A stretch of DNA of 64,000 nt from Panopea generosa (lineage: Eukaryota > Mollusca > Bivalvia > Adapedonta > Hiatellidae), in contig CM055911.1 in the NCBI GenBank assembly GCA_029582155.1, positions 28,804,014 to 28,868,013 of the forward strand, in the 5' to 3' direction. Of this stretch, positions 1 through 64,000 are shown one piece after another. Each line of letters opens with the position of its first letter. Within the stretch, counting starts at the first letter, position 1. The notes beneath the pieces were generated by a model. It made no database searches. It saw only the letters and a program-made list of their open reading frames with translations, and was not told where the DNA came from. The position numbers and the translations under genes were made by a program.

Positions 1-2683
1 GATAGAATTATTCAGTAAAGACGGTGGTTTTACTCATTGTCGATCTGATAGAATTACTCAGTCAATACGGTGGTTCTACTCATAGTCGATCTGATAGAAT
101 TACCCAGTAAAGACGTAGTTTCTACTCATATTCGATCTGATAGAATTAATCAGTAAAGACGGTGGTTTTACTCATACTTGAACTGAAAGAATTACTCAGT
201 AAAGACGGTCGTTTTACTCATATTAGATCTGATAGAATTACTCAGTAAAGACGATGGTTTTACTTATATTCCATCTGATAGAATTACTCAGTAAAGACGG
301 TGGTTCTACTCATATTCGTTCTGATAGTATTACTCAGTAAAGACGGTGTTTATACTCATATTCGATCTGACAGAATTCCTCAGTAAATACGGTGGTTCTA
401 CTCATATTCGATCTGATATAATTACTCAGTATAGACGGTGGTTCTACTAATATTCGATCTGATAGAATTACTCAGTAAAGACGGTCGTTTTACTCCTACT
501 CGATCTGATAGAATTACACAGTCAGGACGGTGGTTCTACTCGTACTCGATCTGATGAAATTACTGAGTAAGAACGGTGGTTCTACTCATTCTCGATCGGA
601 TAGAATTACTCCTTAAAGACGGTGGTTTTACTCATATCCCATCAGATAAAATTACTGTGTAAGGACGGTGGTTCTACTCATACTCGATCTGTTATAATAA
701 CTCAGTAAAGACGGTGGTTTTACTCATATTCGATCTGATAGAATTACTCAGTAAATACGTTGGTTCTACTCATATTCGATCTGATAAAATTACTCAGTAT
801 AGACGGTGGTTCTACTCATATTTGATCTGATAGAATTAATCAGTAAAGACGGTGGTTTTACTTATATTCGAACTGATAGAATTACTCAGTAAAGACGGTG
901 GTTCTACTCATTTTCGATCTGATAGAATTATTCAGTAATGACGGTGGTTCTACTTATATTCGATCTGATAGAATTACTCAGTAAAGACTGTGGTTTTACT
1001 TATATTCGATCTGCTAAATTAAATGAGTAAGGACGGTGGTTCTACTCATATTCCAACTTATAGAATTAGTCAGTAAAGACGGTGATTTTACTCATATTTG
1101 ATCTGATAGAATTACTCAGTAAGGACGGTGGTTCTACTCCTACTCGATCTGATAGAAATACTCAGTAAAGACGGTCATTCTACTCATATTCGATCTGATA
1201 GCATTACTAGGTAAGGACGGTGGTACTACTCATATTCGATATGATAGAATTACTCAGTAAAGACGGTAGTTTTACTAATACTCGATCTGATCGAATTACA
1301 CTTTCAGGACGGTGGTTCTACTCCTACTCGATCTGATGAAATTACTGAGTAAGGACGGTGGTTCTACTCATACTCGATCTGATAAAATAACTGAGTAAGG
1401 ACGGTGGTTTTACTCATACTCGATCTGATGAAATTACTGAGTAAGGACGGTGGTTCTACTCATACTCGATCTGATAAAATTACTCAGTCAGTACGGTGGT
1501 TCTAGTCATACTCGATCTGATAGAATTACTCAGTAAAGACTGTGGTTTTACTCATAATCGATCTGATAGAATTACTCAGTAAAGGACAGTGGTTCTACTC
1601 ATACTCGATCTGATGAAATTACTGAGTAAGGACGGTGGTTTTACTTATACTCGATCTGATAAAATTACTCAGTCAGTACGGTGGTTCTACTCATACTCGA
1701 TCTGATAGAATTACTCAGTAAAGACTGTGGTTTTACTCATACTCCATTAGATATACTTACTCAGTCAGGACGGTGGTTCTACTCTTACTCGATCTGATAT
1801 AATTATCAGTAAAGGCGGTGGTTTTACTTATACTCGATCTGATAAAATAACTCAGTCAGTACGGTGGTTCTACTCATATTCTATCTGATTGAATTACTCA
1901 GTAAAGACGGTGGTTTTACTCATATTCGATCTGATAGAATTATTCAGTAAGGACTGTGGTTATACTTTTATTCGATATGATAGAATTACTCTGTAAGGGT
2001 GGTGTTTCTGCTTTTATTCGATATGATAGAGTTACTCAGGAAGGACGGTGGTTTTACTCATATTCGATCTGATAGAATTACTCAGCAAGGACGGTGGTTT
2101 TAATCATACTCGATCTGATAGAATTACTCAGTTAAGACGGTTGTTCTACTCATACTCGATCTGATAGAATTAATCTGTCAGGACAGTGGTTTTACTCATA
2201 TTCGTTCTAATAGAATTACTTAGTTAATACGGTAGTTTTACTCATACTCGATCTGATAGAATTACTCAGTCAGGACGGTGGTTCTACTCATATTCGATCT
2301 GATGAAATTACTGAGTGAGGACGGTGGTTTTACTCATACTCTATCTGATAGAATTACTCAGCAAGGACGGTGGTTTTACTCATATTTGATCTGATAGAAT
2401 TACTCAGCAACGACGGTGGTTTAACTCTGATTCGATCTGATAGAATTACTGAGTAAGGACGGTGGTTCTACTCATACTCCATCTGTTATAATAACTCAGT
2501 TAGGACGGTGGTTCTACTCATACTCCATCTGTTATAATAACTCAGTTAGGACGGTGGTTCTACTCATATTCGATATGATATAAGTACTCAGTAAAGACGG
2601 TGGTTTTACTCATATTCTATCTTATAGAATTACTCAGTAAGGACTGTGGTTTTACTCATTTTTGATCTGATAGAATTACTCAG
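1..2683 (+). repeat. 46-bp tandem satellite, variant A (left array)
   Basis: About 58 degenerate copies of a 46-bp monomer run from the window edge, so the array is truncated on the left. Each copy carries the recognisable blocks GATCTGATAGAATTACTCAG and GACGGTGGTT followed by TACTCATA. The period was checked by counting between successive GATAGAATTA blocks (1 and 47). Copies differ by scattered substitutions and a few 1-bp indels. 46 is not a multiple of three and stops occur in all frames, so the array is not coding. It ends abruptly at 2683, inside a monomer, where a transposon-like unit begins. Confidence 0.97.
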
Positions 2684-2727
2684 AACACAACAGTGAATTT
2701 CTCGAAAAACTCTTTTTTCCAAAAACT
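2684..2727 (+). repeat. Left terminal inverted repeat of the 9.6-kb element
   Basis: About 44 bp beginning AACACAACAGTGAATTTCTC and ending in CCAAAAACT. It matches the reverse complement of 12238-12281 except for a 2-bp AC gap, a C/T change and T-run length. Confidence 0.85.
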
Positions 2728-2728
2728 G

Positions 2729-2814
2729 TCTTCAAACTGGGATACTTTGTCAATAAAAATAACTGAAGAATAAACTTCAGTTATTTTTATTGACAAAGTA
2801 TCCCAGTTTGAAGA
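2729..2814. repeat. Perfect 40-bp-arm hairpin in the left subterminal region
   Basis: Arms 2729-2768 and 2775-2814 are exact reverse complements, separated by a 6-base AATAAA loop. The arm begins TCTTCAAACTGGG and ends AACTGAAG. It sits immediately inside the left terminal inverted repeat. Confidence 0.95.
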
Positions 2815-3229
2815 GTATGACTGTGCGATCGTAAAAAGGTAACCAAAAGCGTTATCAATTGCCGATTTATGTCACAATTATAATCTAAAGACCCCCAAAA
2901 TGAATGCTTTTTCACTGGAAAGTCGTTTTGTCCAAGTTGGAGAGATAAATTTCCAATAGGAATTTCTAATTTCCAAATTGGAATCAGAAATCTATTTTTA
3001 GAATTGGCCAATGGGAACCGAGGTTTTCAATACTGATATCGGTGTAATTTAATTGGAAAGTGCCGGTGTCACGATATATTCACACGTACTACGGAAAGTT
3101 CACGCTTTATGGGTGAACAATTATGCTTTTTTCATCTGGTGTTATTTTAAGTTATGTATTGATATTTAAAGGATTTGTTTCATTATGTCTAAACTTTAAA
3201 TTGCTCAAGGTCAGAAGAAATAGTTTGTC
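2815..3229. other. Left subterminal region with TCCAATTGGA-like motifs
   Basis: No gene seen. Between about 2930 and 3055 there are several half or whole copies of the palindrome TCCAATTGGA (for example TTTCCAATAGGAA, TTTCCAAATTGGAA, TTAATTGGAAA). The same motif is dense near the other end of the 9.6-kb element (11945-12110), so it may be a subterminal transposase-binding motif. Confidence 0.5.
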
Positions 3230-3710
3230 CAATAAAATGTTTAAAATCACATTTAATATCGAACAATATTGACCAAATGTGCGGTTTTATACTCAATGCG
3301 TTCTTTTTGAAACCTTAATTCTCGAAAGATACTCAAGAAAGAAACAAGAAAAACTGACAAAACTCATTTGATATAATACATTTTCAATCGGTCATATAGC
3401 ACAGTTACCAATAAATTAAGTTTTAATCGAAAAGAAATCATCCATAATTTACTCATTTCCGAACAATGTATTTTTTTCGGCATCAAATGGTTCTCTTCAA
3501 AACATTAATTCACGAAAGATATAGAAAATACCAATATGAATTCTTCACAATAACCAATTGGTATACTATATTTTCAATCGCCGATACCTTTAAAAGTGAT
3601 CTTTATCAGCTTAAATTGATAAAATAAAATTACTGTTCCTCAAAAATATATCCATTTCCGAAAATCAACATTTCTCATTGTTACTACGCGCGTACCGTTC
3701 AGAAAGATCT
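3230..3710. repeat. Degenerate ~190-bp tandem repeat (2-3 copies)
   Basis: The block AATTC(T/A)CGAAAGATA occurs near 3318 and 3507, followed in both cases by TTTTCAATCG and a CCGAT/GTCAT stretch. A third partial copy follows near 3640-3710 (TTCCG, CGTTCAGAAAGAT). Copies are strongly diverged. Confidence 0.55.
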
Positions 3711-4557
3711 GGACCCTAAATAAACGATGTTAATTATTTTATTTTATGACCTTTAAGAACGCAAGTTTTATATATCATTCAACAACAAAAATATAAAAAT
3801 ATTTTTCATTGTGTTTTCAGAGTAATATAAGAGATTAGATCCAGGTATTTGTTTCACAATATTTTGCCTCGCTTTCGAAAAATCTAGTCGTTAATTTGAC
3901 AACATACAAATCATTATGTTTTTAATAGATATACTAATTTTCTATAAAAAATGAACAATGGGGAATTTGAAACTATTTATAAAATAAAGATTAACAGGCT
4001 GCAGAAATATACGAGTGCTTTTGATCAGTAATTTATGTTTAATTTGACATGTTCAATGTTTGATGTCATATTTACATATATAAACTTTTCAGAAATTCAC
4101 ATCTTTACTAATTTAAAGTTTTAAAATTAAGTGCAGTGTAAGAAAATCATATGTCAACTAAAATATTGTGTATATATAAATAAGAAAATCTAATGCTGTG
4201 TAATTTAAAATCTAGCGTTGAGTAAAGATGTGTATGGAGTGAGAAAATCAAGTGTCGCGTATAAAAATAAAGTGTCAAACAAGAAAATTGAATGTTCTGT
4301 AAGGATGTTGAGTATATACAGATTAAAAAGTCTAGTGCACAGTAAGAAAAATATACAGTCAAGTAAGGATTAAGTGAGAAAATCTAGCGTCCCATATGAA
4401 ATTATAGTGTCAAAGAAGGAATTTGAATGTTGTGTTATGATGTTGATTAAATATAGATTATAAAATCTAGTGCCCAGGAAGAAAAATCTATAGTAAAGTA
4501 ACGATGTTGTGTATCGAGTGAGAAAAACTAGTGTTGTGTATAAAAATATAATGTTAA

Positions 4558-6176
4558 AGACCCAACATCCGATCAGACTATCGGATGTAAATTAGTTGCT
4601 CTGCAGGGCGTGTTTTATCAACTGGGAGTGTATAATATGGTCTAACAATAGAACAGTGATAATAGCAGACAGCAAAATGTTTGTAAAACAATGCTGAAGG
4701 TTTACATTGTAACTGATACAGGAATGTTGACTCTGGGGTCAATATCACATCCCACTTTAGCATTAGGGACTACAGGGTCTTTAATTAATCATTATCAGGT
4801 AATTACTGTTTTATCAACACTATTAAGTGATGTGATAATGTTGTTGATTGATATCAAAGTAATTATGTGTATGAACATATGTGCCTAATAATTTTAAACC
4901 ACAATTCAAGCATTATAATCAGTCTAACAGATATGCCCAAAATCCCTATATTCAAGTTGGTATAGCCCATTATGAATCATTAAGTACGATTTGGAGGGAA
5001 ATTAAAATACATAGATATGTTACATGTTATGTGCTGATATTTTTGTCACTTTTAGTGACGGAAATAAGAACTTACAATTATATTCATACTTGGATATTAT
5101 ATTAATACTGGGATGTTATTGATAAAAAAAGTAATTATCAACACTTTGTTGAATATATTAGGAATTAGACTTGAACTAATGTTGATGTGATTAAAAATTG
5201 CAAAAGGTGTTTTGATCAACACATTACCTAGAGTAATAGAGACTGTGCTAATAATAAACTTTAATTAATGTTGGTGTTTTATCATGCATGTGTATTAATT
5301 GTAAATTATTAATTGTGGTGATTATGAACAATGCTAAGGCCGCGCCTATCAAAAACAAAACAAAAAGTGAAAAAAATCATTAACAAATTTGGTTCCTGTT
5401 ATAACAATGTAATACACGGAGGAAGATAAAACACTTCAACTTCATTTAAGCAGAAATCATGATGAATAAATCAGTTGTAATTAAGAATTTACTGATAATT
5501 AATTAAGAAAAAGACCATAAATGTTTTTTGATTGGGTAATTTTAAGTCACTTTCAAAAACTTTCATTAGACAAAAACCGTTTATATATATATATATATAT
5601 ATATTCATGATATTCCTGGTGAAAGCCCTATCTTTAGTTTTAATCTAAAACTATCATTTCTGTTTTATGTGATATAATACACATGTAAAATGATTCATTC
5701 ATGTGGCACCATAATTTTTTTTAATGAAGAATAGGAACAATTAGGAACTGTTGGTGATTAAAAAAAGGATAATAGAAGGAATCTTTTAAAAGTTTGGTAA
5801 GTCTTGCATGATTTGTAGTTTGTATTTAACTACTATATCTTGAATACAGCCATGTGAGCTACAGCATGCCAGTTTGTTTACAAACATTGGTCACATGACA
5901 AATATTGACCCGTTTGCTCCTCCCACAAAATTCAAATTTCTCTTTAACTGATTGTCTGTTGAAAGCAATAAGTAATAAATTATTGCAGATTTTATTCTGA
6001 AATTTTCAGGAACTGTGAGTAATATTAAGACTATGTTACATGACAAATTTCAAATTTTTTAATCCATGAACTTATTTTAGATTTGAAAATTACTCTCCCA
6101 GATCTGAATGTGTTTTGAAAAATAAGGGAAAACACTCCCACCGCCATTACCTCCCTTTTATACCCAGGTTGGGTCT
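4558..6176. mobile_element. 1.6-kb TTAA-flanked (piggyBac-like) non-autonomous element
   Basis: The ends are AGACCCAAC and GTTGGGTCT, exact inverted repeats, each flanked by TTAA (4554-4557 and 6177-6180). The flanks rejoin as ATGTTAAATAAG, which fits the surrounding 144-bp repeat (ATAGTGTCAAATAAG in sister copies) and so gives an inferred empty site. TTAA target duplication is typical of piggyBac transposons. The terminal repeat is short, and no transposase was recognised; the interior has only short frames and TTGATTA-rich text. Confidence 0.7.
5578..5603. repeat. (TA)n microsatellite
   Basis: An uninterrupted run of about 12 TA dinucleotides inside the TTAA-flanked element. Confidence 0.95.
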
Positions 6177-6180
6177 TTAA

Positions 6181-6850
6181 ATAAGAAATTTGAAAGTAGT
6201 ATAGTGATGTTGAGTTAATATAGATTAGAATATCTAATGCCCAGTAAAAAAAATCTATAGTCAAATAAGGATGTTGTGTATTGATAGAGAAAATGTGTCA
6301 CGAATAAAAATATAGTATCAAACAAAAAATGTGAATGTTGTGTAAGATTGTTGAGTAAATATAGATTAGAAAATCTAGTGCCCAGTAAAAAAAAGTCTAT
6401 AGTCAAATAAGGATGATGTGTATCGATTGAGAAAATGTTGTGTTGCGAATAAAAATATAGTGTCAAATAAGAAATTTGAATGTTGTGTAAGAATGTTGAG
6501 TAAATATAGATTAGAAAATCTAGTGCCCAGTAAGAAAAATATATAGTCAAGCAAGAATGTTGTGTATGGAGTGGGAAAATCTAGTGTCGCGTATAAAATT
6601 ATAGTGTCAAATAAAGAATTTTAATGTTGGGTAAGGATGTTGAGTATATATAGATTAGAAAATTTAGTGGTCAGCAAGAAAAAATATATAGTCGAGTTAG
6701 GATGTTGTGTATCGAAAGAAAAAATGTGGTGTTGCGTATGAAATATAGTGTCAAATAAGGAATTTTAATGTTGTGTAAGGATGTTGAGTATATATAGATT
6801 AGAAATTCTAGTACCCAGTAAGAATATTGAATATCCAAAATCTTTATTTG
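6181..6850 (+). repeat. 144-bp tandem repeat in the foldback centre
   Basis: The block TTGAGTAAATATAGATTAGA recurs (as GAGTTAAT/GAGTAAAT/GAGTATAT) at 6212, 6353, 6498, 6642 and 6786, giving spacings of 141-145 bp. Each copy holds CCAGTAA, TCTATAGTCAA and GTGTCAAATAA blocks. About three more diverged copies lie at 4170-4553 and inverted ones at 6850-7230. Confidence 0.85.
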
Positions 6851-7689
6851 AAACTTTATTTTCATACGCAACACTAAATTTTCTTAATTTGATACACAAA
6901 ATCCTTACATGATTATAGACTTTTCTTACTGGTTACTAGAATTTCTAATCTATATATACTCACCATCCTTACCCAACATTCTTTATTTGACACTATATTT
7001 TCATACGCGACACTAGATTTTCTCAATCGATACACAACATCCTAATTTTACTATATATTTTTCTTACTGTGCACTAGACTTTTTAATCTGTATATACTCA
7101 ACATCCTTACAGAACTTTAAATTTTCTTGTTTGACACTATATTTTCATAAGCGACACTTGATTTTCTCACTCCATACATATCTTTACTCAACGCTAGATT
7201 TTAAATACTCGGCACACGATTTTCTTATTTATATACACAATAATTTAGTTGACATATGATTTTCGTACACCACACTTAAATGTTAAAACTTAAAATTAGT
7301 AAAGTTGTGAATTTCTAAAAAGTGTATACATGTATATGTAAATATGACATCACACCTTGAAGGTTTCAAATTAAACATAAATTACTCATCAAAAGCACTC
7401 GTAAATTTCTGCAGCATCGTAAATTTCTTTATTTTAAAAATATTTTCAATTTCCCCATTGTTCATTTTTTATAGAAAATTAATATATCTGTAAAAAAACA
7501 TAATGATTTGTATGTTGTCAAATTATCAACTAGATTTTTCGAAAGCGAGGCAAATTATTGTGAAACAAATACTTGGATTTAATTTCTTATATTTCTCCGA
7601 AAACACACTGAAAAACATTGTTATATGTTTGTTGTTGAATGATATATTAAACTTGCATTCTTAAAGGTCATAAAATAAACATCACGGAA

Positions 7690-7775
7690 ACTGTTGCTGG
7701 GCGGGGATTCGAACTCACGACCCCTGGATTGATAGCCAGATGCGTAACAGATTGAACTAATTAGGCCCCGCTTGT
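7690..7775 (-). mobile_element. tRNA-like SINE head (family 1), truncated
   Basis: Read on the minus strand the segment has a tRNA A-box-like part (TTAGTTCAATCTGTTACGC) and a B box (GTGAGTTCGAATCCCC). It resembles the tRNA-derived heads at 26195-26280 and 28135-28208. The long SINE body of those copies is missing. It abuts the outer edge of the foldback right arm. Confidence 0.65.
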
Positions 7776-8230
7776 ACTGATAAATTTAACAAAAAAAAAC
7801 AACAACACAAAATAACAACAAAGAAAAAACATTGTTGTACAGATACATATAACAATGTTCTTTTATTAAGCTTCTATTGATATTACTTCTATATTAAAAA
7901 GATTTTATCTCTCTTGTTCTTTTTACACTTTTTTAAAAATAACTCGTATAATTTATATATATTGATCGTTTCCTTTAAATTAAGACTGGCGGTCTTTGTT
8001 GTTCTTATGACCCCACCCGTAGAGATTACTTGGTCATTTGGTAACATTGTTATTACAATAACGCACTGTCACTGATAAGCTCACGCTGCGGGACGCCATA
8101 GTGTCCGAAGTTTTTAATACATGCAATTCCGGCATGGACTCGTTATTTACATTTGTGCCATTTCTTTCTGAAAAGAGAGATATTTATAATATTTTGGGGC
8201 AACCAAAGTAAATATACTTTACAACTAATA
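7776..8230. other. Unique AT-rich spacer
   Basis: Nothing coding seen. It holds an A-rich stretch (7790-7830) and leads into the trinucleotide array. Confidence 0.6.
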
Positions 8231-8258
8231 CCACAACTACCACTATTACTATTTCTAT

Positions 8259-8302
<44 letters not shown>

Positions 8303-8420
8303 TTACTACTACTACTACTGATGATGCTGTTAATACTACTACTACTTATGTTGCTGCTGTTAATACTACTACTACTACTACTACTACTTTTAATGCTGCT
8401 GCTGCTACTGTTACTACTAC

Positions 8421-8454
<34 letters not shown>

Positions 8455-8745
8455 GTTGCTGTTACTACTACTACTACTACTGCTGCTGCTGCTTCTGCTG
8501 TCACTACTTCTACTAATACTACTACTACTACTGTTGCTGCTGCTGCTACTGTTAATACTACTTCTAGTACTACTACTACTGCTGCTGCTGTTAATACTAC
8601 TACTACTCGTACTACTTCTACTACTGCTGCTGCTGCTGCTTTTGTAAATACAACTTCTACTACTACTATTACTACTACTTCTGCTGCTGCTGTGAATACT
8701 ACTACTACTACTACTACTACTATTACTACTACTTCTACTACTACA

Positions 8746-8781
<36 letters not shown>

Positions 8782-8838
8782 GCTGGTGCCGTTAATACTA
8801 CTACTACTACTATTACTACTTCTACTACTACTACTACA

Positions 8839-8877
<39 letters not shown>

Positions 8878-8989
8878 GTTGCTGCTGCTGCTGTTAGTAC
8901 AACTACAATAGCTACTTCTATTATTGCTGCTCATGATACTACTGCTACAACAACGATTACTGCTGCTACTGCTGCTGCTGCTGTTAATA

Positions 8990-9028
<39 letters not shown>

Positions 9029-9984
9029 TAACCAATACTTCTACTTCAAGTACTATTGTTGCTGCTACTGCTGTTTATATTACTACTACTGTTTCTACTA
9101 CTACTACTATTACTGTTACTGCTGCTGCTGTTACTACAACTATTATAACTACTTCTACTATTGCTGCTGCTAATACTACTACTACAACTTCTACTGCTGC
9201 TGCTGCTGCTGATACTACTATTACTACTACTGCTTCTGCTGCTGTTACCACTACTTCTACTTCTGGTACTATTGCTGCTGCTACTGCTGTTAATAATACT
9301 ACTACAATTACTACTATTACTAAGACTACTACTACTACTACTCCTACTGCTGCTGCTTCTGCTGCTGTTTATACTACTACTACTACTAGAACAACTACTG
9401 CTGCTGCTGCTGTTTATACTACAACTACTACTACTACTACTACTACTGCTGCTGTTTTTACTGTTGTAAATATTACTACTATACTACTACTATCGATGCT
9501 GCTGCTTTTGCTGTTGTAAATATTGCTACCATACTACTACTACTGCTGCTGGTGCTGCTGTTAATACTACTACTACTGCTGCCGCTGCTGCTGGTGTTGT
9601 TAATACTACTACTACTGCTGATGATACTGCTTCTGCTACTCTTTCTACAAATACTACTACTACCACTTCTGCTGCTGCTGTTAATACTGCTATTACTACT
9701 TCTTGTACTACTACTGCTACTATTACTACTGCTGCTGCTTGTGCTTCTGTTGATACTACTACTACTACTACTACTGTTACTGCTGCAGTTAATACTACTA
9801 CTACTACTTCTGCTGCTGCTGCTACTGCTACTACTACTACTGCTGCTGTAAATGTTACCACTATTACTACTACTTCTACTGTTGCTGCTGCTGTTACTTC
9901 TACTACTACTCCTACTACTACTACTACTTCTAAAACTATTGCTACTACTACTACTACTACTACTTCTACTACTACTACTACTAT

Positions 9985-10046
<62 letters not shown>

Positions 10047-10068
10047 ATACTAATACTACTACTACTAT

Positions 10069-10106
<38 letters not shown>

Positions 10107-10315
10107 TACTACTATTATTACTACTACTTTTTATACTGCTGCTATTTCTACTACTACTACTACATCTTCTACTACTACTACTAATACTCTTATACTACTA
10201 CTACAACAACAACTACTACTACTACTACTACTACTATTATTATGACTACTACAACTGCAACAAATACTGCTGCTGCTACTACTTCTACTTCTACTACTAC
10301 TACTACTATTACTAT

Positions 10316-10363
<48 letters not shown>

Positions 10364-10970
10364 TACAACAACTACTACTACTATTACTACTACTACTTCT
10401 AATACTGATTCCGCTACTATTGCTGCTGCTGTTGATACTACTACTTCTTTTATTACCACTACTACTGCTGCTACTAGTACAATTACTACTACTGCTGCTG
10501 TTGCTGCTGATGTTATTACTGCTACTTCTACTGCTGCTGCTGCTGCTTCTGCTGTTTATACTCATTTAATACTACTGCTTCTGCTGCTGTTAATACTACT
10601 ACTTCTACTGCTGCTGCTGCTGCTACTGCTGCTGTTAATACTACTACTACTATTACTACTACTACTACTACAACTACAACTACTACTACTACTACTACTA
10701 ATACTACTAATACTACTATTACTACTACTACTACTACTACTGCTACACCTTCTGCTGCTACTGTTAATACTACTACTACTTCTACTACTTCTACTACTAC
10801 TACTTCTACTACTACTACTAATTCTACTGCTGCTTCTGCTGCTGCTGCTGCTGTTACTACAACTACTACTACTGCTGCTGCTGCTGTTAATACTATTAGT
10901 ACTACTACTAATAATAATACTCCTTCTATTGCTGCTGCTGCTGCTGTTAATACTTCAACTTATACTACTG

Positions 10971-11003
<33 letters not shown>

Positions 11004-11655
11004 TTAATACTACTACTACGACTACTACCAGTACTGCTGCTGCTGCTGCTGTTAATACTACTTCTACTTCTACTACTGTTACTACTTCAATTGCTGCTGC
11101 TGCTGTTGCTGCTGTTAATACTACCACTACTGCTGCTGCTGTTGTTGCTGCTGTTAATACTACTACTACTATTTCTTCTACTTCTAGTACTACTGCTTCT
11201 GCTGCTGCTGCTGTTAATACTATTACTACTTCTTCTACTACCACTACCACAGCCACTACCACTACCACAACCACTACCACTACCACTGCTATTATAACTT
11301 CAACCACCACCACCACCATCGCCACCACTACTACAACTACCATCACCACCGTCACTACTACTACAACTACTACTACCATCGCAACCGTCACCACTACTAC
11401 TACTACTACTACTATTACTACTCGTATTACCACCAACACTACTACTACTACCACCATCGCTACTACTTCTACTACTATAACAACTACCGACACCACCACT
11501 GCTACTACGACTACTACAACTACTTCTACTATTACAACTACTGCTACTACTATCATTATTACTACTGCTATTACTACTACTTCTGCTACTACTACTACGA
11601 CTACTGCTACTGCTGCTACTACTGGTGTTACTGTTGCTATTGTTATTTCTGCCAC
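8231..11655. repeat. 3.4-kb compound trinucleotide array (ACT/GCT)
   Basis: The interval is almost wholly built of ACT (TAC/CTA) and GCT (TGC/CTG) triplets, with recurring junctions of the form GCTGCTGTTAATACTACT. Near 11240-11520 it shifts to ACC/ACCATC triplets. Because the period is three, it leaves long open frames on both strands that read as poly-Leu, poly-Ser, poly-Thr or poly-Val; these are artefacts of the repeat. A and GC content alternate in blocks, suggesting a higher-order unit of ACT block, GCT block and GTTAAT link. Confidence 0.97.
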
Positions 11656-11920
11656 TGTGTACACTACACGCACGCACAAATATAAATGCTTCTTTTGTGT
11701 TTGTTACTGTCAATACTACTTCTAGTTTTAATGCACTTGTATGCACGCACATGCATTCACGCGCATGCTGCATATAGAATCGTTCAAACGCACGTACGCT
11801 TCACTCACACTGACGGACACACAAACGCACTTACACAAGCACCAAAGCTGCACTCACATACAAGCACATGCCCACATTCACTCACACACATACACATGCT
11901 CCTACTCTATTCGTACACAA
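11656..11920 (+). repeat. Degenerate CA-rich repeat
   Basis: CACA, CACGCAC and CATGCAC words dominate (for example ACTCACACTGACGGACACAC). This looks like a decayed CA microsatellite following the trinucleotide array. The short frames here are low-complexity. Confidence 0.7.
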
Positions 11921-11929
11921 AATAATTGA

Positions 11930-11991
11930 TCTATAAATAGAATCGTCCAATTGGATTGTTTACATTCCAATCGGACGATTCTATCTATAGA
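11930..11991. repeat. 26-bp-arm hairpin in the right subterminal region
   Basis: Arms 11930-11955 and 11966-11991 are reverse complements with two mismatches, and share ATAGAATCGTCC / GGACGATTCTAT. The loop is about 10 bases. It mirrors the hairpin near the left end of the same element. Confidence 0.85.
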
Positions 11992-12237
11992 ATCTATCAA
12001 TAGAATCTTCCAATTGGACCCTTTATATTCCCATTGGAAACTTTGATACTTGTGTTTCCAATTGTAATTGACCGCTATAAAACCATTATTTCCCGTTGGA
12101 AACTATTGCTCATTTGAATTTTAATTCCATTTATCTCAGTATTTTACGAGCTGTAATTTTGAATTTAACTGAAAGATAGTTATAATTGTCCAAGAGTATT
12201 AAGTTTATAACATTAATGTTCATTATGAAAAAAAAGT
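11992..12237. other. Right subterminal region of the 9.6-kb element
   Basis: Carries repeated TCCAATTGGA-type motifs (TTCCAATTGGACCC, CCCATTGGAAAC, TTTCCAATTG, CCCGTTGGAAACT). The part 12048-12170 is similar, in the same orientation, to 52468-52600, including CAGTATTTTACG, so this end belongs to a dispersed family. Confidence 0.6.
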
Positions 12238-12281
12238 TTTTGGAAAAAAAAAGTTTTTCAAGAAATTCACTGTGTTGTGTT
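12238..12281 (-). repeat. Right terminal inverted repeat of the 9.6-kb element
   Basis: The reverse complement begins AACACAACACAGTGAATTTC and continues into GAAAAACTTTTT and CCAAAAAC, matching the left end at 2684-2727. It is followed directly by TCAG and the resumed satellite. Confidence 0.85.
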
Positions 12282-13770
12282 TCAGTAAGGACGGTGGTTC
12301 TACTCATAATTGATATGATAGAATCATCAGTAAGGACGGTAGTTCTACTTATACTCGATCTTATAGAATTACTCAGTAAGGACGGTGGTTTTACTCATAC
12401 TCGATCTGATAGAATTACTCAGCAAGGACGGTGGTTCTACTCATATTCGATCTGATAGAATTACTCAGTATAGACGGTGGTTCTACTCATACTCGATCTG
12501 ATATAATAACTCAGTAAAGACGGGGGTTCTACTAATATTCGATCAGGTAGAATTATTCAGTTTGCAAGGTGTTTTTTCTTATATTGTATCTTACAGAATT
12601 ACTCTGTGTTGATGGTTGTTCTACTCATATTCGATCAGATAAAATTACTCAGTGAGGACAATGGTTGTACTCATATTCGATGTGACAGAATTACTCAGTA
12701 AGGACGGTGGTTTTACTCATACTCGATCTGATATAATAACTCAATAAAGACGATGGTTTTACTCATACTCGATCTGATATAATTAGTCAGTGAGGACGGT
12801 GTTTCTACTCATATTCGATCTGATATAATAACTCAGTAAAGACGCTGGTTTTACTCATATTCGATCTGATATAATAACTCAGTAAGGACGGTGAATTTAC
12901 TCATACTCGATCTGATAGAATAACTCAGTAAAGAAGGTGGTTCTACTAATATTCGATCAGGTAGAATTATTCAGTTTGCAAGGTGGTTCTTCTTATATTG
13001 TATCTTATAGAATTACTCTGTGTTGATGGTTGTTCTACTCATGTTCGATCTGATAAAATTACTCAGTGAGGACAATGGTTGTACTCATATTCGATGTGAT
13101 AAAATTACTCAGTAAGGACGGTGGTTTTACTCATACTCGATCTGATATAATTACTCAGTAAAGACGCTGGTTTTACTCATATTCGATCTGATAAAATTAC
13201 TCAGTAAAGACGGTGGTTGTACTCATACTCGATCTGATATAATAACTCAGTAAGAACGGTGGATTTACTCATACTCGATCTGATAGAATAACTCAGTAAA
13301 GACGGTGGTTCTACTAATATTCGATCAGGTAGAATTATTCAGTTTGCAAGGTGGTTCTACCTATATTGCATCTAATAAAATTACTCTGTGTTGATGGTTG
13401 TTCTACTCATATTCGATCTTATACAATTACTCAGTGAGGACGATGGTTGTACTCATATTCGATCTGATAGAATTACTCAGTGAGGACGGTGGTTTTACTT
13501 ATATTCGATCTAATAGAATTACTCAGTACCTAAGGACAATGGTTCTACTCTTATTCGATCTGATATAATTAGTCAGTGAGGACGGTGTTTCTACTCATAT
13601 TTGATCTTATAAAATTACTTAGTAAGGACGGTGGTTCTACTCATATTCGATCTGATATAATTAATCAGTGAGGACGATCGTTGTATTCATATTCGATCGG
13701 ATAGAAATACTCAGTGATAAAAGTGGTTCTACTCTTTTTAGATCTGATAGAATAACCCAGTGATGATGTT
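12282..13770 (+). repeat. 46-bp satellite, variant A (middle array)
   Basis: The same monomer as at 1-2683, about 32 copies. A diagnostic variant monomer (CAGTTTGCAAGGTG) recurs at about 12559, 12973 and 13341, that is at 414 and 368 bp, exactly 9 and 8 monomers, showing a higher-order unit. Confidence 0.95.
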
Positions 13771-16700
13771 GGTTATACTTATACTCGATATGGTAGAATG
13801 ACACAATCAGGACGGTGGTTATACTTATACTCGATATGGTAGAATGACCCAGTCAGGACGGTGGTTATACTTATACTGGATATGGTAGAATGACCCAGTA
13901 AGGACGGTGGTTATACTTATACTGGATATGGTAGAATGACCCAGTCAGGACGGTGGTTATACTTATACTCGATATGGTAGAATGACACAATCTGGACGGT
14001 GGTTATACTTATACTGGATATGGTAGAATGACCCAGTCAGGACGGTGGTTATACTTATACTGGATATGGTAGAATGACCCAGTCAGGACGGTGGTTATAC
14101 TTATACTCGATATGGTAGAATGACACAATCTGGACGGTGGTTATACTTATACTGGATATGGTAGAATGACCCAGTCAGGACGGTGGTTATACTTATACTG
14201 GATATGGTAGAATGACCCAGTCAGGACGGTGGTTATACTTATACTCGATATGGTAGAATGACCCAGTCAGGACGGTGGTTATACTTATACTGGATATGGT
14301 AGAATGACCCAGTCAGGACGGTGGTTATACTTATACTCTATATGGTAGAATGACCCAGTCAGGACGGTGGTTATACTTATACTGGATATGATAGAATGAC
14401 CCAGTCAGGACGGTGGTTATACTTATACTGGTTATGGTAGAATGGCCCAGTAAGGACGGTGGTTATACTAATACTGGATATGATAGAATGACCCAGTCAA
14501 GACGGTGGTTATACTTATACTGGATATGGTAGAATGACCCAGTCAGGACGGTGGTTATACTTATACTGGATATGGTAGAATGACCCAGTAAGGACGGTGG
14601 TTATACTTCTACTCGATATGATAGAATGACCCATTCAGGACGGTGGTTATACTTATACTGGTTATGGTAGAATGACCCAGTAAGGACGGTGGTTATACTT
14701 ATACTGGATATGGTAGGATGACCCAGTCAGGACGGTGGTTATACTTATACTGGATATGGTAGAATGACCAAGTCAGGACAGTGATTATACTTATACTCGA
14801 TATGGTAGAATGACCCAGTAATGACGGTGGTTATACTTATACTGGATATGGTAGAATGACCCAGTCAGGACGGTGGTTATACTTATACTGGATATGGTAG
14901 AATGACCCAGTCAGGACGGTGGTTATACTTATACTCGATATGGTAGGATGACCCAGTCAGGACGGTGGTTATACTTATACTCGATATGGTAGAATGACCC
15001 AGTCAGGACGGTGGTTATACTTATACTGGATATGGTAGAATGACCCAGTCAGGACGGTGGTTATACTTATACTGGATATGATAGAATGAACCAGTCAAGA
15101 CGGTGGTTATCCTTATACTCGATATGGTAGGATGACCCAGTCAGGACGGTAGTTATACTCGATATGATAGAATGACTCAGTCAGGACGGTCGTTATACTT
15201 ATACTGGATATGGTAGAATGACCCAGTCAAGACGGTGGTTATCCTTATACTCGATATGGTAGGATGACCCAGTCAGGACGGTGGTTATGCTTATACTGGA
15301 TATGGTAGGATGACCCAGTCAGGACGGTGGTTATACTTATACTCTATATGGTAGAATGACCCAGTCAGGACGGTGGTTATACTTATACTGGATATGATAG
15401 AATGACCCAGTCAGGACGGTGGTTATACGTATACTGGTTATCGTAGAATGACCCAGTAAGGACGGTGGTTATACTTATACTGGATATGATAGAATGACCC
15501 AGTCAAGACGGTGGTTATCCTTATACTCGATATGGTAGAATGACCCAGTAAGGACGGTGGTTATACTTATACTCGATATGATAGAATGACCCAGTCAGGA
15601 CGGTGGTTATACTTATACTGGTTATGGTAGAATGACCCAGTAAGGACGGTGGTAATACTTATACTGGATATGGTAGAATGACCCAGTCAGGACGGTGGTT
15701 ATACTTATACTGGATATGGTAGAATGACCCAGTAAGGACGGTGGTTATACTTCTACTCGATATGGTAGGATGACCCAATAAGGACGGTGGTTATGCTTAT
15801 ACTCGATATGGTAGGATGACCCAGTAAGGACGGTGGTTATACTTATACTCGATTTGGTAGGATGACCCAGTAAGGACGGTGGTTATACTTATTTGCGATA
15901 TGGTAGGATGACCCAGTCAGGACGGTGGTTATACTTATACTGGATATGGTAGGATGACCCAGTCAGGACGGTGTTTATCCTTATACTCGATATGGTAGGA
16001 TGACTCAGTCAGGACGGTGGTTATCCTTATACTGGATATTGTAGGATGACCCAGTCAGGACGGTGGTAATACTTATACTGGATATGGTAGAATGACTCAG
16101 TCAGGACGGTGGTTATACTTATACTCGATTTGATAGGATGACCCAGTAAGGACGGTGGTTATACTTATTTGCGATATGGTAGGATGACCCAGTCAGGACG
16201 GTGGTTATCCTTATACTCGATATGGTAGAATGACCCAGTCAGGACGGTGGTTATCCTTATACTGGATATGGTAGAATGACCCAGTCAGGACGGTGGTTAT
16301 ACTTATACTCGATATGGTAGGATGACCCAGTCAGGACGGTGGTTATACTTATACTCGATATGGTAGGATGACCCAGTCAGGACGGTGGTTATACTTATAC
16401 TCGATATGGTAGAATGACCCAGTCAGGACGGTGGTTATACTTATACTCTATATGGTAGAATGACCCAGTCAGGACGGTGGTTATACTTATACTGGATATG
16501 ATAGAATGACCCAGTCAGGACGGTGGTTATACTTATACTGGTTATGGTAGAATGGCCCAGTAAGGACGGTGGTTATACTAATACTGGATATGATAGAATG
16601 ACCCAGTCAAGACGGTGGTTATACTTATACTGGATATGGTAGAATGACCCAGTCAGGACGGTGGTTATACTTATACTGGATATGGTAGAATGACCCAGTA

Positions 16701-19700
16701 AGGACGGTGGTTATACTTCTACTCGATATGATAGAATGACCCATTCAGGACGGTGGTTATACTTATACTGGTTATGGTAAAATGACCCAGTAAGGACGGT
16801 GGTTATACTTATACTGGATATGGTAGGATGACCCAGTCAGGACGGTGGTTATACTTATACTGGATATGGTAGAATGACCAAGTCAGGACAGTGATTATAC
16901 TTATACTCGATATGGTAGAATGACCCAGTAATGACGGTGGTTATACTTATACTGGATATGGTAGAATGACCCAGTCAGGACGGTGGTTATACTTATACTG
17001 GATATGGTAGAATGACCCAGTCAGGACGGTGGTTATACTTATACTCGATATGGTAGGATGACCCAGTCAGGACGGTGGTTATACTTATACTCGATATGGT
17101 AGAATGACCCAGTCAGGACGGTGGTTATACTTATACTGGATATGGTAGAATGACCCAGTCAGGACGGTGGTTATACTTATACTGGATATGGTAGAATGAC
17201 CCAGTCAGGACGGTGGTTATACTTATACTGGATATGATAGAATGAACCAGTCAAGACGGTGGTTATCCTTATACTCGATATGGTAGGATGACCCAGTCAG
17301 GACGGAAGTTATACTCGATATGATAGAATGACTCAGTCAGGACGGTCGTTATACTTATACTGGATATGGTAGAATGACCCAGTCAAGACGGTGGTTATCC
17401 TTATACTCGATATGGTAGGATGACCCAGTCAGGACGGTGGTTATGCTTATACTGGATATGGTAGGATGACCCAGTCAGGACGGTGGTTATACTTATACTC
17501 TATATGGTAGAATGACCCAGTCAGGACGGTGGTTATACTTATACTGGATATGATAGAATGACCCAGTCAGGACGGTGGTTATACTTATACTGGTTATCGT
17601 AGAATGACCCAGTAAGGACGGTGGTTATACTTATACTGGATATGATAGAATGACCCAGTCAAGACGGTGGTTATCCTTATACTCGATATGGTAGAATGAC
17701 CCAGTAAGGACGGTGGTTATACTTATACTCGATATGATAGAATGATCCAGTCAGGACGGTGGTTATACTTATACTGGTTATGGTAGAATGACCCAGTAAG
17801 GACGGTGGTAATACTTATACTGGATATGGTAGAATGACCCAGTCAGGACGGTGGTTATACTTATACTGGATATGGTAGAATGACCCAGTAAGGACGGTGG
17901 TTATACTTATACTCGATATGGTAGGATGACCCAATAAGGACGGTGGTTATGCTTATACTCGATATGGTAGGATGACCCAGTAAGGACGGTGGTTATACTT
18001 ATACTCGATTTGGTAGGATGACCCAGTAAGGACGGTGGTTATACTTATTTGCGATATGGTAGGATGACCCAGTCAGGACGGTGGTTATACTTATACTGGA
18101 TATGGTAGGATGACCCAGTCAGGACGGTGTTGATCCTTATACTCGATATGGTAGGATGACTCAGTCAGGACGGTGGTTATCCTTATACTGGATATTGTAG
18201 GATGACCCAGTCAGGACGGTGGTAATACTTATACTGGATATGGTAGAATGACTCAGTCAGGACGGTGGTTATACTTATACTCGATTTGGTAGGATGACCC
18301 AGTAAGGACGGTGGTTATACTTATTTGCGATATGGTAGGATGACCCAGTCAGGACGGTGGTTATCCTTATACTCGATATGGTAGAATGACCCAGTCAGGA
18401 CGGTGGTTATCCTTATACTGGATATGGTAGAATGACCCAGTCAGGACGGTGGTTATACTTATACTCGATATGGTAGGATGACCCAGTCAGGACGGTGGTT
18501 ATACTTATACTCGATATGGTAGGATGACCCAGTCAGGACGGTGGTTATACTTATACTCGATATGGTAGGATGACCCAGTCAGGACGGTCGTTATACTTAT
18601 ACTCGATATGGTAGAATGACCCAGTCAAGACGGTGGTTATCCTTATACTCGATATGGTAGAATGACCCAGTAAGGACGGTGGTTATACTTATACTGGATA
18701 TGGTAGAATGACCCAGTCAGGACGGTGGTTATACTTATACTCGATATGGTAGGATGACCCAGTCAGGACGGTGGTTATACTTATACTCGATATGGTAGGA
18801 TGACCCAGTCAGGACGGTGGTTATACTTATACTCGATATGATAGAATGACCCAGTCAAGACGGTGGTTATGCTTATACTGGTTATGGTAGAATGACCCAG
18901 TCAGGACGGTGGTTATACTTATACTCGATATGGTAGAATGACCCAGTCAAGACGGTGGTTATACTTATACTCGATATGGTAGAATGACCCAGTAAGGACG
19001 GTGGTTATACTTATACTCGATATGATAGAATGACCCAGTCAGGACGGTGGTTATACTTATACTGGTTATGGTAGAATGACCCAGTAAGTACGGTGGTTAT
19101 ACTTATACTGGATATGGTAGAATGACCCAGTCAGGACGGTGGTTATACTTATACTCGATATGGTAGAATGACCCAGTCAGGACGGTGGTTATACTTATAC
19201 TCTATATGGTAGAATGACCCAGTCAGGACGGTGGTTATGCTTATACTGGATATGGTAGGATGACCCAGTCAGGACGGTGGTTATACTTATACTCTATATG
19301 GTAGAATGACCCAGTCAGGACGGTGGTTATACTTATACTGGATATGATAGAATGACCCAGTCAGGACGGTGGTTATACTTATACTGGTTATGGTAGAATG
19401 ACCCAGTAAGGACGGTGGTTATACTTATACTGGATATGATAGAATGACCCAGTCAAGAAGGTGGTTATCCTTATACTCGATATGGTAGAATGACCCAGTA
19501 AGGACGGTGGTTATACTTATACTCGATATGATAGAATGACCCTGTCAGGACGGTGGTTTTACTTATACTGGTTATGGTAGAATGTCCCAGTAAGGACGGT
19601 GGTAATACTTATACTGGATATGGTAGAATAACCCAGTCAGGACGGTGGTTATACTTATACTGGATATGGTAGAATGACCCAGTAAGGACGGTGGTTATAC

Positions 19701-22690
19701 TTATACTCGATATGGTAGAATGACCCAGTCAGGACAGTGATTATACTTATACTGGATATGGTAGAATGACCCAGTCAGGACGGTGGTTATACTTATACTG
19801 GATATGGTAGAATGACCCAGTCAGGACGGTGGTTATACTTATACTGGATATGGTAGAATGACCCAGTAAGGACGGTGGTTATACTTATACTCGATATGAT
19901 AGAATGACCCAGTCAGGACGGTGATTATACTTATACTGGATATAGTAGAATGACCCAGTCAGGACGGTGGTTATATTTATACTGGATATGGTAGGATGGC
20001 CCAGTCAGGACGGTGGTTATACTTATACTCGATATGGTAGAATGACCCAGTAAGGACGGTGGTTATGCTTATACTGGATATGGTAGGATGACCCAGTCAG
20101 GACGGTGGTTATACTTATACTGGATATGGTAGGATGACCCAGTCAGGACGGTGGTTATACTTATACTGGATATGGTAGGATGGCCCAGTCAGGACGGTGG
20201 TTATACTTATACTCGATATGGTAGAATGACCCAGTAAGGACGGTGGTTATGCTTATACTGGATATGGTAGGATGACTCAGTCAGGACGGTGGTTATACTT
20301 ATACTGGATATGGTAGAATGACCCAGTCAGGACGGTGGTTATACTTATACTGGATATGGTAGAATGACCCAGTCAGGACGGTGGTTATACTTATACTGGA
20401 TATGGTAGAATGACCCAGTAAGGACGGTGGTTATACTTATACTCGATATGATAGAATGACCCAGTCAGGACAGTGATTATACTTATACTGGATATGGTAG
20501 AATGACCCAGTCAGGACGGTGGTTATACTTATACTGGATATGGTAGGATGGCCCAGTCAGGACGGTGGTTATACTTATACTCGATATGGTAGAATGACCC
20601 AGTCAGGACGGTGGTTATGCTTATACTGGATATGGTAGGATGACCCAGTCAGGACGGTGGTTATACTTATACTGGATATGGTAGGATGACCCAGTCAGGA
20701 CGGTGGTTATACTTATACTCGATATGGTAGAATGACTCAGTAAGGACGGTGGTTATACTTATACTGGATATGGTAGGATGACCCAGTCAGGACGGTGGTT
20801 ATACTTATACTGGATATGGTAGAATGACCCAGTAAGGACGGTGGTTATACTTATACTGGATATGGTAGGATGGCCCAGTCAGGACGGTGGTTATACTTAT
20901 ACTGGATATGGTAGAATGACACAATCAGGACGGTGGTTATACTTATACTAGATATGGTAGAATGACCCAGTCAGGACGGTGGTTATACTTATACTCGATA
21001 TGGTAGAATGACCCAGTGAGGACGGTGGTTATACTTATACTCGATATGGTAGAATGACCCAGTAAGGACGGTGGTTATACTTATACTGGATATGGTAGGA
21101 TGACCCAGTCAGGACGGTGGTTATACTTATACTGGATATGGTAGGATGACACAATCAGGACGGTGGTTATACTTATACTCGATATGGTAGAATGACCCAG
21201 TCAGGACGGTGGTTATACTTATACTCGATATGGTAGGATGACCCAATAAGGACGGTGGTTATGCTTATACTCGATATGGTAGGATGACCCAGTAAGGACG
21301 GTGGTTATACTTATACTCGATTTGGTAGGATGACCCAGTAAGGACGGTGGTTATACTTATTTGCGATATGGTAGGATGACCCAGTCAGGACGGTGGTTAT
21401 ACTTATACTGGATATGGTAGGATGACCCAGTCAGGACGGTGGTTATACTTATACTCGATATGGTAGAAAAGCCCAGTCAGGACGGTGGTTATACTTATAC
21501 TCGATATGATAGGATGACCCAGTCAGGACGGTGGTTATACTTATAATGGATATGGTAGAATGACCCAGTCAGGACGGTGGTTATACTTATACTGGATATG
21601 GTAGAATGACCCAGTCAGGACGGTGGTTATACTTATACTGGATATGGGAGGATGACCCAGTCAGGACGGTGGTTATACTTATACTCGATATGATAGGATG
21701 ACCCAGTAAGGACGGTGGTTATACTTATACTCGATATGATAGGATGACCCAGTCAGGACGGTGGTTATACTTATACTCGATATGGTAGGATGACCCAGTA
21801 ATGACGGTGGTTATACTTATTCGCAATATGGTAGGATGACCCAGTCAGGACGGTAGTTATACTTATACTGGATATGGTAGAATGACCCAGTCAGGACGGT
21901 GGTTATACTTATACTGTATACGGTAGAATGACACAATCAGAACGGTGGTTATACTTATACTGTATACGGTAGGATGACCCAGTGAGGACGGTGGTTATAC
22001 TTATACTCGATATGGTAGAATTACTCAGTCAGGACAGTGGTTATACTTATACTCGATACGGTAGAATTACTCAGTCAGGACGGTAGTTATACTCGATATG
22101 GTAGAATGACCCAGTAAGGACGGTGGCTATACTTATACTCGATACAATAGAATGACCCAGTCAGGACGGTGGTTATACTTATACTCGATATGATAGGATG
22201 ACCCAGTAAGGACGGTGGTTATACTTATACTCGATATGGTAGAATGACCCAGTGAGGAAGGTGGTTTTACTTATACTCGATATGGTAGAATGACCCAGTC
22301 AGGACGGTGGTTATACTTATACTCGATATGGTAGAATGACCCATTTAGGACGGTGGTTATACTTATACTCGATACAATAGAATGACCCAGTCAGGACGGT
22401 GGTTATACTTATACTCGATATGGTAGGATGACCCAGTAAGGACGGTGGTTATACTTATACTCGATATGGTAGAATGACCCAGTGAGGACGGTGGTTTTAC
22501 TTATACTCGATATGGTAGAATGGCCCAGTCAGGACGGTGGTTATACTTATACTCGATATGGTAGAATGACCCAGTCAGGACGGTGGTTATACTTATACTC
22601 GATATGGTAGAATGACCATGTCAGGACGGTGTTTTACTTATACTCGATATGGTAGAATGACCCAGTCAAGACGGTAGTTATACTTATACT
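13770..22690 (+). repeat. 46-bp satellite, variant B (about 194 copies)
   Basis: The monomer length is again 46 bp, but with its own diagnostic bases: GGATATGGTAGAATGACCCA, then GTCAGGACGG and TTATACTTATACT. Copies are more alike than in variant A, so this array seems to have expanded more recently. Both edges grade into variant A within a monomer or two, so B arose inside A. Two sub-variants (ending CTGGATATGG or CTCGATATGG) are interspersed. Confidence 0.97.
14300..18590 (+). repeat. Two adjacent ~2.1-kb higher-order blocks in variant B
   Basis: Rare monomer variants repeat in the same order at a fixed offset. Examples are AATGGCCCAG (14442 and 16552), GACCAAGTCAGGACAGTGAT (14766 and 16876), TGGTTATCGTAGAATG (15435 and 17591), and TATTTGCGATATGG (about 15891 and 18047). 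The offset is 2110 bp in the first part and 2156 bp later, a difference of exactly one monomer. Shorter fragments of the block recur near 19240-19640 and 21230-21440. Confidence 0.88.
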
Positions 22691-23088
22691 CTATATGGTA
22701 GAATTACCCAGTTAGGACGGTGGTTCTACTCGTATTTAACCTGATAGAATTACTCAGTGAGGACGATAGTTGTATAAATACTCGATCTGATAGAATTACT
22801 CAGTTAGGACGGTGGTTCTACTCGTATTTAACCTGATAGAATTACTCAGTGAGGACGATAGTTGTATAAATACTCGATCTGATAGAATTACTCAGTTAGG
22901 ACGGTGGTTCTACTCATATTTGATCCGATAGAATTACTCATTGAAAACGATGATTGTACCCATACTCCATCTGATAAAATTACTCGGTAAGGACGGTGGT
23001 TTTACACATATTCGATCTGATATAATTACTCAGTAACACTAACTCTGTAAAGACGGCGATTCTACTCATATTTGGTCTGATAGTATGG
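22690..23088 (+). repeat. 46-bp satellite, variant A (right edge)
   Basis: About nine diverged monomers, including two copies of a two-monomer unit with AACCTGATAGAATTACTCAG and ATAGTTGTATAAATACTCG. The array fades out near 23088. Confidence 0.93.
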
Positions 23089-23644
23089 TCATATTCATAA
23101 TGCAATTGAGGCTTTAGCTGTGTCCATACGTTTATAATAATCCATGCGATTAGGTTGAACTCTCAATTTGACCTTTCTGTATATGGCGTATCCAATTCTT
23201 ACAAAAGTGCCCGATGAACTACTATGATTACACCTCCTAATCGCATTCATTCTGATTCAAGGGAATTAACAATTGCTGAACTTTGAAAAAACAGTTCTTA
23301 GGGTTGTCTCGCTTTTGTCACATTGTTCTATAATTCACCAACAGCTTACTTTTTTTCGGTTTATGTTATTGTATTTAAAGAAAATCAGTTCTGTGATATA
23401 ATAGTTAATCAGCAGGTGTATAAAGGACGTACACAAGCTATATATAAACTATTTACAAATGGGGTGTACACGGAATGGGCTTATTACTATTGTCAATACT
23501 TGACATATGTTTTGTATATGTGTATATGGCATATCCAGTTTTATTTGTTGAATAAAACCTCAAAATAAATTTGTGAAGAACTCCCCCACCACCCCCACCC
23601 CCACCCCTTCATTTTGCAAGTAATTGCTAAACGTTCTCGGAAAA
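23089..23644. other. Satellite-flanking unique sequence
   Basis: No gene supported. An 81-codon frame at 23323-23568 is AT-driven and has no recognisable motif. A C-rich tract at 23582-23608 is described separately. Confidence 0.5.
23582..23608 (-). other. Potential G-quadruplex tract
   Basis: The plus strand reads CCCCC-ACCA-CCCCC-A-CCCCC-A-CCCC, so the minus strand carries four runs of four or five G separated by one to four bases, meeting the usual quadruplex pattern. Confidence 0.6.
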
Positions 23645-23735
23645 ACGTCGCTCAAACCTACGACCTAAGCTGTGAGAGTTAATGATCATTCGGAGACATC
23701 GAATTAAACCAGTCGGCCACGGAGGACCAATGGAT
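23645..23735 (-). mobile_element. tRNA-like SINE head (Ser/Leu-type, family 3)
   Basis: The minus strand starts TCCTCCGTGGCCGACTGGTT, very like the A-box half of a type II (Ser/Leu) tRNA, and ends with GGTCGTAGGTTTGAGCGAC, a B-box half. The arms do not pair as an acceptor stem, so it is a tRNA-derived relic and not a working tRNA. A second copy lies at 40945-41030. Confidence 0.6.
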
Positions 23736-24949
23736 ATATGTAGTATATGTTGTTCTTATCTAATAGATTTACTTTAAGTAGTACAGGATTAAGTAAGAAT
23801 TGGCATTCTTTGTTCTTTTTTATGTTAATACCAGCATTAACAATATAAATTATCTTTAAACATTAACAGGGTATGATGCCATCGGCGAAATTGCTTAATA
23901 GTTACAATTTCCCTCTCATTTACATAATGGTGAATGACCTTTGAAATAATCAATGAAATCGGATCGCTAGATTTATTAATATTTAAACTGTTATTTTTCA
24001 CTCCTATTTCTACCTATAAAAACATTGTTAAATGATTATTTAGAGAATTACACATTCTTTTACTTTCTGGAGCGGAGACAACACTCATATATTCACTACG
24101 TCTATGCATTCTTGAGAGAGAATATTGAGTAATTGTCTCCTTTTGTGATTAATTTTATTTATAGATTATTCACTCAAACCATAACAAGTAACCCCTATTT
24201 AGTGTCGTGTATTAATATTCGGATCGTTTATGATACATTTAAATATTCCAGGAGTGAAACACTTCGTCAAATCAAGAACTTGTATAGAAGGATATGAAAC
24301 TTACATCTTCTGACTAACTGTTGATAAAACAGCACATGTAGGATAGATTATTTTGGCAAATTAATCGTTCATAATCCACAGTCAACTGATTTCGTTATGT
24401 AAACTGTAAGTTGTATGTAATCTTAGATGTTTAAACATGTTTCGATCACGCAAAATGCTCCTAAATAGATTATATTGAGGTTTAAAGGATTTTGTTTCGT
24501 AATTTGTCGTTATTCTAGCTTCAGTACACAAATTTTGTAATCAGAAGCACTTCAACAATTCTAAACACAAACTGATGGGAATGGTATTGTTTTGATAAAA
24601 ATTGCATTCTGCAATGTATGAATTTTGATTTATATTCCTGGGATGAATGGAGGTTAAGATAACTGAAAAAAGATATTGCAAGATTTTTCGTGAATACACG
24701 AGCATTCACAAAATCTCAATCAGTTGCATTTCCTTCTCTATATAATTCCTTGGTCAAATGTAACTCATTTACAGTTTTTGTTATATGGTATCCCTATACA
24801 AACATACAAAATAAGATATGAGATGTTGTTACTTTTAAGAATCTAATCACAAGGGAAATCGAATTATGGAATACCCTTCACGCCCTGTCCCCATCTTACC
24901 CCTGGCACCTGCTTTATCAGTATTTTATTTTCGAATAATACAGGGAAGT
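23736..24949. other. Intergenic sequence
   Basis: AT-rich, with no recognised gene or strong repeat. The short frame at 24521-24709 lacks coding features. Confidence 0.5.
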
Positions 24950-25115
24950 TGTGCAATAGATAGAGTGCTGGTCGCTGGTGCTGGCCGTTCGTGCTTAGAT
25001 TCTGTGGGTTCGATCTCGAACTCGACCCAACGGCCTCCCTAAAAACAACACTCAGTAAGAGGCGGGCTCCAGAGCGGTTAAAATGAGCTTTGAGATCGTT
25101 CCGCAATCGAGCCCG
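24950..25115 (+). mobile_element. tRNA-derived SINE (family 2)
   Basis: A tRNA-like head (AATAGATAGAGTGCTGG, then B-box-like GTGGGTTCGATCTCG) is followed by the tail CCTCCCTAAAAACAACACTC. That tail recurs at about 39190 and 52630 with the same order of words. Confidence 0.6.
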
Positions 25116-25386
25116 AAACAAAAGTTAAACATTGTGCTAGGTGATGTCACGATTTGTTTACATTTCGTTACGCAGTAATAAACAGACATAATAAGAATAC
25201 GAGCATTCGATTATTTTCTTGGACGCGTTTTATGTTTCCGATGGACGCTTTTATAAGATAGTGTAATTAGTTCATTTATAAGTATTCTTACTAATAATCA
25301 GTGCAATATTTAGACTTAATACGAAAACAGTATTCATAAACACAAAACTCTTCAAATAACTTTATTATGAATGTATTTCCTAGAAT

Positions 25387-25542
25387 ATGACAGATATATT
25401 AAAACTGTTTATTTTGATGACTTGCGCCGGTTACATAATATATTGTTCTAACGTGAATTCAGTAAATTATTTCCACCCCGAACGTTGCTCTGGTTGTTTG
25501 GTTATTACCAATCTCAAACGGATATTATGGTGGGCTCATAAA
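25387..25542 (+). CDS. Possible first exon of a small secreted protein
   Basis: An ATG at 25387 opens a frame whose first 25 or so residues look like a signal peptide: MTDILKLF, then a hydrophobic ILMTCAGYIIYC core, then polar residues. A CSGC motif follows near residue 35. The frame closes at 25569. A plausible splice donor, AAA|GTAAAC, falls at 25542/25543 in phase 0; weaker donors lie at 25452 and 25461. No family is recognised. The call rests on the signal-like start and on a possible partner exon 61 bp downstream (25604). The phases do not agree with the longest frame of that exon, which weakens the model. It may be a chance frame. Confidence 0.2.
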
Positions 25543-25603
25543 GTAAACAAATTAATTCAAATTTCTTAAATCTAATCAATTCTGAATGGGTATTGTTTCC
25601 TAG

Positions 25604-25926
25604 GACGGCATTCACCTGCCCGTTACCCCACCCACCAACGCGAAGAAGTATTGTGTTACCGCCATAATGATCTTTCAGAATCTGTAACCCCTAATTTTCC
25701 TGTCGTCTTCGGGGCCAGTGTTATAAACTCCCTTAAAGGGGTTAAAATGAAGTTTAAAGGTCGCCATATACGGGTTATGGAGCCTTCAATGTATAACGAT
25801 TATGAAGCCAATTCTATTAATGACGAAATTAAAATTAAGTTGATAAAAACAAAGTTATTAATGGAATGTTTAAGAAAGAAAGGAGCCTTACCCAGCAACA
25901 TGCGTTCAAAAATCTGTTCAGTATAA
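25604..25926 (+). CDS. Possible terminal exon, unknown product
   Basis: An acceptor-like TTTCCTAG ends at 25603. After it a frame, CGG at 25606 onward, stays open for 106 codons to a TAA at 25924-25926. The last half is rich in Lys, Arg, Asn and Ile, includes the basic stretch KMKFKGRHIRV, and ends MRSKICSV. An AATAAA lies near 25995, about 70 bases past the stop, as expected for a last exon. No domain is recognised. The upstream ATG exon at 25387 would need a phase-1 donor to enter this frame, and only poor candidates exist (for example CTG|GTTGTT at 25492). Entered in phase 0, it would read only 27 codons to a stop. Unproven. Confidence 0.25.
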
Positions 25927-26009
25927 AAATAATAATCATTTATCGTGATTGCCATATTGTCACTATGCCATTCTCCAATCTGAGAAAGTTCAAATAAAAA
26001 GGAATGAAT

Positions 26010-26285
26010 ACTTAGCGTAATTTTATGCCATCGAGGTCTTACAGACGATCGGTCAACTTTACCGCATTTTTCTGGAAAGTTAAGCAGTACTCAAGCACAC
26101 CTATCGCCAATAGTAACTGATTATGATCTCGCTTGAAGCAGCGGTGAGAGATAATTGACAATGAAACGCAATGTCGCATATCGTTCATCATAGAGACTGT
26201 GGCCGAGTTGGAATTCGAACTCATAACTCTTGGATTGACAGTCAGACGCACTACCGACTGAGCTAATAAGGCCCAGCGAAAAGTA
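26010..26285 (-). mobile_element. tRNA-derived SINE (family 1), near full length
   Basis: On the minus strand a tRNA-like head (26195-26280) has A box TTAGCTCAGTCGGTAGTGCG and B box ATGAGTTCGAATTCC. The anticodon position reads GTC, and the head ends near CACAGTCTC. The body then runs to the tail GGCATAAAATTACGCTAAG. The copy at 27945-28210 has the same head and body order, and 61865-62045 has the body alone. A 96-codon minus-strand frame across it is incidental. Confidence 0.8.
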
Positions 26286-26529
26286 AAACGACAATTAGCA
26301 TTCGGAAGACACAGCCATAAACACATCATACCAATTAACTGGTCATCAGGAATATATCAACAACTTTATTCGCACCTTAAAGTAGGTGACTGTTTTTTAT
26401 GCAAGGACATAAAAAACAAGTGGGAAAATGAAAAATGATTGTTTCATATGATATAGAAAACGCAGGCTGAGAACCAGCGAATGCGTTCTGTCTGAACTAT
26501 GATGTGTATACAAAAGAAATATTGATTTA
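26286..26529. other. Intergenic sequence
   Basis: Nothing recognised. Confidence 0.5.
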
Positions 26530-26680
26530 TTCTTGCCATCACTTACCCTGGAATCACAGACGGGTTGCTTATTTTACCATAAGAAACAACACGACAAAAA
26601 AAACAGATAAATGAACCGGACGCGCATTCGGAGGATTCCTACGCGTCTGCAGAAGTCGACAGTGATACGCTTCTTATGCT
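26530..26680. repeat. Dispersed repeat (copy 1)
   Basis: Shares ATTCTTGCCATCA, then CATTCGGAGGATTCCTAC and CTGCAGAAGTCGACAGTGAT, in the same order and spacing with 46325-46500. The family is not identified. Confidence 0.65.
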
Positions 26681-26933
26681 AAATGGCACATCAATTTAGT
26701 GTGTGATATTTTATTTCCATGACATAATGTATACACAACAACACTTTAGATAAATATAATATTTTTTTTTTTTTTGGGGGGGAGGCTTTTTTGTCTCCAT
26801 ACAACATATTCGATTCAAAAAGCCATTTAAACGATTTAAACTTGCATTTTATATCGACTGTGAAACAAGTTCTTACAAATCACACTCGAAGTCTTCTTGG
26901 GTAAAATCAGCACTAAGCATTTACGGATGAATT

Positions 26934-27137
26934 TTGCTCAAGGGCGCCACAAATATTACTGGCGAAGGATCAAACATACAATCTTCCGATCCTAAGTTCG
27001 ATGCTCTACCGCTGGATCGAAACGACACTTATAAAAAAATAGCATACGCAGTTGTAGGAAAATACGGCTATATTAATTATATAGATGAATTGTATTCTGA
27101 CATTATCAAAAAAGTACAAAAAATAATGATGAATTGA
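26934..27137 (+). other. Short open frame, possible exon remnant
   Basis: A 67-codon frame with relatively balanced composition (charged residues and a YKKIAYAVVGKYGYINYIDE segment) ends in TGA at 27135-27137. There is no ATG at its start and a stop lies just upstream, so it could only be an exon entered by splicing, for example after CTCAAG near 26942. No family is recognised. Confidence 0.12.
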
Positions 27138-27239
27138 ATTATGATTTGTACACATTCCCTTTTTTCCCATCACAAATGCGGAAAGTACAAATATAGCCAG
27201 TTTTCCTGAGCTTTCAAAGCTCGTGTTTATAACAGTCAT

Positions 27240-27944
27240 GATGACAAATGGCCTATTGGAAATGACGCGATGGCTTCATGAACTGTGGAAATAAAATCGT
27301 AACTTCAATGACAATTATTATGTTTAATAACGCCTATGTGATTTTTTTTTGTCGCATTTGGGACGGACATGTGTTCATTTAGTTCGAACTTAAACATTAG
27401 AGTAATGTCGGACAAATCTAATCAATATGCTATCGTCGTTTATTCTCGGACTGGGAGCACACTAATTAAGCATGGGTGTATAATTGGCAATGATATCACC
27501 GTGCTTTATGATCACAAATCCCTGATTTATATCAACAGGGGTCAAGTAATTACCCCACCCATCACAAATTAGAGGACCATAGACTGGGTCACGAATATTT
27601 CATTAAGGTTAGGGTAATTATTGGGTGGACAGTCTGGCCACGTGTCACTGATTTATAATTAAGCGTCTTTAAATCAGTGAACTCATCTGTTTCAACAGAA
27701 GCTGTTCTTCATGGTAATTGCCACATAGTTTGTTTAATATTAATGATGGACGAACGTACAGTAAATAAAACTATTTATGTGACGCTGTCAATAACGCCAC
27801 ATATTTCACAATATGTTGCAGTATTACAACCGAAAACAATGACGAGCAAAACTAGTAACGTTGGCGTGAATAGTTGTAGGTTGTTGCAGGTATTGGCTTC
27901 TATATAGAAATAGAATTAGAAAACATGTTTGCTTGATTGTTTGT
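27240..27944. other. Intergenic sequence
   Basis: Short frames only (27369-27572, 27677-27907), without recognisable motifs. Confidence 0.5.
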
Positions 27945-28210
27945 TTGAATATTTTACTTCATTTTACGCCATTGAGATTTAACACACGATCAGTTAACCT
28001 AACCACTCTTCCCTTGGATGCTGTTAACCAGTACTCGAACATACCTCAGTAAGTAACTGATAACTTTCCCACTAAGTCAGTGGTGAGGACAAATGACAAT
28101 GAAATGAGACGTAATGTCAATCATCATGGAGACTGTTGTAGGCGGGATTCGAACTAACGACCCACAGATGGATAGTCAGGCGTGCTGCTGACTGAATTAA
28201 TCGAGCCAGG
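27945..28210 (-). mobile_element. tRNA-derived SINE (family 1), near full length
   Basis: On the minus strand the tRNA-like head covers about 28130-28208, with B-box-like GTTAGTTCGAATCCCGCC. The body continues to GGCGTAAAATGAAG at 27962. It aligns with the copy at 26010-26285, sharing for example AGTAACTGATA and CAGTACTCGA on the plus strand. Confidence 0.8.
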
Positions 28211-28334
28211 CTTACAAAACACGTATACGTGTAGTTAACATATATACTTGTATAACAAGGAACAACAATAAAGTCAAGGTACTAGTGAGTACTGTTTATA
28301 ACATTGTATTTTCACTTATAACATATTTGGGTTC

Positions 28335-28478
28335 AATGAATAAATGGATAAATGAATGAACGAATAATGAATGAATGAGTGAATGCATGAAAAAATGAAT
28401 AAATGAATGAATGAATGAATGAACGAACGAACGAACGAACGAACGAACGAACGAACGAACGAACGAACGAACGAATTA
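28335..28478 (+). repeat. (GAAT/GAAC)n tetranucleotide array
   Basis: GAAT-type tetramers pass into a run of about 17 GAAC units at about 28422-28472. The minus-strand frame encodes FVRS and FIHS repeats and is an artefact. Confidence 0.95.
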
Positions 28479-28570
28479 ATTGACATGTACGAATGCAGAA
28501 ACAAAAATAATTAGAGAATGTAAAATTGGGAAACGCAGTTTAGTTTCTAGATCAAAATATTCTTATTAAT

Positions 28571-28591
28571 TTATATATATATATATATAGC
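28571..28591. repeat. (TA)n microsatellite
   Basis: About ten TA units, directly before the 59-bp satellite. Confidence 0.9.
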
Positions 28592-28611
28592 AGTAAAAGT
28601 TAATAATTCAA

Positions 28612-29668
28612 CAAGTAAGTAAGCTAACGACTCCTTTTATCACACACTCTCATATATCTATCACAATAACTCAACAAGTAAGCTAACGACTCCTTTTATC
28701 ACACACTCTCATATATCTATCACAATAACTCAACAAGTAAGATAACGACTCCTTTTATCACACACTCTCATATATCTATCACAATAACTCAACAAGTAAG
28801 CAAACGACTCCTTTTATCACACACACTCATATATCTATCACAATAACTCAACAAGTAAGCTAACGACTCCTTTTATCACACACTCTCATATATCTATCAC
28901 AATAACTCAACAAGTAAGCTAACGACTCATTTTATCACAAACTCTTATATATCTATCACAATTACTCAACAAGTAAGCTAACGACTCATTTTATCACACA
29001 CTCTCATATATCTATCACAATAACTCAACAAGTAAGCAAACGACTCCTTTTATCACACACTCTCATATATTTATCACAATAACTCAACAAGTAAGCTAAC
29101 GACTCCTTTTATCACACACTCTCATATATCTATCACAATAAGTCAACAAGTAAGCTAACGACTCCTTTTATCACACACTCTCATATATCTATCACAATAA
29201 CTCAACAAGTAAGCTTAGGAATCCTTTTATCACACACTCTCATATATCTATCACAATAACTCAACAAATAAGCTAACGACTCCTTTTATCACAAACTCTC
29301 ATATATCTATCACAATAACTCAACAAGTAAGCTTAGGAATCCTTTTATCACACACTCTCATATATCTATCACAATAACTCAACAAATAAGCTTAGGAATC
29401 CTTTTATCACACACTCTCATATATCTATCACAATAACTCAACAAGTAAGCTAACGACTCCTTTTATCACAAACTCTCATATATCTATCACAATAACTCAA
29501 CAAGTAAGCTAACGACTCCTTTTATCACAAACTCTCATATATCTATCACAATAAGTCAACAAGTAAGCTAACGACTCCTTTTATCACACACTCTCATATA
29601 TCTATCACAATAACTCAACAAGTAAGCTAACGACTCGTTTTATCACATAGTTTCATATAGCTATCACA
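28612..29668 (+). repeat. 59-bp tandem satellite, about 18 copies
   Basis: The monomer includes CTCAACAAGTAAGCTAACGA, CTCCTTTTATCACACACTCT and CATATATCTATCACAATAA, with a period of 59 (for example CTCAAC at 28670 and 28729). A sub-variant with AAGCTTAGGAATCC recurs three times between about 29208 and 29400. Confidence 0.97.
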
Positions 29669-31515
29669 ATCAAAGTATAAAGTTAATTTGAAAACATGAA
29701 AATGTCCAACAGGAGATCTGACATCTAAATGTCACATTCTTTGAATGATGGACGCGTATATTGAATATCAACGATTTAAAGATTTCAACTATAATAAACT
29801 GATCGTCAAAATAAGAAAAAGAATAATTCACCAACAAACTAAGAAATTTCAGTTTACCAAAACATCCAATAATTTATTAACAAATTTACAAATTTAAAAT
29901 ATTTTTTCAGCTTATTAAATTCACAAAGTGTTTGACACGAAACATGAAAGCCGATTTTAACAACGAAACATCTTGTAAAATGTAGCGCGGCTTCCACTAA
30001 ATTAAGTAGAAAAGACACATTTAAACGGTGATCTTTCTGCCTGACAGAATATTAAATTCTTGCGCCAATGTTGTAAATGGGATGGAAACGTGTTACTTTT
30101 TATGTTCTGAATTTATTTGTAAAGGTACCTGGTCATAGTGTTACAAGTAGTAGGTTGGGGGCGTTTGACAAGTGTACAATCAGGGACTTCTGTCAAAATT
30201 TCATGGCTAAGACTTGAATTTTTATTCATTTGTTTCCATTTCGAAGCTACCCACAAACGTGAAAATCCACAGGCGTCAATAACGAATGTACGAACTATTC
30301 GCCTGGATACAAACAGTCGTTGTTGACGCCTGTGAACTTTTAATGTTTATAAACTTTCTTTGAAATCGGATGACATTTTCTGCACTATAAGAACTTGTAT
30401 GTAAGTGGTGTGTTTTCATAGTCCCTGATGGTAGTGTAAATCGGTTGTTGCTCCTATCTCCGTAAATATAACATAATAAAAAATATATTTTATTTAAGTC
30501 TCAGCAAATATGTAAAACATTTACAAATATAAAACGTGAAGTAAAGAGATGCTCTTTACAGAGTTATGAGAGACTGTTTGCCATTCTTTCTTAATTTTAC
30601 ATTTAAAATCAACAGCATATTTACAAATTAAAACATAATGTCATGATTAAGACTGAGTTATAGTTGTACTTTTATTTGAGATACATTTGAAAAGTTTGAA
30701 CAGTTTAACATAATCCAACATAACCATTATATACAACTTAAAGGAATTCTTTACACAATATCAGACTATTTCAAAGAAGATAAAATAAATAAACAGTAAG
30801 ATACTATTCTAAATATATATATAAATAAAACATAAAAATAATAAGTATACATTCAAATCAGCACTGACAGCAATTTAATAAAAAAGGGTTAAATAATTAC
30901 CTCCAATTTTGAAAAACAATTAATTTAGTCACGTTGTTTTTTTAAACATCATATACAATGTACAATTGTATCCAAAAACGGTGAACATTTAGCCATAAAA
31001 TTTTGAGAGAAAAAAAAGGTAAAAAGGAATAACCGATATCTGCGTTACCGCCAAAGCAGTTATTTTCTCGGTACGAATACTTCTGGAATGGGGTTGTCAT
31101 TTCTAACACTTGGTTATATAGGGTATCCAGCTTTAATGATGAAGAAAGACCTCTAACTGAATCTCAGTACATGTATCTCCACCGTCAATTTGAAAGTATC
31201 TGGCAAATATTCCTATATGGAACTTATCGACCAAACTTTTCCCGAACCTTGTGGGTTCATTTAAGCGGTGAGAGGTTAGTTATCCTCAGAAAACAGCACC
31301 TGAGATTACCCAATTACGGATATCAATCGGGACGGATAATTCTATTCAAAATTTAAATCCATGAAGTATATTCAGCCAGTCCTAAAAGGCTATATTCTTG
31401 ATTCTGAACATAACACAAAGACTTTATTAATAGTTTGTTAGCTTAGTGTATGCTTATTTAATTAAGCTCGATTGCGAAGAACTCGTAAAACTTATCTTAA
31501 CCACTCTAATTCATG
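29669..31515. other. Intergenic AT-rich sequence
   Basis: No gene supported. It contains a hairpin at 30267-30335 and several short frames without motifs. Confidence 0.5.
30267..30335. repeat. Inverted repeat, 19-bp arms
   Basis: TCCACAGGCGTCAATAACG pairs with CGTTGTTGACGCCTGTGAA with about two mismatches. The loop is about 31 bases. Confidence 0.75.
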
Positions 31516-31519
31516 ATTC

Positions 31520-31645
31520 CGTTTCCTGGGTAGAACCAGTACCGAGTTCTGTTTTTGATAGACATCGGGGCGAGCAGGGTATCAAATCCACAACCTCTAG
31601 AGTGAGCGGTCAACAGCCTATCCACTACACTACCCTACTATAGTG
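31520..31645 (-). mobile_element. tRNA-derived SINE-like element
   Basis: The minus strand reads TAGTGTAGTGGATAGGCTG, A-box-like, then GAGGTTGTGGATTTGATACC, B-box-like, at tRNA spacing. The body runs toward GGTTCTACCCAGG. Confidence 0.6.
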
Positions 31646-33684
31646 GCTGTATCTATTTGACGATTAGACAGTCTTTAAATATGGATTGATTTACATAAAT
31701 TGATTTCAAACATAGATGAATTACGTCAAATAATTGATGTTCACAAAATTCCCCATGATAAGAAAATATAACATTTTTTCCTTATATTAGGAACGGTCTC
31801 TTTAAATGGATGCAGAGTCCAAACGGATCCCAATACGCGTAAGAAGCATTATAATTAATGCTTCATTAAATAACGTTTCATTTTGTCCCGGCGCAATAAA
31901 ATAAACATGCATGGTGTTCTACAAGGAGCAACGCTATTGTCACTGCTGTTCATTGATAACATTTAAGCCCCATTAAGACTGGTTATTAAGAATATACCGG
32001 TAATAAAATGTTTATGGATAAATTGAAACGGTGATAAATTATCATATGAATGTAGAAAAAACGATACATCAAAAGGGTTACAAGAAACAGAATAATGTGC
32101 TGTTTTGTGACACTATCGTTGGACCGGAATATTAAGTATTTAGCATTTGATGAACAATTTCGCCCTAGGTGTCCTCAGTAACAATTGAAGAAATACTTTT
32201 TAAACAACAATTTATATTAGAAAAGTTTTTTTTTAATTTGATTTTTGTATGTATACTGGTCATACCTAATACCGCGAAGTCTATTTTTTTTTTCAACCAT
32301 GTAAAGAATGGCGTCAATAATAAACAGTAATATGCTGAGTAATAAACAGTTGCCGATACGAAATGCAAACAAATGCTAACGGAATTTGGAGCTTTGCGCA
32401 TGTCTTCCCAGATTGTTATTATACGGGCATTCCCGGTAATAGGTATATCGCGGTAATAGATATACAAGGGATAATTACTGTTTACGTCGTCGTGATCAGG
32501 CTTTGTAGTCGTGATTACCGCCAAAATGATAATACGCTACAGGGACTACTTTTTATTCGTCGAATTCCACTTTTTTCGTATTTTTGATATAAACTAGCAG
32601 AAACTAATCAAGCAATACATACATATTGCCGACCGTGATGATTGTATTAAGTCAGTATTTTAATAACTTTGATTCAATTTAGAAACCTATGAATATCCAT
32701 ACACCAAGCATCTGTTTCGCTATCAAATACTTGATAATGCAACTAAAATGTTGACTGGTTATTTATATTTTATATAATCAATATCAATGAAACCATGTAC
32801 AATTTTACTGGAACCAGTCTAAAGTCTTGATCGCTTGGCTCATTTTTATCAGATTTAAGTTTTTAAGTACATACCAAACTATGTTATTGGAACAGGTGCC
32901 TAGTCACGGATAAAGTGGCCGTCCAGAACATATGTTCATTACAAAAACAGTGTCCTTGTCATATAATTTATATAGATATCAAATTTCACTGTCCTGGTCA
33001 CTTACATCAAACGCTATTTAAGCATAGGCGATGAGAGTGTGACTGTAAAAAATGTAAAATATTGAGCTCTTAAAAGACAACTTGACTAAATGTTTGAAAA
33101 TAAATAAAGATATAAACATATCATTGTGTGGCCAGTGCGTTGACCGTTGATGGCCGTATCATATATCAAACGTCCGTGACTTCTTCAAAAGTCACCACTT
33201 CTCAACACTTCAGAACGGCTTTGACCTTTAATCCAGTGTTTACCTTGGGGACTAGAACACACTTTTGGTTATTTGTTAATGAAGTTGATATAAAGCCTTC
33301 GTTCCATCAACAGTTCGTGTGCCCGTCTTCTTTTTAAGTTTTGGAATACTAAGTCTAGACTTTTAGTACCGTTTAGATTATTTCATTACATTTTATATCA
33401 ACACAATTACTGCTATCTAAAATAAAGGAAAAATGAATCGACCAAATTCATGAACCAATAATAAACATAAAACACATTTTGAACAATAATATATGCATTG
33501 TTTTATTATACAATTCTCCTGCATTTCATAACGTATCCCTTTTCTATAGTAAATACCTCTTGACAGTTACGTAAAAATGTTTGACCTATGAAATATGGCA
33601 TTCTTCTCATCCGGTTAATGCAGTTTAATATCACAGATCTGTGTGTTTGTAAAGGAATAGCCCGGCAAGGATACTTTTATTTAC
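31646..33684. other. Intergenic sequence
   Basis: No gene supported. A minus-strand open frame at 32165-32524 starts only at TTG and shows no family motif. Confidence 0.5.
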
Positions 33685-33755
33685 ATTGTCTCTTATGATG
33701 TGACCACGGGTAAAGAGCGAGGTTTGGGCACTTGTTAACCAGGTTGACGCTCGAA
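33685..33755 (+). repeat. Dispersed repeat fragment flanking the 39-bp array
   Basis: CTTATGATGTGA, then AGAGCGAGGTT, then ACCAGGTTGACGC resemble the left arm of the foldback at 42705-43050 (CTTATGATGTGATGACAGGG, GAGCGAGGTTGACCAGG). The 39-bp array starts at its edge. Confidence 0.55.
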
Positions 33756-35775
33756 AGAGGCGTCGTCTGCTACAAGTCGTTCCAATACGATGAAGGTGGC
33801 GTCGTCTGTTAAAAGTCGTTCCAATATTTAGAAAGTGGCGTCCTCTGCTACAAGTCGCTCCAATACGATGAAAGTGGCGTCGTCTGCTACAATTCGTTCC
33901 AATACGATCAAAGTGGCGTCGTCTGTTACCTATCATTCCAATATTTAGAAAGAGGCGTCCTCTGCTACAAGTCTCTCCAATACGATGAAGGTGGCATCGT
34001 CTGCTACAAGTCGTTCCAATAAGATGAATGTGACGTCGTCTGCTAAAAGTCGTACCAATATTAAGAAAGTGGCGTCGTCTGTTACAAGTCGTTCCAATGT
34101 TAAGAAAGTGGCGTCGTCTGATACAAGTCGTTCCAATATTAGAAAGTGGCGTCCTCTGCTACAAGTCGCTCCAATACGATGAAAGTGGCGTCGTCTGCTA
34201 CAAGTCGTTCTAATACAATGAAAGTGGCGTCGTCTGCAACAAGTCGTTCCAATACGATCAAAGTTGTGTCGTCTGTTACCAATCATTCCAATATTTAGAA
34301 AGAGTCGTCGTCTGCTACAAGTTGTTCCAATACGATCAAAGTGGCGTCGTCTGTTACCAATCGTTCCAATATTTAGAAAGAGGTGTCGTCTGCTACAAGT
34401 CGCTCCAATACGATGAAGGTGGCGTCGTCTGCGACAAGTCGTTCCAATAAGATGAAGGTGGTGTCGTCTGCTAAAAGTTGTTCCAATATTAAGAAAGTGG
34501 CGTCGTCTGTTACAAGTCGTTCTTATGTTAAGAAAGTAGAGTTGTCTGTAACAAGTCGTTCCAATATAAAGAAAGTGACGTCGTCTGCTTCAAGTCGTTC
34601 TAGTACGATCAAAGTGGCGTCGTCTGTTTCCAATCGTTCTAATATTTAGAAAGTGGTGTCCTCTGCTACAAGTCGTACCAATACGATGAAAAAGGCGTCG
34701 TCTGCTACAAGTCGTTCTAATACGACCAAAGTGGCGTCGTCTGTTACCAATCGTTCCAATATTAGAAAGTGGCGTCCTCTGCTACAAGTCGCTCCAATAC
34801 GATGAAAGTGGCGTCGTCTGCTACAAGTCGTTCTAATACAATGAAAGTGGCGTCGTCTGCAACAAGTCGTTCCAATACGATCAAAGTTGTGTCGTCTGTT
34901 ACCAATCATTCCAATATTTAGAAAGAGTCGTCGTCTGCTACAAGTTGTTCCAATACGATCAAAGTGGCGTCGTCTGTTACCAATCGTTCCAATATTTAGA
35001 AAGAGGTGTCGTCTGCTACAAGTCGCTCCAATACGATGAAGGTGGCGTCGTCTGCGACAAGTCGTTCCAATAAGATGAAGGTGGTGTCGTCTGCTAAAAG
35101 TTGTTCCAATATTAAGAAAGTGGCGTCGTCTGTTACAAGTCGTTCTTATGTTAAGAAAGTAGAGTTGTCTGTAACAAGTCGTTCCAATATAAAGAAAGTG
35201 ACGTCGTCTGCTTCAAGTCGTTCTAGTACGATCAAAGTGGCGTCGTCTGTTACCAATTGTTCTAATATTTAGAAAGTGGTGTCCTCTGCTACAAGTCGTA
35301 CCAATACGATGAAAAAGGCGTCGTCTGCTACAAGTCGTTCTAATACGATGAAAGTGGCGTCGTCTGCTACAAGTCGTTCCAATACAATGAAAGTGGCGTC
35401 GTCTGCTTCAAGTCGTTCCAGTACGATCAAAGTGGCGTCGTCTGTTACCAATCGTTCCATTATTTAAAAAGTGGCGTCCTCTGCTACAAGTCGTACCAAT
35501 ACGATGAAAGAGGCGTCGTCTGCTACAAGTCGTTCTAATACGATGAAAGTGGTGTCGTCTGCTACAAGTCGTTCCAATAAGCTGAAAGAGGCGTCGTCTG
35601 CTACAAGTCGTTCTAATACGATAAAAGTGGCGTCGTCTACTACAAGTTGTTCGTATACGATGAAAGTGGCGTCGTCTGTTACCATTTGTTCCATCATTAA
35701 GAAAGTGGCGTGCTCTGCTACAAGTCGTTCCAATACGATGAAAGTGGTGTCGTCTGCTATAATAATTGTTCAAAT
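33755..35775 (+). repeat. 39-bp minisatellite, array 1 (about 52 copies)
   Basis: The monomer carries GTGGCGTCGTCTGCTACAAG, TCGTTCCAATA and CGATGAAA and is 39 bp long. Since 39 is 13 codons, both strands have long open stretches: plus strand KVASSATSRSNTM, minus strand VLERLVADDATFI. They are broken every few copies by an AATATTTAG variant. A block of about 600 bp (34128-34730) is repeated almost exactly at 34751-35353, an offset of 623 bp. Confidence 0.95.
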
Positions 35776-36334
35776 ATTAAAGCCTCATTAAACTTCCTAA
35801 ATGCACACATTTTGATAATGACAAAAATGATTGTAATTAAATGTCTTTAAAGTATTGCTAAAACCATTCCGGTAGACCCCTTAGTGACTGTTTTTATAAA
35901 ACTGAGAAAATAAAAAACTTTGATCGAAATGTGTATATCTTAGACGAGCGGACCGAACTTTTAACATTTGTTTACAATTTTGTAATTCCGTAATGACTCG
36001 TTTGCTTTCCGACTGTACCTCCACCAGTGTTCAGAAGTACACAAATGCATACTGCAGTTGTAGTGTGCGGATTTAGACCTTTAGATAAGGGGTTCAATTA
36101 CAATATTAGTAAAGTTATGGCCTCCCTAATATGATGTATCGTTATTGGATTTTCTTTCCTTTAAAAAATATATTGATGTCTGCAATAAAACTGTATCGAA
36201 CGTAATACGAATTATATTATTTATACGTTCTGAAACACAATGAGTACTGAATACTAGTTTAGTCTAGTAACTCTTGCTAAGGATCCTCCCTTGCATATAT
36301 ATATTATTGCAGTCAATATTGAGAGGCTACCAAG
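35776..36334. other. Spacer between minisatellite arrays
   Basis: Unique AT-rich sequence; nothing recognised. Confidence 0.5.
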
Positions 36335-36490
36335 GGTGGTTTGTTTAGCTCAGTTATTAATATATCGCGTACGTGCAATAAATTAGCTCGTAGGTTCATT
36401 AATCCACTGAGGGGAATAAAGGGGATGTTCTTAAAAACAATTTAACCCCAAGCGGTTATTTAATTTTTAAACGCAACCCCTACAGTTCCT
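36335..36490 (+). mobile_element. tRNA-derived SINE-like element
   Basis: GTTTAGCTCAGTTATTAATA (A-box-like) and GCTCGTAGGTTCATTAA (B-box-like) are at tRNA spacing. The following TTCTTAAAAACAATTTAACC and AAGCGGTTA resemble the family 2 tail at 25035-25090. Confidence 0.5.
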
Positions 36491-36649
36491 CATACTATGT
36501 TTCTCTCTGAAGTGAATAGATCTTATATTACCGACTGACGCATTTACAAACAAGCTTCGTAACTCTCCGTTTTCTGCCGAATGTGTTTATCGGAAAGAGA
36601 TGAACATTAATTTGTAAACAAAACCCGTTCTTAATTATGTACTAATTCT

Positions 36650-37203
36650 GATATAAAGAAAGTGGCGTCCTCTGCTACAAGTCGATGCAATACGATGAAA
36701 GTGGCATCGTCTGCTACAAGTCGTTCCCATACGATGGAAATGGCGTCGTCTTTTACCAATCGTTCCATATTAAGAAAGTGGCATCGTCTGCTACAATCCG
36801 TTCCAATACGATGAAAGTGGAGTCGTCTGATACAAGTCGCTCCAATACGATGAAAGTGGCATCGTCTGTTACCAATCGTTCCATATTAAGAAAGTGGCAT
36901 CGTCTGCTACAAGTCGCTCCAATACGATGAAAGTGGCGTCGTCTGTTACAAGTCGCTCCAATACGATGAAAGTGGCGTCGTCTGTTACCAATCGTTCCAA
37001 TATTAAGAAAGTGGCGTCCTCTGCTATAGGTCGTTCCAATACGATGAAAGTGGCGTCGTCTGTTACCAATCGTTCGAATATTAAGAAAGAAAGCGTCCTC
37101 TGCTATAGGTCGTTCCAATACTATGAAAGTGACGTCGTCTGTTACCAATCGTTCCAATATTATAAAAGTGGCGTCGTCTGCTAAAAGTCGTTCCAATACG
37201 TTT
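36650..37203 (+). repeat. 39-bp minisatellite, array 2 (about 14 copies)
   Basis: The same 39-bp monomer as 33755-35775, in the same orientation, separated from it by about 870 bp of unrelated sequence. Confidence 0.93.
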
Positions 37204-37904
37204 ATAACGTAATAAAACAATTGGTGACTGGACTATACGCTAAGGTACTAACTCAAAGAAATATAAATAGCATGTCTTCTTATTAATTGAATGGCATATT
37301 CAATACGCCAACAGTCAGTAAGTGCGTGTTATTATTCAATAAAACTATAAACCAATATTTCATTCGTCCTTTTTCCTCTTGAGTTAAAAAAAATATCTGG
37401 AGCCGATGATATTAATCTATTACATATACTTTTTTATATTCACCTCTTTTATATATATTTATTTTCATTCTGACCTTTTGTTATGTTCGCTGTTTTGTTA
37501 CTAAAATATATCTGTGGAGCCTTATTGACGGCTATCAAACATGTTTGAAATGTTCTGTTGAATATGATGTCACATGCGCCAGAAAATGGTCTGGTGCAAA
37601 TCACATCACATCCAATACCTCAACAGTCAATAACTGAACAAAATTTAAAAAATGTGCATTATTTTATCCCTGGACGCTAATTGTGTGATGAAAACAGGGT
37701 ATACGTTGTATCGCTCTAGGCCTGTTGCCTTTGTGCCGTAAGTCCATATCATACTTAGGGCATCTTACATGAGTGCGTATTACTATGGATTTATTAAACG
37801 AGTTAGAAAACATATATTAAGCGAGGCTCTATATATACATCATTATATCATTTTTTCCCATCGAGTTTATTAAATTGAATGATAAATGAGCATGAATGTA
37901 AGAT
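37204..37904. other. Intergenic sequence
   Basis: Nothing recognised. Confidence 0.5.
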
Positions 37905-39545
37905 TCATTTATTCACATAACTCTGAAATGTTTACACTTACCATTGATATAACAGATCTTCTCTGTAAGGAACGAGAAAAAACCCGGCAATATTTGTTTG
38001 CGTGAGTCGTCGTATGACGTAATGTTTCAAAATAAAGTCATTTAACCATGACTGACAGATCGACGTCTTTATATATTTGGTCAAGTCTTAAGTACTTCGG
38101 CAATTTACGTACGAGAGTCGAGTCGAGCGTAAAACACCGAGCGATGAATCGGAAGTGATATTACACTAGGTAACATGTCAAAAATATGTCATGGGTTTAT
38201 AACACTCCTGCACCGTAAATTATGTGATAAAAAACGTATTACACAGTTACCCCACGTTCCTTTTTAGTGACGGAAGAACACTTATTGAGCTAAAATTGTC
38301 CTATGTAATTTGGAATGGATTGTACTATTTTCAAAATGGTTCAGAGAAATAACATTTATGGTTCTAAAATCAAAGCAAATTATTTCATTTTGCAAGACGG
38401 GTGTTAATAGGACAGCTTTTTATGAAAACAATAAGGGGTATCACTTTACTTTATTTTAAGATATCCAAATGTGTAAATGTGTGAGCAGATACAGGTTTGC
38501 TTTGGACACATACTTTAAACATTTTTTTCTATGTAATCGTAAAACAAAATAAAGAAAAAAATCTTAACCGCATTTAATATAGAACAGAGATTTTAAAAAA
38601 AAAACAGCTGTGTAGTTAGACCTATAGGTCGATCGTTGAATACTTCATATAGAACATATCACGTTGCTCTAAAAGGCATTTGTTTAATTAGAACTGACGT
38701 ACAATATTGGTTACGATAGTGGGCGTTATCGGCTTTTCCGCTTCTTTTAGAAAAGTCAACAGACGTGAGCAATTTGAAGAGAAATTCAACAACTTTTTTA
38801 AACGTATAAAACAAATTCCACTTATAACGAGCTTACTTCTAAAACTTGGTGTCAAATCTAACCACCCAGGGTTGCATTTTACACTTTTCAAATCAATTTC
38901 GGGTCGACAAACGCTAATTCATTAAAACTAGCTGTGTATCCCAATCAGAAAGGCTTTGTTACTTGTATTCGTCATGTTTGCACAAACGGTACGCCAGAAA
39001 ATGCAATTTTAACACTATACTAATTGGACAAAGTCTGTTTTATGGATGTAATTGAATTCGACATTTTAGAATTAATTCCACATACAGAAGACGTTTTGTA
39101 GAAGTGTTTTTTTTTCCCAGTGGATATAGTTTTAGCCGTTCACGCTTAAAATTGTGGATTCGTTGCCGCAAGCTCCATCCATATGGACCCTCCAAAATAA
39201 CACTCAAGACTGAGTACTATGTCTACCCTTGAAGAAGATCACATAAAATACGAAGCATGAGTGTAATAAACCCATGGTATATTTTATATTTTAACCTAGT
39301 GTAATAATTACTTCCGATTCATCGTTCTGTGTGTTTCTGTATGACTCGGTTTCCGTGCTTAAAATACCGAACTACGTTCCGACTTTTCCGAATGTAGAAA
39401 TGACGTTGGTAATGACGTTATTTTGAGACATTACGTCATATGACGAATGCCGAAAACAAATATGCCGAACCTTTTATCGTTCCTTATAGACACGATGCGT
39501 TAAATAAATGGTTAATGTTCTATTTGTCTGACTTAAGTGATACAA
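37905..39545. mobile_element. Foldback element with ~300-bp inverted arms
   Basis: The left arm, about 37905-38215, is matched in reverse complement by about 39255-39545. Paired landmarks are GTAAGGAACGA (left) with TCGTTCCTTAT (right), TATGACGTAATG with CATTACGTCATA, CGATGAATCGGAAGT with ACTTCCGATTCATCG, and ATGGGTTTAT with ATAAACCCAT. Divergence of the arms is moderate. The middle has a SINE (39125-39250) and a 72-codon frame (38707-38925) without a recognised domain; another short frame lies in the right arm (39440-39628). No transposase was recognised. Confidence 0.75.
39125..39250 (+). mobile_element. SINE fragment (family 2)
   Basis: ATTGTGGATTCGTTGCC (B-box-like), then GGACCCTCCAAAATAACACT, match the tail order of the copy at 24950-25115. 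Confidence 0.5.
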
Positions 39546-40940
39546 ATATTATTGACGATGCGTTAGATGTTGGCGTACGGTACGTAACACGATGCAACGT
39601 TATTTTACTTGTCGATCTTCGTTTTTAATTAACGGTTCCGTTGCTTTTTTCGCCTATTGACGTTTATAGAAATAACAAAACATTTTTTTTATATTACAAG
39701 AAACATTTATTGAATGGGGTAGTGTTTGTTGTTCTTGCAATTCGTATTTTTATTTCTTATTTAATTTCATACATTTTCAAACATTAAAATGTAAAAAACA
39801 TTTCATATAACAACCCGTTTCAAAAGGCCGTTTATGTGTGGTTAAATTATAACGGTGTCTTGGTCGCCGTGTTTCACAGACCTTCTTATGTAACATACCA
39901 GCAACCTCATAGACGAATGCCTTTCGTTTTTAAATACATGTGTACTTTTATTCAGTTTTCCCTGACAAGTACCGCTGTATCCGCGTACCACTGTATCCGC
40001 GTACCGCTGTATCGGATCTATGAGGAGTTGCTTACTATTATCTAGATTTTCTTTTTGACGTGTAATATGCGTCCTCACGTTTATTGTTACACTTAAAGTT
40101 ACGTTCTTTCTCTTTCATTTTTTCCCCTTTTTTAAAAAAAGCAAATGCCATACGAAATATCAACCCCGTTTGATGATTATGTCAATAAAGTACAGCCACA
40201 TAAGAATGTTCAATATATTGATTAATCGGTTGACTGACTGATTGAAACATTGTATGCTATGGTATAATAGTATGTAGACGACAGACTAGATTAAAACATT
40301 GATATGGCGAAAGTATTACTGTCAACTAAATAAACAATGACTTCTAATAATTGCACTTTAGATGCACGTCGAAAATAACGTTAACGTTACTTGATTTTAC
40401 CTTATTACATTTTGGCTAGACATCTGAAATATAACAAAATAAAATCATACATGAAGACATACGTTGTATATTTAAACATCTCCTTCAACTTATTTATCGA
40501 ATGTGATGGTATATATTTAATTTTCTTTTTTTCGATAAATGACGATATTCTAAAATTAACAAGTACGAGTTGTTTTTTTTGCAATGTAAGCCAACATCTG
40601 ACGTTACGTCTCAGATTACATTCGTGCGAATTAACTATTGAATGTAGAACCTCGTATAATATATTCTGCCAACTTATCTAAAAGATAAGATGATAAAGAA
40701 GAACTCGTGTAAGATACTCGTTGTATTTGAATACATTTTGCAAAACTGAATGTACACAAATAGATTGATGATGTTTTGGTTTTCTATTGAATCACGGTTA
40801 ACATAATATAATCGTATTTCTGAATTGCTATATATAAAATGACATATTATCAGGATATGAACAAGACATTTTAAAAATATCATTCTATTTAAATGAACAA
40901 ATATTACACAATGTGTCAATCAAATGCAACATAAAGCTTT
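39546..40940. other. Intergenic sequence
   Basis: No gene supported. Short frames on both strands at 39836-40078 overlap a 16-bp triplication and look fortuitous. Confidence 0.5.
39969..40014 (+). repeat. 16-bp repeat, three copies
   Basis: GTACCGCTGTATCCGC is followed by a one-base variant and a shortened third copy. Confidence 0.9.
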
Positions 40941-40944
40941 TTTG

Positions 40945-41030
40945 AGCGAGTGGGACTCGAACCTACGACCATAGCGGTGAAAGGTACGTGCTCTTGAGAA
41001 GGCGCCTTAAACCACTCGGCCACGGAGGAA
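40945..41030 (-). mobile_element. tRNA-like element (Ser/Leu-type, family 3)
   Basis: The minus strand starts TCCTCCGTGGCCGAGTGGTT, continues TAAGGCG like a type II tRNA, and has the B box GTAGGTTCGAGTCCCAC. The first and last seven bases do not pair, so it is a tRNA-derived relic; a degraded tRNA gene is the alternative. Same start as the copy at 23645-23735. Confidence 0.65.
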
Positions 41031-42704
41031 CCTATTTGTTAAATTGTATTTAAATATTGCACAGTAGAAAGAAAACGTATGCCGGTTGGTATAATCATTC
41101 CACATATATTTACGATAAAAGATAACATTATATTGTATGTGATTCAATTTGAGCTGGGTACCCTTATTTACAAATGATCAATCAGTGCAACCACACAGTG
41201 TTTTTATTATCTGGTCTGATGGGGTGGGTGGTATCCAATATGCCAAACCACGCACGTACCCTAGCACCGGCCTAAGAGGTATCTTATTTTGAAATTATAT
41301 TAAATAGGCTCCAATCATTTCAGTAACAAGAAATTCCTACTATACTGTTTAAATCAGACAAGTTTATGAATATATATATTTATAGTCGATTTCATTGTTT
41401 CACTTTCAATATGTTTGTAAATTTCAATATGATAGCTATTGTAAATACTTGAATCAAAACTGCATTTACACAAAAGCAATCTGTATATTCAGTTTAGCTT
41501 CTTTTTTTTTTAATTTGAATAATATCCTTTCCTTCACCGACTGACATATATGTACATGTACCTTTAATTGAAGGTACACACAAAATTAACAAAAAAACTC
41601 AAAGATAACAAATGAAATAGTTTTACATTAGAATAATAGACTAAGGAAGGAATGTACATGTATATAAAATGAACCAATACCATGAACTTAAATATGTCGA
41701 TAAACAAATCTAAAATGTTAGCTGTCGATCTTGAAGCCAAATACCTTGCGAGGCTTTATATATTATTTATTTAAGAAAAATTGAAGTTTGGAAAATCAGA
41801 AATACAACCTGGTTCATATATAACAGACGACACAGTCGTATGTCAGCTCGTTTTTTTTTTGTTTTTTTTTAAATAACAATATGCAGCGTGGCAATTAACT
41901 CATCGTGTCTGTCGGTACAAGATAAAATATTGTAAAATATAACGGGCAGATATTTTTATTCACCATAAGATACTTTAAAAGAAATATTCAAAATAGAAAA
42001 AAACCGCTTTCAATGTTATAGAGGGAGTCACTAACAGGAACTGCCAACTTTAATCGGATCTAGGAAAATATTTCAACTTTGTTCCTTTTCAACATTATGT
42101 TTAGTAATAGCTGGGAATTCTTAAATCTTGTATATGTATGTATATATATATATATATATTTTGATAAAGCAATAACACATGCACAATCACGCACTAAATT
42201 ACAGCAAAACATATGTTTGTGCTATATTTGGTGAACTTATACCAAATACTACGTCAGAACCAGGAAACCTACTGCAATATGCGTATGAGAAAAAAAGATA
42301 AACATAGCATTGAATGTGAAGATTGTTTTCATGAAGCGTGTTCGGGTGAATGGGTTCTCAAGTTGAGTACATATTTAAATCAAACTTTGTACATATTTTA
42401 ATTAAACAAAATTGCTATCACGACACTCATTTTCAAATATATATATTGTCATATATAACCAACATAATGCTTTACACAACCTTTCCTTACACATTTTGTG
42501 GAGAAGTTGACAGTCACTTGCGGCAGCACGATAGTTCAATTAAAATACTTCTGAAGTATTTCTCCAATAAGCAAAAGGGATAAGAAAAACACGTAGGCTG
42601 TTCAAAATAGCTTTAACCATTATTAATTAAACCAATTATTACAACAATGTTATACTGTATTTGTGAGAGAGTAGAATGGTAGGAATATATTCAATAACGC
42701 TGTC
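41031..42704. other. Intergenic sequence
   Basis: AT-rich. It holds a (TA)n run at about 42140-42160 and short frames without motifs. Confidence 0.5.
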
Positions 42705-43050
42705 TCGTCTTATGATGTGATGACAGGGTATGAGCGAGGTTGACCAGGTATAAGTAAATAATTATTTCCGTTCCAAGGAGGCGACCCATGTTGCCATACC
42801 CTCTGTATACATGAAGTGTACCGGTTATATATTTTTGCCATACTAAGTATTGATTAATAATTATAAGTACAATCCATCCATACAGAGAACTTGGCAACAT
42901 GGGCCATCTCCCTGGAACGACCAGAAGCAAAATACGTCACTGGTAAACTAAGACCTAGTTAACCTCGCTCAAACCCTTTCATCACAAATATGTCACTGGT
43001 AAACTTAGACCTAGTTAACCTCGCTCATACCCTGTCATCACAAATACGTC
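42705..43050. mobile_element. Small foldback with duplicated right arm
   Basis: The left arm, about 42711-42810 (GATGACAGGGTATGAGCGAG ... CCCATGTTGCCA), pairs with about 42885-43040 (TGGCAACATGGGCC ... CTCGCTCATACCCTGTCATC). In the right arm a segment of about 54 bp (CACTGGTAAACTAAGACC to CATCACAAATA) is present twice in tandem. A related left-arm fragment is at 33685-33755. Confidence 0.7.
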
Positions 43051-46000
43051 ACTTGTAAAATGTTTATGCTGCTTAGTGACTGATACCTTTCAATTCAAGA
43101 CTCCTGTTGAGAACATGTTTTGTTATGGTCAGCTGCACTAAAATCTTACATTTCGTCGTTTCTTCAATTGACAATTGGTTAAAATCTCTAAAACTTCATA
43201 GTATGTTCATTTGTAACAAAATTTTGTATAGAGGTATCAATATACAATGAACATAGTTCGTAGTGCATTTTCACTAGCCGTCGGTATAATATACGTATGT
43301 TGGTAACGTTGACATAAATGTCATTCTATAATTGTACACATTCCGAGTGCGGCTTTTTTTTATATATTGCATTGTATAATATATGTTCTACAATCTATAT
43401 TTCAACAAAAGCGATGTGTTATCCTGACAAGGAGTTTTATTTACTGCAATTGAAATTTTGTGATATATTTATGCCGTGAAAGATTAATAGGACAATAACT
43501 AATGAAATATGTTGTTGGAAAACTGTTTAAAACAAATAAGTATACGTTTGAATATTCGAGTCCCGCTAGCTCCAAAACTTTATGTGAGAAAAATTACATT
43601 TACTTGCGGAAGGACGATGGCTCTACGCAGTCTGAGGTCTTCCCCAACCAGTGAAATTGAATATGCCATATATAATCTGACATGTGTTAAAAATGGCGTT
43701 AAAGCCGTTTCAAAAAATGTGTATAGAAGTCCAGTCTTTATTATTATTGCAAATTGATAATAGAACATGTATATGAATTATTTATGTATTGTTTTTATTT
43801 ACTCATTTCATTAATATAGAAACTGAAATTACGCAAATATATCAATATTATCATGTCTATGCACATCAACCTTTTTTAAGCACGCACAATTTTTACAGTT
43901 CAATCAGTTTCTTATTCGACTTCAGTCGTACAAAACAAAATATAGTTCAATAGATTGTCTATACATACATGCCACTTACATAATGAGATGATTAGGATGA
44001 AACAAGACGGATACACTCTTTGATGTGTATTTAGCATTTCTTTCTAATACATTGGTATAATTACAATTATGATATTACATAAGTTTTACCTACCAATTAC
44101 AGTTTTATAACTTCAGCATTGCCAATTATCTATATTCTATTTTTGAAAGTTACAATATTTCAGATTCGACCTAAAAGTATTCACTACACAGTTGATTTTC
44201 TTTCATAGCTTATATGTATGCGCACATAAAAATGCACGCTGTTTGGTAGATTGACATAAAAATGAAGTCGCAATATAATCATAAATACATCCATCTGTTA
44301 AAATCCTATACAAGTTACGTTGTTAACACCAGTGATGTCTTATTTCAGTATGTGCTATGTTTTTATTTGCTCTACTTATTTGCAGAAAGAAATCACAGCC
44401 TCTATACACCATTTTGAAAATATTTCAAACCAAATTACAAAGGACATTTTAAGTGCAATAATCATGCAAAAAAAAGGACACAACTGTGTAGTGAGTGGTA
44501 AGAGAAAGAATGAAAGTAACACAATTAATGTTTTTTGGACGGCGAGTCAATGGTCGCAAAACATATGGTTATATGATGCGAACATAAGGGAAGAGCCCAG
44601 CCCCACATAGTCCTGTGAAACATTACAAATTGGCATATCTATTGAAATAAACAACATTAACAAAATTTTAAATATCAAATAGACTCGCTTATTTCTGCAT
44701 ACTACAAATGTTCAGCAGTATTGAATATTTACAAAACCTTACTTTTGGTAAAAAAAAATATGACATATAGAGGATATTTGTTTGTTTTTGGTGCATGATT
44801 GAATTATAATTCATCCAGTGATCACCAAAAGTCTTTTTATCACGAGTGACTTGTCACGAGTAAGAATATCATTTTTGGTGATCACGATATGAAATATCAG
44901 TTGATCTTACACCGAAACAAACACATTTTCTTTTAATTTTATGCCTTTACATAAATGAGTGTTTATTTTTACCTCAATTCGTCATTCAGACTAGTATTGG
45001 AATTAATAAAATAATTAATTACTTTTTTAAAATAATAGTATTTTTTAATTAATATTCAAGGACACAAAAAGTATATACTTTTCTTTCATAATTTCACTGT
45101 TTGAAACAATGAATTACCATAAATAATCGAATGAGAAATCTGTATAATTTATCAAAAAAACATAAAACAACTATTCAGTCACTTTCAGTGATCTATTACA
45201 TTGAACACGAATTTGTCATAAAGTAATTTGTATTGATGGAGTGGGTATATCAGAAACATATTAACTATTAAGTAAAGAGTTATGACGGCCTCCTGGTGTA
45301 ACCGATTTATTCACAAAATATCAATTTTAAGTTTCAGGGTAATTAAACAAATATATCGACGTAAATATATTAGCACGATCGGCTAACTCTCCAACAAACT
45401 GTTTCACACTATATGTTTTTTTGTATTTTCAGATAGGAAGTGACTGTAACAAATTAGCGCGTAAAAATAAAGACAAAATGATAGTTTCATTCAAATAGAT
45501 GACAGACCACCTGGAGATGACAGGTGTAAGATGAAACTTACAAATCACAATGTTTCAATCTATACATCACTTGAGTCGTTGAGAGACGATTTAGTGACGA
45601 AGAAAGAATGAAAATGGGGTGGAAAATGAGATTTCCCCAACCGATGGACTACAAAAGCTTAAAAAAGATGTTGAAATCTAAGTTACATTATACCCATTAT
45701 TTCAACGAACATCATTTCTTTCGGGTAGATAACCGTAGCCTTAGAAATTGTAATTACGACTTCGCACCTATCAATTTAGAGGCGGTCTCTTTGATCTTTC
45801 TTTGATGTACCGACTTAGGGGTGTAAATTTCCTTCTAAAGACTGCAAGGTCATGGACTGTGATTCTACATGGAGAAAGACTAATTAACGATGGTGATACC
45901 CGTGAGTGAGTTACCATGTGTGATAGCAGATTTGTCAACAAATGTAGTATAGTTTGTTTTAATATTCACTTCCGCGTCTCGGTTTGAACATTCATGTCAG

Positions 46001-46070
46001 AGAGAAAATTTGTGTATATTGCCTCCGTCTATGCTTAGGTTTGTTTGTATGTTGTAATGTCTTACCTTTA
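43051..46070. other. Intergenic sequence
   Basis: No gene supported. Frames at 43509-43757, 44320-44610 and 45608-45805 are short, without family motifs, signal peptide or convincing splice partners. Confidence 0.5.
44818..44885. repeat. Hairpin with 13-bp perfect arms
   Basis: GTGATCACCAAAA at 44818-44830 pairs with TTTTGGTGATCAC at 44873-44885. Inside is a direct repeat of TCACGAGT. Confidence 0.85.
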
Positions 46071-46077
46071 TAACAGA

Positions 46078-46160
46078 GTGAATGAATGAATAGGGTTTTA
46101 CGGCATACCAACACATTATAGGTTTTCGACGCCAACAGAAAGGAAGATTCCAGGTTCACT
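46078..46160 (+). mobile_element. SINE-like fragment
   Basis: GAGTGAATGAATGAATAGGG, then TTTTACGGCATACCAACACA and TTATAGGT. From memory this word order resembles a widespread invertebrate SINE core, but this could not be checked. Confidence 0.35.
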
Positions 46161-46324
46161 CTACATGTACAAAAAACAACAAATTAACATACAGATTAAA
46201 AAAAATACATCAACAAATGGATTATGCAGAATGAACCTAGAACCTTGATACCTGCAGAACTGCAGAGTTTCAGCAAATTCTAACATATTACTCAATTTGT
46301 CGCTTCTTACGACAGTCATAAGCC

Positions 46325-46500
46325 ACAGTGATCCTATTCTTGCCATCATTCATTGCTCCCTGCAACCACACAGGGGTTGATAATTTAACCACAATAGTGA
46401 ACATGACAAAAAATGATAAAATGAGCATGACACCCATTCGGAGGATTCCTACCCCTCTGCAGAGATCGACAGTGATTCTATTCTTAGCCGGAACCACACG
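46325..46500. repeat. Dispersed repeat (copy 2)
   Basis: Shares CATTCGGAGGATTCCTAC, CTCTGCAGAGATCGACAGTG and ATTCTTGCCATCA with 26530-26680 in the same order. The open frames on both strands here follow the repeat and are not supported as genes. Confidence 0.65.
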
Positions 46501-46839
46501 GGCTGCCTTTATTACAGTATTTTCAGATACTTTAGCACGTGTTGCCACTGTTCCTGTGATCTGTTAGACTGTTAGCCAGCACTAAATCTCAGCAAATAAG
46601 TGACCACTTCCCCATAAATAATAAGGGAAGACTCACAGTCCTGCGACAATAACATAACATTGTAAAAAATGTGTGAATTTAAATAACGTTATATTTCTTA
46701 TTTAAAATAATCTAACATAATGTTGATCTATTATCTGCATGTCATGTGATACATTTAACATTTGAATGTGTATGTAATGAGAAACATTATATGTTTTGAA
46801 AACATAATTTTGAATCTTGAATCATAACCAAATTACCGC

Positions 46840-46925
46840 AGAGACTGTGTCCGGTTGTGAGTTAAACTCATGAACATTGGTTTGATAATCAGACACGGTA
46901 ACAAATGAGCTAGTCGGACTTTGTC
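46840..46925 (-). mobile_element. tRNA-like SINE head (family 1), degenerate
   Basis: Plus-strand CAGAGACTGTGTCCGGTTGT, GAGTTAAACTCATGAAC and TTTGATAATCAGACACGG parallel the head at 26195-26275 base for base, with substitutions. The body is absent. Confidence 0.55.
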
Positions 46926-48235
46926 ACTTTAAACAGAATGGTCTGTACTATGTTAAATCATGCTGATGAATTTTCAAACATTACTTTTAATTTAAGCATT
47001 TTTTTGTAGTGCTGTATGCTGTTTAAACCCGATTTTAACAAAAGTTTTTGTATAGCACGATGGTGTTTTATTTAATTGTTAAAGGAACACACGAGAAAAG
47101 AAATCCGAGCTTGCTGATGTTCACCCATCAAACCATTTTTTTACATCTTAGAACCGTATATAACGTATAACAATGTGAAGTTATATATCTCCAAGTCAAC
47201 TTCATATTTAATGTTTGTTTTTGAAACTATTAGTAAATTTCTAAAAATAAATATACAAAATAATGTCTCCTTTGATTTTTTCTCCACATCTAGCAATGTA
47301 TATGTCTCTTAAACATGTGTGCGGTGTTTTATAGAGAAGTATATACCTGTCGGAATTAAGATGTGAACGTGTGCATGTAGTGTACATGACATACGTCGAT
47401 CCCTGACCTGACAGCCATTAGCATGTATGCACGGAAACGGGACGAAAGTAGGGTCGCATAAAACGCTAAGTCGTAAAGTTTCTCCTTGGGATATCGCTAT
47501 CAATAATTAAATGATCGTATTTTATATCCCTGCTTACTATTAAGATATCATTGAATACAAACAAGACTCGGGTTAGCATCGCATAAACGTCGGCTTAAAG
47601 AACACAGATATAAACTATGGTGCGGTCAGTTGCACAAAATTAAAGATGTTAAGTTCTTTCCCTTGGCGGTTTTTTGTCAAATTAGTAATTTAAGAATATA
47701 AGTAACAACAGTCTGTATTTAGGAAAGTTTATGTATCTTGTCGTTTCTATAATGTACTTATCGACCGCCCGTTTATCTTCATTGTTTGCGTTTTGTGTTT
47801 TCAAGAGATATATTTCATCAGATATTGACGATGACAATTGCAATGAAATATGTTGTGTGTTTTTTTATATTCAAGAAACTAAGGTCACCGGCCCACATTA
47901 CAAATATACACAAATATAGAATAGTTTATACAACAATGTGCCTTAAGGACACAGACAACACTTGAAGTGATAGATATTTTATCCAATAATACGAAATTTA
48001 CCCTAATAAACAGTCATCCATCTACTCTCTCGAAGCATCTGTTGAATAGTTCGATTCTCTTCATTTCAACCGCGGGTGATTTAAATGTAGAGGTAATCGT
48101 CCGCTGACTAGGGAAAACATCACCAATCACTTACTGTTGTTCTTATTTCTGATTCAACTCGTTCAGTATTGTTCGGAACTACTGATGAATCCTATGCTAG
48201 CTGGCGGAAGGAGCTGTGCTTGGATCATTACCCTC

Positions 48236-48288
<53 letters not shown>

Positions 48289-51200
48289 ACAATCTCAATA
48301 AAACAGACTATTCCGCATGTCGTCTGCTACAGCACGTTTTCAGCTTCCACGTGATCACACTTGATTAGATAGTATTGTCTCTCTTCGTATGATCTATAAT
48401 CTATAACAAATAGCGCATCGAAATGTCATCGTGGTGATAAGTTTTCATTATACTTCTTTACCGTCGACTAATCAGGTAGAACACCATTTCTATTTTGAAA
48501 TTAATCATTAGATTACAAATGATTGAATTGGAAAATACAGAAACAATTGATTATAAGCGCGAGAGATAGAAAGTGAAAAGTAGCTAGACAAATGAGCGAC
48601 ATATGATTCTCATATGAAAAGACGTACAACGATTCAGATGGATGAAACAAAACAATACAAACAAAATATGTTTGCCTGATTTTGACCTACGTACAATGGA
48701 TATATGAAACGTATTTGACATACAGGTGGTCTCGTGAAAGAACGGCAATAAATCTTATCGTTTTCAACTTGGATTGCATCTCGCTTGTCTACATGCACAA
48801 TAACCCGACGTACAGGATTCTTATGCAAACCACGACATAGGTAAAACCGTATATAACTCAATATATGATAAAAGCCCTGTCACTAATCTGACAACACGCA
48901 AACAACGACTGTAACCAAATAAGCTTGATGGCGACTTTAGAAACAAATTATTTTCAGATAAATTCTATGACATGAAAACTAAACCCTAAGCCAATTTTAT
49001 CCAATTTTCTTCCATCACTGACTGGTTTTTGGTTTACCTGTTCCTTTGATGTTTTCTATCGTAAGACTTTTATGACTAGCTATATTTTTAACTCTTGTGT
49101 GACAAAGGTAAATAATTCGTAATGAAATTTGACGCCGACGTTCGGTTTATATGACATATATTTTTTAGTTTTATATTATACCGCTGTTATTTCCATCAGA
49201 AGCCACGAATGGCGACATAAAGAAAGGTTTCAATAATTATAAGTCTAATTGAATCATAATTAACGTTATTTTTTTTTTGATTCATATGATTTATAGCAGG
49301 AGTGTATGAGCTTTGATTTATAGCCTTAACCTGGTGCAATACAATCATTTAATTGGACAAGTAATGTATCATGTATAGCCGGCTCATGTAGAGGATTGTC
49401 TGAGAATCTCAGCTCATGTCTTGTATCAGTTCCGGTTCTTCTGCTCTCAAATAATTTTACCTGTTCATATTTGATAAAAATATCCTTTGTTTAAAAAGAA
49501 TAGATCAGTTTTTACTTACTAGTATTTTTGCAATGTAACACCAACGTAATTAATAAAGTTGTAACTGTGAGGAAACCAGGAAAAGCGTTTCTAAAAAAAA
49601 ACGATCGTCGTAAACGCAAACCAACAATTATTCATAATAGTATTAATTTCCATCCAAATGAAGCCAAGTTGCCTCAAACCATGCAGAAAGTTACATATTT
49701 TCTGAAAATATAATCTATTTTAATGTTGATTACAATTTGAACACATAACGGAGAAGTTGCCAAATTGACTTACGTCGATTTTTATCGTGTAAGTTATTTT
49801 GTGTAACGCAGCCCTGGCTGTCGCATCAGTAAAGAATGTTTCTACTTCAGCTTTTACTTGGTACTGTTATCTTTTGATTATTTAGATACATTGTTAATTT
49901 TGTCTTAACCTGATTCAATCTATAATAAAATGACCAATACAATTATTGACAAGAAACTATCTAAACTATTGAATTCGATATGATTCCATTCGTAAAGTTT
50001 TTTTATTGTTTGTGAGTGTGTCCTTTTCTTGTCTTGTCTTTGAGTGTTTCTCTTTGTATTTTCAGAAATGGTATTACTGTTAAGTTGTTTATTGTTGGTC
50101 ATTTTCTAATTCCTTGGTATCGTGGAGTTTTATTTATCGATGCTCATTCGGTGATGATCGAGCATATAAACTGTTTTATCCGGGGCTGGGGATGGAAAAT
50201 GAAAGTGTTGTATGATTACATGTGTCCTTCATGAACAAACTGAGTATTCCTATATTATTTCTATGGTTGCCTTCAGTGCTTACAGTGGATCCGTTATCAA
50301 ATGTACTGACATTTTTTGTCCTGTGAAAGAATCGTCTCCTGTTAAGAATGAACTGTTTCAGATTTAACGTTTTCGATTTGTGACGATGCCATTATAAAAA
50401 TATAATTGTGTATATGAGTTTTTTTCGACATTGTCTTTGAGCTCAACCATTGATCTTTTTCGGTTAAAATAACTGTTACTTCTTTTATCGTAAAAACACA
50501 TGCACTTAAACTCGCTATATTCGCTGCTTTTTAAATTGTTTTAGGAATTGTATCCGTAAACGTCTGGAAACTTTCGGACGTCATCGATTGAATAAGCGTA
50601 AACGCTTAAGTTTCAATTTAGATTTATACTGCTGATATTGATATATGCATACATAACATAGTGGCTATATCTGCATAAAATGTCTTTGATTGCATATGCT
50701 TTTATATATATTCACATATCCTGCAACTGTTCAAATATTGAATGATGACGTAATTGGTCGAGTATATACGATTGAATCGGAAATCTTACGATAATTCAGT
50801 CAGCGATGCAGTTAATTTGCATATTAGAATTACTGATCGGTAAATTTGGATTTAAAACACGATTTGCTCACACTTTAGAGAGGTTTAGGCTGTAACAAAT
50901 GCATCGGCAACCGTGAGAGTTCATGAAAATGTTTGTCATTTATAAACAAAAAAAAACAATCTTCAGATACTGGTTATTCCACTTTAAAGGTTTATAATTT
51001 ATCTGGATGGTAAAATAACTCATACAAAATAATATTTTGAATATAGTATTTTATTATTTTGCTATTATTCTTTGCAAATTAAATAATTCAACAAATATAA
51101 ATACATGGCCAGAAATCTATAAAATACAAATAATTAACATCTGATGTTCAGAAGGAAGTTAATTTGGTTTTCGGTTTTCGTCTTTCACTTTTCAAGAGGT

Positions 51201-51359
51201 AACATTTAAGTAGTGGAGGCAGTGTATTTTTGTTGTTAATGTTAGTTTCAATTTGAATTCAAAAAGACGAAATACGGTAACAAACCAACTTCGGTCTTCC
51301 TTTGATTTCCTCGTTAATACGAAGCACATTTAATATATCAGCAGTAAAGACGAAAGGTG
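46926..51359. other. Intergenic sequence
   Basis: No gene supported over 4.4 kb apart from an AC microsatellite. Short frames (for example 49528-49713, basic; 50016-50234) lack motifs. Confidence 0.5.
48239..48286 (+). repeat. (AC)n microsatellite
   Basis: About 24 uninterrupted AC units. Confidence 0.97.
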
Positions 51360-51665
51360 TAGTTTATAGTAAACAAATGTAATTGTATCAGTTATGTTTA
51401 CAGTAAACAAAAACAATTATCCAAGCTATGTCACCGTAAATAATAAATAATTGCACCTGTTATGTTAACCGTAAAGAAAAAATAACTGCACCAGTTATGT
51501 TTATAATAAACAAAACACATTGCACCAATCATGTTAACGGTAAACAAAACATAATTGCATCAGTTATGTTTACTTATAAATAAAATGTTTACAGTAAACA
51601 AAAACAAAAGCATCAATTATATTTACAGTAAACAAAACACTATTCCACAAATTATGTTTAAGTAA
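51360..51665 (+). repeat. Degenerate ~35-bp tandem repeat
   Basis: Units of GCACCAGTTATGTTTA followed by GTAAACAAAA recur, with starts at 51453, 51488, 51522 and 51557. About eight imperfect copies. Confidence 0.8.
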
Positions 51666-52454
51666 AAATAACAGCAGTTTTCTTCAATTAAAGAGACGAT
51701 GTTTGGACAGACTATCGTCCTTTGTAATGTGCATGAATTATTTTATAAACTGTTACTTAGTACACTGGTAAGATCTACTTAGTCACGTGGTATGTTCTAA
51801 GCAATTACACTTATCGTGTTGTATTTGGTAATCAATTTACCGTGGTAGCTTTATATTCTGTAACCAGATATAATTCGTTTTAGTAGCAAGTAATATCGCA
51901 TGCATACCAAACTGCCATAAAATGTGGTAGTGTGAGTATTTTCGTAACTCGTTTCGCATAATGTAAACATTAACTACAGTAAACTAATTGTATTTATTTA
52001 TTTCATATGTTAAGCTGAATATTGTAAACAATTATAATACGTCGTAAAATGCTGTTAACTAGATTCATAAACCAGATTGTTAAGTCAGTCAGGGCGGTGA
52101 AACCCGATTCATTAACACACGTTAGACTTTCCATATCAAATATGAATATGTTTCGCAATCAATAAAGCAACAACTTTAGCAACGTCGTATTCAGCAGCTA
52201 CCAAGAGCGAGGAAAGTACAGTTTGTTTTGTGATTCATTAGAAGCAATTGTTTTGTAATCTAAAAGCAAGGTCAAGTTCACGTATCAAACCGATATGTAT
52301 ACCTACTGACGTAATAACCATAGGGGTAATTTAATATCCAAGTTTTTAATTTTTAAAACATTATCAACATTTTTTTTATAAAAATATTATAATGTCTATA
52401 TCCATTGATTTATATTTTAATTACTTCCTATCAAACGATATAAAAAGACTGATT
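51666..52454. other. Intergenic sequence
   Basis: Nothing recognised. Confidence 0.5.
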
Positions 52455-52600
52455 ATGAAATTATTTCCAATTGGAATTGACCACTTGCAAATCTTAATTT
52501 CTCATTGGAAACTAACGCCAGTTGGAATTAAAAATCCATTTGAATAGGGTGTATTTAACTTCTTTAAGTTCATCGCAGTATTTTACGGAAATTTTAGCTG
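52455..52600 (+). repeat. Fragment related to the right end of the 9.6-kb element
   Basis: TTTCCAATTGGAATTGACC, CATTGGAAACTA, CCATTTGAAT and GCAGTATTTTACGG follow the same order as 12048-12170. No terminal inverted repeat was found beside it. Confidence 0.6.
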
Positions 52601-52604
52601 AAAT

Positions 52605-52705
52605 GTTGATCCTCAGTTCGACTAAATGCCTCTAAAAAAACAACACTTAGTAACACTGGAAGAGAAAAGTGGTTCATAAAAATACTGAACTTTCTTTGTC
52701 ATAGA
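52605..52705 (+). mobile_element. SINE tail fragment (family 2)
   Basis: GCCTCTAAAAAAACAACACT, TAGTAACACTGG and AAAGTGGTTCATAAAAATA match the tail of 24950-25115. Confidence 0.5.
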
Positions 52706-52849
52706 GCTAAAAATCTAAGTATAAAAATATATCAGTTGTATTGCTTACAAACGTTGACATCGTTTGATATTTAACATTTATTTGTAATAAATATAATATA
52801 CGAACCGATAACTGGGATAACCGCCAGTGATTGGATTAATAAGAACATT

Positions 52850-53580
52850 TAACATGCCTAGGAAACGTCAAAAATGACACATATATTACCAGACACATTT
52901 AAAAGGTAAAGGAAACCATCAAAGCGATTCATTTAACAGGCCTAGGAAACCACCAAAGCGACACATTTAGCAGGCCTAAGAAACCACCAAAGCGACTCAT
53001 TTAGCAGGCCTAGGAAAACACCAAATCGACATATGTATCAGGCCTAGGAAACCACCATAGCGACAACACATTTAGCAAGCCTAGGAAAATGAAAAAAAAA
53101 ACATATTTCGCACACCTATGAAACCACCAAAGCGATACATTTAGCCGGCCTAGGAAACCACCAAAGCGATACATTTAGCCGGCCTAGGAAACTACCAAAG
53201 CGACTCATTTAGCAGGCCTAGGAAACCACCAAAGCGACACACTTAGCCGGTCTAGGAAATCACCAAAAGCGACGTATTTAGTAGACCTAGGATCCCCAAA
53301 GCGACACTTTAAGCAGGCATAGAAAGCAACCACAGCGACCAATTTAGCAGGCCTAGAAAACCACCAAAGCGACACATTTAGCAGACCTAGAAAATCACCA
53401 AAGCGACATATTCAGCAGGCCTAGGACATCACCAAAAGCGACACATTAAGCAGGCCTAGGAAACCACCAAAGCGACACATTTAGCAGACCTTAGGGAATC
53501 ACCAAAGCGACATGTTTAGCTGGCCTAAGAAACCACCAAAGCAACACATTTAGTAGGTCTATGAAACCACAAATAAACGA
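52850..53580 (+). repeat. 34-bp minisatellite, about 20 copies
   Basis: The monomer is made of GCCTAGGAAACCACCAAAGC and GACACATTTAGCAG. Copies vary by small indels, and the outer copies are more decayed. Confidence 0.93.
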
Positions 53581-54470
53581 GAAATAATTTGCCTAGGGTT
53601 CTTATAATGTGTGTGTCGGTAAATATGATCTGCAAATACATTGGTATTCAGTGAAACGACAACATTGCTAAATATTTTGTTTTTCGTTACAGTTCATTCA
53701 TCTCAGTCGTTTGCAAATTCATTTTTTTTCTAATGTGTTTAATGTTGAATTGTACTTATTGTATTTTACTGAAAACAATACATGATTTCCATTAAAGCAA
53801 TTAAAGCGTAAAAGGCGCATTCTTTTACATTCTCAAAAAATACATATTGTAAAAAAACCTAAAAAAATCATCATCAATATGAATGATGTAACAGGATGTG
53901 GAAATTTCTTCAAAGGAAATAATTTTTTAAGATAAAATTGATAAATGCATAGTTTAACAATATTAAGTGGCGATGTGTGGGTTTGCCTGGTACTTGATCT
54001 ACTAACCTGGATATTCAGTCGTGAATTAATTAAATGTTCGAAAATATCGACACTATGAAGTTAGTTTAACATTCGTGTTTTGTCTTTCGATGTTTAATAC
54101 GAATCTAACCCTAATAATGGGTTACCTTCTCAGTCTCTTGAATTGAAGAGTTATACAGGCGGAAAACGAATATTAAACATACTTCTAACTGCTGGATATA
54201 AATATTCATAGTAAATAAATAACGTCCAAATCTGTTCACAATTAATATATGTCATGGAGAAGCACTGTATAAGATTTTATCTTCCGTTCTAATCCATATT
54301 TATACTTAAACTGATTTGAATGAATACATATGTTTAAACCAAATAAATAACGTGAAAACTTACAGTGTTTAGAAAAATGTCTCTTTGACACAATATGCAG
54401 TTTGGCGACATTGAAGGGAAAAGGTAAACAGACGGTCTTGATAAGTAAAAGCATGTTTAGAAATATATAA
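53581..54470. other. Sequence downstream of the Sp gene
   Basis: AT-rich; no gene recognised. Confidence 0.5.
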
Positions 54471-54476
54471 TTTAAT
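54471..54476 (-). terminator. Possible polyadenylation signal of the Sp gene
   Basis: The minus strand reads ATTAAA, the commonest variant signal, about 310 bases after the stop codon. No AATAAA was seen nearer. Weak on its own. Confidence 0.2.
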
Positions 54477-54589
54477 ACATGTCATTCAATCATAAATGTT
54501 TAAACAGTATAAAGGTATAACACAGTAACTAGCACATTTTTTATCAAATATTAAACGTCTCATCGGTGTAAAAATAATTATGAAAATAG

Positions 54590-54658
54590 TACTTTTATGA
54601 CACAGGTTTTTGGCACATAAAGATAGGATACAGGTGTAATACTGATGTCATAAAAGTA
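54590..54658 (-). repeat. Hairpin in the probable 3' UTR of the Sp gene
   Basis: TACTTTTATGACA (54590-54602) pairs exactly with TGTCATAAAAGTA (54646-54658). The loop is 43 bases. It lies 126-194 bases past the stop codon on the transcribed strand. Confidence 0.6.
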
Positions 54659-54783
54659 TTACGTTAATATACTCTTGATTTATAATTATCGTCTGGCAGC
54701 AGATATCAACTATGTTTGCATACATTAAACAAACACCTTTCTACGTGGTGGTAGTCTGTTATATATAAATATACGTAAATTTA

Positions 54784-55067
54784 TCAGCGTTCCGATTTCA
54801 TTGGTGAACTTTTACTAATTTTGGTTGGTGAAATGGAACTATTTTCTTGACTATTATCGGAATCACTTCCGCTCGCAGATTTCTTACTGTCACTTGTGTG
54901 TGTCTTAACATGTTTACTAAGATGATCCGAGCGCATGAATCTCTTATTGCACGTTGGACATGCAAATCGTTTTTCACCAGTGTGTGTCCTCAGATGTCGC
55001 TGTAGTTCGTCTGAGCGCGTGAAACGCTTCCCACAAAACAACCAATTACACACGAACGGACGTTCTC
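54784..55067 (-). CDS. Sp8/9-like (Sp6-9 group): Sp8/Sp9-type zinc-finger transcription factor, last exon
   Basis: The exon begins after an acceptor (TGTCTTTCCAG) at 55067. Its first two bases complete the Gly codon of the TGERPF linker begun in the upstream exon. It encodes finger 2 ([10 protein letters not shown]...HLRTH, C-x4-C type, contact residues RSDELQR) and finger 3 (CPTCNKRF...HVKTH, C-x2-C, RSDHLSK). A short Ser/Lys-rich tail follows, rich in SD, SP and KS, ending at TGA 54784-54786. In Sp proteins these fingers bind GC boxes and GT boxes in promoters and enhancers, and the residues needed are all present. The wording [10 protein letters not shown] and [18 protein letters not shown] agrees with Sp8/Sp9 over Sp1-4 or Sp5. 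The protein acts in the nucleus. Confidence 0.96.
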
Positions 55068-56579
55068 CTGGAAAGACAATGGAAAATTATTACATCTGTG
55101 AATATAGTTCGTAAAACAATGTCAAATAAAGTGTATGCTATTTTGAAAAATAAACCTTATAAAAAGTCAGCACAAGCACGTATTTGTACTGATGCATGTA
55201 CAATATTGATTTAAGTTTAATCTGCGAAGATCTCAGAAAAAAGAGGCGTCATAATTTGTTTTAGGATTAACCCGTAAACTACAAATATCACTGAACATTG
55301 ACTTGTTCAAACGATGTCTATTTTCCTTTATTTTCAGCTTGTTCAAAATGAAAAAATAGAAAAAATACATATGCCAGCAAAATATAGGGTTTTACATGAA
55401 AACACTGTTGGTTACTATTTAGAAAGGCACACGGGAATGCTACAATCGAAATTATTCCTGGTAATGCCCTCTGGTCAATATTAAAAACTTTGAAATTATT
55501 ACCTAGTGATTCATTTGGTAATATTTTTATTTTCGCCACTATTTATACTTTGTTTGAAAATTTGGATCTAAATTATAGCCATTTTTGCAGGCAACTAAAT
55601 CCCGTACCCTTTGCCAACATTCTTTAAATTATTATCAAACTTCATTCAAAAATCTTCTGCAGGGAAGTTAAATATATCGCACAAGTTCAAAACATGGGAT
55701 TTTTATGAATATAACGTAAATACTTATAAAATTAATGTCTTGTGGGCAAGCTACCCAGTCCATAATGAAGATAAACAAACCAGTGATTTATAGTGTTGCA
55801 TAAGTCAATGAACCTGCCGAAAGCAAGATAACATTTTTTTTTTAAAAAAGTTAAGCATTCATTAAAATTTAAATGTTAGTTACCCGGTATATCCTTTTTA
55901 ACCCAAGTGAAAGATATATCTTATAAAAATGTTTTGGTTGGTTTTAATATAGCACAACACTTTCTATAGATGTTATTACCCGCCCATTTTGTCATAAAGA
56001 TTACCATATTGATCTACAAAAAAATCAGTGTCTAAATCATCCCATTTTAGAACATACAGTGAAACCTGTTTAAGCGGTCACCTCTATTAAGCAACCAACT
56101 GTCTTAAGCAACCATATTTTCTATTTCCCATGGCTATGCTTTCAGAGTAAATTAACCCGTATTAAGCAATAACCTGTCTTAATAGGTCAATTTTGTTCCT
56201 TCCATTGACTGGCTGCTTAAGACAGGTTTGATTGTATTTACATTTAATACAACTAGTAGATTCACGCTACACTTGAAAATAGCAAAATGATATTTTCTAG
56301 GAATTCTTTCTACCATTATTTTATGATAGAAATAAACTTTTAGTCTACGAATATACAAAATATGATGTCGATCAGCCATTACAGGAGTTACACTTGTTTC
56401 AAAAGCACTATCAACATTAACTGTCCGCTCGTATACCAAGGAACTATATTATCATATTCGATACCGATATAATTTTCAGAAATAAGCTTTGTAAAAAATT
56501 ATCAAAGGTGTCCCTTAAATTGAAGTAATTTGGTTTGTTATGATCCTTAAATGTATATTATTTGCAAAATACAACATAC
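55068..56579 (-). other. Intron of the Sp gene (1,512 bp, phase 1)
   Basis: The donor is CAG|GTATGT at 56580/56579 and the acceptor TTTCCAG|GAGAAC at 55068/55067. Joining gives an unbroken HTGERPF, the canonical finger linker. It contains a MITE at 56057-56234 and no other recognised feature. Confidence 0.93.
56057..56234. mobile_element. 178-bp MITE in the Sp intron
   Basis: The ends are CAGTGAAACCTGTTTAAGCG and, in reverse complement, CAATCAAACCTGTCTTAAGC, flanked by TA on both sides (56055-56056, 56235-56236). Internal CTGTCTTAAGCAACC and related blocks repeat the terminal wording. CAGT...AACC ends with a TA duplication fit a Tc1/mariner or pogo-like non-autonomous element. Confidence 0.8.
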
Positions 56580-57561
56580 CTGTATGCCATCGCAAATGGG
56601 CTTTCAAGTGAGATGTTTTCCCGTAAACCTTTCCACATCCGGGTATGTGACAATTATGTAAGTTTTTCTTTCTCATATTAGCACCAGCAGGACCAAGGCG
56701 CTCTGCCTCGTGACAGTTTGGACAATCGCATGTCGCTCTTCCGGTATAACGTCTCTGAGATCGTGACGTCCCAAGTGACGTCATAGCTGCCGTCCGAGAT
56801 AAGGCAAACGGGTTTACAGCCGAGGCGGTCAATTCACCATTAGACGGAAGAATTGATTTATAAGTGTCCTGAAGTAGATGCGGAAAAGATGACCCATTTG
56901 AGCCCAAGGCGTGACCCAGAGCATTGAATGAGTCGGAACTAGAATAATTTGAAGAAAGTTGAGGATGAATGGCATTTGTAGAACCACTTATGTCGGACAA
57001 CCAGTTTGTTGGGTTCGAATGCATATCCCACCAGGAAGCTGGTGAATTCACAGAACTTGAAATGTCTGATTTAATACTATGCGCATGCGCACTTGCATGT
57101 GCACTTGGCATATAAGATGACCAGGAATCGTATATAGGAGCGTTCGGCACTCTTGAATACATGTTCCCAAAGTTTGAATTCGTAATTCCAGAATCATTGT
57201 ACACTTTCTGCGATAAGGCCGATTGACAATTTTCAGCTTGTGCGTGGGCATATGAGCTTCCGGTTGAAGACGGGTAAAATAGTTCACTTCCGTATGATCC
57301 GGAACAGCTTTGTAATGTATTACTACTTCGCGGGTAATTGAATCCGGCAGACGACATTGTCATTGATGTATTGAATCCTGGCATTCTTTGAGAGGCCAGT
57401 GTCAAATGACTTGGGGCATCCATTGCAGGGATGGGTTTCTTCCAGGGATGAAACCCCTTGACCATGTCGTTGTTTGAGAGAGGTGCTTGCGTTTTGGCTG
57501 ATATTTTGTTGCATTGCGCAGCTAACATTGCCAATGGCGTGCCTCCAAATGGATGTGGTTC
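56580..57561 (-). CDS. Sp8/9-like (Sp6-9 group): Sp8/Sp9-type zinc-finger transcription factor, main exon
   Basis: The exon starts after the acceptor TTTGTTGTAG at 57562. It reads in frame from GAA as EPHPFGGTPLAMLAAQCNKI, the Sp box region, and 327 codons plus one base run to the donor at 56580. Counting from that E: Sp box residues 9-20, FHPWK 37-41, MYSRVPNAPIYDSW about 134-147, SWWDMHSNPTNWL 176-188, Btd box CDCPNCHEAERLGP from 278, finger 1 C304/C309/H322/H326 with KTSHLKA contacts. FHPWK, the SWWD segment and RATCDCPNC...EAERLGPAGA are shared with vertebrate Sp8/Sp9, supporting the Sp6-9 group. Members of that group control appendage outgrowth and head and neural patterning. The low-complexity middle is Ser/Asn-rich. 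Codons before E are in an unseen upstream exon; the ATG at 57528 lies inside the Sp box and is unlikely to be the start. With the last exon the known protein is 421 residues. Confidence 0.96.
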
Positions 57562-58095
57562 CTACAACAAATTTAAAACGTTAGATATAAATAATTACAT
57601 ATTAATTTCACAAACACAAAAAATGAGAAAAAAATAGTTTTTTCCAAAATTCTGTAATAGCATTTTGTATATATTTTCATTAAACTTACTTCTCATTCTT
57701 TGAGATGTACACTCACTCTTTCATAATATTTTTTTTTTATTTAAGGTAGTACAATGACCAAACATAATCGTCAAAATGAATGATTGTTGAGGAATTTTAG
57801 TCATTTAAAATATTCATAAAACAGCGCACATTGATAACATAATCAAGTCCAAAATAAGTACGTTTGAAAAAAAAAATATTTTTTTAAATATTTAATGAAG
57901 AGAAGCTAACAATTAACAATCACGTTGTCCATCATGCAAATAGATACCAACAAACGACGGCTATCTGCTGGTTCGTAAATGACTTCTGGTTATACTTAAT
58001 GAATAATTGATACATATTCAAAATGACATCAAACTGTAATATTGTAAAAAATACCATTTTACTTTTGTATTGCATCGATATATGACTTTACTAAG
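57562..58095 (-). other. Upstream intron of the Sp gene (start)
   Basis: Since the acceptor at 57562 opens in the middle of a conserved segment (vertebrate Sp8/9 have a short MATSILG-type leader before it), this region should be intron. No leader exon with a donor in phase 0 and an Sp-like leader was found up to 64000; it may be diverged or outside the window. Confidence 0.55.
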
Positions 58096-58099
58096 TTCA

Positions 58100-58262
58100 G
58101 AAGTGCATGGTCTAGCGATAAAGCATAGGACACTGGTATCGGGGGTCGATGGGTTCGACTACGGTCACTGTCATGTGTTGTGTCATTGATTAAGACATTA
58201 ATTTTTTCCACACATACTTAAGTAGTTGTTCTATCCCGGTAGAGAAGTCGAGTGTGATTTGT
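58100..58262 (+). mobile_element. tRNA-derived SINE
   Basis: TGGTCTAGCGATAAAGCATA (A-box-like) and GATGGGTTCGACTACGG (B box) are spaced as in a tRNA. The body continues through CACATACTTAAGTAGTTGTT. Confidence 0.65.
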
Positions 58263-60452
58263 CTATATAGTCACGAATTAGATTCACAATCGATGTAAAA
58301 CAAGTTTAAACTAATAAATAATACACGACATATGTCACGTTAATAGTGTCTTAACAGCATAATTAAGATCGAAAAGTTTGAACTCGTTAAACGTCTTAGG
58401 ATACTTAAGCCTCATGTAAACAACCACAAAAAACACAATTAATCCGCACACATGCGCATTACGATGACTTGTCACGAACACTTCCGGATTAGGTTTCCAA
58501 AATGGTGGATGATCAAACAATTTTTTATCGTTTTCATCTTAACTGTCATAAAAGCAGCGTAATTGATATGTTTGACACTGGTAAAGTTTTTGTATTGAAC
58601 TTGATGATTTTGTTTACTACTGGGCTTATACTGCGTGTACTTTATAAAATGTTATAATACAACGTGTAATGAACGGACGTTGATATATCGGACATGTGCT
58701 CAAGTAGGGTATTTGTATTTACTACATGTGGTATTTGGTTGCAGGTCATTTAGTAAATATACTCATACAAAGGCAAAGTATTAATTACTAAGTAAATGGT
58801 AGCAGTAACAGGTGTGAAGTCATCTGCAGGAGAATAAGTAGAAGGAAATCAAAATAATACATATGAATGTAAGATATATTATTTATCGTTGTTGTTGAAT
58901 GGTGTTTAGCGTCGCTTTCAAAAAAAATATATATTTATTCAACGGCGATTTGCTTATCTCATCATCATTCTTGGAATCTATTAGTCGGTTAACATGTACC
59001 ACACACAACTTTTCATGTCACTGATTTCCTTCCTACATATTTAGAGGTTGGAGAACCATAGCTGAAGAACAGCATAGTAACACAGTTATTTATTCTCGAT
59101 GTTTTATTTGTTGTTTTTTTTCTTGCAATTTTAACTTTTAATTGCAGGGCCAATATTATATTCATAAATCATATCAAACAATTAACTTAACTTATAACCA
59201 GTTTTATATCTCATTAAACCCAGTATGATAATTAATACGGTTATCCTATTGTTGAATATTACAAATTTATCTATTTATGTTGATGATCAAAAATAAAATA
59301 GAAACTTACACAACATGAACACAAATGGAATAAACTGCGAATTTTCTAAGTAAAATGATTTTAATCTATTAAATGACAGTGTGAGGTAATTTGTCTTTTT
59401 TTTCTAAAAAAGATATTTTATCTCCTTTTTTTTCTTTCTCTTTTCTCTGACATATTCTGTCTTTAGCGTAAGCTTTATCCCCAATATACACAAGTACATA
59501 GTAAATGTTGATGTGAAAAAAGGTAGCTTTTTGTTTTACTTAAGATACGATTTAACTAGTTTTGTGAATACGTATTCCAAATTGCATATGTTTCGGATTT
59601 GAGTGTAAATTATGGATTTATAATCTAAGGTTATTTTGTGGTGTTTTTTTTTTTACTGTTTAGTAGAATCCGTTTCCATCCTTTGATTTCCCTAGAAATG
59701 TTAAACTTTGCCCGACCTATTGAAGCGACACTGAGAAAACTCCTTATCAAAACTGCCTCTCAAACACTTCCCCTCAAACTTTATGATCTGTTTTGAAACC
59801 CTATATCTACACCAGCAAACAAAATGAATCAAATTTAATCCAATTAGTATCAAGAGCCGGTGTTTTACAAATTTCTCAAGAGTATCCCACTTACGAATGC
59901 TAGAATTCTGGTTGTACAAACCAGATCCAAGCGGCTATAAATCACCCAAAATACACACTTACTATACCCCGAAATTAGGCATTGTTGAAGTGTCAAATCT
60001 CGTTTGAAACGTGATTTGATGGATGGGAATAAACAGTTTGAACTGTTGATCGCGTATATGATTATACTGAATTAGCATTTACGGACAAGTATATCAGGAT
60101 ATCTGTAGAGGACGGTTAATGGAAGACAATTTGTCAGCATCACAAAAGTTCGTATGTCATAATAGGGAAAAAAAATCTTGAACACACTTGAATATTAAAA
60201 AATATTTGTCTATTATTTGCCGTTAACCGCTGACAAAGACATTTGACTTAGAATTTGTAAAAAAAACTCCCAGTAACAATAGTAGAATATGAAGATTGCA
60301 ACACCTTTTAAGGGCTGCGACAGCGTTGACGTTATATCCGTCAGACACGGGTCTGTCCCTGATATATCCCTATCTACTGAATTCTGGACCTAACTGCATC
60401 AATACTATGAGATTCGAACTCCTAATCCTAATAAACAACAACTTAATATATA
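58263..60452. other. Intron or intergenic sequence upstream of the Sp main exon
   Basis: AT-rich, with no recognised coding exon. Short minus-strand frames at 58335-58520 and 59701-59919 lack Sp-like wording. Confidence 0.5.
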
Positions 60453-60705
60453 TTAAAAACAAACGATTATAAATAACAACTGAATACTTATGAATAACAA
60501 CTGAATACTTATGAATAACAACTGAATACTTATGAATAACAACTGAATACTTATGAATAACAACTGAATACTTATGAATAACAACTGAATACTTATGAAT
60601 AACAAGTGAATACTTATAAGTAACAACTGAATACTTATGAATAACAACTCAATACTTATGTATAACAACTGAATGCTTATAAATAACAACTGAACACTTA
60701 TCATG
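60453..60705 (+). repeat. 21-bp tandem repeat, about 12 copies
   Basis: AATAACAACTGAATACTTATG recurs every 21 bases with few changes. The 7-codon period gives an open minus-strand frame of QLLFISI repeats, an artefact. Confidence 0.96.
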
Positions 60706-61864
60706 TTGATGAAGTGAAAGCAGAACTTTAATTTATCTTAAATTGTTGAAATTGGGATCCCAAAATATGTGGTTTTTAATTTAACTTTAAAAAAATTACC
60801 ATGAATGAAAGTGTATATGTATATATGAGAGAGAGAACAAAGCAATGATTTTTTTTTTTATTGAATAAACAGGAAATGTCTTCATAATCAATTCATTAAT
60901 AGTTTCACATTGCATATTTATTCTCACTGTTTGAAGTTTTTAAGATCTTCATAAAATTAAAATTTCCATCCCTGGTAACTATATCCGATAATGACATTTT
61001 ATTTGTGATAGAGTGCACTTGATTGCAAATAATGTGCCAGCATGTGATCGTAGTTCCCAAAAATCTGGAAGAATGAAATGAGGTTAAACTGGCAAATAAA
61101 GGAATGACGACTGTAATAATGCATTATGACAGTATTCGTGCGGTAATTTACGATGGCCACACATGTTTTGCTCCTTCATTTATGAAACATGTCATGGTGG
61201 AACAATAGCTTACCACACATATTTCAGATAAGTTCTTACATTATATTTCATTTTATAGAAACCCAGCTGGAAAGGCAAATATAACCCTGACCTTTAGTAA
61301 TTTCAACCAATCTGAAATAAGCGAGAGCTTATTGAAACTTTTGAAATTCCATTTCTAAAACGTTTAACTGCATGCTTGCGCCTGTCAAAAACATTTATGG
61401 AAACGTTAAAAGAATTGATTGAAAGTAAAATCGTCTGCGTGGTTTATTTGTAGAGTAGTGTTTACTTTTCCAAATAACTTCGAGCTTTAAATGGAATGCA
61501 CCAAGTCTACCTACGGCTTGATAAAGAAAACTAAAACCAGAAAGATTCACAATGTACTCCTAAAATATTGGTTTAAAACGCGGAATACGTGAATTATTAA
61601 TGACCTAATTTCACATTAGAATGTGTTGCTGTTTTAACATGAGCTAGAATCATGTCTCTCGTGTTTAGGTTCAATTTCAACTAGTTATTACATTGAATAA
61701 AAGTTAGTGTTGCTTTTTGTTGCTTTTATTTTCCTTGTATATTCAAAAATGATGTGTTGTTTTACTGACGTCAGTAATTTCAAGCAGTGAAGCCATCACA
61801 AAAAATATCAGAATTTCCTTTAGCCGGATATTTTGAAACGACGTAGCGATTACTGCATGGTATT
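60706..61864. other. Intron or intergenic sequence
   Basis: Nothing recognised. Confidence 0.5.
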
Positions 61865-62045
61865 GATTGAATGTTTAGCGTCATTTTATGCCATCAAGGA
61901 CTAACAGACGATCAGTTACCCTAACGACTGTTTGCTGGGATCCTGGAAGGTTAACCAATACTCGAGCAAAGCCCATCTCTGCAAGTAACTGATAGCTTTC
62001 CTACTTGAATCAGCGGTGAAAGACGGGTGATAATGAGACACAATT
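61865..62045 (-). mobile_element. SINE body (family 1) without tRNA head
   Basis: GCGTCATTTTATGCCATCAA, AGACGATCAGTTA, CCAATACTCGAGC and AAGTAACTGATA appear in the same order as in 26010-26285 and 27945-28210. The tRNA-like head expected beyond 62045 is missing, as in 5'-truncated SINE insertions. Confidence 0.75.
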
Positions 62046-62212
62046 ATTGCATTGATTAATATTGATATTATTATTGTGCGATATATATTCTTAACACTTT
62101 CCTAATTTTCAGTATATGTTTTATATCTGTATTATTGTTGAAAAATAATTGTAGTGGTTCCGTGTTAGTACTGTGTTAGAGTTATTTATTTTAACATTAG
62201 TTGTTGGTGTTG

Positions 62213-62213
<1 letters not shown>

Positions 62214-62306
<93 letters not shown>

Positions 62307-62359
62307 AACTCCCTCCCTCCCTCCTCCCTCCTCCCTCCCTCTCTCCCTCCCTCCTCCCT

Positions 62360-62400
<41 letters not shown>

Positions 62401-62434
62401 CTTTCTCCTTCCCTCCCTCCCTCCCTCCCTCCCT

Positions 62435-62512
<78 letters not shown>

Positions 62513-62513
62513 G
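62214..62513 (+). repeat. CT microsatellite with CCT/CCCT islands
   Basis: CT runs of tens of units flank two islands of CCCT and CCTCC units (about 62303-62365 and 62398-62442). The long frames on either strand are artefacts. Confidence 0.98.
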
Positions 62514-62844
62514 AAGACTCCTATGTAATCAGTATTACTGATATGTCTGCAGACATCACACATGGAAAATGAAAGATGTACGCATAATAGTTGTACTAAA
62601 ACATTATGTCGTATAAGCCTGTATCTGGATATATCACATGCCAACTTTGGCACATTTTTAACTGTGGTGACAATGGATATATGTTTTTAAAATATTAAAA
62701 TAAATAAACAAGATTTTTTAAAATATATTTTACAAGGATTTTCTCTGAAATCTGTTTGGATTTTACGTCACATTTAGCTATGGCCGTGTTTTTTTATTGG
62801 TATATTATTATTATTGGACAGAAAAGGTATACATGGTATGTCTA
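62514..62844. other. Intergenic sequence
   Basis: Nothing recognised. Confidence 0.5.
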
Positions 62845-63150
62845 ATCAAAACATGTCATAGACATATGTCATACAAACATTGCCACACCAATACACACTG
62901 TCATACGAATGTGTCATATCAAAACAATGTCATAGACATATGTCATAAAAACTTGCCACACCAATACACACATCATACGAACATGTCATATCAAAAGATG
63001 GCATAGACATATGTCAAACAAACTTGCCACACCAATACACACATCATACGAACATGTTATGTCAAAACATGACATATACATATGTCATACAAGGCTTGCC
63101 GCACCAATACACACATCTTACGAACATGTCATATCAAATTACTATACCAA
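62845..63150 (+). repeat. ~66-70-bp tandem repeat, four copies
   Basis: CATAGACATATGTCATACAA, TTGCC(A/G)CACCAATACACA and CATACGAACATGTCATATCA recur from about 62858, 62931, 63002 and 63071. Confidence 0.85.
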
Positions 63151-63239
63151 GATACTTCACCAAACTAGCATACCTACATCTCCCAATAATATAATGCTGA
63201 CATGTAAACACAAACGTACTACAAACTATTAAAACCAAC

Positions 63240-63765
63240 AAACTTTACCATCATATATCTATATGTCATTACAACATGCCAAACTTGTCATACCAATATG
63301 TTTACGAACATGTCATACCAACATGTCATACCGACATGCTAAACAACATGCCATACTAACATGTCATACCAACATGTTATACCAACATAGCATACCAACA
63401 TGCCAAACAGTAAGTCATACCAACATGTCATACCAACATGATATACCAACATGCCAAACAACATATCATATCAACATGCCAAACAATATGTCATACAAAC
63501 ATGTCATATCAACATGATATACAAACATGCCAAACAACATGTCGTATTAACACACCAAACATTATGTCATACTAACATTCCATACCAACATGATATATCA
63601 ACATACCAAACAACATGTCGTATTAACATACCAAACATTATGCCATACCAACATTCCATACCAACATGATATATCAACATACCAAACAACATGATATATC
63701 AACATACCAAACAACATGATATATCAACATACCAAACAACATGATATACAAACATGTCATACAAT
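63240..63765 (+). repeat. Degenerate CATG-rich short tandem repeat
   Basis: Units such as CATGTCATACCAA and CATGCCAAACAA are interleaved, ending in a regular 25-bp unit (CAACATGATATATCAACATA) repeated at about 63590-63740. Probably derived from the neighbouring 66-70-bp repeat. Confidence 0.85.
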
Positions 63766-64000
63766 GAAATGTATTTTGAGTAGTTTAAATGGTACCAAGA
63801 AACACACAGAAGGGAAGATGGTATAAGATCGATGGACGCATTTATCTCAGAGGGATATTTCTGAAATGTGTTCATTTTACGATATTGCCAATCCCACGTG
63901 GACTGGTTCACCTCTGGTAATTAAATTAAGACCGGCTGTGGTTTTCAACACTATAAATTACTAACCAGTCTTCTCCATCAATGCGTTAATATACAAAACT
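63766..64000. other. Window end, unannotated
   Basis: Nothing recognised. Confidence 0.5.

Follow-up and report, generated by a model that had tools for sequence, protein, structure and literature searches.

Target-site duplications (TSDs) of about 4 bp are generated by some members of Academ, Ginger and Chapaev/CMC; piggyBac, Kolobok and Sola3 elements target TTAA, and Maverick/Polinton elements have a 6-bp TSD and coding genes of their own. The family described here is like Academ, Ginger and Chapaev/CMC in having a TSD of about 4 bp, a likeness of TSD length alone. According to an excerpt of PMC3627910, Sola2 elements have 4-bp AT-rich TSDs and terminal inverted repeats (TIRs) of 12-21 bp; our family is likened to them by TSD length, and differs in its TIRs of ~46 bp and in that no Sola transposase was found. 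The HINE, Pearl and Cg_HINE elements of bivalves, as described in an excerpt of PMC7492417, share with our family a plan in which unique ends, one of them with a palindrome, flank a minisatellite and a microsatellite. The same excerpt gives HINEs short subterminal repeats of 11-12 bp, a preference for TT and no TSD, whereas our family has terminal TIRs and a 4-bp TSD. Tetris, a foldback element of Drosophila virilis, is presented in an excerpt of PMC4079207 as a non-coding TIR element with internal tandem repeats, few complete copies and a link to satellite DNA, whose autonomous partner was not found, and in these respects it resembles our family; however its repeats lie inside long TIRs and its TSDs are 8-10 bp long, while we found ~46-bp TIRs and a 4-bp TSD. 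No published family matching our ends was found in the open-licence literature, which was searched by words and not by sequence. The excerpted texts of a bivalve transposable element survey (PMC10294476) and of the Repbase paper (PMC4455052) hold no TIR sequences for comparison.

We analysed a stretch of 64,000 nucleotides of Panopea generosa DNA, called the window below. Our analysis suggests, with a probability of roughly 0.93, that positions 2684-12281 of the window are one copy of a dispersed family of non-autonomous cut-and-paste DNA transposons. The family is new but its kind is known, and its non-coding body is unusually long and filled with repeats. A bolder reading takes the AACACAACACAGTGAATTTCT ends and the 4-bp duplications as the mark of an undescribed transposase superfamily, whose non-coding derivatives grow beyond 10 kb through minisatellite and trinucleotide arrays and seed tandem repeats genome-wide; we consider it quite improbable. 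The features of the window copy are as follows.

2680..2683, no strand: left copy of the target-site duplication TCAG (sequence and TSD comparison)
2684..2729, plus strand: left terminal inverted repeat, beginning AACACAAC (19 other left ends: major-base fraction of 0.95 here and of 0.42 in their flanks)
2729..2814, no strand: hairpin with 40-bp arms and a 6-nt loop, adjoining the left TIR (fold z -12.4)
2815..3737, plus strand: left unique region of the family, with diverged direct repeats (79-89% identical in 14 alignments longer than 350 bp)
3738..4162, plus strand: second left module of the family, the "arm" (83-89% identical in 7 alignments longer than 350 bp)
4163..4557, plus strand: first part of the 144-bp minisatellite array (TRF; 14 of the 19 other left-end loci have the array)
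4558..6176, no strand: nested 1.6-kb element with the 9-bp TIR AGACCCAAC (TTAA duplicated at 4554-4557 and 6177-6180)
6177..6830, plus strand: second part of the 144-bp minisatellite array (TRF 6179-6821, 4.5 copies)
6831..7679, minus strand: arm and part of the array repeated in inverted orientation (6857-7679 against 3738-4548, 86% over 832 columns)
7680..8219, plus strand: module preceding the trinucleotide tract (present before the tract, wholly or in part, in several other copies; absent from c29 and c33)
8220..11623, plus strand: degenerate trinucleotide tract of TAC with TGC, 3.4 kb (TRF and phase composition; tract in all five read-through copies and in C4)
11640..11929, plus strand: the family's right unique region (identity of 86-92% in six other right ends, those read there)
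11930..11991, no strand: right subterminal palindrome (likewise self-inverted in all six other right ends read there)
11992..12235, plus strand: right subterminal region with short palindromes of the CCAATTGG type (sequence and right-end search)
12236..12281, minus strand: right terminal inverted repeat, ending GTTGTGTT (end point common to 20 of 20 other right ends)
12282..12285, no strand: right copy of the target-site duplication TCAG (sequence and TSD comparison)

The element sits in a 46-bp satellite that TRF places at 1-2683 and 12283-23034. The satellite's last bases before the element, up to 2683, are ACTCAG; the element then begins with AACACAAC and ends with GTTGTGTT, after which the satellite restarts with TCAGTAAGG. 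The original prediction of a 9.6-kb TIR element that splits this array holds at both boundaries, 2684 and 12281, and so does the duplication of TCAG that it placed on the two sides (2680-2683 and 12282-12285). When the flanks were joined with one TCAG, the resulting 92-bp sequence gave 223 near-full-span alignments to the array, 170 of them ungapped, and hence the site was ordinary satellite prior to the insertion. The proposed look for empty sites thus led, for the window copy and through paralogous satellite units, to satellite with a single target and no element. It is the satellite copy that makes the insertion exact to the base.

Inverted ends of about 45 bp had been claimed as well, and 44 bases on the left and 47 on the right do align as an inverted repeat at 89% identity (E 4e-9). 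Aligned globally, the two 46-bp ends score 63, whereas pairs drawn at random from the window, 20,000 in all, did not exceed 43. The left tip of the window copy is without two bases (CA) that are present in its right end; the same loss is found in L027 among the 19 other left ends.

The host genome, searched over 1.47 Gb in 39 contigs, has many other ends of this kind. A 20-mer of the TIR with at most two mismatches gave 677 matches, compared with 41 for the reversed-pattern control. The left 100 bases gave 71 matches from the 40 scored of 221 candidates, and 40 of 594 candidates were scored with the right 181 bases. We fetched 20 loci from the left-end list, which comprise 19 left ends and a single right end, L034. 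Aligned by anchoring on the internal core, the 19 left ends change from near uniformity inside the TIR to a mixed 40-bp flank, with the major-base fractions of the list above, and 15 of them begin exactly with AACACAAC, a tip that is altered in L026, L027, L028 and L029. The 20 right ends, all terminating at one position, give fractions of 0.93 in the TIR and 0.46 in the flank. Other copies with the same ends, which the original prediction called for, are therefore present. The proposed alignment of at least 30 copies was reached in terms of ends, 39 other ends having been compared, while both ends could be compared in nine copies only.

The flanks are largely unrelated between copies, with an exception. 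Two of the 20 right ends, L045 and L048, lie 62 kb apart and have one right flank in common, which reflects either a duplicated locus or insertions into the same repeat, and some copies may thus have spread by local duplication. This pair speaks for a reading in which nothing moved, i.e. a segmental duplication or an assembly join that shows inverted ends by chance. Against that stand the near-random flank columns of the other ends, the sharp boundaries on both sides and the TSD, and we give the reading hardly any credence. The transposition that had been deduced earlier is supported by the shared ends, by the mostly unrelated flanks and by the 4-bp TSD in paired copies. Over the 14 alignments longer than 350 bp, other copies have 79-89% identity (median 86%) to the left unique region of the window copy, and hence the family is not young.

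We paired the two ends in nine copies: the window copy, c16, c29, c19, c33, C1, C3, C4 and C7. In C1, C3 and C7 the pairing is by facing ends 4.2-13.0 kb apart, with the interiors unread. The 4-bp TSD is exact in six of the nine (TCAG, TTTT, ACAG, GTAT, CCAG and TATA) and agrees at three of four bases in c33, C1 and C7, making 33 of 36 bases overall, so the predicted duplication extends to copies beyond the window. Reshuffling the right flanks 100,000 times reached six exact TSDs in 3 trials and 33 agreeing bases in none. No TSD of 5 bp or longer was seen in the nine paired copies. CAG stands at the 3' end of three of the six exact targets, too few to call a preference.

These TSDs bear on two known types of repeat-rich element. 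A non-autonomous Helentron of the HINE or Pearl type, with a tandem-repeat core and a microsatellite as in bivalves, would have a similar core plan, that is a minisatellite, a microsatellite-like tract and a palindrome on the right in the excerpt of PMC7492417; but the ~46-bp repeats found here are terminal and the 4-bp TSD is exact in 6 of 9 copies, and we regard such an origin as very unlikely. The chance is equally slight for a Tetris-like member of the Mutator superfamily, a foldback element whose long TIRs contain tandem repeats. Our element is likewise rich in tandem repeats, non-coding and located in satellite DNA, and the window copy does contain long inverted arms. The 8-10-bp TSD expected of such an element is however not seen in any of the nine paired copies, none of the other copies read showed long inverted arms, and the TIRs enclose the array, which is not part of them. 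Two further candidates for the outer element were set aside: piggyBac, Kolobok or Sola3, since the exact targets are not TTAA, which is found at the nested element of 4558-6176, and Maverick/Polinton, since the TSD of the family is 4 bp and no gene of that kind appears in the frames scanned.

Five copies were read from end to end, i.e. the window copy, c16, c29, c19 and c33, and all five have the same order of modules: left TIR, left unique region, 144-bp minisatellite, one or more TAC/TGC tracts, right unique region, right palindrome and right TIR. The left unique region is shortened in c33. The minisatellite has 2.7-15.7 copies by TRF in c16, c29, c19 and c33 and is interrupted in the window copy, and each read-through copy has one or two degenerate TAC/TGC tracts of 0.55 to 4.6 kb. 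Three of the five left-end loci that lack the minisatellite (L015, L018 and L031) contain stretches of N. The paired copies measure 3,311, 4,160, 5,225, 6,347, 7,508, 8,645, 9,598, 12,956 and 16,433 bp, insertions included.

The longest of them, C4, was read over 14.0 of its 16.4 kb, with one gap of ~1 kb on the inner side of the left end and another of 1.4 kb ahead of the right end. It holds the arm, 8.2 minisatellite copies, two trinucleotide tracts flanking a middle module, the right unique region and the palindrome. Its right subterminal region stops ~4.4 kb short of the right TIR, and hence the 16.4 kb include an insertion. Extension of ten left-end copies reached a right end in c16, c29 and c19 and showed none within 10.8-14.4 kb in the other seven; many copies may thus be truncated, carry interruptions or extend further.

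Some features are particular to the window copy. The inverted left arm of the hairpin at 2729-2814 is found in none of the 19 other left ends, and on this ground we rejected the hairpin as a functional end structure. The flanks of the nested element, when joined, match adjacent array units ungapped at 84% over 49 bp, giving its empty site within the minisatellite. The inverted copy of arm and array at 6831-7679 was not seen in the other copies read, apart from a weak hit in c17 (67% over 87 columns); all other hits to the arm are in direct orientation. We had considered the long inverted repeat at 3738-7679 as a nested foldback element, but its left arm belongs to the family in other copies, which leaves the second, inverted copy as the part peculiar to the window copy.

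The reading frames of at least 120 codons in the window copy lie in or overlap the trinucleotide tract, except for a 121-codon frame inside the minisatellite; we consider the long frames of 8220-11623 to be a by-product of the trinucleotide tract. Pfam was scanned on frames with the stops read as X, and it gave no match for 2815-4557 (all six frames), the nested element (three frames) or 7680-8219 (one frame). As the element has no recognised gene inside, the enzyme that moved it is likely to have been produced elsewhere.

The longer copies raise the possibility that they are decayed forms of a large autonomous element, with the family transposase once encoded in a middle module that the window copy lacks. 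A module of 2-4 kb is indeed common to C4 and several unpaired copies, mostly at 72-94% identity. However these middle modules have no frame of at least 120 codons outside low-complexity stretches and apparent nested retroelements, and Pfam found no transposase in the frames scanned: six frames of c21 (where one sub-cutoff hit has an E of 0.09) and four of the six frames of the next 3.5 kb, six frames over 2.3 kb of C4, and six frames of c24. We consider such a decayed source unlikely. A polysaccharide-deacetylase match in c24 (E 3.4e-6) is above the curated cut-off with no single stretch passing alone, and it falls within a 168-bp tandem array. Outside the Pfam scan, there are two frames in C4, of 129 and 123 codons, that overlap one another close to its right-hand end, and one of 153 codons in c32 that is rich in simple repeat. 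Frames in c17, c21 and c32 resemble nested retroelements by eye.

We also looked for an autonomous relative among ten TIRs, hand-picked for spread from the first 100 of the 677 places listed. Five of the ten enter the left module and three the right module, with scores above those of their shuffles. L078 is right-like by eye with a score of 16.0, below the 17.0 of its shuffles, and L084 has an interior unrelated to either end module. No autonomous relative with a DDE transposase was recognised in the copies read; the autonomous partner that the original prediction had anticipated was thus not found there, although the ends and the 4-bp TSD are borne out across copies. A pattern scan over genome_contigs yielded 0 matches, and the left region had no match in the phage records. 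Six stretches of a viral collection that match the TIR core were taken as chance; the one of them that was read, L004, lies by eye in an apparent phage gene.

As no transposase or autonomous copy was found, the moving enzyme enters our proposed mechanism by inference. A transposase encoded elsewhere would bind the TIRs, and perhaps the subterminal palindromes too, excise the element and insert it at a target cut with a 4-bp stagger, where filling of the gaps would leave the 4-bp duplication. The tandem arrays inside the element may expand and contract via slippage or unequal exchange. Such changes in array size, along with nested insertions, would explain the lengths of 3.3 to 16.4 kb. In the window copy the minisatellite would later have received the TTAA element, and a pair of local inverted duplications would have arisen.

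What had been a single odd boundary in satellite DNA can now be annotated as a repeat family, with its ends, its TSD and a map of its modules. The family brings its minisatellite and trinucleotide tracts, the same ones each time, to many sites in the genome, and hence offers a natural test of the dispersal of tandem repeats by transposons.

ARAGORN found no tRNA in the window, and Rfam gave no match there. By eye, the first ~92 bp of the module at 7680-8219 have the look of the head of a tRNA-derived SINE on the minus strand, and this SINE-like head recurs in the window at 26186-26277 and 28119-28179.

The right ends at L045 and L048, two family loci lying 62 kb apart on contig C18, have the same right flank, and this could reflect either duplication of the locus or insertion of both copies into the same repeat. 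The right subterminal region, the family module that precedes the right TIR, stops about 4.4 kb short of that TIR in the paired-end C4 copy (L076). A stretch of 78 bp at 52464-52541 is 76% similar to part of the right subterminal region of the window element (12055-12132); when the window was searched for TIRs, none turned up close to this stretch.

At L084 (G000:C3:46476144) the TIR 20-mer is perfect and the sequence inward of it is unlike both family end modules. This locus is possibly an autonomous or other relative, or else a truncated end. Copy c24 (the family copy at L044) has a polysaccharide-deacetylase domain match at about 4658-4924, within a 168-bp tandem array; perhaps a gene piece was captured and amplified inside this one copy.

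The following features were also located in the window:

4558-6176, nested 1.6-kb element with TIR AGACCCAAC, flanked by a TTAA duplication
7680-7771, minus strand, tRNA-like SINE head (by eye)
26186-26277, minus strand, tRNA-like SINE head (by eye)
28119-28179, minus strand, tRNA-like SINE head (by eye)
33753-37200, a pair of minisatellite arrays with 39-bp repeats; the second array has a higher-order repeat unit of 116 bp

The nested element gave no Pfam matches in the three frames scanned, and it is piggyBac/Kolobok-like by its TTAA target only. ARAGORN predicted no tRNA at the three SINE heads. The entire satellite array to the right of the element, at 12283-23034, comprises 234 copies of 46 bp according to TRF, and a switch of variant can be seen by eye near 13.8 kb.
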